Of a stretch of 64,000 nucleotides of DNA, positions 1 through 64,000 are shown in pieces. The stretch comes from Celeribacter litoreus (GTDB lineage: Bacteria; Pseudomonadota; Alphaproteobacteria; Rhodobacterales; Rhodobacteraceae), in the NCBI RefSeq assembly GCF_020165855.1, contig NZ_JAIUFY010000014.1, positions 310,001 through 374,000 of the forward strand. The letters run 5' to 3'. Each line of letters begins with the position of its first letter. Position 1 is the stretch's first letter. The notes beneath the pieces were generated by a model, which worked only from the letters and a program-made list of their open reading frames with translations, was not told where the DNA came from and searched no databases. The position numbers were made by a program, and so were the translations under genes.

Positions 1-59
1 AAACGGTCAACGTCTCCTTCCCGCGTCAGTACCACAAAGTGCCGAAACTCGGCGGCTAA
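1..59 (+). CDS. 3' end of an upstream gene, possibly hpaE-like aldehyde dehydrogenase
   Basis: Only the last 18 codons and a TAA stop at 57-59 are inside the window; the reading frame runs from base 3. The visible tail ends VPKLGG. Tails of 5-carboxymethyl-2-hydroxymuconate-semialdehyde dehydrogenases (HpaE) often end in a similar Pro-Lys/Arg-x-Gly motif, and an HpaE is exactly the step missing from the following homoprotocatechuate genes, so this is a reasonable guess. Eighteen residues cannot prove it. The gene runs in the same direction as the dioxygenase gene that follows and may share its transcript. Confidence 0.35.
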   Translation, partial: TVNVSFPRQYHKVPKLGG

Positions 60-75
60 CGCGCTCCAGAACGAT

Positions 76-102
76 GGGAGAGGGGGCACGGCTGCCTCTC
101 CC
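76..102. other. Intercistronic hairpin
   Basis: An 8-bp perfect stem (GGGAGAGG at 76-83 with CCTCTCCC at 95-102) encloses an 11-nt loop. No T-run follows, so it looks like an mRNA processing or stability element between cistrons rather than a clear intrinsic terminator. The gap before the next gene is 90 bases. Confidence 0.5.
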
Positions 103-149
103 GCACCACAAAACAAAGAAATACGCACAAAAAGAAGAGAGTCTGAGAC

Positions 150-1130
150 ATGCCTATCCCGGCCCCAAATCTCTATCCGCCGTTTAACATCATCCGCCTG
201 AGCCACGTTGTGTTCGGTGTGAAAGACGTCGCGGCGTCCCGCAAATTCTACGTCGATATCCTCGGCCTTCAGGTCACGGATGAAGATGCAGACACCGTTT
301 ACCTGCGCGCTATGGAAGAGCGTGGCCACCACTGCATGGTGCTGCAGAAATCCGACGTGAGCGAAGTAAAATCGCTTTCCTTCAAAGTCTTCTCCGAAGA
401 AGAACTCGACAAAGCCGAAGAGTGGTTCAAATCCAAAGGCCACGCGACGTCTTGGGTTGAGCGTCCGTATCAGGGCCGCACCCTCGCGACTGTCGACAAC
501 TACGGCATGCCGATCGAATTCTATTTCCAGATGGACCGCCTGTCGCCGATCCACCAGAAATACGAACTTTACAAAGGCGTTAAGCCGCTCCGCATCGACC
601 ACTTCAACTGCTACTCGCAGTCCGTGGATGAAAGCGTTGCCTTCTATAACGAAATCGGCTTCCGCGTGACGGAATACACCGAGGACGAAGAGAGCGGAAA
701 ACTCTGGGCAGCATGGACCCACCGCAAGGGCGGCGTGCACGACATCGCCTTCACCAACGGTCTCGGCCCGCGCCTGCACCACACCGCTTTCTGGGTGCCG
801 ACGCCGCTGAACATCATCGACCTGTGCGACCTGATGGCCACCACCGGCTATGTTGCAAACATCGAGCGTGGTCCAGGCCGTCACGGCATCTCCAACGCCT
901 TCTTCCTCTACATTCTGGACCCCGATGGACACCGCATCGAGATCTACTGCTCTGACTACCAGACGGTCGATCCGGATCTCGAAGCGATCAAATGGGACCT
1001 GAAAGACCCGCAGCGCCAGACCCTCTGGGGTGCGCCTGCACCGCGCAGCTGGTTCGAGCACGGCTCCACCTTCGAGGGCGTAGAGCCGAAGGAAAGCACG
1101 CTCGCCGCGACGCCGATCATCGCCCCGTAA
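150..1130 (+). CDS. hpaD: 3,4-dihydroxyphenylacetate 2,3-dioxygenase, type I extradiol (VOC fold)
   Basis: This 326-residue protein has two vicinal-oxygen-chelate repeats and matches the Brevibacterium/Arthrobacter homoprotocatechuate 2,3-dioxygenase type by layout and by its C-terminal extension (DPQRQTLWG, then PRSWFEHGS). Metal ligands are visible as His151 (RIDHFN), His211 (LHHTAF) and Glu264 (HRIEIY); His197 (GGVHDIAF) sits where the second-sphere acid/base His200 of the Brevibacterium enzyme lies. It should open the catechol ring of homoprotocatechuate next to the ring carbon bearing the side chain, giving 5-carboxymethyl-2-hydroxymuconate semialdehyde. The genes after it encode later steps of the same pathway. 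A structurally unrelated enzyme for the same reaction lies at 8205-9065. Other 4-substituted catechols remain possible substrates. Confidence 0.88.
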   Translation: MPIPAPNLYPPFNIIRLSHVVFGVKDVAASRKFYVDILGLQVTDEDADTVYLRAMEERGHHCMVLQKSDVSEVKSLSFKVFSEEELDKAEEWFKSKGHATSWVERPYQGRTLATVDNYGMPIEFYFQMDRLSPIHQKYELYKGVKPLRIDHFNCYSQSVDESVAFYNEIGFRVTEYTEDEESGKLWAAWTHRKGGVHDIAFTNGLGPRLHHTAFWVPTPLNIIDLCDLMATTGYVANIERGPGRHGISNAFFLYILDPDGHRIEIYCSDYQTVDPDLEAIKWDLKDPQRQTLWGAPAPRSWFEHGSTFEGVEPKESTLAATPIIAP

Positions 1131-1149
1131 GGCGCTGACACCAAACACC

Positions 1150-1176
1150 GGGGCAGGCGCGCCAAGTGCCTGTCCC
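1150..1176. other. Intercistronic hairpin
   Basis: A 9-bp stem, GGGGCAGGC (1150-1158) with GCCTGTCCC (1168-1176, one G-U pair), lies in the 79-base gap between the dioxygenase and the aldehyde dehydrogenase. No T-tract follows, so read-through is likely and the element may protect or process the transcript. Confidence 0.5.
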
Positions 1177-1209
1177 TCACTTGCAAGACCTGTTTTCGAG
1201 GACATCCCA

Positions 1210-2658
1210 ATGCTCAAAGACCCGACACTTATGAAAGAGGCTGCCCTTGTTGGCGCCGAGTGGATCGCCGCTGGCGACGACGGGATCGCGGTCACCAATC
1301 CGGCCACGGGCGACGTGATCGGTCATGTTCCGCGCCTCGGCGCAAAAGAGACCGAAGCTGCCATTGCCGCTGCTGAAGTGGCACAAAAGGACTGGGCTGC
1401 CAAAACCGCGAAAGAGCGCTCCGTAATTTTGCGCCGCTGGTATGATCTCATGGTGGAAAACGCCGACGATCTGGCGGAAATCCTGACACTCGAACAGGGT
1501 AAACCTCTGGCCGAAGCCAAAGGCGAAATCCTTTACGGCGCGTCCTTTATCGAATGGTTCGCCGAAGAAGCCCGCCGTGTCTACGGTGACGTCATTCCGG
1601 GCCACGCCGCTGACAAACGCATCGTTGTCGTTAAACAGCCGATTGGTGTTGTTGCTGCGATCACCCCGTGGAACTTCCCCAACGCCATGATCACCCGCAA
1701 GGCCGGTCCGGCGCTTGCAGCGGGCTGTTCCATCGTTCTCAAACCGGCTGGCCAAACGCCGTTCTCCGCCATCGCTCTCGCGGTTCTGGCTCAGCGCGCC
1801 GGTCTGCCGGATGGTCTCTTCTCTGTTCTCACCGGCTCCGCCCGTGAGATCGGCGGCGTCATGACCAGCTCCGATGTCGTCCGCAAGCTGACGTTCACCG
1901 GTTCGACCGAGGTTGGCGTGGAACTCATGCGCCAATGTGCGCCGACGGTGAAAAAGCTCGCACTCGAACTCGGCGGTAACGCACCGTTTATCGTGTTCGA
2001 CGATGCCGATCTCGACGAAGCCGTCGAGGGCGCGATTGTGTCCAAGTTCCGCAACAACGGTCAGACCTGCGTTTGCGCGAACCGCATCTATGTTCAATCC
2101 GCCGTCTACGACGAATTTGCCGAGAAACTTGGCAAGCGTCTCTCGACCCTCAAAGTCGGCGACGGCATGGACTCTGATACGATTTTTGGCCCGCTGATCG
2201 ACGAAAATGCGGTCTCCAAAGTGCAAGAGCACATCACCGACGCGACCAGCAAAGGCGCAACGGTGGTGCAGGGCGGCAAGCCCCACGCGCTTGGCGGTCT
2301 GTTCTTTGAGCCGACCGTGATCAAGGGCGTGACCCAGGAGATGGCCGTGGCGACCGAAGAAACCTTTGGTCCCGTCGCACCGCTCTTCAAATTCGAAACA
2401 GATGCCGATGTCGTGGCCATGTCCAACGACACAGAGTTCGGCCTCGCCTCCTACTTCTACACCCGCGATCTCGCTCGGGCGTGGAAAGTGGGCGAGCAGC
2501 TCGAATACGGCATGGTCGGTATCAACACCGGTCTCATCTCTACTGCCGAAGCTCCCTTCGGCGGGATCAAATCCTCGGGTCTGGGCCGCGAAGGCTCCAA
2601 GTACGGCATCGAGGAATTCGTTGAAATCAAATATCTCTGCTTCGGCGGGATCGTCTGA
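1210..2658 (+). CDS. gabD: Succinate-semialdehyde dehydrogenase
   Basis: A 482-residue aldehyde dehydrogenase of the GabD type. The Rossmann loop GSTEVG (about 231-236), general-base Glu253 in LELGGNAP and nucleophilic Cys287 in NNGQTCVC are all present, and the C-terminus carries the usual FGGIKSSGLGREG. It oxidises succinic semialdehyde to succinate. In homoprotocatechuate degradation HpaI releases pyruvate and succinic semialdehyde, so the enzyme links the pathway to the TCA cycle. Its sequence is closer to GabD than to HpaE, so the semialdehyde dehydrogenase acting right after ring cleavage must be elsewhere, perhaps the truncated gene at the window start. Confidence 0.88.
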   Translation: MLKDPTLMKEAALVGAEWIAAGDDGIAVTNPATGDVIGHVPRLGAKETEAAIAAAEVAQKDWAAKTAKERSVILRRWYDLMVENADDLAEILTLEQGKPLAEAKGEILYGASFIEWFAEEARRVYGDVIPGHAADKRIVVVKQPIGVVAAITPWNFPNAMITRKAGPALAAGCSIVLKPAGQTPFSAIALAVLAQRAGLPDGLFSVLTGSAREIGGVMTSSDVVRKLTFTGSTEVGVELMRQCAPTVKKLALELGGNAPFIVFDDADLDEAVEGAIVSKFRNNGQTCVCANRIYVQSAVYDEFAEKLGKRLSTLKVGDGMDSDTIFGPLIDENAVSKVQEHITDATSKGATVVQGGKPHALGGLFFEPTVIKGVTQEMAVATEETFGPVAPLFKFETDADVVAMSNDTEFGLASYFYTRDLARAWKVGEQLEYGMVGINTGLISTAEAPFGGIKSSGLGREGSKYGIEEFVEIKYLCFGGIV

Positions 2659-2670
2659 GGAGGACGCCCT

Positions 2671-3546
2671 ATGAAATCCATTCCAGCCCGCATTGCCGCA
2701 TTCCACGCCAATGGTGCCGACCGCTACGGTGTCGTGACTGACGCCGGCATCATCGACATGACGCCGGAATACGGCAGCCGTTTCCCCACGCTGCAAGACG
2801 TGGTCGAGGCCGGTGCACTCGAAGAGGTGCTCAAATCCTCTGAAGGCCGCGCGCCGACCTACCGCGAAGAGGATGTGACCTACCTCATCCCGATCGCGAA
2901 ACCGGAAAAGCTGATCTGTATCGGCGTGAACTTCCCGGATCGCAACGCGGAATACAAAGACGGCACCACGGACGCGAAATCCTATCCGTCGATGTTCATC
3001 CGCTTCCCGCGCTCCTTCACTGGCCACAACGGCAACATGGTGCGCCCGCCGGAGAGCGAGCAGCTTGATTACGAAGGCGAAGTCACCATTGTCATCGGCA
3101 AAAGCGGTCGCCGCATTGCCAAAGAAGACGCCTATGACCACATCGCCGCGCTGACGCTTTGTAACGAAGGCACGATCCGTGATTGGGTCCGCCACGCGAA
3201 ATTCAACGTCACGCAGGGCAAGAACTGGGATAGCACCGGCTCCATCGGTCCGTGGCTCGTGCCGTTCCGCTCCGCAGACCAGCTCGACGATATCGAACTG
3301 ACCACCCGCGTGAATGGCGAAGTGCGTCAGCAGGATCGCACCTCGCGCATGATGTATGACTTCCGCTACATCGTGAACTACGTCTCCACCTACTGCACGC
3401 TCGTGCCGGGCGACGTCATCGTTTGCGGCACGCCGACGGGTGCAGGCGCACGCTTTGATCCGCCGATCTGGCTCAAGCCGGGTGACGTGGTCGAAGTTGA
3501 AGCCGAAGGCATCGGCATCCTGCGCAACGGTGTGGAGGACGAGTGA
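2671..3546 (+). CDS. hpaG: FAH-family 2-hydroxyhepta-2,4-diene-1,7-dioate isomerase / OPET decarboxylase
   Basis: A 291-residue protein with the fumarylacetoacetate-hydrolase fold. The metal-binding Glu pair is Glu135/Glu137 (DYEGE), and the glycine-rich C-terminal core (VCGTPTGAG, LKPGDVVEVE) is intact. By position between gabD and hpaH it should decarboxylate 5-oxopent-3-ene-1,2,5-tricarboxylate and isomerise the diene product. The usual third ligand in an N-D motif appears as Asn-Glu (Glu166), a conservative change. It starts 12 bases after the gabD stop, and its TGA overlaps the next ATG. Other FAH-family hydrolases look alike, so the exact reaction rests on the neighbours. Confidence 0.78.
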   Translation: MKSIPARIAAFHANGADRYGVVTDAGIIDMTPEYGSRFPTLQDVVEAGALEEVLKSSEGRAPTYREEDVTYLIPIAKPEKLICIGVNFPDRNAEYKDGTTDAKSYPSMFIRFPRSFTGHNGNMVRPPESEQLDYEGEVTIVIGKSGRRIAKEDAYDHIAALTLCNEGTIRDWVRHAKFNVTQGKNWDSTGSIGPWLVPFRSADQLDDIELTTRVNGEVRQQDRTSRMMYDFRYIVNYVSTYCTLVPGDVIVCGTPTGAGARFDPPIWLKPGDVVEVEAEGIGILRNGVEDE

Positions 3547-4346
3547 TGCTCGCCCAAACCGACATCGAAACCGCTGCAGCCGCGCTTCTCGCGGCTGAGG
3601 AGACCCGTGAACAGATCGGTCTTCTGTCGCTGAAACATCCGGAAATCACGCTGGATGATGCCTATGCGATCCAATCTGCGCAAATGGCACAGAAACTGGC
3701 GCAAGGCCGCGAGATCATCGGCTGGAAGATCGGCCTTACCTCGAAGGTGATGCAGGACGCACTCGGGATCACGACGCCGGACAGCGGCGTGATCTACGAC
3801 GACATGGATTTTGCGGACGGCTGCACCGTGCCCGCCACCCGCTTTATCCAACCGCGCATCGAGGCCGAGATCGCCTTTGTCATGAAAGCGCCGCTTGAGG
3901 GCAAAGTGACGCGTGAAGAGGTGCTGGCGGCGACGGATTTCGTCGCGCCTGCCATCGAAATCCTCGACACCCGCATCCTGCGTGCCGATCCGGAAACCGG
4001 CAAGACGCGCAAGATTTTCGACACCGTCTCTGACAATGCCGCAAACGGTGGCATCGTTCTCGGCCCGCAGAAACACGCGCCTGAGGCGTTTGATTTGCGC
4101 TGGGTCGGGGCGATCCTGACGAAGAACGACGAAGTGGTCGCCACGGGGCTCGGCGCGGCTGTGTTGAACGATCCTGTCATGGGCATCGTCTGGCTGTCCG
4201 AGCGCATGGGCCAATACGGTCAGCGGATCGAAGCAGGGCAGGTGGTTCTCGCCGGTTCCTTCATCGCACCGATCGAGTGCCCGTCGGGAACGAAGATCGA
4301 AGCCGACTACGGTCCGTTCGGCACCGTGTCCGTCAATTTCGAATAA
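3546..4346 (+). CDS. hpaH: 2-oxo-hept-3-ene-1,7-dioate hydratase
   Basis: A 266-residue member of the vinylpyruvate hydratase family (MhpD/HpaH/XylJ). Recognisable stretches are GWKIGLTSKVMQ, RIEAEIAFV (metal-ligand region) and NGGIVLGP. It adds water to 2-oxo-hept-3-ene-1,7-dioate, giving the 2,4-dihydroxy substrate of HpaI. The ATG at 3546 shares one base with the upstream TGA (TGATG); an in-frame GTG at 3543 directly precedes it but is less likely as start. The next gene begins ten bases after the stop. The length is normal for HpaH. Confidence 0.9.
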   Translation: MLAQTDIETAAAALLAAEETREQIGLLSLKHPEITLDDAYAIQSAQMAQKLAQGREIIGWKIGLTSKVMQDALGITTPDSGVIYDDMDFADGCTVPATRFIQPRIEAEIAFVMKAPLEGKVTREEVLAATDFVAPAIEILDTRILRADPETGKTRKIFDTVSDNAANGGIVLGPQKHAPEAFDLRWVGAILTKNDEVVATGLGAAVLNDPVMGIVWLSERMGQYGQRIEAGQVVLAGSFIAPIECPSGTKIEADYGPFGTVSVNFE

Positions 4347-4356
4347 GGGAAAGCAC

Positions 4357-5118
4357 ATGCCTGCACCGAAAAACACTTTCAAAGCCCGTCTTAAGGCGGG
4401 CGATGTCCAGATCGGTCTCTGGCTGGGTCTGGGCGATCCGGCTGCGACGGAACTGGCGTCCGGTATCGGCTTCGACTGGCTCATCATTGATGGAGAGCAC
4501 GGCCCCAACGGGTTGATCGAAGTGCTGAGCCAACTGCGCGCTGCCGCGGACAAGACCCAGATGGTTGTGCGCACCCGCGACGACAACCGCGCCGAGATCA
4601 AACAGATGCTCGATGCCGGCGCGCAGACGCTCCTCGTGCCGATGATCGAGAGCGGTGATCAGGCCGCCGAGGTCGTCCGCTCCATGAAATACCCGCCGAT
4701 GGGTGTGCGGGGTGTTGGCGCGGCTCTGGCCCGTGCCTCTGCCTTTAACGCGATCCCCGATTATCTTCAGACGGCAAACGACGAGGTCTGCGTCCTCGTT
4801 CAGGTCGAGAGCATGGCGGGCGTCGACGCGCTCGACGCGATTCTCGCGGTCGAGGGGGTTGATGGCGTGTTTGTCGGTCCGGCCGATCTCGCAGCCGACA
4901 TGGGCTACCTGGGACAACCTGGCGCACCCGAGGTGCAAGAGGTTGTGGTGAGCACACTCAAGCGCATCAAGGCCGCTGGTAAAGCCGCCGGAATTCTGAC
5001 GTCGGATCAGAAGCTTGCGCAAGAATATCGCGAACTCGGTGTCGAATTCCTCGCCGTCGGGTCCGATGTGGGCGTCCTGCGGGCGGGCCTTGTGGGCCTC
5101 AAAGCCAAGTTTTCCTGA
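4357..5118 (+). CDS. hpaI: 4-hydroxy-2-oxoheptane-1,7-dioate aldolase
   Basis: A 253-residue class II pyruvate aldolase closely resembling E. coli HpaI, with shared stretches such as QIGLWLGL, IDGEHGPN, YPPMGVRGVGSALARAS-type sequence and VDGVFVGPADL. The catalytic base is His48, the pyruvate-binding Arg is Arg72, and the metal ligands are Glu151 and Asp177. It cleaves 4-hydroxy-2-oxoheptanedioate into pyruvate and succinic semialdehyde, the latter being the substrate of the gabD product. It is the last gene of the first ring-cleavage run; a hairpin and a probable operator separate it from the TRAP genes. Confidence 0.92.
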   Translation: MPAPKNTFKARLKAGDVQIGLWLGLGDPAATELASGIGFDWLIIDGEHGPNGLIEVLSQLRAAADKTQMVVRTRDDNRAEIKQMLDAGAQTLLVPMIESGDQAAEVVRSMKYPPMGVRGVGAALARASAFNAIPDYLQTANDEVCVLVQVESMAGVDALDAILAVEGVDGVFVGPADLAADMGYLGQPGAPEVQEVVVSTLKRIKAAGKAAGILTSDQKLAQEYRELGVEFLAVGSDVGVLRAGLVGLKAKFS

Positions 5119-5134
5119 CGTCACAGTGAACTCT

Positions 5135-5163
5135 GTGGGGCGGGCGAGACTTGCTTGTCCCAC
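5135..5163. other. Long intercistronic hairpin after hpaI
   Basis: Bases 5135-5163 fold into a 13-bp stem containing several G-U pairs (outer GTGGG with CCCAC) around a 3-nt loop. There is no T-run. The element sits immediately before a TTAACATGTTAA palindrome and may end or process the hpaI transcript ahead of a separately controlled TRAP operon. The many G-U pairs make it meaningful only in the plus-strand RNA. Confidence 0.45.
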
Positions 5164-5177
5164 AATTAACATGTTAA
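5164..5177. promoter_or_regulatory. Candidate operator AATTAACATGTTAA
   Basis: AATTAACATGTTAA contains the perfect 12-bp palindrome TTAACATGTTAA (5166-5177) and lies 97 bases before the TRAP dctP start. Close copies occur at 8172-8185, 34363-34377 and 40284-40296, all in promoter regions of homoprotocatechuate-module genes. The likely binder is the HpaR-like MarR protein (34410-34952); the GntR protein at 38702-39400 is the alternative. Confidence 0.55.
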
Positions 5178-5273
5178 CTTAATCGCGAAGATTGGGGCCG
5201 TGTCAGTTGCTTCGGAGGCCATCGACACGAACTTTCCCCGGACTTTGCATCATACACTCTTGGGAGGATTACC

Positions 5274-6299
5274 ATGAAGATGACGAAACGTGCCTTTCTC
5301 GCAGGGACCGCATTGGCGGCCTCGCTTATCGGCTCCAACGCTGCGTTTGCCGAAACCGAGCTCGTGCTCTCCAGCTGGCTGCCGCCGCGCCACCCGCTCG
5401 TGATCGGCGCGATCAAGCCGTGGGCCGAAAAGGTGGAGGAAGCCACTGAAGGCCGCGTGACCGTTCGCGTTCTCGCCAAGCCGCTTGGCGCTCCGCCGGC
5501 GCACTTCGACATGGCGCGCGACGGCGTGGCAGACATCACCTATGGTCTGCACAGCTTTACCAGTGACGACCGTTTCCTGCGCTCCCGTGTGGGCCAGTTC
5601 TCGTTCCTCGGCGATGACGCCGTTGAGACCTCCAGCAACTTCTGGACCGTCTACACCGAACAGCTCGACGCTGCTGCCGAACACGAAGGCACGCATCTTC
5701 TGGGCCTCTTCACCCACGGTCCGGGTGTTCTCCTGTCCAAAGATCGCCACTTCTCCACTCCTGACGATTTCAGCGGCTTCAAAGTCCGCACGCCGGGTGG
5801 CTATCCGGCCGATCTGATGAGCGGTCTGGGTGCGACGACCCTCTTCATGTCCTCTGGCGAAGTTTACGAAAAACTGACCCGCGGCGTGATCGACGGTCTT
5901 TGCATGGCGATGGACTCTGTGCGTGCGTTCAAGCTCGACAAGCACATCACCGACGTGATGACCGTTCCGGGCGGCCTCTACAACACCTCATGGTTCCTCG
6001 TGATGAACGAAGGCAAGTGGGACTCCATCGATGCTGCTGACCAAGAGGCCATCATGTCCGTTTCCGGCGTGGCCTTCTCTGAACTCGCTGGTCAGGCATG
6101 GAACGACGCGGATGCCACCGGTTATGACGCCACCGGTTCCGCCGACATCACCGTCTACGAAGCCGACGCTGCCGTGCTCGAGGCCATTCAGGCCGTTGCC
6201 AGCCCGCTGGAGCAGGCTTGGGTCGAGGCTGTTGCTGGCCAAGGCTTTGACGGCGCAGCCGCTCTTGCTGAAATGCAGACCGCGAAACCGGCACAATGA
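5274..6299 (+). CDS. TRAP transporter solute-binding protein (DctP family)
   Basis: A 341-residue protein with a cleavable signal peptide (MKMTKRAFLAGTALAASLIG, ending near AAFA) followed by a DctP/TAXI-like binding fold; the segment FKVRTPGG is typical of the ligand-binding region with its conserved arginine. It captures an organic acid in the periplasm for the membrane subunits encoded next. It has a strong ribosome site (TTGGGAGG) before the ATG. Its place between hpaI and the class III hpaD suggests a hydroxylated phenylacetate or related aromatic acid as ligand, which is inference from context. Confidence 0.9.
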   Translation: MKMTKRAFLAGTALAASLIGSNAAFAETELVLSSWLPPRHPLVIGAIKPWAEKVEEATEGRVTVRVLAKPLGAPPAHFDMARDGVADITYGLHSFTSDDRFLRSRVGQFSFLGDDAVETSSNFWTVYTEQLDAAAEHEGTHLLGLFTHGPGVLLSKDRHFSTPDDFSGFKVRTPGGYPADLMSGLGATTLFMSSGEVYEKLTRGVIDGLCMAMDSVRAFKLDKHITDVMTVPGGLYNTSWFLVMNEGKWDSIDAADQEAIMSVSGVAFSELAGQAWNDADATGYDATGSADITVYEADAAVLEAIQAVASPLEQAWVEAVAGQGFDGAAALAEMQTAKPAQ

Positions 6300-6796
6300 C
6301 CGGTTTCAATGGCACCTTCGCGATGCCCCTTCGGGGGCTTCGCTTTCTCGTCGCGCGCGTGCTGCCGGGGCTGAGTGCTGCACTCATCCTGATGATGGTA
6401 GCAGTGACGGTGGTCGATGTGATCGGACGCTATGTGTTTGATTCACCTTTGCCGGGGGCCTTTGAGCTGACGCAGATCCTGCTTGCGGATCTCGTGCTCG
6501 CCGCTCTGCCGATCACCACGTTCAAGGGCAGCCATGTCGAAGTCGACTTGCTCAGCCACCTTTGGTCGCCGCGGACGAACCGGCTCGCCGGAATGTTCGG
6601 AGCCTCGGTCATGGCCATCGTTTTCTTTGTTCTGAGCTGGAACGTCGGCGTTCACGGTCTCAAACTCATGGAAGATGGCGCTGTGACCAACGATCTCGCG
6701 CTTCCGATCTGGCCTGCCGCCGCGCTTGGCGCGCTTACCTATGTGCTCAGCGGCATTGTCTCGCTGGTCCACGAAGACGTCCGTCGGGAGTTCTGA
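6296..6796 (+). CDS. TRAP transporter small membrane subunit (DctQ family)
   Basis: A 166-residue membrane protein with about four hydrophobic segments and the family pattern VDVIGRYVF...LPGAFELTQILL near residues 41-66. It starts inside the dctP stop (ATGA at 6296-6299), so translation is coupled. It forms the membrane complex with the large DctM subunit and serves sodium-driven uptake of the ligand held by the preceding binding protein. Confidence 0.9.
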   Translation: MTGFNGTFAMPLRGLRFLVARVLPGLSAALILMMVAVTVVDVIGRYVFDSPLPGAFELTQILLADLVLAALPITTFKGSHVEVDLLSHLWSPRTNRLAGMFGASVMAIVFFVLSWNVGVHGLKLMEDGAVTNDLALPIWPAAALGALTYVLSGIVSLVHEDVRREF

Positions 6797-6797
6797 T

Positions 6798-8111
6798 ATG
6801 CTTGAACCGTTAATCGCAACCGCGCTGCTTCTCATGCTCGCGGTCTTTCGGGTGCCGATTGCCATCGCGATGATCGTCGTGGGCTCTGTCGGCTTTGCCC
6901 TGCTGCGCGGCACCTCGGCCTCTCTGACGATGCTCTCGACCACCGCGTTTGACACGGTGTTCTCCTATTCGCTCTCCGTGATCCCGCTGTTTATCTTTAT
7001 GGGCAACCTCTTGGCGCACTCCGGTGTGGCCTCCGGTCTGTTCTCGGCCACCCAGCGCCTCGTGCGCAAGATGCCGGGCGGTCTCGCTATGGCGGCGGTT
7101 CTGTCCTGTGGCGGGTTCTCGGCTGTGTCCGGTTCCTCGCTCGCGACGGCGGCCACGATGTCCAAAGTTGCTATGCCGTCGCTGCGCAAGTTCGGCTATT
7201 CCGACAGCCTGTCGTCGGGGGCGATTGCAGCGGGCGGGACGCTCGGCATTCTCATTCCGCCGTCTGTGATCCTGATCATCTACGGCATCCTGACCGAGAG
7301 CGATATCGGCCTTCTGTTCCTCGCGGGGATCATTCCGGGTCTGATCGGTCTCTTGGGCTATGTGCTCGCTGTCTGGGCCGCCGTTTTGGTGAACCCGTCG
7401 CTCGCACCGAAAGAATACGATGTCGATGATCACCCTGTCGAAGGTCTCTACGGTGTGATCCTCTCGATTGCCCTCTTTGCTTTCATCATGATCGGCATCT
7501 ATGGCGGGTTCTTCACCCCGATCGAAGCCGCAGGGATGGGCGCGGGTATGGCGCTCTTGATGGTGGTCGTGACCGGTCACGCGAAACTGCCGGAAATCTG
7601 GCAGTCGCTGATGGAAACGGCAGAGAGCACTGCAATGATCTTTCTCGTGGTCATCGGGGCAGAGGTGTTCTCGAACTACATCAACCTCGCGGGTCTGCCG
7701 GACGAGCTGGCCGGATTTGTCGACGGGCTCGACGTCAACGCTTGGGTTGTCATGGCGATGATTATTGCAATCTATCTGGTCCTCGGCACCGTGCTCGAAA
7801 GCCTGTCGATGATCCTGTTGACCGTGCCGATCTTCTACCCGCTGATGTACCAACTCGATTTCGGTCTCGATATTCTCTACGATCCGGAATACGCGTTGAT
7901 TTGGTTCGGGATTATCGTGGTTGTTGTCACCGAGGTCTCGTTGATCACACCGCCGGTCGGGATGAACGTTTTCGTGCTGAAAGCCACCTTGCCGGACGTA
8001 TCACTGAAGACGATCTTCAAGGGGATTCTGCCGTTCTGGATTTCAGATATTCTGCGACTGATCCTGTTGATCGCATTCCCGACGATTTCCTTGTGGCTCG
8101 TCGCCGGATAA
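6798..8111 (+). CDS. TRAP transporter large permease subunit (DctM family)
   Basis: A 437-residue, strongly hydrophobic protein with about twelve membrane segments. Family hallmarks include PLFIFMGNLLAHSG, the GTLGILIPPSVILIIYG segment and LITPPVGMNVFVLK near the C-terminus. The ATG at 6798 lies one base after the dctQ stop; an in-frame start further upstream would run through dctQ and is unlikely. This is the ion-coupled transport channel of the TRAP system. Confidence 0.93.
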   Translation: MLEPLIATALLLMLAVFRVPIAIAMIVVGSVGFALLRGTSASLTMLSTTAFDTVFSYSLSVIPLFIFMGNLLAHSGVASGLFSATQRLVRKMPGGLAMAAVLSCGGFSAVSGSSLATAATMSKVAMPSLRKFGYSDSLSSGAIAAGGTLGILIPPSVILIIYGILTESDIGLLFLAGIIPGLIGLLGYVLAVWAAVLVNPSLAPKEYDVDDHPVEGLYGVILSIALFAFIMIGIYGGFFTPIEAAGMGAGMALLMVVVTGHAKLPEIWQSLMETAESTAMIFLVVIGAEVFSNYINLAGLPDELAGFVDGLDVNAWVVMAMIIAIYLVLGTVLESLSMILLTVPIFYPLMYQLDFGLDILYDPEYALIWFGIIVVVVTEVSLITPPVGMNVFVLKATLPDVSLKTIFKGILPFWISDILRLILLIAFPTISLWLVAG

Positions 8112-8123
8112 CACGACTTCTCT

Positions 8124-8159
8124 CCGCCAGATTGATCTCGATCAAAGATTATCTGGCGG
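8124..8159. other. Nested hairpin between dctM and hpaD
   Basis: CCGCCAGA (8124-8131) pairs with TCTGGCGG (8152-8159), extended by T8132/A8151. The loop contains a second perfect palindrome, TGATCTCGATCA (8132-8143). The structure begins 12 bases after the dctM stop and may end the TRAP transcript, although no T-run follows directly; the inner palindrome could also be a protein site. Confidence 0.45.
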
Positions 8160-8171
8160 GGGTTGCTATTT

Positions 8172-8185
8172 AATTAACATGTTCA
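8172..8185. promoter_or_regulatory. Candidate operator AATTAACATGTTCA
   Basis: AATTAACATGTTCA differs by one base from the site before the TRAP operon. It lies 19 bases upstream of the class III hpaD start, just before the GGGAGG ribosome site, so a bound protein could block transcription or early elongation. Confidence 0.55.
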
Positions 8186-8204
8186 CCAAATTTGGGAGGT
8201 AACC

Positions 8205-9065
8205 ATGGGTGAGATCGTAATGGCCGCGAAGGTCACGCACGTGCCAACGATGGTCATGTCCGAGCTGGACGGTCCTTTGAAAGGCGTCCGCCAGTCGGCC
8301 ATCGACGGGCACCGCGAGCTGGGCCGTCGCGCCCGTGAAGCTGGCGCAGACACCTTTGTCGTGCTCGACACGCACTGGCTCGTCAACGCAGCCTATCACA
8401 TCAACGCGAATTACAACTTCAAAGGTATGTTCACCTCGCATGAATTCCCGCAATTCATCAAAGACATGCCCTACGAATATGAAGGCAATGCGCCGCTCGG
8501 CAATCTGATTGCGGAAACCGCGCAGGCTAACGGCACCTATACGCTGAGCCACCAGGTCGACAGCCTTGATCTCGAATACGGCACCCTCGTGCCGATGCGC
8601 TATATGAACATGGATCACGACGAGTCCCTGAAAGTGGTTTCCGTCGCCGCCATGTGCACCGTGCACTCGCTCGCACAGTCCCGCAATCTGGGCGCGTCCA
8701 TTGCCGAAGCCATCAAGAAATCCGACAGCAAGGTCGCACTCATCGCGTCCGGCTCGCTCAGCCACCAGATCTGGCCGAACGACATCTATGCGGAGAACAA
8801 CGGCACCTTCACCATTTCGTCCAAGTTCAACGAGGTGGTCGACCGCCGCGTGCTCGAACTGTGGCAGAACGGTGAGCATGAGCTGTTCCTCGAAATGCTG
8901 CCGGACTACGCCAAATACTGCGACGGCGAAGGCGACATGCACGACACGATCATGCTCTACGGCGCGCTTGGCTGGGACAAATACAAAGGCAAGGCAGAGG
9001 TCGTGACCGACTACTTCCCGTCTTCGGGTACCGGTCAGGTGAACGTGTTCTTCCCGCTCGACTAA
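8205..9065 (+). CDS. hpaD: 3,4-dihydroxyphenylacetate 2,3-dioxygenase, class III extradiol (LigB fold)
   Basis: This 286-residue protein is strikingly like E. coli HpaD: shared blocks include KVTHVPTM, RQSAIDGHREL, DTHWLVNAAYHIN, LEYGTLVPMRYMN, ASGSLSH and SSGTGQVN...FPL. Putative iron ligands His12 (THVP) and His57 (DTHW) are in place. It catalyses ring opening of homoprotocatechuate, the same reaction assigned to the VOC-type enzyme at 150-1130, though the two folds are unrelated. It forms a monocistronic unit with a candidate operator upstream and a strong intrinsic terminator downstream. Its substrate could have diverged from that of the first enzyme. Confidence 0.92.
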   Translation: MGEIVMAAKVTHVPTMVMSELDGPLKGVRQSAIDGHRELGRRAREAGADTFVVLDTHWLVNAAYHINANYNFKGMFTSHEFPQFIKDMPYEYEGNAPLGNLIAETAQANGTYTLSHQVDSLDLEYGTLVPMRYMNMDHDESLKVVSVAAMCTVHSLAQSRNLGASIAEAIKKSDSKVALIASGSLSHQIWPNDIYAENNGTFTISSKFNEVVDRRVLELWQNGEHELFLEMLPDYAKYCDGEGDMHDTIMLYGALGWDKYKGKAEVVTDYFPSSGTGQVNVFFPLD

Positions 9066-9091
9066 TCGCTCTGCGACAGGTCCGAAATTGA

Positions 9092-9122
9092 AAAAGCCCC
9101 GCGAAGATTTCGCGGGGCTTTT
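9092..9122. terminator. Strong bidirectional intrinsic terminator
   Basis: A perfect 14-bp stem (9092-9105 with 9109-9122) has a GC core GCCCCGCG and a 3-nt loop. It is flanked by A-runs on the left and T-runs on the right, so it can work in both directions. It separates plus-strand hpaD from the convergent AraC gene. Confidence 0.92.
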
Positions 9123-9174
9123 GCGTGTCTGAAACGATGTGCGGATCGGAGACGGGCAGGGGCCCGTCGCCGGA

Positions 9175-10131
9175 TTATCCGATGACCCGAAGGTAATCTT
9201 TCGGGGTCTGGCCAAACGCCTTGCGGAAGCAGCGGTTGAAATAGGACAGATCCGAGAAACCGGCCTCATAGGCGATGGAGGCAATGAGGTCATCACGACG
9301 ACCGGCGCGGCGATCATCGAGACCGCGCCGCGTATGCTCCAGACGTTTCATCATGAGATATTTCGTCGGCGTCGTGCCTGCGGAGGCAAATCCGCGCTGC
9401 AACTGGCGCGACGACATGCAGAGATCGTCGGCAATGTCTTGCACGCTCAAGTCGGGATTGCGGTAATGCGTGTCGATATAGGCCTGTCCCGCCGTGAGCG
9501 CATGGGAATGGCCCAAATCCGCCTCGATGCCGGCAAAATCCTCACGGCCTGATCGTTCGTGCAGCATTGCACCGAGCAGCCCCATGATGGCCTCGCGCAG
9601 GTAATGATTCGTCGCACCCGCCGCGTCTTCGGTGCCCATGACTTTTGCCAGAACACCATAGAGAGCGATGTTCATCGGGTCGTGGCGCGGCATGCTTAGA
9701 CCTCCACGCAAGAGGTCGTAGCCGAAGCGGGAATGCAGCTCTGCGCGCGGCAGATGGAGCGAAAGCTGGCGGTTGAACTGGCCGAAAAAGGTGAATTCCG
9801 ACGGGGCTGCGCTATCAATCAGAACCATGTCGCCGGGTGTCATCATCACAGAGACATCGTTTTGACTCATCAGCGCTTTTCCCTCTTCCTGAAGGATCAG
9901 GAAGTAGTTCTCGCCGGTGTCCTGTTTGACGGACTGCGAGGTGCGGATCACCTGCTGAACGTCCATGGCCATCCGCCCGAGTTCGAGACCCGCACGGTGT
10001 TCGAGACGGGCGCCCCCCTGCATTTCGCGCTGGTTTTCGGCGGGGCGCACGTCGAAATATCCGCAGACCGATCTCAGGTCTGACACAAAAGCCTCAACAG
10101 GCTGATTGGTGTATTTCGTTGTCTGCTGCAT
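9175..10131 (-). CDS. AraC-family transcriptional regulator
   Basis: A 318-residue regulator with an N-terminal AraC-binding-like sensor domain (roughly 1-200) and a C-terminal double helix-turn-helix (about 220-317; motifs DLSVQDIADDLCMSSRQLQR and IASIAYEAGFSDLSYFNRCFRKAFGQTPKDYL). The overall form resembles the FeaR-type group. It is transcribed divergently from the aldehyde dehydrogenase/GMC oxidoreductase/Liv operon and is probably its substrate-responsive activator. A 16-bp palindrome lies in the shared promoter region. Confidence 0.9.
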   Translation of the reverse strand: MQQTTKYTNQPVEAFVSDLRSVCGYFDVRPAENQREMQGGARLEHRAGLELGRMAMDVQQVIRTSQSVKQDTGENYFLILQEEGKALMSQNDVSVMMTPGDMVLIDSAAPSEFTFFGQFNRQLSLHLPRAELHSRFGYDLLRGGLSMPRHDPMNIALYGVLAKVMGTEDAAGATNHYLREAIMGLLGAMLHERSGREDFAGIEADLGHSHALTAGQAYIDTHYRNPDLSVQDIADDLCMSSRQLQRGFASAGTTPTKYLMMKRLEHTRRGLDDRRAGRRDDLIASIAYEAGFSDLSYFNRCFRKAFGQTPKDYLRVIG

Positions 10132-10187
10132 GTTTTCAAACTGCCGAATCTTTGGTCACTTTACAAGTTAAACAAATCGACAGGTCT

Positions 10188-10203
10188 GCGACATTTTTGT
10201 CGC
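10188..10203. promoter_or_regulatory. Palindrome GCGACA-TTTT-TGTCGC in divergent promoter
   Basis: A perfect inverted repeat with 6-bp arms lies midway in the 159-base gap between the AraC gene and the aldehyde dehydrogenase gene. A looser inverted repeat, TTTAC-AA-GTTAAA, lies at 10160-10172. AraC proteins usually bind direct repeats, so the palindrome may serve a dimeric regulator other than the neighbour, or act as RNA structure. Confidence 0.4.
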
Positions 10204-10290
10204 CAGCGGTCAATTCTTGCGTCGCGTCCGTCCAAGACCGACTTCTCGAACTCCGACATTCTGACCTCCACGATTAAGGGAGGAGTTCGA

Positions 10291-11697
10291 ATGCTGGATT
10301 TCGGCATGACGATCGGCGGCAAATCTGTCGCCGGTGACAAGACTTTCGATGTTTTTAACCCGGCTACCGGAGAACTTGTTGGGCGCGCGCCGAATGCGAC
10401 GCTTGATGATCTCGACCGCGCCGTTGCAAGCGCAAAGGCCGCGTTCCCGGCCTGGGCCGCAAAGCCGGACGCAGAGCGTAAGGCCGCTGTCGCTGCGCTG
10501 GTCGCCGTTCTCGAAGAGAATGCAGAAGCGATTGCCCACACGCTGACGCTTGAGCAGGGGAAACCGCTTGGCGGTCTCGGCTCGCGTTTCGAGCTCGGTG
10601 GAGCTCAGGCATGGACCGGCCACACCGCGTCGCTCGACCTGCCGGTGAAAGTGCTTCAGGACAACAATGAAGGCCGCGTCGAGCTTCACCGCAAGCCGAT
10701 TGGCGTTGTCGGTTCGATCACGCCGTGGAACTGGCCGGTCATGATCGCGATCTGGCACATTATGCCAGCGCTGCGTGCAGGCAATACCGTGGTGATCAAG
10801 CCGTCGCCGTTCACGCCGCTCTCCACGCTGCAGACCGTTGCGCTTCTGTCCGGCAAGCTGCCTGAAGGCGTGCTCAACATCGTGACGTCCGACGACCAAG
10901 TCGCCAATGTTGGTGCAGCCATGTCCTCCCACCCGGACATCGGCAAGATCGTCTTCACCGGTTCCTGCGCCACCGGCGCCCGCGTGATGAAATCCGCAGC
11001 CGACACGATGAAGCGTCTGACCCTCGAGCTTGGCGGCAACGACGCGGGCATCGTCCTGCCGGATTGCGATCCGAACGAGATCGCGGAAAAACTCTTCTGG
11101 GGTGCGTTCATCAACAACGGTCAGACCTGTGCCGCGATGAAGCGTCTATACGTCCACGACGACATTCACGACGCAGTTTGCGATGCTTTTGTCGCCTATG
11201 CGCGCAACGTGAAGATGGGCAACGGTCTTGATGAGGTCAACGTGCTCGGTCCGGTGAACAACCAGATGCAATTCGACAAAGTTGCGAGCCTCGTCGCAGA
11301 TGCCGCCAAAACCGGCAACGTGCTGCTCGGAGGCGCACCGGATGAGGGTCTGTTCTTCCCGATCACGCTCGTCTCCGACCTGCCGGACGACGCGCCGCTC
11401 ATCCACGAAGAACAGTTTGGCCCTGCGCTGCCGATCATCCGTTTCACCGACGTCGAAGAGGCGATTGCCGCCGCAAACGCGAGCGAAAACGGTCTCGGCG
11501 GGTCTGTTTGGTCGAAAGACGTTGAGAAAGCCAAGGCACTGGCCCTGCGTCTCGAATGCGGGACGGCGTGGATCAACAGCCATGGCGGTTTGAACCCGGT
11601 CGCTCCGTTCGGCGGTGCGAAAATGTCCGGGATCGGGCGTGAATTCGGTGAAGAGGGTCTCTTCGAGAACACCGAAATTCAGGTCCTGCACATCTGA
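10291..11697 (+). CDS. NAD(P)-dependent aldehyde dehydrogenase
   Basis: A 468-residue aldehyde dehydrogenase with general base Glu247 (TLELGGND), nucleophile Cys280 (NNGQTCAA) and the motifs TPWNWPV and FTGSCATG. Gly-Gly-Asn-Asp follows the catalytic Glu, whereas the enzyme at 1210-2658 has Gly-Gly-Asn-Ala. It sits 13 bases before a GMC alcohol dehydrogenase, so the pair probably converts a primary alcohol through an aldehyde to an acid. The substrate cannot be read from the sequence; an arylethanol such as tyrosol or a polyol ether are both compatible. GGGAGG precedes the ATG. Confidence 0.9.
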   Translation: MLDFGMTIGGKSVAGDKTFDVFNPATGELVGRAPNATLDDLDRAVASAKAAFPAWAAKPDAERKAAVAALVAVLEENAEAIAHTLTLEQGKPLGGLGSRFELGGAQAWTGHTASLDLPVKVLQDNNEGRVELHRKPIGVVGSITPWNWPVMIAIWHIMPALRAGNTVVIKPSPFTPLSTLQTVALLSGKLPEGVLNIVTSDDQVANVGAAMSSHPDIGKIVFTGSCATGARVMKSAADTMKRLTLELGGNDAGIVLPDCDPNEIAEKLFWGAFINNGQTCAAMKRLYVHDDIHDAVCDAFVAYARNVKMGNGLDEVNVLGPVNNQMQFDKVASLVADAAKTGNVLLGGAPDEGLFFPITLVSDLPDDAPLIHEEQFGPALPIIRFTDVEEAIAAANASENGLGGSVWSKDVEKAKALALRLECGTAWINSHGGLNPVAPFGGAKMSGIGREFGEEGLFENTEIQVLHI

Positions 11698-11710
11698 AGG
11701 AGAATGAACC

Positions 11711-13315
11711 ATGAGCAATGAATTTGACTACATCGTTGTTGGCGGTGGCTCCTCTGGCTGTGTCATGGCGTCCCGCCTGTCGGAAGACAGCTCCAAGCGC
11801 GTGCTTCTGATCGAAAGCGGCCATCGCGACAGCCATCCGTATATCCACATCCCGTCGACCTTCTTCAAAGTCATCGAAAAGGGCCGCGACATTGTTCCTT
11901 ATGTGGGCGAGCGCGACGAGGGCGTGAACGGGCGTGAATCCGTTGTGCTTCAGGGCCACGTCATTGGCGGCGGCTCCTCTGTGAACGCGATGATCTACAT
12001 CCGCGGCCACGCCAACGACTACAATCAGTGGGCGCAACTCGGCAACAAAGGCTGGTCCTACGACGACGTGCTTCCGGCGTTCCGCGATGTCGAGAACAAC
12101 ATGGTGTTCTCCGATGGCTTCCACGGCACGGACGGTGAACTGCGCGTGTCCGAGGCCCCGAACAAACACCCGCTATCGCGCGCCTTCATCCGCGCGGGTC
12201 AGGAAGTCGGTCTGCCGTATAACCCCGACTTCAACGGCGCAATCCAAGAGGGCGTGGGCTTCTACCAGTCCACGACCCACAACGGCCGTCGCTGGTCCTC
12301 CGCGCAGGCGTTCCTGCGTAAGGCCGAAAAGCGCAAGAACCTGACGATCATGACGCAGACCCGCGTCGCCAAGATCCTCTTCGAGGGCAAGCGCGCGACA
12401 GGCGTGCAGCTCGAAGACGGGCGCAAAATGACCGCACGCGGCGAGATCGTTCTCTGCGCAGGCGCCATCGAGACACCGCGTCTGATGCAACTGTCCGGCG
12501 TCGGTCCGGCCGAGCATCTGCGTGAGCACGGGATTGAGGTTGTGGCTGATCTGCCGGGCGTGGGCTCGAACTATCAGGACCACATGGAAAGCACCGTTCA
12601 GGGCGAAACCTATGAGCCGATCTCGCTTTACCGCGAAGACAAAGGTCTCAAGGCCGTGCGTCACATGCTGCGTTATCTGCTCACCAACACCGGGCTTGTG
12701 GCCTCCAACGTTGTGGAATGCGGCGGCTTTGCCGATGTGTCTGATGCCGGTCAGCCGGATGTGCAATTCCACTGCATTCCCTTCATGGCGGGGTGGGTCG
12801 ACCGTGCACCGATTGAGGCCCACGGCTTCCAGATCGCGCCGTGCTTCCTGCGTCCGAAATCGCGCGGCTCCGTGCGTCTGCGGTCCTCGAACCCGACGGA
12901 CAAGTCGCTCTTCGATGCGGCGACCTTCCGCGATAGCGACGATCTCGAAGTTCTAACCCGTGGCGTGCTCAAGGCCATCGACATCATGAACGCGCCTGCG
13001 ATGCAGAAATTCATCAAACGTCGTGCCCTGCCCGAAGAGGGTTTGGAGAAAGACATGGATGCGCTGCGCGACTACGTGCGCCAGACCTGCAAAACCGTGT
13101 TCCACCCGAGCGGCACCGCCAAAATGGGTGTGGAAAGCGACAAGATGTCGGTCGTCGACAACGAGTTGCGCGTGCGCGGTCTGGAGGGCCTTCGCGTGGC
13201 TGACGCATCTGTCATGCCGACGCTCGTGTCCGGCAACACCAATGCTCCGGTGATCATGATTGCGGAACGCTGTTCCCGCTTCATCACCGGCAAGGAAACC
13301 GTTGTGGCCGCCTAA
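11711..13315 (+). CDS. GMC-family FAD alcohol dehydrogenase (choline-dehydrogenase-like)
   Basis: A 534-residue flavoprotein with an N-terminal FAD site (IVVGGGSSG, about 9-17), the GMC signature QGHVIGGGSSVNAMIYIRG near residue 80-100, and a C-terminal HPSGTAKMG with the catalytic His, followed by DASVMPTLVSGNTNAPV with the usual Asn. Family members oxidise choline, benzyl alcohol, long-chain or polyethylene-glycol alcohols. It lacks a signal peptide. The downstream importer and upstream aldehyde dehydrogenase indicate a catabolic role; choline itself is less likely because no betaine genes are nearby. Confidence 0.92.
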   Translation: MSNEFDYIVVGGGSSGCVMASRLSEDSSKRVLLIESGHRDSHPYIHIPSTFFKVIEKGRDIVPYVGERDEGVNGRESVVLQGHVIGGGSSVNAMIYIRGHANDYNQWAQLGNKGWSYDDVLPAFRDVENNMVFSDGFHGTDGELRVSEAPNKHPLSRAFIRAGQEVGLPYNPDFNGAIQEGVGFYQSTTHNGRRWSSAQAFLRKAEKRKNLTIMTQTRVAKILFEGKRATGVQLEDGRKMTARGEIVLCAGAIETPRLMQLSGVGPAEHLREHGIEVVADLPGVGSNYQDHMESTVQGETYEPISLYREDKGLKAVRHMLRYLLTNTGLVASNVVECGGFADVSDAGQPDVQFHCIPFMAGWVDRAPIEAHGFQIAPCFLRPKSRGSVRLRSSNPTDKSLFDAATFRDSDDLEVLTRGVLKAIDIMNAPAMQKFIKRRALPEEGLEKDMDALRDYVRQTCKTVFHPSGTAKMGVESDKMSVVDNELRVRGLEGLRVADASVMPTLVSGNTNAPVIMIAERCSRFITGKETVVAA

Positions 13316-13346
13316 GGCCACAACACTCATCTAGGGAGGAAAACCG

Positions 13347-14597
13347 ATGAACAAAACACTGAAGACTGCAGGCACAGCACTGGGCCTGATGTTTGTGGCC
13401 GGGGCGGCCTTTGCCGACCCGATCTGCGGCGCCAACACTGGCGAAGCCGCAACTGGCGCACCGATCAAGGTCGGCGGCATCCACGGCAACGCGGCACCGG
13501 GCGACTTTTCCGCCTCGACCACAGCAGCCGAAGCCTATTTCGACTGTGTGAACGCCAATGGCGGGATCAACGGCCGTCCGATTGAATACCTCGTCGAAAA
13601 CGACCAGTGGAACCCGGAGCTTGCGGCTCAGGCGGCGTCCAAACTGCTCGTTGACGAAGACGTCGTCGCGATGGTTGGCAACGGCTCCTTCGTCGAAATG
13701 TCCGTGAACGCGGGTCTCTACAAAGAGCAGAACGTCATGACCATGGCCTCCGCTTGTGCAGCCTCCGAGTGTTTCGAAAGCTCGAACATCGTCTCCACCA
13801 ACCAGGGCCCGCTTCCGTCCTCCATCGGTGCAGCCATGTATATGGTCGAAGAGAAGGGCTCGCAGAACGTGTCCTGTATCGCTCTGACCATCCCGAACTC
13901 CGGTCCGTGGTCCTGCGGCGCGGTTGTCGGCTACATGGAATCCAAGGGCCTGTCCGGTTCCGGCGTTTACCTGAACCCGGCGTCTCCTGACGTGAATTCC
14001 GGCCTGCTCGAAGCTGTCGCCTCTGGCGCGGATACGATCCTCGTGAACCTGCCCGCAGGTCTCGCCATCGCGATCCTGAAAGCCGCCGAAGAGCAAGGTC
14101 TCGGCGATGCATACCAGTGGGCGTCCTCGACCCCGCTCTATGACCGCGACGCGCCTGCGGCACTCGGTGCATATTGGGATGGCAAACTCTTTGTGAACAC
14201 GGAAATGACCCCGTGGGACAAAGGTGGAGAGGACTCCCAGAACTGGCTCGCCGTGATGGACGCCTATGCCGATCCGAAAGACCCGCGTGACAGCTTCAGC
14301 CAAGCCGGCTTCCTCGCTGCGCAGATCTTTGTCGATACACTGATGGACATGGATCCGGCTGATCTCGACGACCGCGCCAAAGTGACCGAGGCGATCACCG
14401 CGATCACCGGTTATGAGAGCGATCTCGTTTGTGGCCCGTTCTACGTTGGCGAAGCGGACCGTCACATGCCGAACCACGCTGGCACGATGGTTGTCGTGAA
14501 AGACGGCGGCTTCGAGACGGTGCGTGACTGCTACGAATACGACAGCCCGTACTTTGCGCCGATCTTCGCGCAAGAAGAGGCGCTCGGACTGCGCTGA
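13347..14597 (+). CDS. Branched-chain-type ABC transporter substrate-binding protein
   Basis: A 416-residue LivK-like periplasmic protein with a signal peptide (cleavage near FAD at about residue 23). Six cysteines are visible after the signal peptide (in ADPICGA, FDCVN, SACAASECFE, NVSCIA, WSCGAV, VCGPF and RDCYE), more than usual for the family, so disulfides are possible. It delivers the ligand to the two permeases and two ATPases that follow. A perfect hairpin directly downstream probably sets its excess over the membrane parts. Confidence 0.88.
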   Translation: MNKTLKTAGTALGLMFVAGAAFADPICGANTGEAATGAPIKVGGIHGNAAPGDFSASTTAAEAYFDCVNANGGINGRPIEYLVENDQWNPELAAQAASKLLVDEDVVAMVGNGSFVEMSVNAGLYKEQNVMTMASACAASECFESSNIVSTNQGPLPSSIGAAMYMVEEKGSQNVSCIALTIPNSGPWSCGAVVGYMESKGLSGSGVYLNPASPDVNSGLLEAVASGADTILVNLPAGLAIAILKAAEEQGLGDAYQWASSTPLYDRDAPAALGAYWDGKLFVNTEMTPWDKGGEDSQNWLAVMDAYADPKDPRDSFSQAGFLAAQIFVDTLMDMDPADLDDRAKVTEAITAITGYESDLVCGPFYVGEADRHMPNHAGTMVVVKDGGFETVRDCYEYDSPYFAPIFAQEEALGLR

Positions 14598-14617
14598 GAA
14601 CCTCCCAACGCAGACCC

Positions 14618-14652
14618 GCCGCGTCCCACGCCTCCGAAACATGGGACGCGGC
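14618..14652 (+). terminator. Attenuating hairpin after the binding-protein gene
   Basis: A perfect 10-bp stem, GCCGCGTCCC (14618-14627) with GGGACGCGGC (14643-14652), is followed by the T-rich ATTCTTCTT. It sits between the binding-protein gene and the first permease, where partial termination would raise the binding-protein-to-permease ratio. Confidence 0.7.
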
Positions 14653-14678
14653 ATTCTTCTTAATACAGGGGAACGAAC

Positions 14679-15632
14679 ATGTGGCATGTGCTACGGACGG
14701 CTGCACTATGTGTGGCAGCCTGCGCAGGAGTTGCGCTTTGGTTTGGGGCAGGCAAGCCCGCGATGGTTCAGGGGATGTTCATCGTCTCCGGTCTGGCCGT
14801 CGGATCGCTTTACGCTTTGGGTGGGATCGGCTTGGTCGTGCTCTATCGCGCAACCGGGGTTCTGAACCTCTCCGCGGGCGCCATCGGGATGGCCTCTGTG
14901 ATGGCCGCTTGGCAGCTCGTGCAGTGGGGACTGTTCGGTCCTGTTGCTTGGGTTGGCGGGCTGGCAATCGGTGTGGCTCTCGCGCTCTTCTACGGACGTG
15001 TCATCGCACCGCAAATGGCGTGGCGTGAGCCGGTCGTGAAGGCCGTTGCTTCGCTCGGGTATGCCATTGCGATCCTCGGTGTGGTCAGCTTCCTGTTCCC
15101 CGACGAGCCGCGCAAATTCTCGCTGCCGACCGACAGCATGGCTGTGATGATCCTCGGCCTGCGCGTGACCGTGACCCGTCTGCTCGTGGTTCTGGCCGCC
15201 ATCGTTCTGGTCGTCGGGATCACCATTTCCCTCAACACCACGCGTGTCGGTCTACAGATGCGGGCTCTGGCCAACAACCGGTCGCTGTCCTCGCTCATCG
15301 GTATTCCGATCCTGCGCGTCGAAACGCTCGCGTGGGGATTGTCCGGTCTTCTCTTCGGCTTCACCGGTCTGATGTTCGGCGATCTCGTGCGTCTTGAGCC
15401 GTCGGTGATCACCTTCATGGTCATTCCCTGTATTGCCGCCGCCATCTGTGGCCGGTTGCAGAGCCTGCCGGACGTGCTCATGGGTGGTCTCGCCATCGGT
15501 GTGATCGAGAGCCTGCTGACCTTCTCCGACACTTTCAAACAGGTGCGCCCCATCGCGCCCTTCGTGATCGCGGCGCTTGTCCTTCTGGCGATGAACCGTG
15601 GCCGCCGCCTGACCTTTGCAGGAGACGATTGA
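14679..15632 (+). CDS. Branched-chain-type ABC transporter permease (LivH)
   Basis: A 317-residue membrane protein with about eight hydrophobic segments and the LivH pattern LNLSAGAIGM near residue 66-75. The ATG at 14679 follows AGGGGAAC; a later ATG at 14763 has no ribosome site. The chosen start gives an extra N-terminal hydrophobic segment before the conserved core. It overlaps livM by one base (TGATG). Confidence 0.88.
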   Translation: MWHVLRTAALCVAACAGVALWFGAGKPAMVQGMFIVSGLAVGSLYALGGIGLVVLYRATGVLNLSAGAIGMASVMAAWQLVQWGLFGPVAWVGGLAIGVALALFYGRVIAPQMAWREPVVKAVASLGYAIAILGVVSFLFPDEPRKFSLPTDSMAVMILGLRVTVTRLLVVLAAIVLVVGITISLNTTRVGLQMRALANNRSLSSLIGIPILRVETLAWGLSGLLFGFTGLMFGDLVRLEPSVITFMVIPCIAAAICGRLQSLPDVLMGGLAIGVIESLLTFSDTFKQVRPIAPFVIAALVLLAMNRGRRLTFAGDD

Positions 15633-16624
15633 TGCGTTCGACCTCCAACACGATCTGGGCCGTCTTCGGCCTTGCGCTGATCCTTCTGCTGCCGGCTTTT
15701 GCCGGTGGCCAGTGGGTCAAGATTTTCACCTCCACCACCACCTTCGCCATGGCCGCCGCCGGGGCAGGGTTCCTCTACACCCGTCTCGGGATGGTCAGCC
15801 TCGTACAGGTCGGCCTTATGGGCGTGGGCGGTTGGGTCACTCTGCGTCTCAACCACGCCTTCAACTTTCCGTTCGAGATCAACCTGATGGTCGCAGGCGC
15901 GGTCACCATGTTCCTCGGAAACCTGATCGCGCTTCCGGCGCTGAGGATGCGGGGTCTGTATCTCGCGCTCATCACCCTGATGTTTGCCGCCGGTCTCGAC
16001 ATTGTCTTTACCGCGAAGCAGTTCCCGAACGGAGCAGACGGGTTCTGGGGCGTTGGCACCACCTTTGCCGCCGAGATGCGCCGTCCGATCTTTGCCCAAA
16101 GCGACGCCGCCTACCTGCGCTACACGATGCTGTGGCTGGTCATCGGGTTCGTGCTCATCGAGCTGCATCGCCGGATGGCACCGGGCCGTGCGTGGGCGCT
16201 CATCCGTAAATCCGAGGCCGCTGCACTCGCCTCTGGTGTGAACGTGACGCTCTACAAAACATGGGCCTTCGGTTTGTCCGGTCTTTTGGCCGGTCTTGGT
16301 GGCGGTCTTCTGGCGGGGAGCCTCGGCCTTCTAGACGCTGCAACCTTCCGCGCCAGCGAGAGTGTGATGCTCTTTGCCCTCGTCATCGTCGGTGGTGCAC
16401 GCTTCTGGTACGGGGCGGTGATTTCCGCAGTTCTGTTCCGCGTCGTGCCCGGCCTGCTAAACAACTGGGGCGTTGATGCCGATCTGTCGCTCGTGATCTT
16501 CGGCGCCGCACTCCTGCACGCTGTGATGTCCGCGCCCGATGGCCTTGCGGGTCAGATCAACGGGGCCGTTCGTGCGCTCTTTTCCGGCCGCAAAAGCCCC
16601 GAGAACAAAGGAGCCAAGGCATGA
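15632..16624 (+). CDS. Branched-chain-type ABC transporter permease (LivM)
   Basis: A 330-residue membrane protein of the LivM family, with about nine or ten hydrophobic segments, the region MRGLYLALITLMFAAG near 110-125 and the cytoplasmic coupling loop containing WALIRKSEAAALASGVN. It starts on the last base of the livH stop and ends within the next start (ATGA), giving coupled translation of the whole transporter. Confidence 0.9.
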   Translation: MRSTSNTIWAVFGLALILLLPAFAGGQWVKIFTSTTTFAMAAAGAGFLYTRLGMVSLVQVGLMGVGGWVTLRLNHAFNFPFEINLMVAGAVTMFLGNLIALPALRMRGLYLALITLMFAAGLDIVFTAKQFPNGADGFWGVGTTFAAEMRRPIFAQSDAAYLRYTMLWLVIGFVLIELHRRMAPGRAWALIRKSEAAALASGVNVTLYKTWAFGLSGLLAGLGGGLLAGSLGLLDAATFRASESVMLFALVIVGGARFWYGAVISAVLFRVVPGLLNNWGVDADLSLVIFGAALLHAVMSAPDGLAGQINGAVRALFSGRKSPENKGAKA

Positions 16625-17346
16625 TCTCCATGGAAAACCTCACCGTGCGCTTCGGGGGTGTGGTCGCGCTCGATCACATCGGGGCGGATTTCACCGCGAA
16701 CGTGTCCGGCCTCATCGGTCCGAACGGCGCGGGCAAGACCACGACGATGAACGTCATCTCCGGCTTTCTCGATGCGCACAATGGCCATGTGATTGTCGAT
16801 GGTGCCGATCTCGTCAAACTGCCGCCGCACAAGCGTGTGCATTGGGGCCTGCGACGGTCGTTCCAGAAGGAGCAGATCGCCAATGACCTCACCGTCCGAG
16901 AAAACCTGATGGCGATCACCGATCACCTGCACGGCTCACGCGCCGACAAACGTGCGGATCTCGAACGCGCTGCCGACTTCGCGGGCGTGACGGATATTCT
17001 CGGCAAAATGGGCCGTGATCTGAACACGTTCGAACGCCGTTTGACCGACGTCGCACGCTGTGTCATCGGCCACCCGAAGATGATCATGTTCGACGAACCC
17101 GCCGGTGGTCTGACGCCGGAGGAGACAGAACGCCTCGGCGATCTGATCCTCGGCATTCATGATCTGACGGGGGCCAAAGTTCTGGTCATCGACCACGACG
17201 TCGAACTGATCGAACGCATCTGCGCCGAGACGCTGGTGCTCGATTTCGGCAAACGCGTGGCCTTTGGTCCGACGTCTGACGTGCTGCGCGATCCGGCGGT
17301 TCAGGCGGCCTATCTGGGCATCGAAGTGGAGGAAGAGCATGCTTGA
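16621..17346 (+). CDS. ABC transporter ATP-binding protein (LivG type)
   Basis: A 241-residue ATPase with Walker A GPNGAGKT (33-40), Walker B IMFDEPAGGL and switch His in VLVIDHDVELI. The usual LSYGQ-type signature is replaced by ERRLTDVARCV, unusual for an active ATPase half; the sister LivF has a normal signature, so the pair could still bind ATP asymmetrically. It overlaps livM by four bases and livF by eight. Confidence 0.88.
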   Translation: MISMENLTVRFGGVVALDHIGADFTANVSGLIGPNGAGKTTTMNVISGFLDAHNGHVIVDGADLVKLPPHKRVHWGLRRSFQKEQIANDLTVRENLMAITDHLHGSRADKRADLERAADFAGVTDILGKMGRDLNTFERRLTDVARCVIGHPKMIMFDEPAGGLTPEETERLGDLILGIHDLTGAKVLVIDHDVELIERICAETLVLDFGKRVAFGPTSDVLRDPAVQAAYLGIEVEEEHA

Positions 17347-18037
17347 GCTCTCTGGTGTCACCATTGAAAAAGACGGCATCGCCGTTCTGAAAAACGTTTC
17401 TCTCACCGTTGAACCGGGCAAGGTCACAGCACTCTTGGGTGCGAACGGTGCGGGTAAATCCGAGCTTGTTCTGGGCATTGCAGGGCTCTTGCCCGTCACG
17501 GGTGGCGATATCCGTGCAGATGGCACCACCATCTCCGGACAGGCGCCGAACCTTATCCGGTCTGCTGGCGTTGCTGCTGTGCCGGAGGGGCACCAAGTGC
17601 TCACAAAGCTCTCCGTCGATGACAACCTGCGCGCTGCAGCATCGCTCTTGTCTGTTGCGGAAACGAAGGATGCGCTTGAGCGGGTCTATGGGCTGTTCCC
17701 CGAATTGGCCGAGCGCAAGCGTCAACAGGCGGGCACCATGTCCGGCGGACAGCAACAGATGCTCGCCATTGGGCACGCGCTCATGGCACGGCCGCGCTAT
17801 GTGCTGATCGACGAAATGTCACTCGGTCTCGCACCGTTGATCGTGAAACGCCTTGTTGGCGTGGTGTCCGAGTTGGCGGCCTCCGGAGTGGGGGTCCTTC
17901 TGGTGGAGCAATTCGTCGAGGTGGCTCTGCAACTCGCGAGCGACATTGTCGTGCTGCGTAAAGGGCAGGTGCATTTGACGACCTCTGCGGAGGCGATCAA
18001 AGAGGATCGTGAGTTGCTCACAGGCGCTTATTTCTAA
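17339..18037 (+). CDS. ABC transporter ATP-binding protein (LivF type)
   Basis: A 232-residue ATPase with Walker A GANGAGKS, an intact signature MSGGQQQ, and a Walker B region YVLIDEMSLGLAPL with Met in place of Pro, as is common in LivF. The ATG at 17339 lies inside the end of livG. The last gene of the alcohol-oxidation/importer operon, it is followed by an intrinsic terminator. Confidence 0.9.
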   Translation: MLELSGVTIEKDGIAVLKNVSLTVEPGKVTALLGANGAGKSELVLGIAGLLPVTGGDIRADGTTISGQAPNLIRSAGVAAVPEGHQVLTKLSVDDNLRAAASLLSVAETKDALERVYGLFPELAERKRQQAGTMSGGQQQMLAIGHALMARPRYVLIDEMSLGLAPLIVKRLVGVVSELAASGVGVLLVEQFVEVALQLASDIVVLRKGQVHLTTSAEAIKEDRELLTGAYF

Positions 18038-18074
18038 GCTTTTAACGAGTAAAATTGGTTGCGTTTACGTCGGG

Positions 18075-18103
18075 CCGCTCCCTCGCAAAGAGGGGGCGGT
18101 TTT
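18075..18103 (+). terminator. Intrinsic terminator of the Liv operon
   Basis: CCGCTCCCTC (18075-18084) pairs with GAGGGGGCGG (18090-18099) through one G-U pair around a 5-nt loop, followed by TTTT. It ends the operon that begins at 10291. Confidence 0.85.
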
Positions 18104-18151
18104 CGTTTGTGGGTGCCGTCAAAGAAGTCACTAGGCAGGCGTTTTCCAAAA

Positions 18152-18169
18152 TGATACTAAATCGTATCA
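18152..18169. promoter_or_regulatory. Probable TetR operator TGATAC-N6-GTATCA
   Basis: A perfect 6-6-6 inverted repeat lies 60 bases upstream of the EamA start. A second inverted repeat, AATCGGG (18170-18176) with CCCGATT (18192-18198), follows. The TetR gene is the second gene of the same operon, so autoregulation of exporter and regulator through these sites is the likely arrangement. Confidence 0.55.
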
Positions 18170-18228
18170 AATCGGGAATAAATTTATCAAACCCGATTCC
18201 TCCCTGACTGCACTGGATTGAACCAACA

Positions 18229-19131
18229 ATGACGATACCGCCCAAAGCCGCGGCTGCGACCGCGACCATGTTGTGGGGCTTTACCTACATTCTCACGACC
18301 ACCATGCTGCCGCCGAACCCGTGGTTTATCGCGGCTGTGCGCGCACTTTTCGGGGGGCTGCCGTTGCTCCTGCTCGCGCGCGACCTCCCGCCGAAAGCAT
18401 GGTGGGGGAAACTGATTGTCCTCGGCACGCTCAACAACGGCCTGTTCTTCGGTTTGCTCTTTATTGCCGCCATTCGTCTGCCTGGTGGTGTCGCCGCGAC
18501 GTTCCAAGCTCTTGGGCCGCTCTTTATGGTCCTTCTCGCGCTGCCCGTGCTCGGCGCAATCCCGTCGAAAGCCAAACTGCTTGCCGTTGTTGCCGGCGCA
18601 GTCGGTGTGGCGATGGTCGTGCTCAAAGGCGGCGCAGAGTTGGATTTCATCGGCATCTTGGCCGCGCTCGGTGCCGCACTCTCGGTCGCCTTGGGGGGCA
18701 CTCTGATCCACAAATGGGGCCGTCCGTCGTCGATCATGAGCCTGACGGCTTGGCAAATGATCATCGCGGGTGCGGAACTCTCCATTGTCGCGCTTGTCCT
18801 CGGCGATATTCCCGAGAGCCTCGTGATGACCAATGTCCTCGGTCTCGGCATCCTCGCCCTCGTGATAACGGCTCTGCCGTTCTACCTCTGGTTCACCGGT
18901 ATTCATGGGGCTGGACCGTCGGCTGTGGCGCCGATGATGCTCCTGACTCCGATCACGGCCTTTGTTCTTGATGCGGTCTTCAGGGGCGCGGTGCCGTCGC
19001 CGCTCCAAGCGGTCGGTGTTGCAATTGTCATCGGCTCTCTGTTCTATGGGCAGCATGTCGATCGCAAAGCCTTCCGCCCCGCCCATCACCATGCGCCGTC
19101 AGAGCGTCAAAAAAGCCAAGGGAACGCCTGA
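18229..19131 (+). CDS. EamA/DMT-family transporter
   Basis: A 300-residue membrane protein with ten predicted hydrophobic segments in two EamA repeats; the N-terminal MLWGFTYILTTTMLPPNP is typical. Family members export metabolites, amino acids or drugs. The start has only a weak ribosome site, so the true start may differ slightly. Its stop overlaps the TetR start (TGATG), pointing to a regulator-controlled exporter. Confidence 0.85.
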   Translation: MTIPPKAAAATATMLWGFTYILTTTMLPPNPWFIAAVRALFGGLPLLLLARDLPPKAWWGKLIVLGTLNNGLFFGLLFIAAIRLPGGVAATFQALGPLFMVLLALPVLGAIPSKAKLLAVVAGAVGVAMVVLKGGAELDFIGILAALGAALSVALGGTLIHKWGRPSSIMSLTAWQMIIAGAELSIVALVLGDIPESLVMTNVLGLGILALVITALPFYLWFTGIHGAGPSAVAPMMLLTPITAFVLDAVFRGAVPSPLQAVGVAIVIGSLFYGQHVDRKAFRPAHHHAPSERQKSQGNA

Positions 19132-19715
19132 TGTCTGAGCGGGCGACCCTGACTGCGCGCGGCCTTGCGCGGCAAGAAGCACTCATTGAAACGGCGACAG
19201 ACCTCTTTCTCGGGAAAGGGTTCGACGCGGTCTCGGTGGATGAAATCGTCGCCGCAGCGGGGGGGTCCAAGACCAATATCTACCGGCAGTTCGGAAATAA
19301 GACCGGACTGTTCACAGCGGTCGTGGAGCGGATGAGCCAAGAGTTCCTGTCGCCTCTGGATCAACTCGTTCTCGGGCCGGTTGATCTCGAAATCGGGCTG
19401 CAGATTTTGGGGCGCACGCTATTGGGGCAATTGCTGACACCAAAGCACATTGCGTTTCAGCGCATGGTTATTGCGAGTTCGGTCCAGTTTCCCGACTTGA
19501 TGACGCACTGGTATGAGGTCGGCCCGAGGCGCAGCCAATCCATCTTCCGCAGTCAGATCGAGAAATCGTCCGGTGCGCCTGAACTTGCGGTGCTGTTTCA
19601 CGACATGCTGGTCACAGAGCCCGTCACCCGCGCGATGATGGGGCGGCCGATGGCAGCCGAGGATGTTGAAGCACATATCCAAAGCGCCGTTCGCCTCGTG
19701 ATCTCGGGCGTGTGA
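19131..19715 (+). CDS. TetR-family transcriptional regulator
   Basis: A 194-residue regulator with an N-terminal helix-turn-helix at about 12-58 (LIETATDLFLGKGFDAVSVDEI then SKTNIYRQFGNKTGLF) and a C-terminal ligand-binding domain. It is translated together with the EamA gene and probably represses that operon through the palindromes at 18152-18198, responding to the exported compound. Confidence 0.9.
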   Translation: MSERATLTARGLARQEALIETATDLFLGKGFDAVSVDEIVAAAGGSKTNIYRQFGNKTGLFTAVVERMSQEFLSPLDQLVLGPVDLEIGLQILGRTLLGQLLTPKHIAFQRMVIASSVQFPDLMTHWYEVGPRRSQSIFRSQIEKSSGAPELAVLFHDMLVTEPVTRAMMGRPMAAEDVEAHIQSAVRLVISGV

Positions 19716-19762
19716 GCCGAGCGCAGAGCGCTACGACGCTAAAAAAGGGCGAGGATTTACTG

Positions 19763-20887
19763 ATGGCTAAGATCAGGTTGGGGATGGTCGGCGGTGGCCG
19801 CGATGCGTTTATCGGAGAGGTGCACCGCTATGCCGCGCGTCTCGACGGGGAATATGACCTCGTGGCTGGCGCGCTGTCCTCCACGCCTGAGAAGTCGCGC
19901 GAAAGCGGCCTTGCCTTGGGTCTCTCTGAGGATCGGTGTTACGGTTCGTTCGAAGAGATGGCAGAGGCGGAAGCCGCGCGTCCCGACGGGATTGAAGCCG
20001 TCGCCATTGTCACGCCCAATCATGTGCATGGCGCGGCGGCGGAAGCGTTTCTCAAACGCGGTATTCACGTCATTTGTGACAAACCTCTCACCGCGACGAT
20101 GGAACAGGCGGAGCAACTGGCCAAGGTGATCCGCGAGAGCGATGCGCTGTTCATCCTCACCCACAATTACACCGGCTACCCGATGATCCGTCAGGCGCGC
20201 GAGATGGTCGCGCGTGGCGATCTGGGCGCGATCCGCGTGGTGCAGGTCGAATATGCGCAGGACTGGCTCGCCGATGACACGGGGGGCAAGCAGGCCGAAT
20301 GGCGCACGGACCCCGCGCGGGCGGGGCTTGGTGGCTCGACGGGGGATATCGGGAGCCATGCGCACAACCTCGCGTGCTTCGTGACGGGGCTGGATGTCGA
20401 CACTCTCGCCGCCGATTTGCAGAGCTTCGTGCCGGGGCGTGCGGTGGATGACAACGCCCATGTGATGCTGCGGTTCAAAGGCGGTGCGCGGGGGATGCTC
20501 TGGTGCAGTCAGGTGGCTGTCGGATGTGAGAACGCGCTGACCTTGCGGGTCTATGGCGAAAAGGGTGGTCTGTCGTGGGGACAGGAAGAGCCGAACAAGC
20601 TCTGGTTCACACCCTTTGGAGAGCCGAAGCGTCTGCTGACGCGCGGCGGAGCAGGGGCGCTCGATGTTGCCAATGCGGTTAGCCGCACGCCGGGCGGGCA
20701 TCCTGAAGGGTATCTTGAGGCCTTCGCCAATATCTACACGGAAGCTGCCGCTGCGATCCGTGCGGCCCAGAGGGGCGAAGACGCGATGAACCTGTTGCCC
20801 GGATTGGATGCGGGGCTCGCGGGGATGAATTTCATCGCGGCCTGTGCGCGGTCTTCCACTGAGGATGCGGCGTGGACGGCCTTGTAG
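19763..20887 (+). CDS. Gfo/Idh/MocA-family oxidoreductase
   Basis: A 374-residue NAD(P)-dependent oxidoreductase. The N-terminal Rossmann motif is GMVGGGRDAFIGEVHR; the family catalytic Lys lies in CDKPLTATME near residue 110, and GSTGDIGSHAHN holds the catalytic His region. Members oxidise sugars, inositols or their derivatives. An in-frame GTG at 19712 inside the TetR end is possible, but the ATG with GGCGAGGA before it fits better. It lies next to the sugar regulator and importer genes, but its substrate is unknown. Confidence 0.85.
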   Translation: MAKIRLGMVGGGRDAFIGEVHRYAARLDGEYDLVAGALSSTPEKSRESGLALGLSEDRCYGSFEEMAEAEAARPDGIEAVAIVTPNHVHGAAAEAFLKRGIHVICDKPLTATMEQAEQLAKVIRESDALFILTHNYTGYPMIRQAREMVARGDLGAIRVVQVEYAQDWLADDTGGKQAEWRTDPARAGLGGSTGDIGSHAHNLACFVTGLDVDTLAADLQSFVPGRAVDDNAHVMLRFKGGARGMLWCSQVAVGCENALTLRVYGEKGGLSWGQEEPNKLWFTPFGEPKRLLTRGGAGALDVANAVSRTPGGHPEGYLEAFANIYTEAAAAIRAAQRGEDAMNLLPGLDAGLAGMNFIAACARSSTEDAAWTAL

Positions 20888-20906
20888 GACTAAGGCGTCC
20901 TGCGCG

Positions 20907-21824
20907 TCAGAGATGGCGCAGGATTTCCTCATAGAAGAGTTTCGCACTGCTCGGCATTTCCCGAGAGGTGTTGCGGATGACGAAATAGGGCGTGACGGTC
21001 ATCTCCGTCGCCGTGTCGATCATCGTCAGTTTCGCGCCGAAGTCGGGGCCGGTCAGGAGTTCTGCCACCTCCCGCGATTGCGGGGCGATGATGTCGGAGG
21101 TGGCGAGTAGGGCTTCGACCATCAGGAGGGACGACGTATGAACCACCCTCTGCGGCACTTCCACGCCGACGGAATAAAAGGCCTGCTCCATCGCTTCGCG
21201 AATGGGGGACCCGCGTTCCTGAATGACCCAGTCATAGTCGCCCAATGCGTCGAGCGGGACCGATGACTGGCCGGCGAGCGGGTGGGACTCTCTCACCATA
21301 AGCCGAACGGTTTCGGAGCGGGCAGGGTGGATGTGAAGGTCCTGTCCGTCATGGGTCGAAGGCACCCGTGCGAGAATGAAATCGAACCGCCCTTCATCAA
21401 GACCACGGATGAGGTCCGTTGAGGGGGCAACTTCGATAGAGAGGGAAATGTCGGGCGTTCGCTCCCGCATCACGGCCATAGCGGGGAGGAGAATACCGAC
21501 AGCGGGCCCCGTTACCGATCCGATGCGCACCTCACCGGAGATGCCCTGTGTGAGAGAGGCCACTTCCTTTTCGAGACCGTCGAGACCGGAAAGCACCACG
21601 CGCGCGTGGCGGACGAAGGCTTCGCCGGTGGGCGTGATCTCCATTCCTTTCGGCGTGCGCTTGAACAAGAGCGCGCCGCAGCGGTCCTCAATCTCGCTGA
21701 GGATTCGCGAGGCCGCCGGTTGGGTCATGTTCAACGCGCGTGCCGCGACCTGAAGTTGGCCGACCTCAGAGATACGGAGGACGAGATCGAGGTGCGTGGG
21801 CTTTATCTGACGGGCGAGACGCAA
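20907..21824 (-). CDS. gbpR: LysR-family regulator, GbpR-like
   Basis: A 305-residue LysR protein with an N-terminal helix-turn-helix (LQVAARALNMTQPAASRILSEIE, about 23-45) and a periplasmic-binding-like effector domain. It is divergent from chvE, the known arrangement of the galactose-binding-protein regulator GbpR in Agrobacterium and Azospirillum. The start appears to be TTG at 21822-21824, with AGGGG a few bases before it and an in-frame stop just upstream. It probably controls sugar uptake and catabolism. Confidence 0.85.
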   Translation of the reverse strand: MRLARQIKPTHLDLVLRISEVGQLQVAARALNMTQPAASRILSEIEDRCGALLFKRTPKGMEITPTGEAFVRHARVVLSGLDGLEKEVASLTQGISGEVRIGSVTGPAVGILLPAMAVMRERTPDISLSIEVAPSTDLIRGLDEGRFDFILARVPSTHDGQDLHIHPARSETVRLMVRESHPLAGQSSVPLDALGDYDWVIQERGSPIREAMEQAFYSVGVEVPQRVVHTSSLLMVEALLATSDIIAPQSREVAELLTGPDFGAKLTMIDTATEMTVTPYFVIRNTSREMPSSAKLFYEEILRHL

Positions 21825-21849
21825 CGTAATCCCCTAATATACCAGTTTT

Positions 21850-21891
21850 GATATGCAGATTGCTGATATCTTCATTTTACAGTGATGTAAA
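21850..21891. promoter_or_regulatory. chvE/gbpR divergent promoter with two inverted repeats
   Basis: GATAT (21850-21854) is repeated inverted as ATATC (21866-21870) with 11 bases between, and TTTACA-GTGA-TGTAAA is a perfect inverted repeat at 21876-21891. The first resembles a spaced LysR box close to the regulator start; the second lies on the chvE side. The 170-base gap holds no gene. Confidence 0.5.
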
Positions 21892-21994
21892 CTTCCCTTT
21901 ATTCCTTGTGCGACCTCGAAACAGGGTCACCAATTTACAAGAAGAGCGCTGTCACGGGAGCAAAGGAGTGGCGCGCATCTTTCGGGAGGACAAC

Positions 21995-23047
21995 ATGAAG
22001 ATCAAAACGTTACTGACCGCGGCAACCGCGGCCATTGCTTTCGCGTCCGTTGCTTATGCAGACGGTCTTGTGGGGATTGCCATGCCCACCAAATCCTCGG
22101 CCCGCTGGATTGCCGATGGCGACAACATGGTGAAAGAGCTTCAGGCCGCCGGTTACGACACCGACCTGCAATACGCCGAAGACGACATTCCGAACCAGCT
22201 GTCCCAGATCGAGAACATGGTCACCAAAGGTGTGGACGTGCTTGTGATCGCAGCCATCGACGGCACCACGCTTTCCAATGCGCTGGAAAACGCGGCGGCG
22301 GCAGGTGTGAAGGTCATCGCCTATGACCGTCTCATCCGTGACTCCGGTGATGTCGACTACTACGCGACCTTCGACAACTTCAAAGTCGGCGTGCAGCAGG
22401 CAACGAGCCTCGTGGACGGTCTCAAGTCCCGCTTTGGCGAAGGCCCCTATAATGTGGAGCTGTTCGGCGGGTCTCCGGACGATAACAACGCCTACTTCTT
22501 CTACAACGGCGCCATGAGCGTGCTTCAGCCGCTGATCGACGACGGCTCTGTGGTGGTTCAGTCCGGCCAGATGGGCATGGACAAGGTCGGCACCCTGCGT
22601 TGGGACGGTGCAGTGGCTCAGGCGCGTATGGATAACATCCTCTCCGCCAACTACACCGACAAGGAAGTCCACGGCGTGCTGTCACCGTATGATGGTCTCT
22701 CCATCGGTATCCTGTCCTCGCTCAAAGGCGTGGGCTACGGCTCCGGTGATCTGAAGATGCCGATCGTGTCCGGTCAGGACGCAGAAGTTCCGTCGATCAA
22801 GTCGATCCTCGCGGGTGAGCAATATTCCACGATCTTCAAAGACACCCGTGAGCTTGCGAAAGTCACCGTGGGTATGGTCAACGCGGTGCTCGAAGGCTCC
22901 GAGCCGGAGATCAACGACGACTCCACCTATGACAACGGCGTGAAGGTGGTTCCGTCCTACCTGCTCGAACCGGTGGCCGTGGATGCGTCCAACTGGGAAG
23001 AGATCCTGATCGGCTCCGGTTACTACACCGCAGACCAGATCAACTAA
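21995..23047 (+). CDS. chvE: Multiple-sugar ABC transporter periplasmic binding protein ChvE
   Basis: A 350-residue type I sugar-binding protein with a signal peptide ending near VAYAD (about residue 23). Core stretches [20 protein letters not shown] and NPYDGLS-like [10 protein letters not shown] match ChvE, which binds arabinose, galactose, glucose and xylose, and in Agrobacterium also presents sugars to VirA. The ATG at 21995 has a strong GGGAGGA site. A terminator-like hairpin separates it from the ATPase gene. Confidence 0.92.
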
Positions 23048-23060
23048 GTCCCTCCTCCAG

Positions 23061-23101
23061 ACCCGTCCGCTCTCCCCCCAGTCTTTGAGCGGACGGGTTT
23101 T
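23061..23101 (+). terminator. Attenuating terminator after chvE
   Basis: A perfect 12-bp stem (23061-23072 with 23087-23098, core CCGTCCGC) is followed by TTTT. Placed between chvE and the ATPase gene, it should let only part of transcription continue, keeping the binding protein in excess. Confidence 0.82.
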
Positions 23102-23119
23102 CCAACAAAGGAGGCTTGT

Positions 23120-24643
23120 ATGACAACGCTTCTTGAAATGCAGTCCATCACCAAAGAGTTCCCGGGCGTCAAAGCGCTCGATCAGGTGAACCTCGCTGTG
23201 AAAAGCGGAGAGATCCACGCGATCTGCGGTGAGAACGGGGCAGGCAAATCCACGCTGATGAAGGTACTCTCGGGTGTCTATCCGGCGGGGAGCTATGATG
23301 GCGAAATCCACTACGAAGGCGCGCTCGCAGAATTTCGCGGTATCCGTGACAGCGAGGAGCGGGGGATTATCATTATCCACCAGGAACTCGCGCTCGTCCC
23401 GCAACTGTCGATTGCCGAAAACATTTTCCTCGGAAACGAGACCGCCCGTGCAGGTGTCATCGACTGGCACGAAGCAAACCACCGGACCGAAGCGCTGTTG
23501 CTTAAGGTCGGGTTGAAGGAAAGCCCGACCACGCTCATCGATAGCCTCGGTGTCGGGAAACAACAGTTGGTTGAGATCGCCAAGGCGCTCTCCAAAGACG
23601 TGAAGCTGCTGATCCTCGATGAGCCGACCGCCGCGCTTCAGGAGAATGACTCGAAGAAGCTGTTGGACCTGATGCTGGAGTTGAAGGCACAGGGCGTCAC
23701 ATCGATCATCATTTCGCACAAGCTCAACGAAGTGCGCTATGTGGCCGATACAGTGACCGTGATCCGTGACGGCACCTCTGTGTCTACTCTGGATGCCAAA
23801 CAGGGTCTCTCCGAGGACCAGATCGTCCGCGATATGGTGGGGCGCGATATGTCCGACCGCTATCCGGACCGCGACCGCCGTGCAGGTGACGTGCTTATGG
23901 AGGTCGAGAACTGGAACGTCTGGCATCCGCAGCACCTCGAACGCCAGATCATCAAAGACATCTCGATGAACGTGCGGGCAGGGGAAGTCGTGGGGATTGC
24001 CGGTCTCATGGGGTCGGGACGCACAGAGCTTGCCATGTCGATCTTCGGCAAATCCTACGGGCGCAATATCTCCGGTGAGGTGAAGCTCCATGGGAAGACC
24101 GCCGATGTGTCCCGTGTGGACCGTGCGATTACCGCGGGTCTCGCCTATGTGACCGAAGACCGCAAAAGCCTTGGCCTCATTCTCGATGAGACGATCCAGT
24201 TCAACACGACGCTGGCCAATCTGGAGGGCGTGTCCAAGCGGGGGGTGCTCAACGACAACGACGAGACCGCTGTCGCCGAGAAATACAGGGCAGCCCTGCG
24301 CACCCGCACGCCTTCGGTGTTTCAGAAGGTTGGCAATCTCTCAGGGGGGAACCAACAGAAGGTGGTTCTCGCCAAATGGCTCAACACCGACCCCGAGGTT
24401 CTGATCCTCGACGAACCGACGCGCGGGATCGACGTCGGTGCGAAATACGAAATTTACGCGATCATCAACGAGCTGTCGGCGCAGGGCAAAGGGGTCGTGA
24501 TGATCTCCTCCGAGATGCCCGAGCTGCTCGGCATGTGTGATCGGATTTATGTCATGAACGAAGGCGCCTTTGTCGGGGAAATGCCCGCGGCAGAGGCCAG
24601 TCAGGAGCGCATCATGTCGCTCATCGTCAGCGAAAAGGAATGA
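23120..24643 (+). CDS. gguA: Sugar ABC transporter ATP-binding protein GguA (MmsA)
   Basis: A 507-residue tandem ATPase. The first domain has Walker A GENGAGKS (about 38-45) and Walker [12 protein letters not shown]; the second has the degenerate [10 protein letters not shown] typical of sugar importers, an intact signature [15 protein letters not shown] and Walker [13 protein letters not shown]. It drives import of sugar delivered by ChvE through GguB. The gene order chvE-gguA-gguB is conserved in alphaproteobacteria. Confidence 0.93.
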
Positions 24644-24647
24644 GAGC

Positions 24648-25901
24648 ATGACGACAGAAAGCAAAACCATGTCGCCACCGTCCGAACACGGGACCGGAGA
24701 GACCAAGGGCCTCAAATCCTATCTTGCCGCCCACATGCGGGACTTCGGGCTGTTGTTTGCCCTCATCGCGATCATGGTCTTCTTCCAGATCGTGACTGGC
24801 GGCACGCTCATGCGTCCGGTGAACATCACCAACCTGTTCCTGCAGAACAGCTACATCATTATCATGGCGCTGGGCATGCTCATCGTCATCGTGTCGGGGC
24901 ATATCGACCTCTCTGTCGGCTCCGTGATGGGCTTTGTCGGCGCGCTCGCCGCTGTGCTGATCGTCAATGAGGGCCTCCCTGTGCCCGTCACCGTGGTGCT
25001 CTGCCTCATCGTCGGTGGGGCCATCGGGGCCGCGCAGGGGTATTTCGTCGCGATCTGGCGCATTCCCTCTTTCATCGTGACGCTCGCCGGGATGCTCGTG
25101 TTCCGTGGTCTGTCGCTCTGGCTTCTCGAAGGTCAGTCTGTCGGCCCGTTCCCGAAAAACTTTCAGATCCTTTCCACCGGCTTCGTGCCTGACATCTTCC
25201 CCGCTGCGATGGGCGAAGGACTGGCGGGCCTCTTTGGATCGCGCAACTTCAACGTCCTGTCCTTCTCGCTCGGACTTATCGCGGCTGGTGCCATCATTCA
25301 GATGGGTCTGAAGAAACGTGCCCGCAATGCGCAGTATGGAATTGCGGACGAGCCGACCGGCCTCTTCTGGGCCCGCACAGCAATTGTCTCTGCGGCTGTC
25401 ATTCTCCTGATGTTCAAGCTCTCCACCTTCCGTGGCCTGCCGAACGTGGTGGTGACGATGGGCGTGCTCATCCTGATCTACGCTTTCCTCACGGAACGCA
25501 CGGTCATCGGTCGCCGCATCTACGCCTTGGGTGGCAATGAGAAGGCGGCGAAACTCTCCGGCATCAAAACCGAACGCCTTACCTTCCTCGCCTTCGTGAA
25601 CATGGGTGTGCTCGCAGCCCTCGCAGGTCTGATCTTTGCCGCCCGTCTAAACACCGCGACGCCGAAGGCAGGGTTCTCCCTCGAACTCGACGTGATCGCA
25701 GCGGTCTTTATCGGTGGCGCTTCCATGTCCGGTGGCTCCGGCAAGATCATCGGGGCAGTCGTCGGTGCATTCATCATGGGGGTCATGAACAACGGTATGT
25801 CGATCATGGGCATCGGCATTGACTACCAACAGGTGATCAAAGGGCTCGTGCTGCTCGCCGCTGTTTTCTTCGACGTCTACAACAAGAACAAGCAGGCCTG
25901 A
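24648..25901 (+). CDS. gguB: Sugar ABC transporter permease GguB (MmsB)
   Basis: A 417-residue membrane protein with about ten or more hydrophobic segments, a soluble N-terminal stretch, and ribose/xylose-permease motifs such as MLIVIVSGHIDLSVGS and GRRIYALGGNEKAAKLSGI. The ATG at 24648 lies four bases after the gguA stop. It is the channel of the ChvE-GguAB importer. Confidence 0.93.
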   Translation: MTTESKTMSPPSEHGTGETKGLKSYLAAHMRDFGLLFALIAIMVFFQIVTGGTLMRPVNITNLFLQNSYIIIMALGMLIVIVSGHIDLSVGSVMGFVGALAAVLIVNEGLPVPVTVVLCLIVGGAIGAAQGYFVAIWRIPSFIVTLAGMLVFRGLSLWLLEGQSVGPFPKNFQILSTGFVPDIFPAAMGEGLAGLFGSRNFNVLSFSLGLIAAGAIIQMGLKKRARNAQYGIADEPTGLFWARTAIVSAAVILLMFKLSTFRGLPNVVVTMGVLILIYAFLTERTVIGRRIYALGGNEKAAKLSGIKTERLTFLAFVNMGVLAALAGLIFAARLNTATPKAGFSLELDVIAAVFIGGASMSGGSGKIIGAVVGAFIMGVMNNGMSIMGIGIDYQQVIKGLVLLAAVFFDVYNKNKQA

Positions 25902-25927
25902 GCGCCGCTTCGACAAAGGAATATCCC

Positions 25928-27673
25928 ATGTCGTTCAAACCCGCGAAATGGCCCCGCAAGCTCCGCTCTCAGGAGTGGTATGGTGGCACCTCCCGCGACA
26001 CGATCTACCATCGTGGCTGGCTCAAAAACCAAGGCTACCCGCATGATCTGTTCGACGGACGTCCGATCATCGGCATCCTGAACACGTTCTCGGAACTGTC
26101 GCCGTGTAACGGCGTGCACATGAAGGAGTTGGCCGAAAAGATCAAAGCAGGCATCTGGGAAGCCGGCGGGTTTCCGGTCGAGGTTCCCGTGTTTTCGGCC
26201 TCCGAGAACACCTTCCGCCCCTCCGCCATGATGTTCCGCAACCTCGCGGCGCTCTCGATTGAGGAAACGATCCGCGGACAGCCTATGGACGGTGCGGTGC
26301 TCATGGTCGGCTGTGACAAGACCACTCCGTCCCTGATGATGGCGGCCGCGTCCTGTGACATTCCGTCGATTGTCGTCACCGGCGGGCCGATGCTCAACGG
26401 CTACTACAAAGGCGAACGCGTCGGCTCCGGCACGCATCTGTGGAAATTCTCCGAAGCTGTGAAGGCAGGCGAGATGACACAGGACGAGTTCCTCGAAGCA
26501 GAGGCCTCCATGTCGCGCTCCACGGGTACTTGCAACACGATGGGCACAGCTTCGACCATGGCGTCGATGGCAGAGAGCCTCGGCATGGCGCTCTCAGGCA
26601 ATGCGGCAATCCCGGCTGTGGACTCCCGCCGCCGTGTGATCGCGCAAATGTCTGGTCGCCGGATCGTCCAGATGGTGAAGGATGACCTGAAACCTTCTGA
26701 TATCATGACAAAAGAGGCCTTTGAGAACGCCATCCGCACGAACGCCGCCATCGGCGGGTCCACCAATGCGGTGATCCACTTGCTCGCGATGGCGGGCCGT
26801 GTCGGCGTCGATCTGACGCTTGAAGATTGGGACCGCTGCGGGCGTGAAGTCCCGACCATCGTAAACCTGATGCCGTCCGGCAAATACCTCATGGAAGAGT
26901 TCTTCTATGCGGGTGGTCTGCCTGTGGTGCTCAAACGTCTCGGCGAAGGCGGGTTGCTCCATAAAGACGCGCTTACTGTGTCGGGCGAGAGCATCTGGGA
27001 TGAGGTCAAAGATGCCGTGAACCACAATGAGGATGTGATCCTGCCCACAGAGAACGCACTCACGCAGTCCGGTGGCATCGTCGTGGTGAAAGGCAACCTC
27101 GCGCCGAAAGGGGCGGTTTTGAAGCCCTCTGCGGCGACCCCCGCGCTCTTGCAACACCGCGGTCGCGCGGTCGTGTTCGAAGACATCGACGACTACAAAG
27201 CCAAGATCGAAGATCCGGACCTCGACATCGACGAGACTTACATCATGGTCATGAAAAACTGCGGGCCGAAAGGCTATCCGGGCATGGCCGAGGTCGGGAA
27301 TATGGGCCTGCCTCCGAAGCTTCTCAAAAAAGGCGTCACGGATATGGTGCGGATTTCCGATGCACGTATGTCCGGTACGGCCTACGGAACTGTTGTGCTC
27401 CACACCTCTCCCGAAGCCGCCGCAGGTGGCCCGCTCGCGGTCGTTCAGAACGGCGATATGATCGAGCTCGACGTCGCGAACCGTCGTCTGCATCTCGATA
27501 TTTCCGACGCCGAACTGGAGGCGCGCCTCGCCACGTGGACGCCCCTGCCGAACGGTCCCGAGAGCGGCTACGCATGGCTCCACCAGCAGCACGTCGAAGG
27601 CGCGGATACGGGTGCCGATCTCGACTTCCTCAAAGGCTGTCGTGGCAATGCCGTCGGAAAGGACAGCCATTGA
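25928..27673 (+). CDS. L-arabonate dehydratase (IlvD/Edd family), possibly also D-galactonate dehydratase
   Basis: A 581-residue iron-sulfur dehydratase. Cluster cysteines Cys60 (ELSPCNGVH), Cys129 (MVGCDKTTPS) and Cys202 (STGTCNTMG) and the neighbouring Lys131 align within one or two residues of Rhizobium L-arabonate dehydratase; the C-terminal SDARMSGT carries the catalytic Ser. It converts L-arabonate to 2-keto-3-deoxy-L-arabonate. The cluster encodes D-galactose steps on both sides of a galactonate dehydratase but no separate enzyme for it; Rhizobium homologues accept D-galactonate and D-fuconate, so one enzyme may serve both routes. TGATG overlap with the next gene. Confidence 0.9.
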   Translation: MSFKPAKWPRKLRSQEWYGGTSRDTIYHRGWLKNQGYPHDLFDGRPIIGILNTFSELSPCNGVHMKELAEKIKAGIWEAGGFPVEVPVFSASENTFRPSAMMFRNLAALSIEETIRGQPMDGAVLMVGCDKTTPSLMMAAASCDIPSIVVTGGPMLNGYYKGERVGSGTHLWKFSEAVKAGEMTQDEFLEAEASMSRSTGTCNTMGTASTMASMAESLGMALSGNAAIPAVDSRRRVIAQMSGRRIVQMVKDDLKPSDIMTKEAFENAIRTNAAIGGSTNAVIHLLAMAGRVGVDLTLEDWDRCGREVPTIVNLMPSGKYLMEEFFYAGGLPVVLKRLGEGGLLHKDALTVSGESIWDEVKDAVNHNEDVILPTENALTQSGGIVVVKGNLAPKGAVLKPSAATPALLQHRGRAVVFEDIDDYKAKIEDPDLDIDETYIMVMKNCGPKGYPGMAEVGNMGLPPKLLKKGVTDMVRISDARMSGTAYGTVVLHTSPEAAAGGPLAVVQNGDMIELDVANRRLHLDISDAELEARLATWTPLPNGPESGYAWLHQQHVEGADTGADLDFLKGCRGNAVGKDSH

Positions 27674-28602
27674 TGGATATTGCACTCATAGGCATTGGCA
27701 AGATTGCCATCGATCAGCACGTCCCTGCGATTGCGGCGTCGTCCGACTTCTCGCTCGCCGCAACGGTCTCGCGGCATGGGTATGTGGAGGGCGTCGAAAG
27801 CTTTCCGAATATCCACGCACTCCTCAAAGCGCGGGACGATATTCGGGTGATTTCGCTCTGTCTCCCGCCGGTCCCGCGGTTTGAGGCCGCCGCCGCCGCC
27901 ATTCGTGCGGGCCGACATGTGATGCTCGAAAAGCCACCGGGCGCGACGCTCGCGGAATGCTACGCGCTGATGTCGCTCGCCAATAAGCATAAGGTCTCTC
28001 TCTTCGCGACATGGCATTCGCGTGAGGCAGACAAGGTCGCCTCCGCCAAAGCATGGCTTGCCAACAAAGAACTACGCTCGCTCAAGGTGACGTGGAAAGA
28101 AGATGTGCGTCGCTGGCACCCCGGTCAGGACTGGATCTGGGAGCCGGGCGGGATGGGGGTGTTCGATCCGGGGATCAATGCGCTTTCTATCGTGACAGAA
28201 ATCCTGCCGGACAACATCCATTTGACGTCGGCGAACCTCGAAGTGCCCGTAAACCGCCAGACACCGATTGCCGCGCAGTTGGAGTTCTTCCACCCCGGCG
28301 GGGCAGAGGTCAGCGCCGACTTCGATTTCCGCCAGGAGGGGGAGCAAATCTGGAACATTGAGGCCGTCACGGATGAGGGCACTCTGACACTGATAGACGG
28401 CGGTGCGCGTATCCGCATTGACGGGGCAGAAGACGCTCTGGAGGACGACAATCCGCTCTCCGGCGAATATCCGCGCCTCTATGCCAAGATGGCCTCCCTG
28501 CTGCTGCGAGGTGGCATTGATATGGACCTGCGTCCGATGATCCACGTCTGTGATGCGCTCGCATTGGGACGCAGAACCACGGTTGACCCGTTTATCGAAT
28601 AA
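27673..28602 (+). CDS. D-galactose/L-arabinose 1-dehydrogenase (Gfo/Idh/MocA family)
   Basis: A 309-residue NAD(P)-dependent dehydrogenase with an N-terminal nucleotide loop (IALIGIGKIAIDQHVPAI), catalytic Lys in MLEKPPGATL, and the signature KEDVRRWHPGQDWIWEPGGMGVFDPGINALS seen, in shorter pieces, in galactose dehydrogenases. It oxidises the sugar at C1 to the lactone hydrolysed by the SMP-30 protein encoded at the cluster end. The ATG at 27673 overlaps the preceding stop by one base. Confidence 0.88.
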   Translation: MDIALIGIGKIAIDQHVPAIAASSDFSLAATVSRHGYVEGVESFPNIHALLKARDDIRVISLCLPPVPRFEAAAAAIRAGRHVMLEKPPGATLAECYALMSLANKHKVSLFATWHSREADKVASAKAWLANKELRSLKVTWKEDVRRWHPGQDWIWEPGGMGVFDPGINALSIVTEILPDNIHLTSANLEVPVNRQTPIAAQLEFFHPGGAEVSADFDFRQEGEQIWNIEAVTDEGTLTLIDGGARIRIDGAEDALEDDNPLSGEYPRLYAKMASLLLRGGIDMDLRPMIHVCDALALGRRTTVDPFIE

Positions 28603-28619
28603 TCTGAAAGAGACCCGCC

Positions 28620-29534
28620 ATGAAACCTTTGTATTCTGGCATCTGGCCGGTTGCGCCAACGCCATTCAACGCCAATGGAACGCTCGATCTCGACGGGATG
28701 CGTCGTGTTCTGGACTGCCTCATTGATCAGGGCGCGGACGGGATTTGTATCCTCGCGAACTTCTCGGAGCAGTTTCTGCTGACCGACGCCGAACGCGAAA
28801 TCCTGACGCGTGTGTCCCTCGAACATGTTGCGGGCCGCGTGCCGATGATTGTGACCATCAGCCACTACGCGACGCAGATCGCGGTGGAGCGTGCGACGTT
28901 CGCCAAAAGCCTTGGTGCGGATATCGTCATGATGATGCCGCCCTATCACGGCGCGACCCTCAAAGGCACGCCGGAGCAGACGTTTGAACAATTCGCAGCA
29001 GTCGGAGAGGTCGGCATTCCGATCATGATCCAGGACGCGCCTATGTCCGGCGTCGATCTCTCTGTGCCGCTCCTCGTGCGGATGGCGAAAGAGATCGAGA
29101 TGGTTAAACTCTTCAAGATCGAATGCCCCCGCGCCGCCAACAAAATCCGCGCCCTCATTGAGCAGGGCGGAGACGCGATTGAGGCCCCGTTTGACGGCGA
29201 AGAGGCGATCACGCTGCTCGCTGATCTCGATGCGGGTGCCACGGGGTCGATGACCTCCGGCATGATCGTCGATCAGATCAAACCTGTGCTGACCCATTTC
29301 CACGCGGGCCGCTATGAGGAGGCCACCGCCGCCTATGGCCGCGTTGCCATGGCGATCAACCACGAAAACCGCCAGTGCGGCTGGCAATCGTGCAAGGCCG
29401 CGATGGTGGAAGGCGGCGTCATTGCATCCGAGATGTGTCGCCATCCGGTTGCGCCACTTCATCCCGCAATCCGTGAGCGTCTGATCGGCCTGCTCAAACC
29501 TCTCGACCCGCTCGTCCTGCGCTGGGACAAATGA
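28620..29534 (+). CDS. 2-keto-3-deoxy-L-arabonate dehydratase (DHDPS family)
   Basis: A 304-residue TIM-barrel protein of the dihydrodipicolinate synthase family. The Schiff-base Lys is probably Lys166 in LFKIECP. The sequence QDAPMSG (about 138-144) replaces the Tyr-Asn-x-Pro loop of aldolases and is typical of the Azospirillum dehydratase making 2-oxoglutarate semialdehyde. Context agrees, since the next gene encodes the semialdehyde dehydrogenase. An aldolase activity is less likely but not excluded. Confidence 0.87.
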   Translation: MKPLYSGIWPVAPTPFNANGTLDLDGMRRVLDCLIDQGADGICILANFSEQFLLTDAEREILTRVSLEHVAGRVPMIVTISHYATQIAVERATFAKSLGADIVMMMPPYHGATLKGTPEQTFEQFAAVGEVGIPIMIQDAPMSGVDLSVPLLVRMAKEIEMVKLFKIECPRAANKIRALIEQGGDAIEAPFDGEEAITLLADLDAGATGSMTSGMIVDQIKPVLTHFHAGRYEEATAAYGRVAMAINHENRQCGWQSCKAAMVEGGVIASEMCRHPVAPLHPAIRERLIGLLKPLDPLVLRWDK

Positions 29535-29576
29535 GCCCCCTCTAGACGACAGACATAATTCCGAAAGGACCCCGAT

Positions 29577-31091
29577 ATGACCTTTACCCCCCACGGCAAA
29601 CATCTGATCGCAGGAGCGTGGGTGTCGTCCGAGGAGACGTTCACCTCTGCACCCGCGCATGGACTGCCCCATGTGTTTTCCTCCGGCACACCCGCGCTTG
29701 TGGCGCAGGCATGTGAAGCTGCCGAAGAGGCATTTTGGACCTATGGCTATACGACCCGCGAGGACCGAGCGGCGTTTCTCAATGCGATTGCGGACGAGAT
29801 CGAGGCCCGCGCCGAGGCCATCACCGAGATCGGATCGCAGGAAACCGGCCTGCCCGAAGCGCGCCTCCAAGGCGAGCGTGGCCGCACGACAGGTCAACTG
29901 CGGCTCTTCGCGGATCACATCCTGAAAGGCGACTACCTCGACCGTCGTCATGACGCCGCCCTGCCGGATCGTCAGCCCCTCCCGCGTCCCGATCTGCGCA
30001 TGATGCAGCGTCCGATTGGGCCTGTCGCAGTCTTCGGCGCCTCGAACTTTCCGCTCGCCTTTTCCACCGCCGGTGGCGACACCGCCGCCGCGCTGGCCGC
30101 CGGTTGTCCGGTCGTGGTCAAAGGCCACGGCGCGCACCCGGGCACGGGCGAAATCATCGCCGAAGCCATCCACGCCGCGATCGAGAAAACCGGCATGCCG
30201 AAAGGCGTTTTCTCGCTCGTCCAAGGCGGCGACCGCGCGGTCGGGCAGGCCCTTGTGCAACACCCGCTGATCAAAGCGGTGGGCTTCACCGGCTCGCTCG
30301 CTGGTGGCCGTGCGCTCTTCGATCTCTGCGCGCAGCGACCGGAACCGATCCCGTTTTTTGGAGAACTTGGCTCCGTGAACCCGATGTTCATGTTGCCGGC
30401 TGCGGTGGCAAACCGTGGCGACGCCCTCGGCGAAGGCTGGGCAGGCTCCCTCGGCATGGGGGCTGGCCAGTTCTGCACCAACCCCGGCATCGCGGTGGTG
30501 ATCGAAGGCGCGGAGTCTGATGCCTTCGTCGAGGCCGCCCGCAAAGCGCTCTCGGAGCAGGGTGCGCAGGTCATGCTCACCGACGGCATCGCCGAGGCCT
30601 ACGCCTCCGGCGCCGCGAAACTCGGCGCGCAGGCAGGCGTGCAGGACCTGCTGACCTCGATGTGCGACCGCCGCGAGGCCAAGCCGTTCCTCTTCAAAGT
30701 CGCGGCCTCTGACTGGCTCGGCAACCATGCGCTCTCCGAAGAGGTCTTCGGGCCCTTGGGTCTCGTGGTCGTGGCCAAAGACGCGGACGAGATGCACAAA
30801 GTGGCGCGCAGCTTCGCGGGTCAGTTGACCGCAACCATCCACATGGATGACAGCGACACAGCCTTCGCTCGCCGGCTCCTTCCGGTCCTCGAGCGCAAAG
30901 CCGGCCGCGTCCTTGCAAACGGCTTCCCCACGGGCGTCGAGGTCTGCGACAGCATGGTCCACGGCGGTCCATACCCCGCCTCCACCAACTTTGGCGCGAC
31001 CTCTGTCGGAACCCTCTCCATCCGCCGCTTCCTCCGCCCCGTCTGCTATCAGGGCATCCCCGAAGGCGTGCTGCCTGACGATCTGGTGTGA
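29577..31091 (+). CDS. 2-oxoglutarate (alpha-ketoglutaric) semialdehyde dehydrogenase
   Basis: A 504-residue aldehyde dehydrogenase of the KGSADH type, with catalytic Glu263 (FFGELGSVNP) and Cys300 (GAGQFCTNPG), motifs distinctive for this subgroup. It makes 2-oxoglutarate, the final step of non-phosphorylative L-arabinose breakdown. It starts 42 bases after the dehydratase and ends one base before dgoK. The coding is strongly biased, producing a long open frame on the opposite strand that is not a gene. Confidence 0.9.
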   Translation: MTFTPHGKHLIAGAWVSSEETFTSAPAHGLPHVFSSGTPALVAQACEAAEEAFWTYGYTTREDRAAFLNAIADEIEARAEAITEIGSQETGLPEARLQGERGRTTGQLRLFADHILKGDYLDRRHDAALPDRQPLPRPDLRMMQRPIGPVAVFGASNFPLAFSTAGGDTAAALAAGCPVVVKGHGAHPGTGEIIAEAIHAAIEKTGMPKGVFSLVQGGDRAVGQALVQHPLIKAVGFTGSLAGGRALFDLCAQRPEPIPFFGELGSVNPMFMLPAAVANRGDALGEGWAGSLGMGAGQFCTNPGIAVVIEGAESDAFVEAARKALSEQGAQVMLTDGIAEAYASGAAKLGAQAGVQDLLTSMCDRREAKPFLFKVAASDWLGNHALSEEVFGPLGLVVVAKDADEMHKVARSFAGQLTATIHMDDSDTAFARRLLPVLERKAGRVLANGFPTGVEVCDSMVHGGPYPASTNFGATSVGTLSIRRFLRPVCYQGIPEGVLPDDLV

Positions 31092-31092
31092 G

Positions 31093-31992
31093 ATGACAGT
31101 CCGGATTGCGGTCGATTGGGGAACCTCAGCCTTGCGCCTCTGGGTGCTTGGCGAGGACGGCAACGTGCGCGCGGAGCGCAGGTCCGATGACGGCATGGGG
31201 AAACTCAGAGCCGAAGACTTCGAGCCCGCGTTCCTCGCCTTGGCTCGGGACCTGATCGAGGGGGCAGAACACGTTGAGGTCGTCATCTGTGGCATGGCAG
31301 GCGCGCGGACGGGATGGGCAGAGGCGGCGTACCTGCCGGTGCCCTGTCAGCCCGTCGGAAAGGGCGCGATCACGGTGGAAACACAGGACAAACGGCTCTC
31401 CGTTCGTATCCTGCCTGGCCTGTCGCAGACCACCCCTGCGGATGTGATGCGCGGCGAGGAAACCCAAATTGTGGGATTTCTTTCCGCCAATCCGTCTTTC
31501 GATGGCGTTCTCTGCTTGCCTGGAACGCATTCGAAATGGGTTCGCATCGAGAATGGTGAAGTCACCTTTTTTCAGACGATGATGACAGGCGAACTTTTTG
31601 CGCTGCTCTCCAAATCTTCGGTGCTCCGCCTCTCCATGGACGACGCGGACGCATGGTCCGAGGAGGCCTTCGCGGACGGAGTACAGACAGCCCTCAACGC
31701 GCCTGCGCAATCCATGGCCGCGCTGTTTTCGCTCCGCGCCGAGGGGCTGCTTGGAACGGTCCCCGAAGGCGAGGCGCGATCGAAACTCTCGGGGCTGCTC
31801 ATAGGACAGGAACTCGCCGCAATGCGCGGGCTTTGGACGGCGTATCCAGTTGCGCTCATCGGCGCAAAAGACCTGTCCGCCCGCTATGCCAAGGCGCTCA
31901 GGCTCTGTGGAGTCGAGGTAAAATGCGCTGATGGTGATACAATGGTCCTCGACGGGCTACGCGCCGCGTTCGAGAAGTGGGGGGAACTATGA
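31093..31992 (+). CDS. dgoK: 2-dehydro-3-deoxygalactonokinase
   Basis: A 299-residue sugar-acid kinase with the N-terminal phosphate loop AVDWGTSALRLW and the DgoK stretch VLCLPGTHSKWVRI. It phosphorylates 2-keto-3-deoxy-D-galactonate to the 6-phosphate. The ATG at 31093 lies one base after the upstream stop, and its own stop overlaps dgoA (ATGA). Together with DgoA it marks the De Ley-Doudoroff galactose route inside an arabinose cluster. Confidence 0.9.
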   Translation: MTVRIAVDWGTSALRLWVLGEDGNVRAERRSDDGMGKLRAEDFEPAFLALARDLIEGAEHVEVVICGMAGARTGWAEAAYLPVPCQPVGKGAITVETQDKRLSVRILPGLSQTTPADVMRGEETQIVGFLSANPSFDGVLCLPGTHSKWVRIENGEVTFFQTMMTGELFALLSKSSVLRLSMDDADAWSEEAFADGVQTALNAPAQSMAALFSLRAEGLLGTVPEGEARSKLSGLLIGQELAAMRGLWTAYPVALIGAKDLSARYAKALRLCGVEVKCADGDTMVLDGLRAAFEKWGEL

Positions 31993-32606
31993 CAAAACCA
32001 CGCAATATCATCGCCATTCTGAGGGGCGTGACCCCTGACACGGTGGAAGACATCACAGAAACCCTGATCGCCGCTGGCATCACCAAGATCGAGGTGCCGC
32101 TCAACTCGCCTGACGCATTCACGTCGATCTCGAAAATTGCGGCGGATTTTCACGAACATGCGCTGATCGGGGCAGGGACCGTGCTCTCCGTCGCGGATGT
32201 GAAGCGGGTGCAGGACTGCGGCGGTGTGTTGGTCGTCTCTCCGAACATGAACCCAGACGTGATCCGCGCGACGCGGGAGGCGGGACTGCTGTCCTATCCT
32301 GGTGTCATGACGCCGACAGAGTGCTTTGCGGCGCTGGAGGCCGGAGCGACGGGGCTCAAACTCTTCCCGGGGAGCCTGATTGGCGCGAAAGGGTTGCAAG
32401 CGATCCGCGCGGTGCTACCTGAAGGGACCGAAGTGCTCGCCGTCGGTGGAGCCGCGCCCGAAAACTTCGCGGCATGGCGTGCCGCTGGTGTGGACGGGTT
32501 CGGGATCGGAACGGCGGTCTACCGCCCCGGTGACACGGTGAAAGACGTGCATGACAAGGCCGCAAAGATTGTCGCGGCCTATGATGCAGCGTGGTCGGAG
32601 GCATAA
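31989..32606 (+). CDS. dgoA: 2-dehydro-3-deoxy-6-phosphogalactonate aldolase
   Basis: A 205-residue class I KDPG/KDPGal aldolase with catalytic Glu35 (KIEVPLNSP) and Schiff-base Lys124 (GLKLFPG). It splits 2-keto-3-deoxy-6-phosphogalactonate into pyruvate and glyceraldehyde 3-phosphate. The VPLNSP loop is typical of galactonate rather than gluconate aldolases. It overlaps dgoK by four bases; the lactonase gene follows after one base. Confidence 0.92.
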   Translation: MTKPRNIIAILRGVTPDTVEDITETLIAAGITKIEVPLNSPDAFTSISKIAADFHEHALIGAGTVLSVADVKRVQDCGGVLVVSPNMNPDVIRATREAGLLSYPGVMTPTECFAALEAGATGLKLFPGSLIGAKGLQAIRAVLPEGTEVLAVGGAAPENFAAWRAAGVDGFGIGTAVYRPGDTVKDVHDKAAKIVAAYDAAWSEA

Positions 32607-32607
32607 G

Positions 32608-33456
32608 GTGAGCGCAGAACTCTTTGATAACAGGTCCTGTTTTCTCGGGGAGGGGCCGCTTTGGCATCCGGATTTGGAGACGCTGTTCTGGTTCGACATC
32701 ATCAATAAGAAACTCCTCTCGCGTGGTCCCGACGGGGCCGGTGAGTGGAGCTTTGACGAATGCCATTCCGCCGCAGGTATCGTCGACGCGCAGACATTGC
32801 TGATTGCGTCCGAGACGGGGCTCTGGCGGTTTGACATCGGCTCTGGCACCCGTGAACTCATTGTCTCGCTGGAGGCTGACCGTCCGGAGACGCGCTCCAA
32901 CGACGGGCGCACGGACCCCTTTGGCGGGTTCTGGGTCGGCACTATGGGCAAGAGCGCGGAGGCGGGCCTCGGGTCCATCTATCGCTATTTCAAAGGCGAG
33001 TTGCGCCAGCTTCACAGCGGCCTCACGATCCCGAATGCGATCTGCTTTTCGCCCGACGGGAGATACGCTTATTTCGCCTGCACCGATGCGCAGAAGATCA
33101 ATCGACAGCCGCTTGACCGCGACGGATGGCCAGCGGGGCCAGCGGAGACTTTCATTGATCTGTCAAAACACGACCTCAACCCCGATGGCGCCATTGTCGA
33201 TGCAGAGGGCGGGATTTGGAATGCGCAATGGGGGGCAGGTCGCGTAGCGCGCTATCTGCCGGACGGGACGTTTGATCGTGCGATCGCGTTCCCCGCGGAT
33301 CATTGTTCTTGTCCGGCCTTCGGCGGATCAGACATGAAGACCCTGTTTGTGACTTCGGCGCGTGAGGGCCTCACCAACCCGAAGTTAGCGCAGGGATGCG
33401 TCTACTCGGTGATTGTCGATGTCCGAGGCGGGGACAGTGTTCGCGTGAAGCTTTGA
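32608..33456 (+). CDS. SMP-30/gluconolactonase-family lactonase
   Basis: A 282-residue six-bladed propeller lactonase with Glu in CFLGEGPLWHP, metal Asn in GLTIPNAICFSPDG and Asp in NPDGAIVDAEGG. The best start is GTG at 32608, one base after the dgoA stop; using an upstream ATG would bury the N-terminus inside dgoA. It probably opens L-arabinono-1,4-lactone and D-galactonolactone made by the dehydrogenase at 27673. It is the last gene of the sugar operon. Confidence 0.9.
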   Translation: MSAELFDNRSCFLGEGPLWHPDLETLFWFDIINKKLLSRGPDGAGEWSFDECHSAAGIVDAQTLLIASETGLWRFDIGSGTRELIVSLEADRPETRSNDGRTDPFGGFWVGTMGKSAEAGLGSIYRYFKGELRQLHSGLTIPNAICFSPDGRYAYFACTDAQKINRQPLDRDGWPAGPAETFIDLSKHDLNPDGAIVDAEGGIWNAQWGAGRVARYLPDGTFDRAIAFPADHCSCPAFGGSDMKTLFVTSAREGLTNPKLAQGCVYSVIVDVRGGDSVRVKL

Positions 33457-33628
33457 TCGCGGTGCGTGGTCGGTCCGCTCGCACGCGGGCCAGCGTTTGC
33501 GCAAACATAGTGCTTCAAATTGCGCCTTTTTGCCGTGATCAGCGTAGGAAATGGCCTTTAGTCAGGTGCCTTGGAATGTATTTCTAAATCACTTTTGATT
33601 TTCCGAAGAATTGGGCGAAGTTGCCAGT

Positions 33629-33849
33629 ATGGCATTTTCAGGCACCCCGTGCCTGCACGCGCGGGACATCCGACATTTTCAGGTCTTTGTCGCTGTCGCG
33701 AACGCAGGCGGCATGACCGCCGCAGAGGCAGAGCTCGGTATGACTCTGTCCAGCATCTCCACGAGTATCTCTTCGTTTGAAAAAAACGGTTCAGGATCAC
33801 GGTCTGTCACCGCGGTCGCGGCGGGTTTGAACTCACCGAGGAAGGCCGC
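33629..33849 (+). pseudogene. Truncated, frameshifted LysR-family regulator
   Basis: From the ATG at 33629 the frame encodes a LysR helix-turn-helix (DIRHFQVFVAVANAGGMTAAEA then MTLSSISTSISSFEK). At the seven-A run (33780-33786) the frame is lost, but the expected continuation (RFRITVCHRGRGGFELTEEGR) reads in another frame from 33787 to 33849. The coding then stops at the junction with an IS3 remnant. The effector domain is absent. The gene is therefore dead twice over, and it may once have regulated the sugar genes before it or the hpa genes after it. Confidence 0.8.
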
Positions 33850-33850
33850 A

Positions 33851-34122
33851 TCGGTTTTGACCTCCGTCGAGTTTGCCTCTCGCGCCGTGTCGCCGGCGAG
33901 ACGCTTCTTGCCGGCCTCGAGGAATTCCTTCGACCAGCTGTAATACAGGCTCTGAGCGATACCTTCCCGGCGACACAGCTCCGCAATACTGTCCTCACCT
34001 TTCAGGCCATCCAACACGATCTTGATCTTCTCTTCCGCTGATTACTGTTTGCGGGTTGCGCGCCGGATGTCTTTGACGACCCTCTCGCCATTGCTCTGTT
34101 TGGGTCCGGATTTCTGTCTCAT
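33851..34122 (-). pseudogene. IS3-family transposase OrfA, nonsense mutation and truncation
   Basis: From ATG at 34122 the minus strand reads MRQKSGPKQSNGERVV...RKQ, hits TAA at 34044-34042, then continues in the same frame as SAEEKIKIVLDGLKGEDSIA, followed by CRREGIAQSLYYSWSKEFLE and AGKKRLAGDTARE, all typical of IS3 OrfA helix-turn-helix proteins. A single base change of a Tyr-type codon to TAA explains the stop. The frame loses similarity after about EVK near 33855. Confidence 0.75.
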
Positions 34123-34195
34123 CTTCACTCCTTCGTGGTTACGATGAGCCAGAAATCCTCTCTTATCAAATCGCCCTAAACTGTCCCATTGGCGC
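33851..34195 (-). mobile_element. Degraded IS3-family insertion sequence fragment
   Basis: One end of an IS3-type element remains: about 70 bases of leader (including the GGGACAGTTTAGG-type end sequence on the minus strand) plus most of orfA. The orfB transposase and the other end are missing; the fragment abuts the broken LysR gene at about 33850. It cannot move by itself. No target duplication can be identified because one end is lost. Confidence 0.65.
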
Positions 34196-34362
34196 TGACG
34201 TCACACAGCACTTTCCACCACCGCTTCTGCTGCGATTTCCATGGCCGTCTGAGCGCACGTCAGGCGCGACCTGAGCCGGTTGGTGATGCACAAAAAACAA
34301 GCAACCCGGACCGCGCTTCGTTTGCAGACCGCTTTCTGTCACGGAAAGTATATTGACAGCTT
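34196..34362. other. Intergenic stretch between IS remnant and hpaR promoter
   Basis: No gene can be supported. A TTGACA hexamer at 34353-34358 is a plausible -35 box for hpaR, but no good -10 lies at normal spacing. Together with the pseudogenes this makes 33457-34409 the largest stretch without an intact gene in the window. Confidence 0.5.
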
Positions 34363-34377
34363 AATTAACTTAGTTCA
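34363..34377. promoter_or_regulatory. Variant operator AATTAACTTAGTTCA before hpaR
   Basis: AATTAAC-TTA-GTTCA keeps both halves of the AATTAACATGTTCA element found before hpaD but with one extra central base. It lies 32 bases before the hpaR start, consistent with autoregulation by HpaR. Confidence 0.45.
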
Positions 34378-34385
34378 CGAATATA

Positions 34386-34399
34386 TGTGAAATATCACA
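34386..34399. promoter_or_regulatory. Perfect palindrome TGTGAAATATCACA before hpaR
   Basis: TGTGA-AATA-TCACA sits 10 bases before the hpaR ATG. The identical 14-mer recurs at 40207-40220 before the second Liv operon. The half-site recalls CRP/FNR-type boxes, but the spacer is 4 rather than 6 bases, so a dedicated regulator is more likely. Confidence 0.55.
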
Positions 34400-34409
34400 G
34401 GAGCATCAA

Positions 34410-34952
34410 ATGGGCCAGATCATCGATTCCGACAAACTCACGGTTTCCAGTGATGCGCTTATTGTAGATGGCAGTGACCTGCAGTTCCGCGAGATGCTCC
34501 ACAATCTCTTGGCCTTCTCGGCGCGGCTCGAACAAATCAGGGGTGGTTTTGCGAACCTCATCGGGCTGTCCGGTCCGCAATACACCATCCTCATCACGGT
34601 GCAGCAGCTCTCTCAATTGGGGGACGTCGGTGTCGGTCATGTTGCGGAACATCTGGCGCTCACACCTGCTTTTGTCACCAAAGAGACCAAGAACCTGATC
34701 AAACTCGGTGTTCTTGAAAAACAGCCGGACCCTAACGACCTGCGCCGTGTGAAGCTCAAGGTCACGGCTTTCGGTGAAACCAAGCTGCAATGCCTGCCCA
34801 AAGTGCAGCAGCAGGTGAATGACCAACTGTTCAAAGCCGTCACTCAGGAAAACTTTGCCATGCTCCATGCCCTGTCGGCGGACTTGCGCAACGATGCGGA
34901 AAAGGCCCTGAACCTGCTGAAGTTCCTCGCGCTTGAGGAGGAGTCAGCATGA
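34410..34952 (+). CDS. hpaR: MarR-family regulator, HpaR-like
   Basis: A 180-residue winged-helix regulator with a MarR core (about 35-150; SGPQYTILITVQQL, VGHVAEHLALTPAFVTKETKNL as recognition region, KQPDPNDLRRVKL as wing). HpaR in enterobacteria represses hpa genes and its own promoter and is relieved by hydroxyphenylacetates. It is the first gene of an operon with hpaC and hpaB, and its promoter holds two palindromes shared with other hpa-module promoters. The stop overlaps the hpaC start (ATGA). Confidence 0.82.
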   Translation: MGQIIDSDKLTVSSDALIVDGSDLQFREMLHNLLAFSARLEQIRGGFANLIGLSGPQYTILITVQQLSQLGDVGVGHVAEHLALTPAFVTKETKNLIKLGVLEKQPDPNDLRRVKLKVTAFGETKLQCLPKVQQQVNDQLFKAVTQENFAMLHALSADLRNDAEKALNLLKFLALEEESA

Positions 34953-35473
34953 CGACGGCGTTCGATCCGAAAGCATTTCGCAACGCATTGGGCAAGTTCC
35001 CGACAGGTGTGTGTATTGTCACGACGCGGGTGGACGATGAGCCGCTCGGAATGACGATGAGTTCCTTTAACTCTCTGTCGCTCGATCCGGCACTGGTGCT
35101 GTTCTCCATTGATAAGCGCGCCCTGAGCCTGCCGTTGTGGGAGCGGGCAGAAGGCTATGCGATCCATGTTCTTGCGGAAGAGCAGCAAGCGCTCTCCAAC
35201 CGTTTTGCTGGCCGCGGCACAGACAAGTGGGCGGGCCTTCATGCCGAGGCCGGCCTTTACGGTGTGCCTCTTCTGAGTGGTGTGGCCGCGCGGTTCGAAT
35301 GTGCGCGCCATGTCATTCACGACGCTGGCGATCACCGCCTTTTCATTGCCGAAGTCGAACGTTTCACAGCTCATCCCGACCGTAAACCGCTGCTCTTTGC
35401 GGGCGGGCGCTATGGGCAAATTCAAAAACAAACGGATGAGGCGCCGATTTGGCCGCTCTCCATCCACTACTAA
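34949..35473 (+). CDS. hpaC: Flavin reductase, HpaC-like component of the two-component monooxygenase
   Basis: A 174-residue flavin reductase of the FMN-binding split-barrel family: FRNALGKFPTGVCIVTTR at the N-terminus, MSSFNSLSLDPALVLFSI, and a terminal region with AGGRYGQIQ. It reduces free FAD or FMN with NAD(P)H and hands it to HpaB. It is coupled to hpaR by a four-base overlap and followed by hpaB after 20 bases. Confidence 0.9.
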   Translation: MTTAFDPKAFRNALGKFPTGVCIVTTRVDDEPLGMTMSSFNSLSLDPALVLFSIDKRALSLPLWERAEGYAIHVLAEEQQALSNRFAGRGTDKWAGLHAEAGLYGVPLLSGVAARFECARHVIHDAGDHRLFIAEVERFTAHPDRKPLLFAGGRYGQIQKQTDEAPIWPLSIHY

Positions 35474-35493
35474 TCCAACAGGAGATCCTCCCC

Positions 35494-36981
35494 ATGCTTA
35501 AAACCGGAGCACAGCACATCGCCAGTCTGCAGGATGGGCGCCAAGTCTACATTGACGGCGAACTCGTTGACGATGTCACAACCCATCCCGCGTTCCGCAA
35601 CGCCATCCAGTCGATGGCGAAAATCTATGACTTCCAATCTGCTCCCGAAAACCGAGAGCTGATGACCTATGAAATTCCGGGCAAGCCGGGTGAGCGGGCG
35701 AACCGCATCTGGCAACTGCCGAAAAGCCACGCCGACCTCGTTGAGCGTCGCAAGGCATTGGAAGCGTGGACCGAACTGCATGGTGGTTTCCTCGGTCGTG
35801 CGCCGGATCACGTCGCGTCCTGTATCGCGGGGATGTACATGGGTCTCGAAGTGTTCGAAGGCTACGATCCGGAACGCGCGAAGGCGCTGTCGGATTACTA
35901 CGAGTACGTCCGCGACAACGAGCTTTACCTCACTTACGTGATCATCAACCCGCAGGCCGACCGGTCGAAGACCGCAAACGAACAGGCCGATCCCTTCCTC
36001 TCCGCCGGTGTGTTCTCCGAGGACGAAGAGGGTCTCACGATCCGCGGCGCCAAGATGCTCGCGACCGGCGGTATCCTCGCCAACGAGGTGTTCGTCACCT
36101 GCATCCAGCCGCTGCGTGAGGGTGAGGAGCCCTATGCCGTGTCCTTTGCCATTCCGATGAATGCGAAGGGCCTGAAAATCCTGTCGCGCAAATCCTATGA
36201 AGCGTCCGCCACGAGTGTCTTTGACAACCCGCTTGCCAGCCGTTTCGACGAGAACGACGCGGTGCTCTACTTCGACGATGTGAAAGTTCCGTGGGACCGC
36301 GTGTTCATCAATCAGGACACCGCAATGACGGGCAAGCAATTCCACGCAACGCCCGCACACGTCTACCAGAACTATCAGGCGCAAATTCGTCTCATGGTGA
36401 AGATGCGCTTCCTCCTCGGGATCGCAAAGAAAACCGCCGAAACCAACGGTGTGATCGGCTTCCCGCAGGTGCGTGAGACGCTCGGTCAACTGGCGGCGCA
36501 ATGTGCCATGGTGGACGCACTTGTGCACTCTATGGAAATCAAAGGCACCATGCGTGGCGAGTATTTTATCCCAGACCGCCACACCCTCTACGCGGCGCAG
36601 GTCCTCACCCAGCAGATGTATAACACGGTCATCGGCACCCTGCGTGAATTGGCAGGTGGTGGCCTGATCATGCTGCCGTCCTCGATCTCCGATTTCGCAA
36701 ATCCGGAAATGCGTGAGCTGATCGGCAAGACGCAGCAATCGCCGACCACTTCGTCGGAGGGCCGCGTCAAATTCTTCAAGCTGGCGTGGGACGCCGTGGG
36801 GTCCGAATTTGCCTCTCGCCATACCCAGTATGAAATGTTCTACGCAGGTGCGACGTTTGTCACAAAAGGTCATTCTTTCCGCACCTTTGATTGGGACAAC
36901 TGCACCGGCCTCGTAGACCGGATGCTGGACACCTATGACCTCGACACCGAACTCACCCAATATAAAACAGCCGCGGAGTAA
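35494..36981 (+). CDS. hpaB: 4-hydroxyphenylacetate 3-monooxygenase oxygenase component
   Basis: A 495-residue protein of the HpaB/PvcC acyl-CoA-dehydrogenase-like family, with GRAPDHVAS near residue 105, the flavin-site region KMLATGGILANEVFV, and the C-terminal GHSFRTFDWDNC. It uses reduced flavin from HpaC to hydroxylate a phenol to a catechol; with 4-hydroxyphenylacetate the product is homoprotocatechuate, the substrate of both HpaD enzymes. The ATG at 35494 follows CAGGAGATC. Family members also act on other phenols and pyridinols, so substrate is inferred from the hpa context. Confidence 0.85.
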   Translation: MLKTGAQHIASLQDGRQVYIDGELVDDVTTHPAFRNAIQSMAKIYDFQSAPENRELMTYEIPGKPGERANRIWQLPKSHADLVERRKALEAWTELHGGFLGRAPDHVASCIAGMYMGLEVFEGYDPERAKALSDYYEYVRDNELYLTYVIINPQADRSKTANEQADPFLSAGVFSEDEEGLTIRGAKMLATGGILANEVFVTCIQPLREGEEPYAVSFAIPMNAKGLKILSRKSYEASATSVFDNPLASRFDENDAVLYFDDVKVPWDRVFINQDTAMTGKQFHATPAHVYQNYQAQIRLMVKMRFLLGIAKKTAETNGVIGFPQVRETLGQLAAQCAMVDALVHSMEIKGTMRGEYFIPDRHTLYAAQVLTQQMYNTVIGTLRELAGGGLIMLPSSISDFANPEMRELIGKTQQSPTTSSEGRVKFFKLAWDAVGSEFASRHTQYEMFYAGATFVTKGHSFRTFDWDNCTGLVDRMLDTYDLDTELTQYKTAAE

Positions 36982-36986
36982 GAAGC

Positions 36987-37376
36987 ATGGCGATTAACAA
37001 AGAGCACAAGGAATTCCACAGCATCGACGTGGAGGCCCGCGAAGGTTGGGCGCCGCCTCCGGGCTATCCGGCGGGCATCCAGCAAAAGATCCTCGCAGGT
37101 GAGCTTGATGAAGTGAACAAGACGGGCAACCGCACGCGTCTGCTCCGTTTCGATGCGGGTGTCTACACGACCAAACCGTTCGTTCACGACTACTGGGAAG
37201 AGGTCTATCTCGTTGAGGGTGACCTGACCGTCGGCAATGACGAGAACGGCGAAGGCGGCGAAGCCTTTGTCCCGAACACCTATGCCTGCCGCCCGCCGGG
37301 AGCGTATCACGGCCCGTTCAAATCCGAGAACGGCTGCGTTTTGCTTGAAATCCACTACTACGAAGAAAAAGCATGA
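36987..37376 (+). CDS. Small cupin-domain protein
   Basis: A 129-residue single-domain cupin. Acidic and His residues in HDYWEEVYLVEGDL and RPPGAYHGPF form the likely metal site. The protein lies five bases after hpaB and overlaps the amidase by four, so it belongs to the same operon. Small cupins of this kind may be dioxygenases, isomerases or sensors; no precise function can be given. It could act on a product of the monooxygenase or stabilise a reactive intermediate. Confidence 0.7.
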   Translation: MAINKEHKEFHSIDVEAREGWAPPPGYPAGIQQKILAGELDEVNKTGNRTRLLRFDAGVYTTKPFVHDYWEEVYLVEGDLTVGNDENGEGGEAFVPNTYACRPPGAYHGPFKSENGCVLLEIHYYEEKA

Positions 37377-38701
37377 CCCTGATAAGCGCATCTGACATGA
37401 GCGCTGCCATGGCCACCGGCGAGACCACGAGCGAAGCTCTGGTCTCTGCCGCGCTCGACCGTATCGCTGAACCTGAGGGGGAGGGCGCGCGTGTTTTCAC
37501 GGCTGTCCTGCGTGACGAGGCTCTGGCTGACGCCCGTTCCGCTGACGAGGTCGGGAAGAAAGGCGCGCTGAACGGCGTGCCGGTCTCGATCAAGTGCCTC
37601 TTTGACGTCAAAGGCCTCGTGACAACCTCCGGCTCCAAGCTCTTTGCTAAGAACGCACCCGCGACATCCGACGCAGCCATCGTCGCGCGGCTGCGTGACG
37701 CTGGTGCGGTGATCGTCGGGCACACCAACATGACCGAGTTCGCCTATTCCGGCCTCGGGATGAACCCACACTACGGCACGCCGGGCAATCCGGCTGATCG
37801 AACCCGCATTCCGGGCGGCTCCTCCTCCGGTGCTGCGGTTTCTGTCGCAGATGGCATGGCGGCTATCGGGATCGGGACGGATACAGGCGGGTCCTGTCGT
37901 ATTCCGGCGGCGTTCTGTGGTCTGGTCGGGTGGAAGCCAACGGCGAGCCGCGTGCCGTCCGAAGGCTGTTTCCCGCTCTCGGGATCGCTCGACTCCATCG
38001 GATCCATTGCCAATACCGTGGCCGATTGCGAATTGGCCGATGCGGTGATGGCCGGAGAGTCCTATGCCCCGGCTGTGGCGCCTGAGCTATCCGGACTGCG
38101 GTTTGCGGTTCTGGAGAACTACGTGCTCGACGGGCTGACCCCGCATGTTGCGGCGGCGTTCGAGAGCGCGCTGGTAATCCTGAAAGAGCAGGGCGCACAG
38201 ATCGACCGGATCACGATCCCTGATCTCGACCGCCTGCCGTCCCTGAATGCCCGTGGCGGCATCATCGCGGCAGAGGCGCTGGCGATCCACAAGGATCATC
38301 TCGCAGAACGCGAAGCCGAATATGACCCGCGCGTGTCGGTGCGTATTCTGAAGGGTGAGACGCTGGAGCCCGGTGAATATGAGGCTCTGTTGAAAGCCCG
38401 CGCGGAGATAAGCACGACCGCTGATGGTCTCACCGCAGGCTACGACGCGATCCTCATGCCGACGGTTGCAACCGAAGCGCCTGTCATTGCCGAACTCGAT
38501 GCGGATGAGGCGCTCTACGGGAGCCAGAACCTTTTGGCCCTGCGCAACACGACGGTCGCGAACTTCCTCGACCGCTGTGCGATCTCTCTGCCCATTCCTG
38601 TCACCGGCCTTCCGGTCGGTCTCATGCTGATGGGTGAGACAATGGGCGACCACAAGCTCTTTGCTGTGGCGCGTGCTGTCGAAGAGACGTTCGCAGGGTG
38701 A
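37373..38701 (+). CDS. Amidase-signature-family hydrolase
   Basis: A 442-residue amidase with the Ser-cisSer-Lys triad: Lys74 (VSIKCLFDVKG), Ser150/151 (IPGGSSSGAA) and Ser174 (TDTGGSCRIPAA). It hydrolyses an amide to acid and ammonia. Encoded directly after hpaB and the cupin, it may release an aromatic acid from an amide such as a hydroxyphenylacetamide, or act on a ring-cleavage amide; these are inferences. It ends next to the convergent GntR gene with no space between the stops. Confidence 0.88.
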   Translation: MTLISASDMSAAMATGETTSEALVSAALDRIAEPEGEGARVFTAVLRDEALADARSADEVGKKGALNGVPVSIKCLFDVKGLVTTSGSKLFAKNAPATSDAAIVARLRDAGAVIVGHTNMTEFAYSGLGMNPHYGTPGNPADRTRIPGGSSSGAAVSVADGMAAIGIGTDTGGSCRIPAAFCGLVGWKPTASRVPSEGCFPLSGSLDSIGSIANTVADCELADAVMAGESYAPAVAPELSGLRFAVLENYVLDGLTPHVAAAFESALVILKEQGAQIDRITIPDLDRLPSLNARGGIIAAEALAIHKDHLAEREAEYDPRVSVRILKGETLEPGEYEALLKARAEISTTADGLTAGYDAILMPTVATEAPVIAELDADEALYGSQNLLALRNTTVANFLDRCAISLPIPVTGLPVGLMLMGETMGDHKLFAVARAVEETFAG

Positions 38702-39400
38702 TCAACGGTTGAGAAGGTTCTCGACCAGGTTTGATTTGAAGGCGGTGATGTGTTCCCGCACTGCCTTCTCCGCCTGGTCAGGATCGTGTGCGGCCAGGGC
38801 TTCGACAATTTCGGAATGCTGGTCGCACACCCTTTTGTTATGGTCGGAGACGTTGAGCGAGAGCGTCCAGAACCGAACAGAGCGATCATGCAGATTGCTC
38901 AGTAGTTCGGTCATGATCTCGTTGCCGGCGGCTGTGCTGATCAGGCGATGGAATTCGCGATCCAGTGAGATGAGCTGGTCCACATCGCGTTTCTCGGTGG
39001 CCTGCTTCATGTCCTTGAGATTGTGCTTCAGATCTTTGATCTGGTCGTCCCTGATGCGTTCCGCAGCCCATCTCGCAACACGGCCCTCATTGAGCAGACG
39101 GACATCAATGATATCCATCAACTCATCGAGCGAGATCGGGCTGACAACGACGCCTTTGCGGGGCATGACCTCGACCAAGCCGTCGATCATCAACCGGTCA
39201 ACCGCCTGAATGACGGGGGTGCGGCCAATGCCCAAGGCCTCGGCGAGCTCCGTGACAGTGATCGCTTCGCCCGGTTTCAGGTCGCAGGAGACAATCCGCC
39301 CTTTGATCACCTCATAGGCCTGATCTCTGAGCGAGACCTTTTTCTGGCGTTTTTGAGGGGCGGGTGCTGCTTCCATTTCAAGTGCCGTATGTCGCGCCAT
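38702..39400 (-). CDS. GntR-family regulator (FadR/FCD subgroup)
   Basis: A 232-residue regulator with an N-terminal winged helix (VSLRDQAYEVIKGRIV, then ITVTELAEALGIGRTPVIQAVDRL, about 22-78) and a helical FCD effector domain with metal-site residues such as DREFHRLI. It is co-transcribed with the DUF2848 gene and probably controls that gene and the divergent Liv operon, or the amidase operon that converges on it. Confidence 0.9.
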   Translation of the reverse strand: MARHTALEMEAAPAPQKRQKKVSLRDQAYEVIKGRIVSCDLKPGEAITVTELAEALGIGRTPVIQAVDRLMIDGLVEVMPRKGVVVSPISLDELMDIIDVRLLNEGRVARWAAERIRDDQIKDLKHNLKDMKQATEKRDVDQLISLDREFHRLISTAAGNEIMTELLSNLHDRSVRFWTLSLNVSDHNKRVCDQHSEIVEALAAHDPDQAEKAVREHITAFKSNLVENLLNR

Positions 39401-39417
39401 GTGCGGCCTCTCTCAAC

Positions 39418-40098
39418 TCAGCCCGCAATGGGCATCGAAATAATACTATAGCCGAAAGAAATTTTCCGGTTGAGCACCGGATCTTCGATTTCGGCTTGAA
39501 AACGAGTAGAGACTCTTATGCCGCCAATCGCCGGCATTGTCCCGCAGAAAAGTACGGAGCCGTCTACCAGACGTCCGTCTTCGTATCCGGAAATCGTGTC
39601 GCGCGGGTCCAAAAGGCCTGCGACAGAGCCCTCTTGGTAGAGCACCTTTTCGCCATTTTCCCAGATGTAGCTCGAGATTTTGAGATCATCCCAGTGATCG
39701 GCAACTTCTTCAAACGGCCACACGGTATCGGCCACCGGTTTGTCGCACATCTGTTTGGAGACCGTGACGCCGTAGGTTTCAACTTCGCGGTCCGTGTGGT
39801 CAGAACCAAGGCCAACGAACAATTTTCCATCATGCGCGAAGATCACGGGTTCAACTTCACCGCTGGAGGCCTCTCCGGAGGCTTCAATGGCGTCGTCTGT
39901 CGAGACGCGCGATGCGGAGCAGCGGTAGTAGGTTGGGGTCTGTGCGGGACGTGCGACGCCAAGCGCTTCGAGCTCTTGAATGTGATGCTCCATGGCCTCT
40001 TTGTCTCGGCCTGCCCATCCTGCAATGATCAAAGTTTCCGGCGTGAAAACAAAGAGTTCGACGCCATCTTTTGATGCGCACTTCATGGTAATCTGCAT
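39418..40098 (-). CDS. DUF2848-family protein
   Basis: A 226-residue protein of the uncharacterised DUF2848 family, recognisable from LIIAGWAGRDKEAMEHHI at the N-terminus, YYRCSASRVSTD, GLGSDHTDREVE and DGSVLFCGTMPAIGG. The latter half recalls fumarylacetoacetate-hydrolase-like folds (acid residues and GT-P-like turn), but no reaction is established to my knowledge. It precedes the GntR gene by 17 bases and is divergent from an importer, so it is probably a catabolic enzyme for the imported compound. Confidence 0.8.
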   Translation of the reverse strand: MQITMKCASKDGVELFVFTPETLIIAGWAGRDKEAMEHHIQELEALGVARPAQTPTYYRCSASRVSTDDAIEASGEASSGEVEPVIFAHDGKLFVGLGSDHTDREVETYGVTVSKQMCDKPVADTVWPFEEVADHWDDLKISSYIWENGEKVLYQEGSVAGLLDPRDTISGYEDGRLVDGSVLFCGTMPAIGGIRVSTRFQAEIEDPVLNRKISFGYSIISMPIAG

Positions 40099-40179
40099 AA
40101 TCTACCTTCATGGTTTGGGCGGTCCCTGCCTAATCTGGATGCATTTTTCGATTAACCAGACCGGAAGGCGCGAAGCTTC

Positions 40180-40220
40180 TTGACAGGAATGATTCTATAA
40201 TCATTATGTGAAATATCACA
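40180..40220 (+). promoter_or_regulatory. Promoter/operator of the second Liv operon
   Basis: TTGACA at 40180-40185 is followed after 17 bases by ATTATG (40203-40208), a usable -10; TATAAT at 40196-40201 is too close for that -35. The palindrome TGTGAAATATCACA (40207-40220) overlaps the presumed -10 and start region, a classic repressor position. The same 14-mer lies before hpaR. Confidence 0.5.
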
Positions 40221-40283
40221 AGGCTTTTTTACTGCAGCAGATGGTAAGGGGCCGCTCCGGTGAAAATCGGAAAACCTAACGCT

Positions 40284-40296
40284 AAAAACATGTTAA
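40284..40296. promoter_or_regulatory. Candidate operator AAAAACATGTTAA
   Basis: This site carries the right half and centre of the AATTAACATGTTAA element (ACATGTTAA intact; left half AAAAAC). It lies 13 bases before the binding-protein ATG, beside the ribosome site AGGGAA. Confidence 0.45.
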
Positions 40297-40309
40297 CAGG
40301 GAAATAATC

Positions 40310-41605
40310 ATGGCTCACCGCACCTCCATAAAGACTCTTCTGGCGGCGACCGCACTCGTGACAAGCGCGAGCGTGGCAGTTGCTCAGGACAAACCGGCCT
40401 CTCTTGATGTCGGCGTTTTCACCTTCATGTCCGGTCCCGCAGCCGCCTACGGGATGCCGGGTCGCCAAGGTGCCGAAGTCGTCATCGACATGATCAATGC
40501 TGCAGGTGGTATTGACGGTGTTCCGATCTCCGCCACCTTCGTGGACGAAGGGCAGGGTGCAGAGGGCGTCATCTCCGAATACCGCCGTCTGGCAGAAGAG
40601 CCGGAAACGGACTTCATGATTGCGGCACTGTCCTCCGGCAACTGCCTCGCGCTCGCGCCGATTGCGGACCAGATGGAAATGCCGACCGTTGGCTGGAACT
40701 GCGATTCCCACCAACTCTTCGCAGATGCCGAACATCCCTACTTCTTCCGCCCGAACGGCAACACGATTGCCGAATTCATGGCCTACGTGATCTACTTCCT
40801 CGACAACAACCCGGATGTGGAACGCGTTGCGATCATCAACCCGGACTATTCCTTCGGTCATGACGCCGCCGAGATCGTGAAAGCCTCCCTCGCTGCGTTC
40901 AAACCGGAAGTCGAGATCGTGGCAGAGCTGTTCCCCAAACTGGGTTCTTCGACCTATCAGACCGAGGTCTCCCGTCTCTCTGCTGCACGCCCCGACGTGA
41001 TCTTCTCCAACCTCTGGGGTGGTGATCTCGAAAACTTCGTGCGCCAAGCTGCACCGCGCGGCCTCTTCCGTCAGAGCCAGGCAGTTTTCGCCCTCGGCGA
41101 ATCCTCCATGAACAACGTGGATATGCCGGAAGGCGTGATCGTCGGCGTTCTGGGTGATGGCTGGTGGCGTTCTCCGGATGCCGCTGAACTCGGTGCGCCT
41201 GAGTTTGCCGAGGCCTATCAGACCAAATTTGAAAAGGCCCCTGTGTTCCCGGCTATGAAAATGGCGAACGCGTTCATGGTCATGAAAGCCGGCTATGAGA
41301 AAGCCATCGAAGCAAATGGCGGCGCATGGCCGACCGATGAACAACTGACCGCAGCCATGGAAGGCATGACCATCGACACGCTGACCGGTTCCATGACCTT
41401 CCGCGCAGACAACGACGGTATCGTCGATCAGGTTGTCGGTATGGTCGGGTCTGTCGAAGGCATCGAAGGTCCGGTTCTGACCAACATGGTCCGTTACGAC
41501 GGCGACGCCGTTCTGCCGCCGGAAGGGGAAGACCCGATGGCCTGGATCGCCTCCCTGACGCCTGACTTTATCGCCGCGATGCCCAAGCCGGGCTCCTACG
41601 AATAA
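40310..41605 (+). CDS. Branched-chain-type ABC transporter substrate-binding protein
   Basis: A 431-residue LivK-like protein with a signal peptide cleaved near AVAQD (about residue 25) and a type I periplasmic fold (DVGVFTFMSGPAAAYG at the start; VAIINPDYSFGHDAAE in the core). It shows little similarity in detail to the binding protein at 13347, so the ligands differ. Its promoter shares motifs with the hpa module, suggesting an aromatic acid or amide as ligand. An intercistronic hairpin follows. Confidence 0.88.
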   Translation: MAHRTSIKTLLAATALVTSASVAVAQDKPASLDVGVFTFMSGPAAAYGMPGRQGAEVVIDMINAAGGIDGVPISATFVDEGQGAEGVISEYRRLAEEPETDFMIAALSSGNCLALAPIADQMEMPTVGWNCDSHQLFADAEHPYFFRPNGNTIAEFMAYVIYFLDNNPDVERVAIINPDYSFGHDAAEIVKASLAAFKPEVEIVAELFPKLGSSTYQTEVSRLSAARPDVIFSNLWGGDLENFVRQAAPRGLFRQSQAVFALGESSMNNVDMPEGVIVGVLGDGWWRSPDAAELGAPEFAEAYQTKFEKAPVFPAMKMANAFMVMKAGYEKAIEANGGAWPTDEQLTAAMEGMTIDTLTGSMTFRADNDGIVDQVVGMVGSVEGIEGPVLTNMVRYDGDAVLPPEGEDPMAWIASLTPDFIAAMPKPGSYE

Positions 41606-41612
41606 GACAATT

Positions 41613-41644
41613 CGGCCCCCTCGGCGCTAGTGCCCAGGGGGCCG
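41613..41644 (+). other. Intercistronic hairpin after the binding-protein gene
   Basis: CGGCCCCCT (41613-41621) pairs perfectly with AGGGGGCCG (41636-41644). No T-run follows, but the position between binding protein and permease matches the attenuating hairpins of the two other ABC importers in this window. Confidence 0.65.
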
Positions 41645-41682
41645 GCACAAAGCAGGGCAATCCGCCCGATCGGAAGTATCAC

Positions 41683-42582
41683 ATGTTACAATCCATCATC
41701 CCTCTGGCCGTCGACGCGCTCGCGAATGCCGCGCTGATCTTCTTCGTGGCGGTGGGTCTCACACTTGTTTTCAGCGTGTTGCGTATCCTCAACGTCGCAC
41801 ACGGCAGTTTCTATTCGATCGGAGCCTATGTCGCCGCGTCCGTCGGTCTCTGGATCGTCGGTGCAGGTTTGCCCGACTGGCTGACCTTTCCCGCGCTCTT
41901 GCTGTCCGCAGCCTTTGTTGCCGCGCTGTTCGGCCCGATTGTCGAAAAGACTCTCGTGAGCTGGACCTATGGCAAAAGCGAAGCTGTTCAGGTGCTCGTC
42001 ACCTTCGGGTTGTTCCTCATACTCGAAGACCTTCAGCGCATCGTGTTCGGGATTCAGTCCGTCTATCAGGATACGCCGATGACCATGCTCGGGATCTCCG
42101 AGATCGGTGGCATCGTCTATCTCAACTACCAACTTCTTCTCATCGGCTTGGCCGGCGTTGTTCTCGTCGCTTTGCGCCTCTTCATCACCCGATCCCGCAC
42201 CGGTCGCCTGTTGGCTGCTGTCGTTGCGGATCGCGAAGTGTCCGAGGCACTCGGGATCGACACGCAGCGGATGTTCATGATCGCCTTCACCCTTGGCGTC
42301 TTCCTCGCGGCTATCGGTGGCGCGATGGCCACGCCGACCACAGGCGTTGCGCCGGGTCTCGGGGCTGACACGATGGTGCTTGCCTTCGCAGTTGCCGCCA
42401 TTGGCGGGCTCGGACAGGTCGAGGGCGCTGCCATCGCCTCGATCATCGTCGCCACGGCCAAAGTGCTCGCGATCTACTTCGCGCCGTCCCTTGATGCCGT
42501 TGCGCCTTATCTTGTCATGCTCGCCGTCCTGCTTGTGAAGCCCTACGGACTGTTTGGCAGCGGATCGACCAGGAAAATCTAA
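41683..42582 (+). CDS. Branched-chain-type ABC transporter permease (LivH)
   Basis: A 299-residue membrane protein with about eight hydrophobic segments and the LivH motif ILNVAHGSFYSIGAY near residue 36-50. Its stop overlaps the next start by one base. Partner of the LivM protein in the importer regulated with the hpa module. Confidence 0.9.
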   Translation: MLQSIIPLAVDALANAALIFFVAVGLTLVFSVLRILNVAHGSFYSIGAYVAASVGLWIVGAGLPDWLTFPALLLSAAFVAALFGPIVEKTLVSWTYGKSEAVQVLVTFGLFLILEDLQRIVFGIQSVYQDTPMTMLGISEIGGIVYLNYQLLLIGLAGVVLVALRLFITRSRTGRLLAAVVADREVSEALGIDTQRMFMIAFTLGVFLAAIGGAMATPTTGVAPGLGADTMVLAFAVAAIGGLGQVEGAAIASIIVATAKVLAIYFAPSLDAVAPYLVMLAVLLVKPYGLFGSGSTRKI

Positions 42583-43538
42583 TGAACCGTACACTCACTC
42601 TCTCGGGCGTCGCGCTGATCATTCTCGCGCTTGCGCCGCAGATATTCCCGTTTCTGCAATTCACCCTGACCATCGCTATCGCAAAGGGCTTTGCGGCCCT
42701 CGGAGTCGCACTCCTCCTCCGTGCGGGCCTCATCTCCCTCGGCCACGCGATGTATTACGCCATCGGCGCCTATGCGGCCGCCTTCATGGCGCAAAAGCTC
42801 GGGATCACCGACTTTGCGGTGATCATGATCGCAGCAACGGTTATCTCCGCGTTCTTCGGACTGGTCTTCGGGCTGTTCCTCGTGCGCTACCGCGCGATCT
42901 TCTTTGCGATGCTGAACCTCGCCGTGTCGATGGTGATCTACTCGCTTGCGTCGAAACTCTACGGCATCACAGGCGGCACCGACGGTCTGCGCGTGGCTGT
43001 TCCGACGATCTTCGGCATGGAACTGTCCAAAGACGCCTTTGACGGGGTGCTCTATTATGTCTCGATCGTGCTGGTCGTTGCTCTGGGCTATCTCATCCAC
43101 CGCTACCTGAAGAGCCCGCTCGGCAATGCACTCTCTGCCGTGCACTCCAATGAAGTCCGGCTCGAATACCTCGGCGTGTCCGCATGGTCGAGCCTGCTCA
43201 CCGCCTACACGATTTCCGCCGCTCTGGCGGGCGTGGGTGGCGCCATTGCGGCGCTGTCTATCGGGCACGTTCTACCGGAATACGCCTTCTGGACGGAATC
43301 CGGCCACCTCGTCCTCACCGCCGTTCTCGGTGGCATCGCAGGGATCGCGGGTCCGTTCCTCGGCTCGGTCTTCCTCGAACTGATCCACACCATCGCTGTC
43401 GGCTTTGCGGCCGAAGCCTGGAATATGATCGTGGGCGTTGCCCTTCTGGTGGTCATCTTCTTTCTTCCACGCGGCCTGTTCGGCCTGTTCGAACGGCTGT
43501 CCGGCCAAAAAGCGACCGATGGGGAGCCGAAACTATGA
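42582..43538 (+). CDS. Branched-chain-type ABC transporter permease (LivM)
   Basis: A 318-residue LivM-family permease with the pattern RAGLISLGHAMYYAIGAYAAAF near residue 46-67 and the ATPase-contact loop with SPLGNALSAVHSNEVRLEYLGV. The ATG shares its first base with the livH stop, and the gene overlaps the ATPase by four bases. Confidence 0.9.
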   Translation: MNRTLTLSGVALIILALAPQIFPFLQFTLTIAIAKGFAALGVALLLRAGLISLGHAMYYAIGAYAAAFMAQKLGITDFAVIMIAATVISAFFGLVFGLFLVRYRAIFFAMLNLAVSMVIYSLASKLYGITGGTDGLRVAVPTIFGMELSKDAFDGVLYYVSIVLVVALGYLIHRYLKSPLGNALSAVHSNEVRLEYLGVSAWSSLLTAYTISAALAGVGGAIAALSIGHVLPEYAFWTESGHLVLTAVLGGIAGIAGPFLGSVFLELIHTIAVGFAAEAWNMIVGVALLVVIFFLPRGLFGLFERLSGQKATDGEPKL

Positions 43539-44281
43539 GCGAAGTTCTTCTCAAAGCCGAAAACCTCGAAGTGGCCTTTGGCGGTGTGAAAGCCGCAGAT
43601 GGGGTTAACCTGACCATCGACAAAGGCGAGTTCGTCGCCATCATCGGCCCGAACGGGTCGGGGAAAACGACGTTCCTGAACCTCTGCACCGGCTACATCC
43701 GGCCTGTGTCGGGTCATGTTTGGCTCGGGGATCAGGAAATCACCCGCATGGCACCGCGTCAGATCGCACGCCGCGGCATTGCCCGGGCGTTCCAAATTCC
43801 GCAGCTGTTCACCGACCACAATGTGATTGAAAACGTCATGCTGGCCATCGCCTCCCGTGAGGGGATTTGGCAGGCGTTCACCGCACTCGATCGTCCGAAG
43901 TACCGCGCTGAGGCTATGGAGCTCTTGGAGCTTTTGAACCTCGGTGATTACGCAGAAACCATGGCAGGCACCTTGCCGGAAGGGCTCAGAAAGCTCGCAG
44001 ACGTCACAGTCGCGATGGCGCTGCGTCCGCAGCTTCTGTTGCTCGACGAGCCGACGAGTGGCGTGAGCGCGCTCGAACGCTTCCCGCTCATGGATACGTT
44101 GATGAAAGCCATGAAAGCGCGTGGGGTCACGGCTCTGTTCGTCGAACACGATATGGAAATTGTTGAAAACTATGCGGATCGTGTCGTGGTCTGGAACGCA
44201 GGCACGGTGATGGCCGAAGGCACACCTGCCGAGGTGATGAAGGACCCGAGAGTCCTCGAGAATGTCGTGGGGATTGTCTGA
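43535..44281 (+). CDS. ABC transporter ATP-binding protein (LivG type)
   Basis: A 248-residue ATPase with Walker A GPNGSGKT, Walker B LLLLDEPTSGV and switch His in FVEHDMEIV. As in the LivG at 16621, the signature is degenerate (LPEGLRKLADV instead of LSYGQ). The ATG at 43535 is inside the end of livM (ATGA); the gene overlaps livF by one base. Confidence 0.9.
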   Translation: MSEVLLKAENLEVAFGGVKAADGVNLTIDKGEFVAIIGPNGSGKTTFLNLCTGYIRPVSGHVWLGDQEITRMAPRQIARRGIARAFQIPQLFTDHNVIENVMLAIASREGIWQAFTALDRPKYRAEAMELLELLNLGDYAETMAGTLPEGLRKLADVTVAMALRPQLLLLDEPTSGVSALERFPLMDTLMKAMKARGVTALFVEHDMEIVENYADRVVVWNAGTVMAEGTPAEVMKDPRVLENVVGIV

Positions 44282-44949
44282 TGCTGACTGTTGAAAACCT
44301 GAACGTCGAAATCGAAGGGACACGCGTCTTGCGCGATCTGTCTTTGTCGCTCCGCTCCGGTGTCTGCACGGTCCTGATCGGCCGCAACGGGGCAGGGAAG
44401 ACCACGACGCTCCGCTCGATCATGGGGCTCATTCCCATCGTCAGCGGGACGTTTACGATGGCTGGCCAAGAGATCCAGCAACTCCCCGCGAACAAGCGCG
44501 CCGGTCTCGGCATCGGCTATGCGCCCGAGGACCGGCGCCTCATTCCGGATTTCTCGATTGAGGAAAACATCCTGCTGCCGATGCTCGCGCTGAACCTTCC
44601 GGTGGCGGAGCGCAAAGAGCGTCTCAATCAGGTCTATGACTTCCTTCCGCAGCTGAAAGAGATGCGCGGACGTCCCGGCGGCGGCGTGTCTGGCGGACAG
44701 GGCAAGATGGTGGCGCTCGGTCGTGCGCTCACGGTTGCGGACAAAATCCTATTCCTTGACGAGCCGTTTCAGGGCTTGGCGCCAGCACTGGCTCTCGAAT
44801 ATGCCCGCACGCTGTCGCGTCTGCGCAAATACCGTCCGGAACTCGCACTTCTGATCACAGAGTCCACGCCGCAACTCCTCCGCGAAGTGGCAGACGAGGA
44901 ACTCCAGATCGAGCGCGGCGAGATTTCGCAGCTCGCGAAGGCAGATTGA
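44281..44949 (+). CDS. ABC transporter ATP-binding protein (LivF type)
   Basis: A 222-residue ATPase with Walker A GRNGAGKT, an intact signature VSGGQGKMVALGRAL and Walker B ILFLDEPFQGLAP. Phe-Gln replaces the common residues after the DEP motif. It is the last gene of the operon, followed after 19 bases by a terminator. Confidence 0.9.
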   Translation: MLTVENLNVEIEGTRVLRDLSLSLRSGVCTVLIGRNGAGKTTTLRSIMGLIPIVSGTFTMAGQEIQQLPANKRAGLGIGYAPEDRRLIPDFSIEENILLPMLALNLPVAERKERLNQVYDFLPQLKEMRGRPGGGVSGGQGKMVALGRALTVADKILFLDEPFQGLAPALALEYARTLSRLRKYRPELALLITESTPQLLREVADEELQIERGEISQLAKAD

Positions 44950-44967
44950 TCAGAAACAGAAAACAGA

Positions 44968-45000
44968 GCGCGCGGGTCGTGTGAAACGCCCGCGCGTTTT
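44968..45000. terminator. Bidirectional intrinsic terminator
   Basis: CGCGCGGG (44969-44976) pairs with CCCGCGCG (44989-44996), followed by TTTT on the plus strand and preceded by an A-rich stretch that gives T-residues on the minus strand. It separates livF from the convergent carbamoylase operon. Confidence 0.88.
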
Positions 45001-45001
45001 G

Positions 45002-45913
45002 TCAGTCTTTCGGGGCTGTAATCGCCGCGTAGTCTTGTGGTTCGCGGTGCAGGCCGAAATTGAACACGTTCGCGCGGATTTCGACGCAACGATCAAGGTC
45101 GATTTCGGCGGTGATGACCTCATCGCCCGACGTTGCGGCCTTGGCCAGAATTTCGCCTGTTGGTGCGACAATGATCGAGCCGCCGATCAACTCGCTGCCT
45201 TCTTCCATGCCCGCTTTTGCGACGGCCACGGCCCAGAGACCGTTTTGGTAGCAACCGGCCTGTATCGACAGCTCGTTGTGGAAATACTGGAGATGGTCGT
45301 GCTCCGGCGCGGGCGGGTAGTGCAGGGGCGTGTTGTAGCCGAGGACGACAAGCTCCGCGCCACCCAAACCCAGCATCCGCCACGTTTCCGGCCAGCGGCG
45401 GTCGTTGCAGATGCACATCCCGACTTTGCCGCCAAAGGCCTCGTAGACCGGAAAACCCAGATCACCCTTCTCGAAATAGCGCTTCTCAAGATGTTGGAAC
45501 GCGCGCCACGGTTCCTCCTCAAAGTGGCCGGGGAGGTGGATTTTGCGGTATTTTCCGACGATTTCACCTTCTGCGGAGACGATGATCGCAGTGTTGAAAT
45601 GGCGACCTTCGGCGGTCAGCTCGGCAAATCCGAGGTGGAACCCAACACCTAGCTCTTTCGCCAGATCAAAGAGCGGTTGAGTGTCCGCATTCGGCATCTC
45701 GCGTTCGAACCATAGGTCCATATCCGCGCGGTCTTCCGAATACCAACGCGGGAAGAACGTGGTGAGCGCAAGCTCGGGGAAAACGACGAGCTCCGCGCCG
45801 CGTGTCTTGGCCGTTCGCATGAGCTCGCACATCCGCGCGACAGCGGAGCTGCGCGGTTCATCTTTTGCAATCGGTCCGAGTTGTGCGCCTGCGACGATCA
45901 GTTTCCGGCTCAT
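45002..45913 (-). CDS. Nitrilase-superfamily N-carbamoyl-D-amino-acid amidohydrolase-like enzyme
   Basis: A 303-residue enzyme from the ATG at 45913 (an in-frame codon eight residues upstream exists, but GGAGCACAG precedes this ATG and it overlaps the upstream stop as ATGA). The triad is Glu47 (VFPELALT), Lys124 (YRKIHLPG) and Cys169 (MCICNDRRWPE), aligning with Glu46/Lys126/Cys171 of Agrobacterium D-carbamoylase. It releases carbon dioxide and ammonia from an N-carbamoyl amino acid. It is the last gene of the dpaL operon, suggesting action on a ureido derivative of diaminopropionate. Confidence 0.85.
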   Translation of the reverse strand: MSRKLIVAGAQLGPIAKDEPRSSAVARMCELMRTAKTRGAELVVFPELALTTFFPRWYSEDRADMDLWFEREMPNADTQPLFDLAKELGVGFHLGFAELTAEGRHFNTAIIVSAEGEIVGKYRKIHLPGHFEEEPWRAFQHLEKRYFEKGDLGFPVYEAFGGKVGMCICNDRRWPETWRMLGLGGAELVVLGYNTPLHYPPAPEHDHLQYFHNELSIQAGCYQNGLWAVAVAKAGMEEGSELIGGSIIVAPTGEILAKAATSGDEVITAEIDLDRCVEIRANVFNFGLHREPQDYAAITAPKD

Positions 45914-47151
45914 ATCTGTGCTCCTGCCAAGTCGCAAACGAGATCAAGGAGCACCTGTGCGCCCGCGAGAATGTCTGCCTCGTCGCTATGTTCGTTGATG
46001 TTGTGACTGAGCCCCTTCTCCGAGGGGATAAAGATCATGGCCGTCGGGCAATCGGGCGCAAACATTTGCGCATCGTGTCCGGCGCCAGACGGCATTCGCT
46101 TGACGCTCAACTGGCGCTTGGTGGCGGCGGCTTCGATTTTGTCGACGATCGCTCCGTCAAACACGACGGGGGCAAAGCGGGCCATTGGGCGGTGTGTGAC
46201 GGTGCATCCGGCCCCTTCGGCGGCGGTTTCCGCGAAAGCGACCAAACGCTCCATCGCGGCGATGAGTTTCTCGCCATCCGTGTTGCGCAGATCGACGGTG
46301 AGACGTGCCCGCGCGGGCACGACGTTGATCAGACCGGGGGAGAGGTTCATGACGCCCACGGTGGCGACCTGCGGCGGGCCGTATTCTGCGGCGATGGCGT
46401 CGGCCTCGCAGGCAATCCGCATGGCGACCTGACCCGCATCCTTGCGCAGGGCCATAGGGGTGGTGCCCGCGTGGTTGCTCTCGCCCTCAATGACGAACTC
46501 GGTCCAGTAGATGCCCTGAACCCCCGTCACTGCGCCGATCCGGATGCCCTCCTGTTCTAGAACGGGTCCCTGTTCGATGTGGTATTCGAGATAGGCGGCA
46601 GGCGTCACAGGCGCGTCCGTGCCACGGTATCCGATGCGGTCGAGTTCCTCCCCAATCACACAACTCCCGTCGGTGGCGGTGACGGCCAGCATTTCGTCGA
46701 GGTCGAGAGACCCTTGGTAGACACCCGATCCCATCATGTCCGGCGCGAAACGTGCACCTTCTTCGTTGGTGAACGCGGCCACGGCGACGGGTTTCTCTGT
46801 GACGACATTGCGTTCGTTGAGGGCGGAGATGACCTCCAACCCTGCGAGAACGCCGAGCGCACCGTCGTACAGCCCGCCTGTCGCGACGCTGTCGATATGG
46901 GAGCCAACCATCACGGGCGCGCCGTCTGTCTTGCCCTTCCGAATGCCCCAGAGATTGCCGATGGCATCGCAAAAGACATCGAGCCCAAGCGCCTTCAGTT
47001 CTGAGACGAACCAGTCGCGCCCCGCTCTGTCGGCGTCCGTGAGCGCGAGACGGCACACGCCGCCGCCCTCAAGCGCGCCGATAGTCCCGAGAGCACCGAT
47101 CCGGTCCATCAGTCGTGCGCCGGATATTTCCGGCGATGCGGGACGGGTCAT
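45910..47151 (-). CDS. M20-family zinc amidohydrolase (N-carbamoyl-L-amino-acid hydrolase/allantoate amidohydrolase type)
   Basis: A 413-residue di-metal hydrolase. Metal residues are visible in GSHIDSV (His85), GGLYDGALG (Asp96) and TNEEGARF (Glu130/131). The family includes L-carbamoylase, beta-ureidopropionase and allantoate amidohydrolase. It overlaps both neighbours by four bases. With the lyase gene upstream it probably removes a carbamoyl or acyl group to free an amino acid; the allantoate role is less likely because no other purine genes are near. Confidence 0.87.
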   Translation of the reverse strand: MTRPASPEISGARLMDRIGALGTIGALEGGGVCRLALTDADRAGRDWFVSELKALGLDVFCDAIGNLWGIRKGKTDGAPVMVGSHIDSVATGGLYDGALGVLAGLEVISALNERNVVTEKPVAVAAFTNEEGARFAPDMMGSGVYQGSLDLDEMLAVTATDGSCVIGEELDRIGYRGTDAPVTPAAYLEYHIEQGPVLEQEGIRIGAVTGVQGIYWTEFVIEGESNHAGTTPMALRKDAGQVAMRIACEADAIAAEYGPPQVATVGVMNLSPGLINVVPARARLTVDLRNTDGEKLIAAMERLVAFAETAAEGAGCTVTHRPMARFAPVVFDGAIVDKIEAAATKRQLSVKRMPSGAGHDAQMFAPDCPTAMIFIPSEKGLSHNINEHSDEADILAGAQVLLDLVCDLAGAQI

Positions 47152-48389
47152 TTCCCGCCTCCGCGCACGTCTGCGGCACTCATCCCCACAAGCTCCGCAT
47201 AGAGTGCCGGATCGGTGTCTCCTTCGGTCCCGAACAAAACAACGCGCGAGTCAGGTCCCAGCCCCAGCAGACCCTTCGCTTCGTCATCCTTCAGCACAGC
47301 GATCAAACCGGCGAGACCGGCGACTGCGGACTCTCCGGCGACAATGGCCGGATCACCCGCCAAAGGCCGCGCCATCAGACGCATAGCATCCACGGCTGCG
47401 TCATCGGTCAGAGCGAGGACCGCGTCGGCGTGATCGTCTAAAATTTCCCAAGCGAGCGCGGAGACCTCTCCGCAGGCCAGCCCGGCCATCAGTGTATCAA
47501 GATCGCCCTCAACCGGCGTCGGTTTGCCTGCGCGCATCGAGGCAAGGAAGCAGGCGGATTGGTCCGGATCACAAAGGATCACCGTCGGACGATCCGCGCC
47601 CCAACGCCGCACGGCAGGGCCCACCATTGCGGCGGCCATGCCGCCAACGCCTGTCTGCAGAAAAATGTGCGTTGGCGGCTCTGACAGCGTGTCATAGGCT
47701 TCTGCGGCCATGACTTCGTAGCCCTGCATCACGTCTTTCGGGATGTCCATGTAGCCTTCATAGGAGGTGTCAGAGACGACAACCCAACCTTCTCGCGTGG
47801 CAGTCTCTTGGGCTTCGCGCACGCTGTCGTCGTAGTTGCCTGCACAGCGGCGGACTTCGGCACCGTAGGACTCAATCGCGGTTTTGCGGCCCTCTGAGAC
47901 GGTCGCGTGAATGAAGATCACGCAGTTCGCGCCAAAGGTCTGCGCGCCCCAGGCGACAGAGCGCCCGTGGTTGCCGTCGGTTGCACAGCACACGGTGATT
48001 TCGCTTGCGAGGTCCGGGTAGGCCTTTGCGGTGATCTCATCCATCGTCACGTCGCGGCCAAGGCGTTCGCTCAGTTTCGATTGGAGCAGGCGGGCAACCG
48101 CATAAGCGCCGCCCAACGCTTTGAAACTGCCGAGACCGAACCGGCCGCCTTCATCCTTGTAGGTCAGGGAGGCAATGCCAAGGTCCGCAGCCAGAGCGGG
48201 AAGGGAAACGAACGGCGTGGGGGCATAACCTGCCCAGCCGGAAATGGTGTCGCGCGCGGCCTTGAGGCCCGCATCGCTCAGAATAGCGTCCTGCGCCTCT
48301 GTCCAGGGGTTGGTCTTCTTCGCATGTGCGTTGAGGTGGAGGGTGAAGGCTTCGGCAGTTCCCGGAGCGCGGACGATTTCAGTAGTCAT
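47148..48389 (-). CDS. dpaL: Diaminopropionate ammonia-lyase
   Basis: A 413-residue fold-type II PLP enzyme. The cofactor Lys is Lys90 in FGLGSFKALGGAYA; CATDGNHGRSVAWGA is the phosphate-region loop, and QTGVGGMAAAM and GTEGDTD complete the family pattern. It converts 2,3-diaminopropionate to pyruvate and two ammonia molecules. E. coli YgeX, the same enzyme, also lies next to an M20 peptidase-like gene and a hydantoinase, so pairing with carbamoyl/ureido chemistry is conserved. Co-translated with the M20 gene (ATGA). Confidence 0.92.
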   Translation of the reverse strand: MTTEIVRAPGTAEAFTLHLNAHAKKTNPWTEAQDAILSDAGLKAARDTISGWAGYAPTPFVSLPALAADLGIASLTYKDEGGRFGLGSFKALGGAYAVARLLQSKLSERLGRDVTMDEITAKAYPDLASEITVCCATDGNHGRSVAWGAQTFGANCVIFIHATVSEGRKTAIESYGAEVRRCAGNYDDSVREAQETATREGWVVVSDTSYEGYMDIPKDVMQGYEVMAAEAYDTLSEPPTHIFLQTGVGGMAAAMVGPAVRRWGADRPTVILCDPDQSACFLASMRAGKPTPVEGDLDTLMAGLACGEVSALAWEILDDHADAVLALTDDAAVDAMRLMARPLAGDPAIVAGESAVAGLAGLIAVLKDDEAKGLLGLGPDSRVVLFGTEGDTDPALYAELVGMSAADVRGGGK

Positions 48390-48467
48390 AGTGTCCTCGA
48401 TAGTTATGCCCCGCAGGGCGCTGACACGGGCGCGCAGCTCACGCCCGTGTCGATCGCTCAGGGGGGA

Positions 48468-49502
48468 TTAGAAGTCGGCTTCTTCTTCGATGGAGGTGAA
48501 CATCGCCTCAAGCATCGCAGTGCCTTCTTCGCCGTAGCTTTCAGCGATCAGGGCGCGGACAGCCGGCTGGGCAGCTTCAGCAAATTTCGCCTGCTCTTCC
48601 GGGGTGACGACGTTCACGTCGAGTTTCTCTGCGAGTGCCGGAAGGCCCTTGTCAGAGGCTTCGATCACGCGGCTCATGGCGCGGCCTGCGTCGGTGGCGA
48701 CATCAGCGGCCCATTTGACGAGATACTGGTCTTCTTCGCTCAGACCTTCGAGGAACTCGGCGTTCATGGTCCAGATGTAAGGCGTGATCAGGTGGTTGGT
48801 GATGGAGAGGTACTTCTGCACCTCGTCGAACTTCGCAAAGGCGATGATCGGCACAGGGTTCATCTGACCATCGGCCACGCCGGTTTGCAGCGCGGTGTAG
48901 ACCTCAGCCCACGGCAGGGCGGTCGGCTGGCCACCGAGGGAGGAGATGATCGCCTCGTGGGTCGGCAGGGTCATGGTCCGGATGCGCTGACCTTCCATGT
49001 CGGCTACGGAGGTGATCGGCGCTTTGCCGGAGGTGAAGGCAAAGAAGCCGCCGGAGTCGAGAAGGCCGAGCACTTCGAGGCCAGTTTTTTCTTCGAGATC
49101 AGCAACAAAGGCTTCGCCAAACGAGCTGTCGGTGTCGATCACTTTGGACGCGACGCCGATGTTCGGGAACGCGAACGGAATGTCGAACACGCCGACGAGC
49201 GGGTAGTGCTGTGCCATGCCGCCGGAGGAGGAGATCACGGATTCAACGAGACCGGAGCGCACCTGCTCAATCACTTCGTTGTCTTTGCCGAGCTGGCCGT
49301 TCGGGAAGAGCTGCACTTCGATGCGGCCGTTGGAATTGGATTCAACGAGCGATTTGAAGACAGAAGACATTGCGCCGGAGTGAGAGCCGAACGGATCTTC
49401 GGGGTTCAGGTGCGCGAGGCGGATGGTGATGTCGGCGGCGTGGGCAGATGCCGCGAGGCAGATGCCGACGAGTGCAGCAGATGCGGTTTTCAAGATATTC
49501 AT
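48468..49502 (-). CDS. TRAP transporter solute-binding protein (DctP family)
   Basis: A 344-residue protein with signal peptide MNILKTASAALVGICLAASA (cleavage near HAAD) and a DctP fold; DMEGQRIRTM includes the conserved ligand-binding Arg. The ATG at 49502 has the ribosome site AGGAAAGGACC. It is third in the minus-strand operon dctQ-dctM-dctP, followed by dpaL and the hydrolases, so the ligand is probably the ureido or acyl amino acid these enzymes degrade. Confidence 0.9.
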   Translation of the reverse strand: MNILKTASAALVGICLAASAHAADITIRLAHLNPEDPFGSHSGAMSSVFKSLVESNSNGRIEVQLFPNGQLGKDNEVIEQVRSGLVESVISSSGGMAQHYPLVGVFDIPFAFPNIGVASKVIDTDSSFGEAFVADLEEKTGLEVLGLLDSGGFFAFTSGKAPITSVADMEGQRIRTMTLPTHEAIISSLGGQPTALPWAEVYTALQTGVADGQMNPVPIIAFAKFDEVQKYLSITNHLITPYIWTMNAEFLEGLSEEDQYLVKWAADVATDAGRAMSRVIEASDKGLPALAEKLDVNVVTPEEQAKFAEAAQPAVRALIAESYGEEGTAMLEAMFTSIEEEADF

Positions 49503-49540
49503 CGGAAGAGGTCCTTTCCTGTTGGGAGGTGCGCTGCGGG

Positions 49541-50824
49541 TTAGAGTCCCAGCAGTCGTGGTATGAAAAGTGTAAGATCTGACCAGAAGGCGATCAGAAG
49601 GAGAATGCTCACTTCGGCGAGAATGAAGGGCCAAAGATCGCGGGTGATGGCCTCCACCTTTTCTCCTGTGACGGAGGCAAGGACGAAGAGGCAGGCGCCG
49701 ACCGGGGGGGTCATCAGCGAAATATTGAGCGCGAGGATGATCATGATCCCTGCGTGCACGGGGTCCATGCCGATCTGGAGCGTCAGCGGGCCGAGCACCG
49801 GTGCGAGGATGATCAGTGTCGCGTTGATGTCCATCACGAGACCGATGAGCAGCAGCAGGATCAGGATCATGCCGATGATCACGCTCGGGTTGTCTGAGAC
49901 GGCGAGCATGGCTTCTGCGATGGCTTGCGGGATGCGGTTGAAGGTCATCCACCAGCCGAGGATGGAGGCGGCCGCGATGATCAGGAAAATGACGCCCGTG
50001 ATCCGCGTCGTTCGCACGCCGATCTCGTAGAGGTCCCGCCACGACAGTGCGCGGTAGATCACACCGCCGACAAAGAGCGCGTAGGCGACGGCGATCGCGG
50101 CGGCCTCTGTGGGCGTTGCAAACCCGCCGAGGATGGAGCCGAGGATAAAGAGCGGCAGAAGGGCGGCGAGGATGCCTTCTTTCAGGGCAAACCACACGGC
50201 ACGGAAACTCGGGCGGCCCTCGCCCTTGGGCAGGTTCTTGCGCTTGGCCGAGAGGGCGATCACCGCCATACAGATGGCGCAGATGAGCAGCCCGGGCAGA
50301 ATGCCCGCCGCGAAAATTCCCGCAATCGAGACACCCATGATAGAGCCATAGATGATCGCAAGGGTCGAGGGGGGGATAGTCGGCCCGATGATCGATCCGG
50401 CAGCAGTCACCGCGGCAGCATAGCTGCGCGTGTAACCGGCCTTTTGCATGGCTGGAACAAGGGTGTTCCCGAAAGCGGCGGCATCAGCGGTTGCAGAACC
50501 GGTGATGCCAGCAAACATCACGGAAGCGACCATGTTGGAATGCGCCATCCCACCGCGCATCCAGCCCACCAGAGCATCCGCCAGCTTGACCAAGCCTTGC
50601 GTGATGCCCGAGCGGTTCATGATCTCTCCCGCGAGAATAAAGAACGGCATCGCGAGGAAGGGGAAAAGATCGAGACCCGCAAAGACACGATCCGGCGCCA
50701 TTTGCATAAAGCGCGGCCCCATGTCCAAAATCCCGATCATCCCCGCGACACCGATGGTGAAGCCCACCGGCATGCCGAGGGCCATGAGGCCGAAGAAGGC
50801 AATTGCAACGAGTAGAGCGCCCAT
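49541..50824 (-). CDS. TRAP transporter large permease subunit (DctM family)
   Basis: A 427-residue membrane protein with about twelve hydrophobic segments. Motifs include FPFLAMPFFILAGEIMNRSG, AGSIIGPTIPPSTLAIIYG and SLMTPPVGACLFV. Its start overlaps the dctQ stop by one base. It forms the ion-coupled channel of the second TRAP system in this window. Confidence 0.93.
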   Translation of the reverse strand: MGALLVAIAFFGLMALGMPVGFTIGVAGMIGILDMGPRFMQMAPDRVFAGLDLFPFLAMPFFILAGEIMNRSGITQGLVKLADALVGWMRGGMAHSNMVASVMFAGITGSATADAAAFGNTLVPAMQKAGYTRSYAAAVTAAGSIIGPTIPPSTLAIIYGSIMGVSIAGIFAAGILPGLLICAICMAVIALSAKRKNLPKGEGRPSFRAVWFALKEGILAALLPLFILGSILGGFATPTEAAAIAVAYALFVGGVIYRALSWRDLYEIGVRTTRITGVIFLIIAAASILGWWMTFNRIPQAIAEAMLAVSDNPSVIIGMILILLLLIGLVMDINATLIILAPVLGPLTLQIGMDPVHAGIMIILALNISLMTPPVGACLFVLASVTGEKVEAITRDLWPFILAEVSILLLIAFWSDLTLFIPRLLGL

Positions 50825-51360
50825 CAGTCATCATCTCCTGTCGGAACGAGGGTGGCGCCGGTCGATTCAGGTGCACGTTCGGCGAAAAGGTCGTGGACGG
50901 CGGTCAGCGAGAGTTGCAAGCAGGCCATCAGCGCGGCGAGCGGCACGCCCATGAAGGGATAGCCCTTCGGCATGGCATAGATCATCGTCAGGCGGGAGAA
51001 GCCTTTGACGGCGAAGCCGATGCCGTAAAAAAAGAGCGCTGCGAAAAAGGCGAAGGCCAGCACGTCGAAGGAAAGGGCGAGCCACCGGCGCACCGGCGCA
51101 GGCAGGCGGCCAAAGACAAACTCGACGCCAATATGTTCACGGTGCGCAATGCCGGACGAGACGGCAAGCAGCGCCATCCAGATCATCAGGTAGCGCGCAA
51201 GTTCTTCGGTGAAGGTCAGGGGCAGCGGAATAACATAACGCACCATCACACCGAGCCACACATCGAGCACGAGAACGACGAGCAGTGCGACGCAAACGCG
51301 TTCAACCACCCAGTTGATGCGGAGGCTCCACAATCTCGCCTGCGTTGATATGTTTGACAC
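50824..51360 (-). CDS. TRAP transporter small membrane subunit (DctQ family)
   Basis: A 178-residue membrane protein with about four hydrophobic segments and the family pattern YVIPLPLTFTEELARYLMIWM near residue 46-66. It is the first gene of the minus-strand TRAP/lyase operon and is divergent from the RpiR regulator across a 105-base region with a palindrome. Confidence 0.88.
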   Translation of the reverse strand: MSNISTQARLWSLRINWVVERVCVALLVVLVLDVWLGVMVRYVIPLPLTFTEELARYLMIWMALLAVSSGIAHREHIGVEFVFGRLPAPVRRWLALSFDVLAFAFFAALFFYGIGFAVKGFSRLTMIYAMPKGYPFMGVPLAALMACLQLSLTAVHDLFAERAPESTGATLVPTGDDD

Positions 51361-51401
51361 GATAGAACTCGAATTCGGTTTGGAACGCTTGATATCGAGA
51401 G

Positions 51402-51417
51402 TGAAAAAGGTTTTTCA
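51402..51417. promoter_or_regulatory. Probable RpiR operator TGAAAAA-GG-TTTTTCA
   Basis: A perfect 7-bp inverted repeat with a 2-base spacer sits between the divergent TRAP operon and the RpiR gene. Inverted TGAAA/TTTCA repeats are typical of several RpiR-family regulators. It is well placed to control both promoters. Confidence 0.65.
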
Positions 51418-51465
51418 TGAACTGTGCAAACATGAAATATGGATTTCCTAACGGGGAGGCGCACT

Positions 51466-52323
51466 GTGCCAAAAAAAGAAGCGGAAACCGCGCCGATGTC
51501 GATCTCCAAGCGTGTTCATGAAGCATATGGCGGTTTGTCGGAGGGGGAGAAACGGATTGCCGATTCCCTTTTGCATAACCCGTCGGAGCTTGCCGTTTTT
51601 ACGGCCACAGAGCTTGCGGGTGAGGCGGGGGTGTCGAATGCGACGGTGAGCCGCTTCTTTCGCCGGTTGGGGTATGACAGCTTTGAACAGGCCCGTCAGG
51701 AAGCGCGAAAGTTCCGCGCGGCGGGGTCTCCACTCTTTACTGGTGGGATGACACCGGCGAGTGAACAAATCTCCGAGGTACTGCAAAGCGAGATCAATGT
51801 TCTCGAAGGGACATTAACCCGCCTCAATCCTATGACGTTGCGGGAAATTGTGCAGGCAATTGCCACGGCCAAGCGCGTTCGGACGCTCGGTTATCGGAAC
51901 AGTCACTTTCTCGCCCAGTATTTCACGGCGCAGCTTGCCCAGATCCGCCGTGCGGTGTCGCCCATGCTGCTGCCCGGCCAAACGCATGCGGAAGGGATTT
52001 CGCTTTTGGGCGCGGATGACCTCGCCATTGTCATCGGTCTGCGTCGCCGTCCGGCGAACTTTAACCGTGTGGTTGAGGAGATTGCCGGAACCGGAGCGCG
52101 TATCCTTCTGATTGCGGACCAAACTGTGCGTGAGGCTCCCGCATTCGCGACGTGGACAATTGAATGTCAGGTCGAAACGTCCCAGTTCGCCGACGCCTAT
52201 TCCGGAGCTCTCGCCGTGTTGCGATTGCTCAGTGTCGAGGCGCGTCTCGCACTCGGAACCGCCGGTCAAACCTATCTCGAAGAAGTCGAAGAACGCCGCG
52301 ATCGTCTTCAGGAACTCGAATAA
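51466..52323 (+). CDS. RpiR-family regulator (HTH plus SIS domain)
   Basis: A 285-residue protein with an N-terminal RpiR helix-turn-helix (about 15-85; LSEGEKRIADSLL, then TATELAGEAGVSNATVSRFFRRLGY) and a C-terminal SIS domain. The likely start is GTG at 51466, since GGGGAGG lies six bases upstream of it; an ATG at 51439 in the same frame would place that site inside the coding region. It probably senses the carbamoyl/diamino acid substrate or a product and controls the divergent operon. Confidence 0.88.
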   Translation: MPKKEAETAPMSISKRVHEAYGGLSEGEKRIADSLLHNPSELAVFTATELAGEAGVSNATVSRFFRRLGYDSFEQARQEARKFRAAGSPLFTGGMTPASEQISEVLQSEINVLEGTLTRLNPMTLREIVQAIATAKRVRTLGYRNSHFLAQYFTAQLAQIRRAVSPMLLPGQTHAEGISLLGADDLAIVIGLRRRPANFNRVVEEIAGTGARILLIADQTVREAPAFATWTIECQVETSQFADAYSGALAVLRLLSVEARLALGTAGQTYLEEVEERRDRLQELE

Positions 52324-52380
52324 TCTGAGGTCCGAATGCGTGCTGATTTAGCGCTCGAACGCCTTACGCGCCTGTCATAA

Positions 52381-52430
52381 GATTTTCTTATATTATCGAT
52401 ATGAAAATAGAAATTATAATAATCGAAAGC
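52381..52430. promoter_or_regulatory. AT-rich promoter region of katG
   Basis: The 210-base gap before katG contains a very AT-rich block with two near-copies of ATTATCGA-like sequence (TATTATCGA at about 52391 and TAATAATCGA at about 52417). It is a good candidate for binding of a peroxide or iron regulator, but I cannot match it confidently to an OxyR or Fur/Irr consensus. Confidence 0.35.
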
Positions 52431-52521
52431 CACTGCTACGTTTTCTCACGAGCTCGAAAATTAGATTCGAGACGACGTGTTTTTCGCGACCGCGCCTGGG
52501 GAGGACGGTGTCGCAATTTGA

Positions 52522-54711
<2,190 letters not shown>

Positions 54712-54739
54712 ACAAATCCACCTCCGGCTGAAAAAATGG

Positions 54740-54767
54740 AACCGCGCCAGTTATTGCTGGCGCGGTT
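54740..54767. terminator. Bidirectional intrinsic terminator after katG
   Basis: AACCGCGCCAG (54740-54750) pairs with CTGGCGCGGTT (54757-54767) around a 6-nt loop, followed by TCTGTTTG; an A-run upstream gives T residues on the minus strand. It separates katG from the convergent module. Confidence 0.85.
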
Positions 54768-54793
54768 TCTGTTTGCTCGGACTCGGCGATACT

Positions 54794-55609
54794 TTAAATT
54801 GCGCTCTCCAGAACCATCGCTTTGGTTCGATCCAAGGCCTCGCGCGCACGGGTTTTGGCATCGACTGTTTTCGCCTTCACCAGTTGCGGAATTTCGACGC
54901 TCAGAACCGTGTCGGCGGGGAGCGCCCGCACCATCCCCTTGAGATCGATGCCACCGTCCCCCGGCAAGAGGCGCGCGCCGCGCGCGATCTCAATCAGACC
55001 GGCATCAGACGGATCGTAGGGTTTCGGCCCGTCACAAATCTGCGCGTAGTGGATGAACTGCGGCGGCAGGTTGCGGATGTCCTCAAGCGTGCTGCCCGCG
55101 CGGTCCCAGTGCAGCCCGTCGATCAGAACGCCCGCATTCGGACAGCCCGACGCCTCCACAATCGCCTGTGCCTCTCGCAAGGTTTTGACACCCGTCCACG
55201 GCATGAATTCGAGATCACCGGTGAGGCCATATTCTGCCGCGAGATTGCAGAAGGCCGTGAAGGTCGCTGTGATCCGGTCATGGTTCGGGTCGTCGCCCGC
55301 AACCAGCACGTTCTTTGCGTCAAGCCGTTGTCCCAGCGCGAGAAAATCCCGAAAGCTCTCGACATCCGTGTCCGGTTTCAGGCGGGCAATCTCGATGTCG
55401 GCGATGCCGATACCGGTCTCGTCCAACGCGGCTTTCACGCGCGCTTCAACGTTCGGATCGGACATGATCGGGTAGGGCGGTTCCGTCGGGGCGGCAGGCA
55501 GAAACCGCAGCCCCACGAGGTCATATCCCGTCGCCGCAGCGATGCGCACCGCTTCATCCGGTGCGACCGCGTGCGTGGTTAGAAAGGCGAGTGAATACCG
55601 ATGCGCCAT
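54794..55609 (-). CDS. TIM-barrel sugar-phosphate isomerase/epimerase-like protein (AP endonuclease 2 superfamily)
   Basis: A 271-residue xylose-isomerase-like barrel. Metal-ligand candidates follow the family order: Glu in LEFMPWTG, Asp and His in VLIDGLHWDRAG, Gln in YAQICDG and Glu in LSVEIPQ. The family includes sugar epimerases and 3-dehydroshikimate dehydratases of the AsbF/QuiC type. The ATG at 55609 is preferred, although a GTG at 55618 overlaps the upstream stop. Beside an AroE-like dehydrogenase and two ring-dehydrogenase-like flavoproteins, a dehydratase of a cyclic polyol acid is an attractive but unproved role. Confidence 0.8.
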   Translation of the reverse strand: MAHRYSLAFLTTHAVAPDEAVRIAAATGYDLVGLRFLPAAPTEPPYPIMSDPNVEARVKAALDETGIGIADIEIARLKPDTDVESFRDFLALGQRLDAKNVLVAGDDPNHDRITATFTAFCNLAAEYGLTGDLEFMPWTGVKTLREAQAIVEASGCPNAGVLIDGLHWDRAGSTLEDIRNLPPQFIHYAQICDGPKPYDPSDAGLIEIARGARLLPGDGGIDLKGMVRALPADTVLSVEIPQLVKAKTVDAKTRAREALDRTKAMVLESAI

Positions 55610-55614
55610 GTCGA

Positions 55615-56229
55615 TCACTTCAACGGAGAGAAGGGGAGCGGCATCGCGATGGCGCTGGTCATGTCAGGGGTGAGCCAGTCGGGACCACCCTTCGCTGGCC
55701 ATTTGCCGTCCGCGACGGATTGGCTACGGGCCTTTGCGCGGGCTTCAAGAGAGCTATAGGGCCAGATTTGCGTCACACGCGGGCTACCGTCAAAGCCCCA
55801 CATGGCGACCGTGAGCGGCGAATATTCGGAGCGGGCAGGGATGACTTCGCGCCATTTGTCCTGCGTCACAGAAACGCCGTTGAGTTTGGCCTTATAGGTG
55901 CGGAATTCGTAGATCGGGCCATAGGTGCCCGGCGTCACCGGCGGCAGGAAATCAAACGGTTTGTAGCTGTCAAAGCGCAGATCGATGAGGTGCTCCATGC
56001 AACCCATCGGGTTTTCGGACATGATGGCGCGTTCGCGCTCATCCATCATCTCGTCGAGGCTGTCAAAGCCGCGCAAGACATAGACTTCATTGAGATTTCC
56101 GATGTCCGTGCCCCACGCGCCGAGGAGTGTGCCTTTGCCCGCAGCCAGCCAGTTCTGCAGCCCTTCCGAGGCTTTGCCTGCGCCGAAAATCACGGTCTTG
56201 AGTGTGGCGATTTCATAATATGTCATCAT
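55615..56229 (-). CDS. NIPSNAP-family protein
   Basis: A 204-residue protein with two ferredoxin-like NIPSNAP halves (YYEIATLKTVIFGAG at the start; GPIYEFRTYKAKLNGV from about residue 104). Single NIPSNAP and Dabb-type domains are often accessory or enzyme partners in catabolic operons, but no general reaction is known. It overlaps the flavoprotein stop (ATGA), so the two are made together; direct partnership with the flavoprotein is plausible. Confidence 0.82.
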   Translation of the reverse strand: MMTYYEIATLKTVIFGAGKASEGLQNWLAAGKGTLLGAWGTDIGNLNEVYVLRGFDSLDEMMDERERAIMSENPMGCMEHLIDLRFDSYKPFDFLPPVTPGTYGPIYEFRTYKAKLNGVSVTQDKWREVIPARSEYSPLTVAMWGFDGSPRVTQIWPYSSLEARAKARSQSVADGKWPAKGGPDWLTPDMTSAIAMPLPFSPLK

Positions 56230-57974
56230 GCGTCCTTTCTATGAGTTGGAATGTTGGTTTCGAGGCCGCTCACCGGCAGCCCGGCCAGTCGTCGCCCGAC
56301 GACGTAGCCAAATGTCATCCCCGGCCCGAGCGTAATCCCGCCGGAGGGGTAATGCCCGCCCATGATCGAGGCGGCGTCATTGCCGATGGCGTAGAGCCCG
56401 TCGATGGGGGCGCCTGTGGTCGAGAGAACCTGCCCGTTGGCGGCGGTTTTGATCCCCGCGAAGGTGCCGAGCGAGCCGGGGACGAGCTTCACGGCGTAAA
56501 ACGGGCCTTGGTCGAGCGGGCGGAGCGAGGGGTTTGGCCCTCTGTGCTTTGCCCAGCCAGACGCGCGGTTGTATGGCGTCTCCCCGCGGTGGAATGCGGG
56601 ATCGCGCCCCTCGCGGGCCTGTGTGTTGAACTGCTGAACCGTGCTCTCCAACGCGTCAGACGGCAGATTGCACTTTGCCGCGAGATCGTTGAGCGTCCGT
56701 CCGCGTTTGAGATAGCCGGACCGCAGGAAGGGGCCGAGCGGGAAGGGGAAGGGCTTCGCCCATCCGATCCCGAACTGGCGCTGTGCACGGTGGTCGCAGA
56801 TGAGCCACGCTTCGGGTGCTTGGCCTGCGGGGGTGGCGGCAAAGAGCGCTTTCATGAACTCATGGTAGCTGTTGGCTTCATTCACAAAGCGTTTTCCGCG
56901 TCGGTCCACCGCGATAAAGCCGGGTTTGGCGCGGTCCACCAAATGCGGGAAGTTCTTGAACCCACCTTTGCCATCAGGCACGCGCGACACGGGTGCCCAT
57001 GCGGCGGGTTCCGCAAGTGTCGTATCGACCTCACCGCCGATCCCCTCGGCGAGGCGCAATCCGTCGCCGGTGTTCGTCGTTGGCGCGGCAGAGGCGTGGG
57101 GGATCGTTTTAGAATGGGCAAAGGCCGTTTTCTGGCGCTCCGCATCATGGGGAAACCCGCCCGCCGCGAGGATGACGCCGCGTTTGGCGCGTACCTCGAT
57201 CTCTTTTCCGCCGCGGGTGAGATGCGCACCGATCACACGGCCGTCCTCGGATATCAGCCCCGTAACGGGACAGCTGTGCCAGAGGGTCACGCCATGCTCC
57301 TGCGCTGCCTTCAGGAGATGCGCGACAAGGGCGTTTCCACCCACAAGCTGAGTGCCTCGGCCACGAAGGACCAGATCGACGACATGGCGAGAGAGGCGCT
57401 TCGAAATGTGCCAAATTGACGATGGGCTGCGCCAAGATTGGAAAAAATGTGCCATATCCGCGCCGCTGTTGATCCCCATGCCCCAGAGCGACAGGATATC
57501 GCGGGGCGGGCGCAGGCGTTTGAACAGCGGCCCGAGCGTGCGCCCGTTGAACGGCGCGGCGGTGACGGATCGTCCGCCTGTGACAGCCCCGTCGTGATCG
57601 TAGAAATCCGGCACCTTATTGCCATCAACCCATGTCATCGCGCCGATCTCTTCGAGAAAGGCGACCATTTCAGGCCCGTTATGGAGAAAGGCCTCGATGC
57701 GCGGGTCTTGGATGCGATTGCCGAGCAAGGCGCGCAGGTAGCGGCGCGGCGCCTCGGGGTCTTCCACGATGCCCGCACGTTCCGCCAGCGGGTTCTGCGG
57801 AATCCAGAGCCAGCCGCCCGACCACGCAGATGTGCCGCCAAAGACCTCGGTCTTTTCCGCGACGAGGACATCCAGTCCCGCTTCTCTCGCTGTAATCGCG
57901 GCACAAAGAGCCGCCGCGCCTGATCCAACGATCAGAACGTCGCAGGCCGTGACGCCCGCCAATTCGCTGTCCAT
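56226..57974 (-). CDS. FAD-dependent oxidoreductase, 3-ketosteroid-delta1-dehydrogenase/fumarate-reductase-like
   Basis: A 582-residue flavoprotein from the ATG at 57974 (a GTG at 58010 is possible). The FAD site is DVLIVGSGAAALCAAITA at about 12-29, followed by FGGTSAWSGG; the substrate domain contains RFVNEANSYHEFM and FHRGETPYNRASG; the C-terminal FAD cap is GLYAIGNDAASIMGGHYP. This architecture desaturates a carbon-carbon bond next to a carbonyl. The protein is a paralogue of the one at 60157-61902. No steroid genes surround it, so an alicyclic ketone or cyclohexanone-like acid is the likelier substrate. Confidence 0.87.
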   Translation of the reverse strand: MDSELAGVTACDVLIVGSGAAALCAAITAREAGLDVLVAEKTEVFGGTSAWSGGWLWIPQNPLAERAGIVEDPEAPRRYLRALLGNRIQDPRIEAFLHNGPEMVAFLEEIGAMTWVDGNKVPDFYDHDGAVTGGRSVTAAPFNGRTLGPLFKRLRPPRDILSLWGMGINSGADMAHFFQSWRSPSSIWHISKRLSRHVVDLVLRGRGTQLVGGNALVAHLLKAAQEHGVTLWHSCPVTGLISEDGRVIGAHLTRGGKEIEVRAKRGVILAAGGFPHDAERQKTAFAHSKTIPHASAAPTTNTGDGLRLAEGIGGEVDTTLAEPAAWAPVSRVPDGKGGFKNFPHLVDRAKPGFIAVDRRGKRFVNEANSYHEFMKALFAATPAGQAPEAWLICDHRAQRQFGIGWAKPFPFPLGPFLRSGYLKRGRTLNDLAAKCNLPSDALESTVQQFNTQAREGRDPAFHRGETPYNRASGWAKHRGPNPSLRPLDQGPFYAVKLVPGSLGTFAGIKTAANGQVLSTTGAPIDGLYAIGNDAASIMGGHYPSGGITLGPGMTFGYVVGRRLAGLPVSGLETNIPTHRKDA

Positions 57975-58041
57975 AGGTCTGCCTTGGTCTACCTGCGTGA
58001 AAGGCACCACGCGTTCGGGTCAGAGGGCAGAACCGCTTGGT

Positions 58042-58878
58042 TCAGCCCGCCTGACGGGTTTCGGTTTCAAGCGCCTGTGCAGTCAGCGCCCGGTTTCGGT
58101 TGAAAAAGAACGACGCCTCTGCCGCGCCACCGATTTCCTCGGCGGCCTCCTTCAGAAGCGGATAGAAGTCTTCCATAAGCTCACGGGTGACCCGCACGGC
58201 CGGTCCCGCAATAGACAGGCAACCGATCACAGCGCCGGTCTCGGTCGAACGCACCGGCATTGCCATGGCGCCCATGCCCGCGTGGTAGCTGTCGAAACTG
58301 ACAGCGTAGCCCTTTTCGCGCGCCTCAGCGACGGAGGCGAGCACTTCGGAAATCGTCGTGGGCGCCCCCGGGCCAACGGGGAAATCAGGCTTGATCCCCT
58401 GCGCGCCAATGCGTTCGAGGACTTCTTCGTCGCTCAAGGTGGAGAGGAGCGCGTGACCACCGGCGGAGCAGGCCAGATGCACCTTGATCCCCTGTTCACG
58501 GCCCGGATCATAGCGCAGCCCCGCGACCGCGCCCTGTGCGACGCCAACCCAAACGAGATCGTCCCCGTCGATCACCGACAGGCGCACCAATTCACGTGTG
58601 TCTGCGGCGAGGCGGTCAAGGATGGGCTGGGTGATATCCGGCACACCGGTGCGGGCCAGAAAGGCGAGCCCGATCCCGGCGAGTTTGATCGTGAGGGCAT
58701 AGTCCCCCTGATTGCGCAACTGGCGCACGTACCCGAATTGCGAGAGCTCTTTGAGCAGGCGATGTGCCGCAGAGGCAGGCATGTCCAACTCGCTCGCAAT
58801 CAGGCTCACCTGTAGCCCCTCGGGGTTCTTTCCGAGAAGTTCAAGGATCGCCAAGGTTCGTTCCATTACGCCGGACAT
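58042..58878 (-). CDS. IclR-family transcriptional regulator
   Basis: A 278-residue regulator with an N-terminal winged helix (ERTLAILELLGKNPEG, then SLIASELDMPASAAHRLLKELSQFGYV, about 4-50) and a C-terminal GAF-like effector domain. IclR proteins frequently control aromatic, quinate/shikimate and protocatechuate pathways. It lies four bases after the Gfo/Idh/MocA gene and 67 bases before the flavoprotein gene in the same direction, and probably acts at the divergent promoter at 59966-60156. Confidence 0.9.
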   Translation of the reverse strand: MSGVMERTLAILELLGKNPEGLQVSLIASELDMPASAAHRLLKELSQFGYVRQLRNQGDYALTIKLAGIGLAFLARTGVPDITQPILDRLAADTRELVRLSVIDGDDLVWVGVAQGAVAGLRYDPGREQGIKVHLACSAGGHALLSTLSDEEVLERIGAQGIKPDFPVGPGAPTTISEVLASVAEAREKGYAVSFDSYHAGMGAMAMPVRSTETGAVIGCLSIAGPAVRVTRELMEDFYPLLKEAAEEIGGAAEASFFFNRNRALTAQALETETRQAG

Positions 58879-58882
58879 AATC

Positions 58883-59965
58883 TTACTCCATCATCGCTTT
58901 CGGCTTAGATGGGGCGTTTTGCGTAGGCGGGTCAATGTAAACGGGGCGTTTTTCCGCAATCGCGCGGCGAATGGCCTCGATCACGGCGATATTTGCCGCC
59001 CCATCCGCGAGCGTGATGCGCGAGGATTCCTCGCCCTCAATCACAGCGGCAAAGTGGCGGATTTGTTCGATATAGCTGTCGATAGGGAGGCCGTGGAGCG
59101 GATGGTTCTCCTGCGGCACGGTCCAGTCGGCGGGACCGGCATGGGTCCAGAACGCGAGATCGGGCAGGCTCATCCCTGCTTTCGTGCCGGAGAACATGTG
59201 AGAGACTGCGGGCATGGCGGGGAAACGCGCGAGGTTTTCGCCTGCGGTCGTGTCCCAGCACCACGGGCCGACGCCCGCGTCCGTGAGGGACACCGTGACC
59301 AGACCACCGCCCGCCAGTTTGAGGATGACCGCTGCCGTGTCCTCAACGTCAAACCCGCGTTGATCGTTTGAGGCGATGGCGAAAACCTCTGAAATCTCGC
59401 CAAACAGGTGCCGGACCAGATCGATTTCATGGATCAGATTGATCAGGATCGGTCCACCAGCCCCTTTCTCGCGCCGCCATTCGACGTCGAAGTAGCTATC
59501 GGCCTTGCGCAGGGTGGCGGAGATGGTGCCGGAGACAAGTGTGCCGAACCGCTCGTCCAGAATTGCCTTCTTTGCCGCTTGAATAATCGGGTTGTGACGG
59601 CGGTGGTGCCCCACGAGACCGGGCACGCCTGTGCGGTCCGAGAGTGCCACGAGTTCGGCACAGGCCTCAGCGTTTTCGCCCAAAGGTTTTTCCACGAGGA
59701 CGGGAATGCCTGCCTCGATGAGGGCTGTTGCCTGAGGCACATGGAGCGCGTTCGGGGTCGCGATGACGACGCCGTCAACCGCGCCACTAGGTAGGTCCTC
59801 CAGCTTCCTGAAATGGGGGCTGTCCAACTCCTTTGCGAGCGCTTCTCCGGTCGCAAACGGATCGACGATCCCGACCAGCTCTGTTCGTCCACAGGCTCGA
59901 ATCGCCTCGGCGTGGGTGCGCCCGATGGCGCCGCCGCCAATCACAGCTATGCGCGTCATTTTCAT
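58883..59965 (-). CDS. Gfo/Idh/MocA-family oxidoreductase
   Basis: A 360-residue NAD(P)-dependent dehydrogenase. The N-terminal Rossmann loop is IAVIGGGAIGRTHAEAI; the catalytic Lys is in VLVEKPLGENAEACA, and the NLIHEIDLVRHLFGEI helix carries the His usually near the active site. The ATG at 59965 with GGAAGGAAAAA before it is the best start; an upstream in-frame ATG would extend into AT-rich promoter DNA. Family members oxidise inositols, sugars and related cyclic polyols. It is the first gene of the minus-strand operon of module 6. Confidence 0.88.
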   Translation of the reverse strand: MKMTRIAVIGGGAIGRTHAEAIRACGRTELVGIVDPFATGEALAKELDSPHFRKLEDLPSGAVDGVVIATPNALHVPQATALIEAGIPVLVEKPLGENAEACAELVALSDRTGVPGLVGHHRRHNPIIQAAKKAILDERFGTLVSGTISATLRKADSYFDVEWRREKGAGGPILINLIHEIDLVRHLFGEISEVFAIASNDQRGFDVEDTAAVILKLAGGGLVTVSLTDAGVGPWCWDTTAGENLARFPAMPAVSHMFSGTKAGMSLPDLAFWTHAGPADWTVPQENHPLHGLPIDSYIEQIRHFAAVIEGEESSRITLADGAANIAVIEAIRRAIAEKRPVYIDPPTQNAPSKPKAMME

Positions 59966-60156
59966 GCTGTTTTTCCTTCCTCGGCCCCGTTTCTCGGCGC
60001 CGCTCCTTGAGATGACTATAGCCATCAAAATCAAAAATAAAAGAAATTTTAAAACTTGAAAGAGTTTCCAAAAATGGCAATGATCTAAACCAACGCACAG
60101 ACTGCGCTGCGCAAAACATCATGAAAACAATGAATTGCGCACAAGGGAGGACAGAG
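59966..60156. promoter_or_regulatory. Divergent promoter region of module 6
   Basis: The 191-base gap is AT-rich from 60010 to 60080. TTCCA-AAAA-TGGCA (60066-60079) is a near-palindrome reminiscent of IclR-type sites, and TGCGCAA (60108-60114) is repeated inverted as TTGCGCA (60135-60141). Either could be the IclR operator controlling both directions. The strong GGGAGGA before 60157 fixes the plus-strand start. Confidence 0.45.
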
Positions 60157-61902
60157 ATGAAAAAAGAATCGCGGACCGCGGTGCTGCCTGCAGACGGGTC
60201 GACCTATGATGTGATCGTGCTTGGCGCAGGGGCGGCGGGCATGTCGGCAGCCACCTTTGCGGCGATGGAGGGCGGGCGCGTTCTTTTGGTCGAGCGCACG
60301 GAATATCTCGGCGGGACATCGGCCTTTTCGGCGGCGACGACATGGGTTCCGAACACCCGTTTCCGCGATGAATTGGGGGCCGAAGATAGTGAAGAGAATG
60401 TCATGGGCTTTCTCGACCGCGCCGTCGGCAACCGTGCCCCGCGCCCGCTGCGCGAAGCTTTTGTGAAGCGCGGCCCTGAGGCGATCCACCGGCTCGAAGA
60501 CGAGACCGATGTGAAGTTCCGCGGTCGTCCGTTCCATCCCGATTACCTGCATGAGCTGGAGGGCTCGACCTCTTTCGGGCGCGCCCTCGAACCCGAGCCG
60601 TTCGATGGGGCGCTTTTGGGGGATGACATCTGGCTCGTCCGTCCGCCCATTCCGGAATTCACCATTCTCGGCGGGATGCAGATTGACCGCGACGACATTC
60701 CGCACCTGTTGAAGATGAAGCAGAGCGCCCGTTCGCTCGCCTATTCCATGCGGATCGTGGCGCGGTACTACCTGCGCAAATGGGCGCATGGGCGCGATAC
60801 GCGGATGCTGATGGGCAATGCTCTCATCGGTCGTTTCCTGTATGAGGCCCGCAAACGCGGCGTCGAGATTGCGACGGAAACCAAAACCACGGGTCTGACG
60901 CCCCTCGGTGGTGGCGCGTTCAAGCTTATGCTGGAGCAGGGTGGCAAGACGGTCGAGGTCACAGCGACGAAGGGTGTGGTGCTCTCCTCTGGCGGCTTCG
61001 CGCGCCATCCGGTCAAGCGTCAGGAGATGCTTCCGTCGCCCGCGCCGCGTGTGTCGCCATCTGCGCCTGGTCACACCGGCGAGTTGCATGACATCGTTCT
61101 GGGCCTCGGGGCGCATTACTCCGACACCTCGGCGCAGCCCTGCTACTGGGCGCCAGTGTCGATCCGAAAGCGCAAGGACGGTTCAGAAGCCGCTTTCCCG
61201 CATTTCGTGCTCGACCGCTCCAAACCGGGCATCATTTCGGTCGGTAAGGATGGGAAACGGTTCGTCAACGAGAGCCGGAGCTACCACGAATTTGTATCTG
61301 CGATGTACGCAGCGGACAAGGACGGTTCCCATATCCCGACCTACCTGATCGCGGATGCGGCGGCGGCGACCAAATATGGGATGGGGATGATCCATCCGGG
61401 GACAAAGGATTTCACGCCGTTCCTCGCCGATGGCTATCTGATAAAGGGCGCGACGCTGCGTGAGTTGGGCCAGAAGCTCGGGATCGACAAAGACAACCTC
61501 GTCGCAACTGTCGAGCGTTTCAATGACCTTGCATCAAAAGGCGTCGATGAGGACTTTCATCGTGGCGAAACGGTGTATGAGCGCGCGAACGGCGATGCCA
61601 CGCATGGCCCGAACCCGACGCTTCGCCCGCTTGGGGCTGGGCCTTACTACGCGGTCAAGCTCTATCCGGGGGATATCGGGGCCGCGACGGGTCTCGTCAC
61701 GGACGAAAGCGCACGTCTCCTGCACAAAGACGGCTCGGTGATCGAAGGGCTCTATGCGGCGGGTGCCGATATGAACTCCATCATGGGTGGCGTCTATCCG
61801 GGGCCGGGGATCACGATTGGACCAGGCATCGTTTTTGGGTCCATTGCGGCCACGCATGCCATGTCTCGCGGCGTTTCCGAGACCGCGCGGAAGGCGTCAT
61901 GA
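60157..61902 (+). CDS. FAD-dependent oxidoreductase, 3-ketosteroid-delta1-dehydrogenase-like (paralogue)
   Basis: A 581-residue flavoprotein. The FAD site is DVIVLGAGAAGMSAATFA, followed by YLGGTSAFSAATTW; the substrate domain has RFVNESRSYHEFV and FHRGETVYERANG; the C-terminal cap is GLYAAGADMNSIMGGVYP. It matches the 56226-57974 protein along its whole length but clearly differs, so the two may act on successive intermediates or opposite stereoisomers. An ATG at 60121 is in frame, but the one at 60157 has GGGAGGACAGAG before it. It overlaps the epimerase gene (ATGA). Confidence 0.87.
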   Translation: MKKESRTAVLPADGSTYDVIVLGAGAAGMSAATFAAMEGGRVLLVERTEYLGGTSAFSAATTWVPNTRFRDELGAEDSEENVMGFLDRAVGNRAPRPLREAFVKRGPEAIHRLEDETDVKFRGRPFHPDYLHELEGSTSFGRALEPEPFDGALLGDDIWLVRPPIPEFTILGGMQIDRDDIPHLLKMKQSARSLAYSMRIVARYYLRKWAHGRDTRMLMGNALIGRFLYEARKRGVEIATETKTTGLTPLGGGAFKLMLEQGGKTVEVTATKGVVLSSGGFARHPVKRQEMLPSPAPRVSPSAPGHTGELHDIVLGLGAHYSDTSAQPCYWAPVSIRKRKDGSEAAFPHFVLDRSKPGIISVGKDGKRFVNESRSYHEFVSAMYAADKDGSHIPTYLIADAAAATKYGMGMIHPGTKDFTPFLADGYLIKGATLRELGQKLGIDKDNLVATVERFNDLASKGVDEDFHRGETVYERANGDATHGPNPTLRPLGAGPYYAVKLYPGDIGAATGLVTDESARLLHKDGSVIEGLYAAGADMNSIMGGVYPGPGITIGPGIVFGSIAATHAMSRGVSETARKAS

Positions 61903-62819
61903 CCGGCTGGACAGAGAAACCTGTCCTCGTGACCGGCGGGACGGGGTTTCTCGGCGCGTTTGTCGCGCGGGAACTTGTGGCGCAGGGATTGAAGCCGCGT
62001 CTCTTTGATCTGAGGCCGCAGGCGGAGACCTTGGAGTTTGTGTCTGCTGGTCTTTCGGATCAGTGCGAGATCATCGCGGGGGATGTCACCGACGCGCCCG
62101 CAGTCGCCGACGCGATGCTTGGCTGTGGGGCCGTCATCCATCTCGCGGGCCTCATGACTATAGATTGCAAGGCTGATCCGGTCCGTGCGGCGAAAGTCAA
62201 CCTGATCGGGGGGCAAACCGTCATCGCAGAGGCGGTGAATGCGCGTGCGTCCCGTCTGGCCTATGCGTCGAGTTCCGCCGTCTATGGCGCGGGCGAGGGG
62301 CGTTTGCCCCATCCGGAAACGCTCTACGGGGTTCATAAGCTCGCCATTGAGGGCATGGCGCGGTGTGCGTGGCTCGATCATGGTCTGCCGAGTGTCGGGT
62401 TTCGTCCCTACATCGTCTACGGGCCGGGTGAGAGCGCGGGGATCGCGGCGGGACCGTCGATTGCATTGCGGGCTGCTGCACTTGCACAATCCGCGACAAT
62501 TCAGTTTTCGGGAGCCGTGGGATTTGTCCATGTCGCCGATGTGGCGCGTGCTTTTGTCCAAGGCTTGTTCGAAGCGACGGAAGGCGCGGAGGTGTTTGAC
62601 CTTCACGGGGCGTCGGCCACGGTCGAGGAATTTGTCCGTGCGCTCAAAGACGCAGTGCCGGACGCACGGGTCGAAATCGAGGGAAATCCTCTGAAAACAC
62701 CTGAAATTCTGCAGGGCGGGGCGCGTGCGGCGTGGTTCGATGCGCTTCCTGTGACGTCTCTGGAGGACGGAATTTCACAGACTTTGGCGCATTGGCGCGC
62801 CGCGTTGCAGGACGCGTGA
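61899..62819 (+). CDS. NAD-dependent epimerase/dehydratase (extended SDR)
   Basis: A 306-residue extended short-chain dehydrogenase with NAD motif VTGGTGFLGAFVA (about 11-23), Ser in YASSSAVYGAG and the catalytic Tyr-x3-Lys in TLYGVHKLAIEG. It may epimerise, dehydrate or oxidise a hydroxyl on the cyclic or sugar-like intermediate of module 6. Translation is coupled to the flavoprotein by a four-base overlap. No nucleotide-sugar genes are nearby, so a nucleotide-sugar role is doubtful. Confidence 0.85.
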   Translation: MTGWTEKPVLVTGGTGFLGAFVARELVAQGLKPRLFDLRPQAETLEFVSAGLSDQCEIIAGDVTDAPAVADAMLGCGAVIHLAGLMTIDCKADPVRAAKVNLIGGQTVIAEAVNARASRLAYASSSAVYGAGEGRLPHPETLYGVHKLAIEGMARCAWLDHGLPSVGFRPYIVYGPGESAGIAAGPSIALRAAALAQSATIQFSGAVGFVHVADVARAFVQGLFEATEGAEVFDLHGASATVEEFVRALKDAVPDARVEIEGNPLKTPEILQGGARAAWFDALPVTSLEDGISQTLAHWRAALQDA

Positions 62820-62964
62820 GAAGGGTCGGAGTGCTGCCTGAGCGCTTCGGGTGGGTCTCTAGCGAATTGTCCAATTTATCCGGAGCGCCGTCCATTCAGT
62901 GACGGGCAAAGGATTGCAATTTTAACTGCAAGAGGGCGCATCGGGAGAACGCGCTGGGGAGGAA
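62820..62964. other. Intergenic gap before the AroE-like gene
   Basis: The 145-base gap has no gene and no clear terminator. An AT-richer stretch at about 62860-62930 could hold a promoter for the AroE-like gene, but no convincing -35/-10 pair is visible. Confidence 0.35.
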
Positions 62965-63768
62965 ATGGGAATGGATGTCGAGCTGAACGGGGAAACCCTG
63001 CTCTATCCGATCGCGGGCGATCCAATCGCTCAGGTCAAGTCACCGGGACTACTGACCGGCATTCTCGTTGAGCGCGGGAAGAACGCGCTCGTCGTGCCGG
63101 CGCATGTGCATCCAGATGATTACGCGACGTTTGTTGCGACGATGAAAACACTGCCGAATGTCGATGGTCTGATTGCCACTGTTCCGCACAAGCAGGCAAC
63201 GCTCGGATATTGCGACCACCCGACGGAGCGCGCGGCCTTCGCCGGATCTGTCAACGTAATGCACAAGCGCGCCGACGGAACGTGGCAAGGCGATAACACG
63301 GACGGTCAGGGCTATCTCAATGGCGTGGCCGACTGCGGGTTCGATATCGCAGGAAAACGCGCGCTTCTCGTCGGTGTTGGCGGTGCGGGTGCGGCCATTG
63401 CCTACGAAATTCTCGCCCGCGGCGCGGCCTATCTTGCCATCCATGACGTCGACAGCGCGCGTCGGGACGCCACGATTGCCCGCCTCGAAGATCGCTTCCC
63501 CGGCAAAGTCGGCGTGGGGAGCGCTGATCCGACGGGATATGATTTTGTCGGTAACGCAACGCCGGTCGGTATGCGGGAGGGCGATCCTCTGCCGATCGAC
63601 GCACACAAGTATGAAAGCCACCAGTTCGTGGCCGACAGCATCACCAAACCAACCATCACACCACAGCTCGAAATCGCACAGAGCAAAGGCTGCGCCATCA
63701 TGCCGGGGCTCGGCATGTTCAATGCGCAGGCGGAACTCTTGGTGGACGTGATGACTGGCAACTCATGA
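62965..63768 (+). CDS. Shikimate/quinate-dehydrogenase-like protein (AroE family)
   Basis: A 267-residue AroE-fold enzyme with catalytic Lys76 (ATVPHKQ) and Asp113 (GDNTDGQGY) and the nucleotide loop VGVGGAGAAIA. In place of the usual His-Ser-Lys-Ser-Pro substrate loop it has Gln-Val-Lys-Ser-Pro (about 23-27), losing one of the two serines that hold the shikimate carboxylate. Biosynthetic AroE function is therefore unlikely; it fits a catabolic dehydrogenase for a related cyclic acid. ATG at 62971 has better spacing from GGGGAGG than the one at 62965, so the protein may be two residues shorter. Confidence 0.85.
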   Translation: MGMDVELNGETLLYPIAGDPIAQVKSPGLLTGILVERGKNALVVPAHVHPDDYATFVATMKTLPNVDGLIATVPHKQATLGYCDHPTERAAFAGSVNVMHKRADGTWQGDNTDGQGYLNGVADCGFDIAGKRALLVGVGGAGAAIAYEILARGAAYLAIHDVDSARRDATIARLEDRFPGKVGVGSADPTGYDFVGNATPVGMREGDPLPIDAHKYESHQFVADSITKPTITPQLEIAQSKGCAIMPGLGMFNAQAELLVDVMTGNS

Positions 63769-63822
63769 CGGGTCGCACACACAGATAACCCGTTCCAATC
63801 AGCATCTATCAGGGAGGAGACC

Positions 63823-64000
63823 ATGCTGAAAACTCTACTCACAGGAACCGCGCTCGCCGCAGGTTTCGGACTGGCCGCACAGGCGGACACGATCCACATC
63901 GCAAACATCGCCGAGCTTTCGGGCGCGGGTGCTGCCGCAGGGTCCGTTTGGGCCGATGGCGTGCATCTCGCAATCGACGAGATCAACGAGAACGGCGGCA
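63823..64000 (+). CDS. Branched-chain-type ABC transporter substrate-binding protein, 5' part
   Basis: The first 59 codons are present: a signal peptide (MLKTLLTGTALAAGFGLAAQ, cleavage near AQAD) and the start of a type I periplasmic fold (IHIANIAELSGAGAAAG, then GVHLAIDEINENGG). The window ends inside the gene. AGGGAGGAGA precedes the ATG. It is probably the binding protein of a third Liv importer serving module 6. Confidence 0.88.
   Translation, partial: MLKTLLTGTALAAGFGLAAQADTIHIANIAELSGAGAAAGSVWADGVHLAIDEINENGG

Follow-up and report, generated by a model that had tools for sequence, protein, structure and literature searches.

Gene content of the locus

The window, a 64,000-nucleotide stretch of a Celeribacter litoreus contig (NZ_JAIUFY010000014.1, positions 310,001 to 374,000), encodes a predicted homoprotocatechuate (HPC) meta-cleavage cluster with two ring-cleavage dioxygenase genes of different fold (Table 1). 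An earlier note, made from the sequence alone, had proposed that a single pathway block holds two analogous HPC dioxygenases; both open reading frames were confirmed, and the proposal is borne out at the sequence level by profile cut-offs and metal ligands. The interval between the two genes holds a single hpaH and a single hpaI, as the note had said.

Table 1. Features of the C. litoreus window (positions within the window)
Positions	Strand	Feature	Evidence or remark
150..1130	+	hpaD-1, VOC-fold (type I) HPC 2,3-dioxygenase	TIGR02295, PDB 1f1r/1f1x, active-site residues
1210..2658	+	succinate-semialdehyde dehydrogenase (sad)	TIGR01780, 726 bits vs cut-off 646
2671..3546	+	FAH-family protein in HpaG (decarboxylase) position	PF01557; single FAH match
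3543..4346	+	hpaH hydratase	TIGR02312, 370 bits vs cut-off 351.5
4357..5118	+	hpaI-like aldolase	TIGR02311, 343 bits, under cut-off 369
5166..5177	.	HpaR-type operator TTAACATGTTAA before dctP	exact palindrome; exact in three congeners
5274..8111	+	DctP-DctQ-DctM TRAP transporter genes	DctP by PF03480
8174..8185	.	HpaR-type operator TTAACATGTTCA before LigB	19 bp from LigB start codon
8205..9065	+	hpaD-2, LigB-fold (class III) HPC 2,3-dioxygenase	TIGR02298, PDB 8iq8
9092..9122	.	terminator-like hairpin between LigB and convergent regulator gene	14-bp arms
9175..10131	-	AraC-family regulator, FeaR-like	PRK09685 FeaR, 192 bits, slightly under cut-off 199
10291..13315	+	aldehyde dehydrogenase and GMC oxidoreductase	profile matches
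34949..36981	+	flavin reductase (HpaC-like) and HpaB-like 4-hydroxyphenylacetate 3-monooxygenase	same window

HpaE is encoded directly upstream of the window (L040, 14548-16059; 762 bits, cut-off 638); it and HpaH score above their cut-offs, and HpaF reaches 72 of 215 bits over a 117-residue part only. The gene at 1210-2658 was rejected as HpaE, the HpaE model giving just 400 of 638 bits. The FAH-family product scores 181 bits against TIGR02303, under the cut-off of 276; E. coli HpaG is a two-domain protein. A comparable FAH gene is found in the cluster at 69 of 83 relatives' loci. DctQ and DctM were named from ORF order and translation, and both are conserved in congeners. Overall, the cluster shares HpaR, HpaE, HpaF-, HpaH-, and HpaI-type genes and a LigB-type HpaD with the hpa (HPC meta) operon of E. 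coli, but the latter has one dioxygenase, whereas here a VOC enzyme occupies the HpaD place and the LigB gene follows the transporter genes.

Downstream, the FeaR-like regulator gene is convergent with LigB, and the aldehyde dehydrogenase and GMC oxidoreductase beyond it might supply 4-hydroxyphenylacetate-type acids. In Martelella mediterranea (L241), an aldehyde dehydrogenase-GMC-FeaR module likewise accompanies LigB and HpaB/HpaC-like genes. The HpaB-like product of the window falls below the HpaB-1 cut-off (346 of 480 bits) and above that of PF03241; the best match of the flavin reductase is FerA (165 of 260 bits), with 52 of 206 bits for HpaC.

Two ring-cleavage enzymes of different fold

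Both dioxygenases exceed their curated cut-offs, hpaD-1 with 419 bits against TIGR02295 (HpaD; cut-off, 321) and hpaD-2 with 459 bits against TIGR02298 (HpaD_Fe; cut-off, 316). By predicted fold the two belong with separate families of solved structures, and no match is shared among the 50 listed for each, in keeping with their earlier description as structurally unrelated.

The solved structure closest to the VOC enzyme is 1f1r, from Arthrobacter globiformis. In the chain alignment, 1f1r H155, H214, E267, and H200 correspond to H151, H211, E264, and H197 of the window enzyme, which we take to be the 2-His-1-Glu metal site and the second-sphere His, presumably with the same numbering in the Brevibacterium fuscum enzyme; N157, W192, and R243 correspond to N153, W189, and R240, and H248, Y257, and R292 to H245, Y254, and R289. 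The HPC dioxygenases of B. fuscum and A. globiformis (1f1x, 1f1r) share the predicted fold and agree at 12 of the 13 compared positions, but R293 of 1f1r is Q in the window enzyme and in all 66 VOC rows of our alignment, window counted. To our knowledge, neither has a LigB partner. All 13 compared positions, the metal site and second-sphere His among them, are identical in 66/66 rows. These rows comprise the window, 27 loci with the pair, 4 whose LigB gene is on a different contig, a second copy (L151, G180), and 33 loci drawn from 32 VOC-only genomes (of 89), chiefly high scorers; a further VOC-like gene in genome G077 (43% identity) fell under the filter and was left out.

The LigB enzyme is 56% identical to E. 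coli HpaD and 54% to PDB 8iq8 (structure alignment). Its metal site (H12, H57, E242), Y125, and second-sphere H187 are present in 46/46 LigB rows (45 LigB-carrying genomes plus G037); the catalytic residues of this kind are named for the Pseudomonas aeruginosa enzyme in excerpts of PMC5291488. The DHPAOs of P. aeruginosa and Acinetobacter baumannii (8iq8) are of the same kind and have the same catalytic residues, and the excerpts of literature consulted mention no VOC partner for them.

In four congeners, dN/dS over six pairs is 0.024 to 0.052 for LigB and 0.036 to 0.063 for VOC, and both genes are under purifying selection. One enzyme might have lost or changed its activity and no longer be an HPC dioxygenase, and the window LigB does sit on a long branch of the LigB tree (0.44, against 0.1 for its nearest relative, L117); with metal ligands retained and dN/dS low in both genes, we regard this as highly improbable.

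A common HpaR-type operator

The published HpaR site of E. coli, TTAA-N4-TTAA, fits the window operators (PMC7180172, in part). Exact palindromes of this form precede dctP and, outside the window, hpaF. The LigB operator has one mismatch, in the outer TTAA, and a one-mismatch site is likewise present in three congeners; the probability of an equally good site in the 93-bp gap is 0.0004 (20000 mononucleotide shuffles). Across the 3.66-Mb genome, TTAACATGTT has 6 sites, against 1 for the reversed control, and four of them lie at hpaF, dctP, LigB, and a gene for an ABC transporter close to the hpaBC-like genes. The HpaR repressor gene is beside the operon (L040, 13561-14043; TIGR02337, 158 bits, cut-off 121).

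Similar sites recur among relatives. Allowing one mismatch, 55 of 84 loci have such a site, 60 sites in total where mononucleotide shuffles predict 0.75; among these loci are 28/38 VOC, 12/18 LigB, and 14/27 paired loci. The lower share of paired loci counts against the view of the pair as isoenzymes. Of 9 loci with window-type LigB, 7 have a site with at most two mismatches, placed at -30 to -37, and in the other two (L237, L239) none lies near LigB. Three window-type LigB loci have the operator and no other hpa genes in view, and in M. mediterranea LigB immediately follows HpaB-like and HpaC/RutF-like genes.

These sites bear on the proposal that LigB is under separate control. It does have its own operator and is followed by the terminator-like hairpin, which a scan for consensus promoters and terminators missed (that scan gave no more matches than its shuffles). 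The operator, though, is the HpaR-type palindrome that also stands at the main operon and dctPQM, which speaks against separate regulation in the sense first intended and points to joint induction.

Recurrence of the pair and competing explanations

Among 394 genomes of the family, 32 carry both enzymes, 13 LigB only, and 89 VOC only (odds ratio, 7.2), against 13.8 expected to carry both (Fisher p = 3e-9, kinship among genomes ignored). Of 134 carriers, 102 thus agree with the expectation that organisms usually carry one enzyme, but the pair recurs with its members associated, and it is not unique to the source organism. The many genomes with just one enzyme (89 and 13) sit uneasily with an isoenzyme pair. 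Where both genes share a locus, LigB directly precedes VOC in 25/27 cases, with gaps of 11 to 135 bp; the gene order of the window through LigB recurs in Martelella alba and Roseibium aggregatum. Cultured carriers of the pair include Phaeobacter, Leisingera, and Pelagimonas. On plasmid pP97_b of Phaeobacter porticola P97, hpaR, an isomerase gene, hpaE, LigB hpaD, VOC hpaD, and a succinate-semialdehyde dehydrogenase gene follow consecutively, both dioxygenase genes being annotated hpaD; that pair is adjacent in one operon, whereas in the window 7 kb separates the two genes and LigB has an operator to itself. Outside the family, in the phylum sample, VOC is also found in 3/18 LigB genomes, one of which holds both in one cluster. 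The earlier note had held that a survey showing the pair to be common and already described would refute its proposal; the pair is common in part, and no description was found in the open-licence literature searched, including excerpts of PMC4250580 and PMC3053370. In excerpts of PMC5064897, a single Rhodobacteraceae genome is listed with two genes of the LigB family and several for catechol 2,3-dioxygenases, which the authors do not pair.

The second enzyme might be a leftover of gene transfer or a matter of dosage, LigB moving as a small unit with its operator and adding capacity without a lasting division of labor. On the VOC tree the paired label changes 20 times, against a shuffled mean of about 21.5, and LigB genes with operators do occur with no other hpa genes in view. 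In genome G770, from another class of the phylum, one cluster joins HpaE-VOC-FAH-HpaH, 72 to 83% similar to the window, to LigB-HpaI-Sad, 52 to 62% similar. Yet the two enzymes are positively associated, their order is fixed, purifying selection acts on both genes in the four congeners, and on the LigB tree the label shows some clustering (11 changes against 14.4; 19 to 24 of 500 shuffles as low). We consider this explanation improbable.

Alternatively, the enzymes might divide substrates, one acting on HPC and its partner on a substituted or side-chain analogue (for example of hydroxytyrosol or dopamine type) ahead of a common lower pathway. The window LigB adjoins the FeaR-like regulator, aldehyde dehydrogenase, and GMC genes, and 6 of 80 named loci have two-enzyme operons with two LigB genes and no VOC within view; in two of these, both Ruegeria, a divergent LigB occupies the VOC slot. 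Titles of solved structures name 4-nitrocatechol as a ligand of a VOC-type HPC dioxygenase and 4-sulfonylcatechol as a ligand of variants; the VOC type is said to accept 4-nitrocatechol (PMC7118221, in part), and for the P. aeruginosa enzyme such activity was not detectable (PMC5291488, in part). Against this, LigB shares its operator type with the main operon, and a distinct substrate finds no support in the predicted VOC sites: paired and solo rows (28 and 38; solo at that locus) do not differ at any of the 13 compared positions. The largest residue-frequency gap between paired and solo rows is 0.45 for VOC and 0.60 for LigB, the latter likely stemming from a divergent, all-solo LigB clade. 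Peripheral gene families show no clear split either, none clearly marking paired loci (27 paired, 18 LigB, and 38 VOC loci); the nearest are ABC-transporter genes (6 to 8 of 27 paired, 1 of 18 LigB, and 0 to 2 of 38 VOC loci). We judge a division of substrates unlikely.

Probable joint induction of isoenzymes and a possible metal hedge

Both window enzymes are probably HPC dioxygenases that would be induced together. Related bacteria also have the pair, and a common switch is apparent for both genes; the two are thus most likely interchangeable and not members of two separate pathways. We therefore favor one HPC pathway with two jointly induced dioxygenase isoenzymes, possibly as a metal hedge, and give this reading a probability of roughly 0.68. 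HpaR would repress both genes until HPA or HPC is present, and the two analogous enzymes, made together, would each convert HPC to 5-carboxymethyl-2-hydroxymuconate semialdehyde. The LigB enzyme would be the Fe(II)-dependent, easily oxidized partner with high kcat, and the VOC enzyme a backup tolerating other metals that would stop HPC, an autoxidizing catechol, from accumulating when iron is short or oxidized.

Pairs of Fe- and Mn-type isoenzymes, such as superoxide dismutases, would be the model for such a hedge. A metal or oxygen niche is compatible with some of the enzymology in the consulted parts of PMC5291488: the P. aeruginosa enzyme (LigB kind; kcat, 62 to 63/s) is active with Fe(II) and not with Mn or Co and loses activity on storage, and in the B. 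fuscum enzyme (kcat, 10/s) Fe can be replaced by Mn or Co. According to the same excerpts, Mg(II) has been reported for the Klebsiella enzyme, which belongs to the LigB cluster, and the two kinds have similar kcat/Km (about 1 versus 0.67 and 3.33 per uM per s); for these reasons we rate the hedge lower. The two-LigB loci weaken it further, favoring two enzymes as such over two metals. The hedge is our preferred reason for keeping both enzymes, although taken alone it is less likely than not. Its extension to Roseobacter-type bacteria, in which one repressor would govern two unrelated folds at the same ring-cleavage step as operon-encoded analogous isoenzymes hedging against metal shortage and oxidation, is slightly more doubtful still.

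One analogous enzyme is usually regarded as taking the place of another; in this case both are repeatedly retained together, apparently under one operator, from which the HpaR regulon can also be cleanly predicted. With the cultured carriers of the pair, genetics can be used to ask why two folds serve one reaction, and through them the question of whether metal supply or oxidative damage determines enzyme choice in the turnover of aromatic carbon by marine bacteria becomes accessible.

Two analogous dioxygenases in one hpa cluster

Translation of the open reading frames bears out the earlier note's positions for two homoprotocatechuate (HPC) 2,3-dioxygenase genes in the window, a type I gene (VOC) and a class III gene (LigB). 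The solved structures closest to VOC are the HPC dioxygenases from A. globiformis and B. fuscum, and its predicted structure (pLDDT 74, C-terminus poor) gave 381 PDB matches, the best 50 of which are all HPC dioxygenases of these two species. LigB shares 56% identity with E. coli HpaD, and its closest solved structure is the A. baumannii enzyme 8iq8. For the LigB model (pLDDT 83, pTM 0.88), the 33 PDB matches with E <=0.001 are without exception LigB-type dioxygenases or proteins of related structure such as MEMO1. As far as these tests show, VOC and LigB are analogous, not homologous. The gene order is a divergent hpaR, then hpaF, hpaE, VOC, sad (succinate-semialdehyde dehydrogenase), a FAH-family gene at the HpaG position (FAH), hpaH, hpaI, dctPQM (TRAP transporter), and LigB, which converges on a feaR-like gene followed by ALDH and GMC genes.

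Features of the hpa region in and beside the window
Feature	Position	Strand	Evidence
HpaR gene	directly upstream of window, divergent		TIGR02337 158 bits, cut-off 121
HpaF-like isomerase gene	directly upstream of window		72 bits over part of protein, cut-off 215
HpaE gene	directly upstream of window		762 bits, cut-off 638
VOC HPC dioxygenase	150-1130	+	326 residues; TIGR02295 419 bits, cut-off 321
HpaR-type site, before dctP	5166-5177		exact match to TTAACATGTTAA
HpaR-type site, before LigB	8174-8185		one mismatch to TTAACATGTTAA
LigB HPC dioxygenase	8205-9065	+	286 residues; TIGR02298 459 bits, cut-off 316
HpaB-/HpaC-like genes	34949-36981		HpaB over Pfam cut-off, under NCBIfam cut-off
TTAACATGTT core, downstream of hpaBC-like genes	40287-40296		13 bp 5' of ABC-transporter binding-protein start codon

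Thirteen compared VOC positions are identical in 66/66 rows (28 paired with LigB at the same locus, 38 solo), as are five catalytic LigB positions in 46/46 rows; dN/dS across six pairs of four congeners is 0.024 to 0.052 for LigB and 0.036 to 0.063 for VOC. The paired label is scattered on the VOC tree (20 changes versus a shuffled mean of ∼21.5), and therefore pairing does not mark out a VOC lineage. The LigB tree shows the label somewhat clustered (11 changes versus 14.4; 19 to 24 of 500 shuffles as low), and a divergent clade of seven rows is all solo.

Prevalence and spread of the pair

The LigB-VOC pair is a real, recurrent arrangement from two known enzyme families. Among 394 Rhodobacteraceae genomes (∼1 per genus), LigB exceeds its cut-off in 45, VOC in 121, and both in 32, versus 13.8 expected by hand arithmetic (odds ratio 7.2; Fisher p 3e-9, or 7e-9 minus the window genome, kinship uncorrected). 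These 32 comprise the window, 27 genomes with both genes at a single locus, and four with LigB and VOC on different contigs; at 25 of these 27 loci VOC begins 11 to 135 bp behind LigB (exceptions, L117 and L140). Within the window's genus, LigB occurs in 4/20 genomes, and in these same four a near-identical VOC (95.7 to 96.0% in the three relatives) lies ∼8 kb off, start to start. A phylum sample (n = 398) yielded LigB above its cut-off in 22, VOC in 26, and both in 6, three of these outside the family; G770 alone of the three has the two genes in a single cluster. The best 80 of at least 588 loci with organism names, some cut by contig ends, include 38 with LigB then VOC adjacent, 5 with both apart, 6 with two LigB, 15 with one LigB plus HpaE, and 16 with one LigB and HpaE not in view. 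Carriers are not all pairs: in Ruegeria pomeroyi DSS-3, LigB occupies the single dioxygenase place. Two genomes (G588, locus L215; G752, locus L217) hold LigB ∼340 to 420 kb away from a VOC-type hpa cluster on the same contig. Database annotation of Phaeobacter porticola already shows two hpaD genes, and we found no published description of the pair in the open-licence papers searched.

The window's HpaE-to-LigB gene order recurs in Martelella alba and Roseibium aggregatum, whose VOC is 83% and 87% identical to that of the window, compared with 70 to 80% for most of the family members compared, which suggests that the block with both genes was passed on by transfer. In G770, from another class of the phylum, HpaE-VOC-FAH-HpaH (72 to 83% to the window) is joined at locus L214 to LigB-HpaI-Sad (52 to 62%), and the gene between the halves is AraC-type by eye. 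The block seems to have been lost in G007, of the window's genus, since a LigB search of that genome gave no match and a remnant (L050, 8470-9322) retains incomplete hpaE and ∼37 codons of VOC. This VOC remnant continues into sequence resembling livM by eye.

Shared operator type

The separate operator that the earlier note assigned to LigB is real, but its type is shared with hpaF and dctP. TTAACATGTTAA, which also occurs exactly before hpaF outside the window, fits the HpaR site TTAA-N4-TTAA published in PMC7180172. The ten-base core of TTAACATGTTAA, TTAACATGTT, is found six times in the genome: at hpaF, at dctP, at LigB, at an ABC-transporter gene close to the hpaBC-like genes, and at two further places, on contigs C9 (that of the window) and C11. 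One-mismatch sites occur in 55/84 loci (60 sites versus 0.75 expected): 14/27 paired, 28/38 VOC, and 12/18 LigB loci, plus the window. Among nine named loci with window-type LigB (75 to 96% identity), seven have a site within two mismatches 30 to 37 bp 5' of the start. Three of these operator-bearing LigB genes (L238, L240, L244) have no other hpa-cluster gene in view, and at L241 hpaH and hpaI lie ∼9 kb away; in L237 and L239, LigB lacks the site and dctM is 71 and 46 bp upstream. LigB of L241 is preceded by an HpaB-like gene (758 bits, below the cut-off of 885) and a reductase (best RutF, 188 bits, cut-off 255; then HpaC, 162, cut-off 206). The shared operator type, the sites at window-type LigB, and the L241 neighbors point to HPC as the predicted LigB substrate and to probable joint induction of LigB with the main hpa operon; we infer HpaR binding at the predicted operators and induction.

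Several hpa clusters also include a gene for a PLP-dependent decarboxylase (e.g., L176, 9635-11029; 9/27 paired, 4/18 LigB, and 13/38 VOC loci), a possible feeder from aromatic amino acids.

Possible reasons for two enzymes

According to PMC5291488, the LigB-kind enzyme from P. aeruginosa has a kcat of 62 to 63 per second and a Km of 58 to 67 uM, works with Fe(II) and not with Mn or Co, and loses activity when unprotected. The same paper reports for VOC enzymes a kcat of 10 per second, a Km of 15 uM, and acceptance of Mn or Co (B. fuscum) and use of Mn with a kcat of 23 (A. globiformis). Given these published properties, the two enzymes may be kept as a metal and oxidation hedge. Against this stand the similar kcat/Km of the two kinds and the Mg(II) reported for a LigB-cluster enzyme from Klebsiella (both from PMC5291488), the many genomes with one enzyme alone, and the existence of two-LigB pairs, including Ruegeria loci with a divergent LigB in the VOC slot. 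That second LigB, behind the usual one (L250, 10435-11274; L256, 10900-11739), is 45% identical to window LigB, scores 345 bits against TIGR02298 in L250 (cut-off 316), and at both loci carries Ser and Asn at window positions 154 and 246, respectively, each of which is His in window-type LigB. Instead of a metal and oxidation hedge, substrate partition between VOC and LigB or simple dosage may be the reason why these bacteria carry two enzymes.
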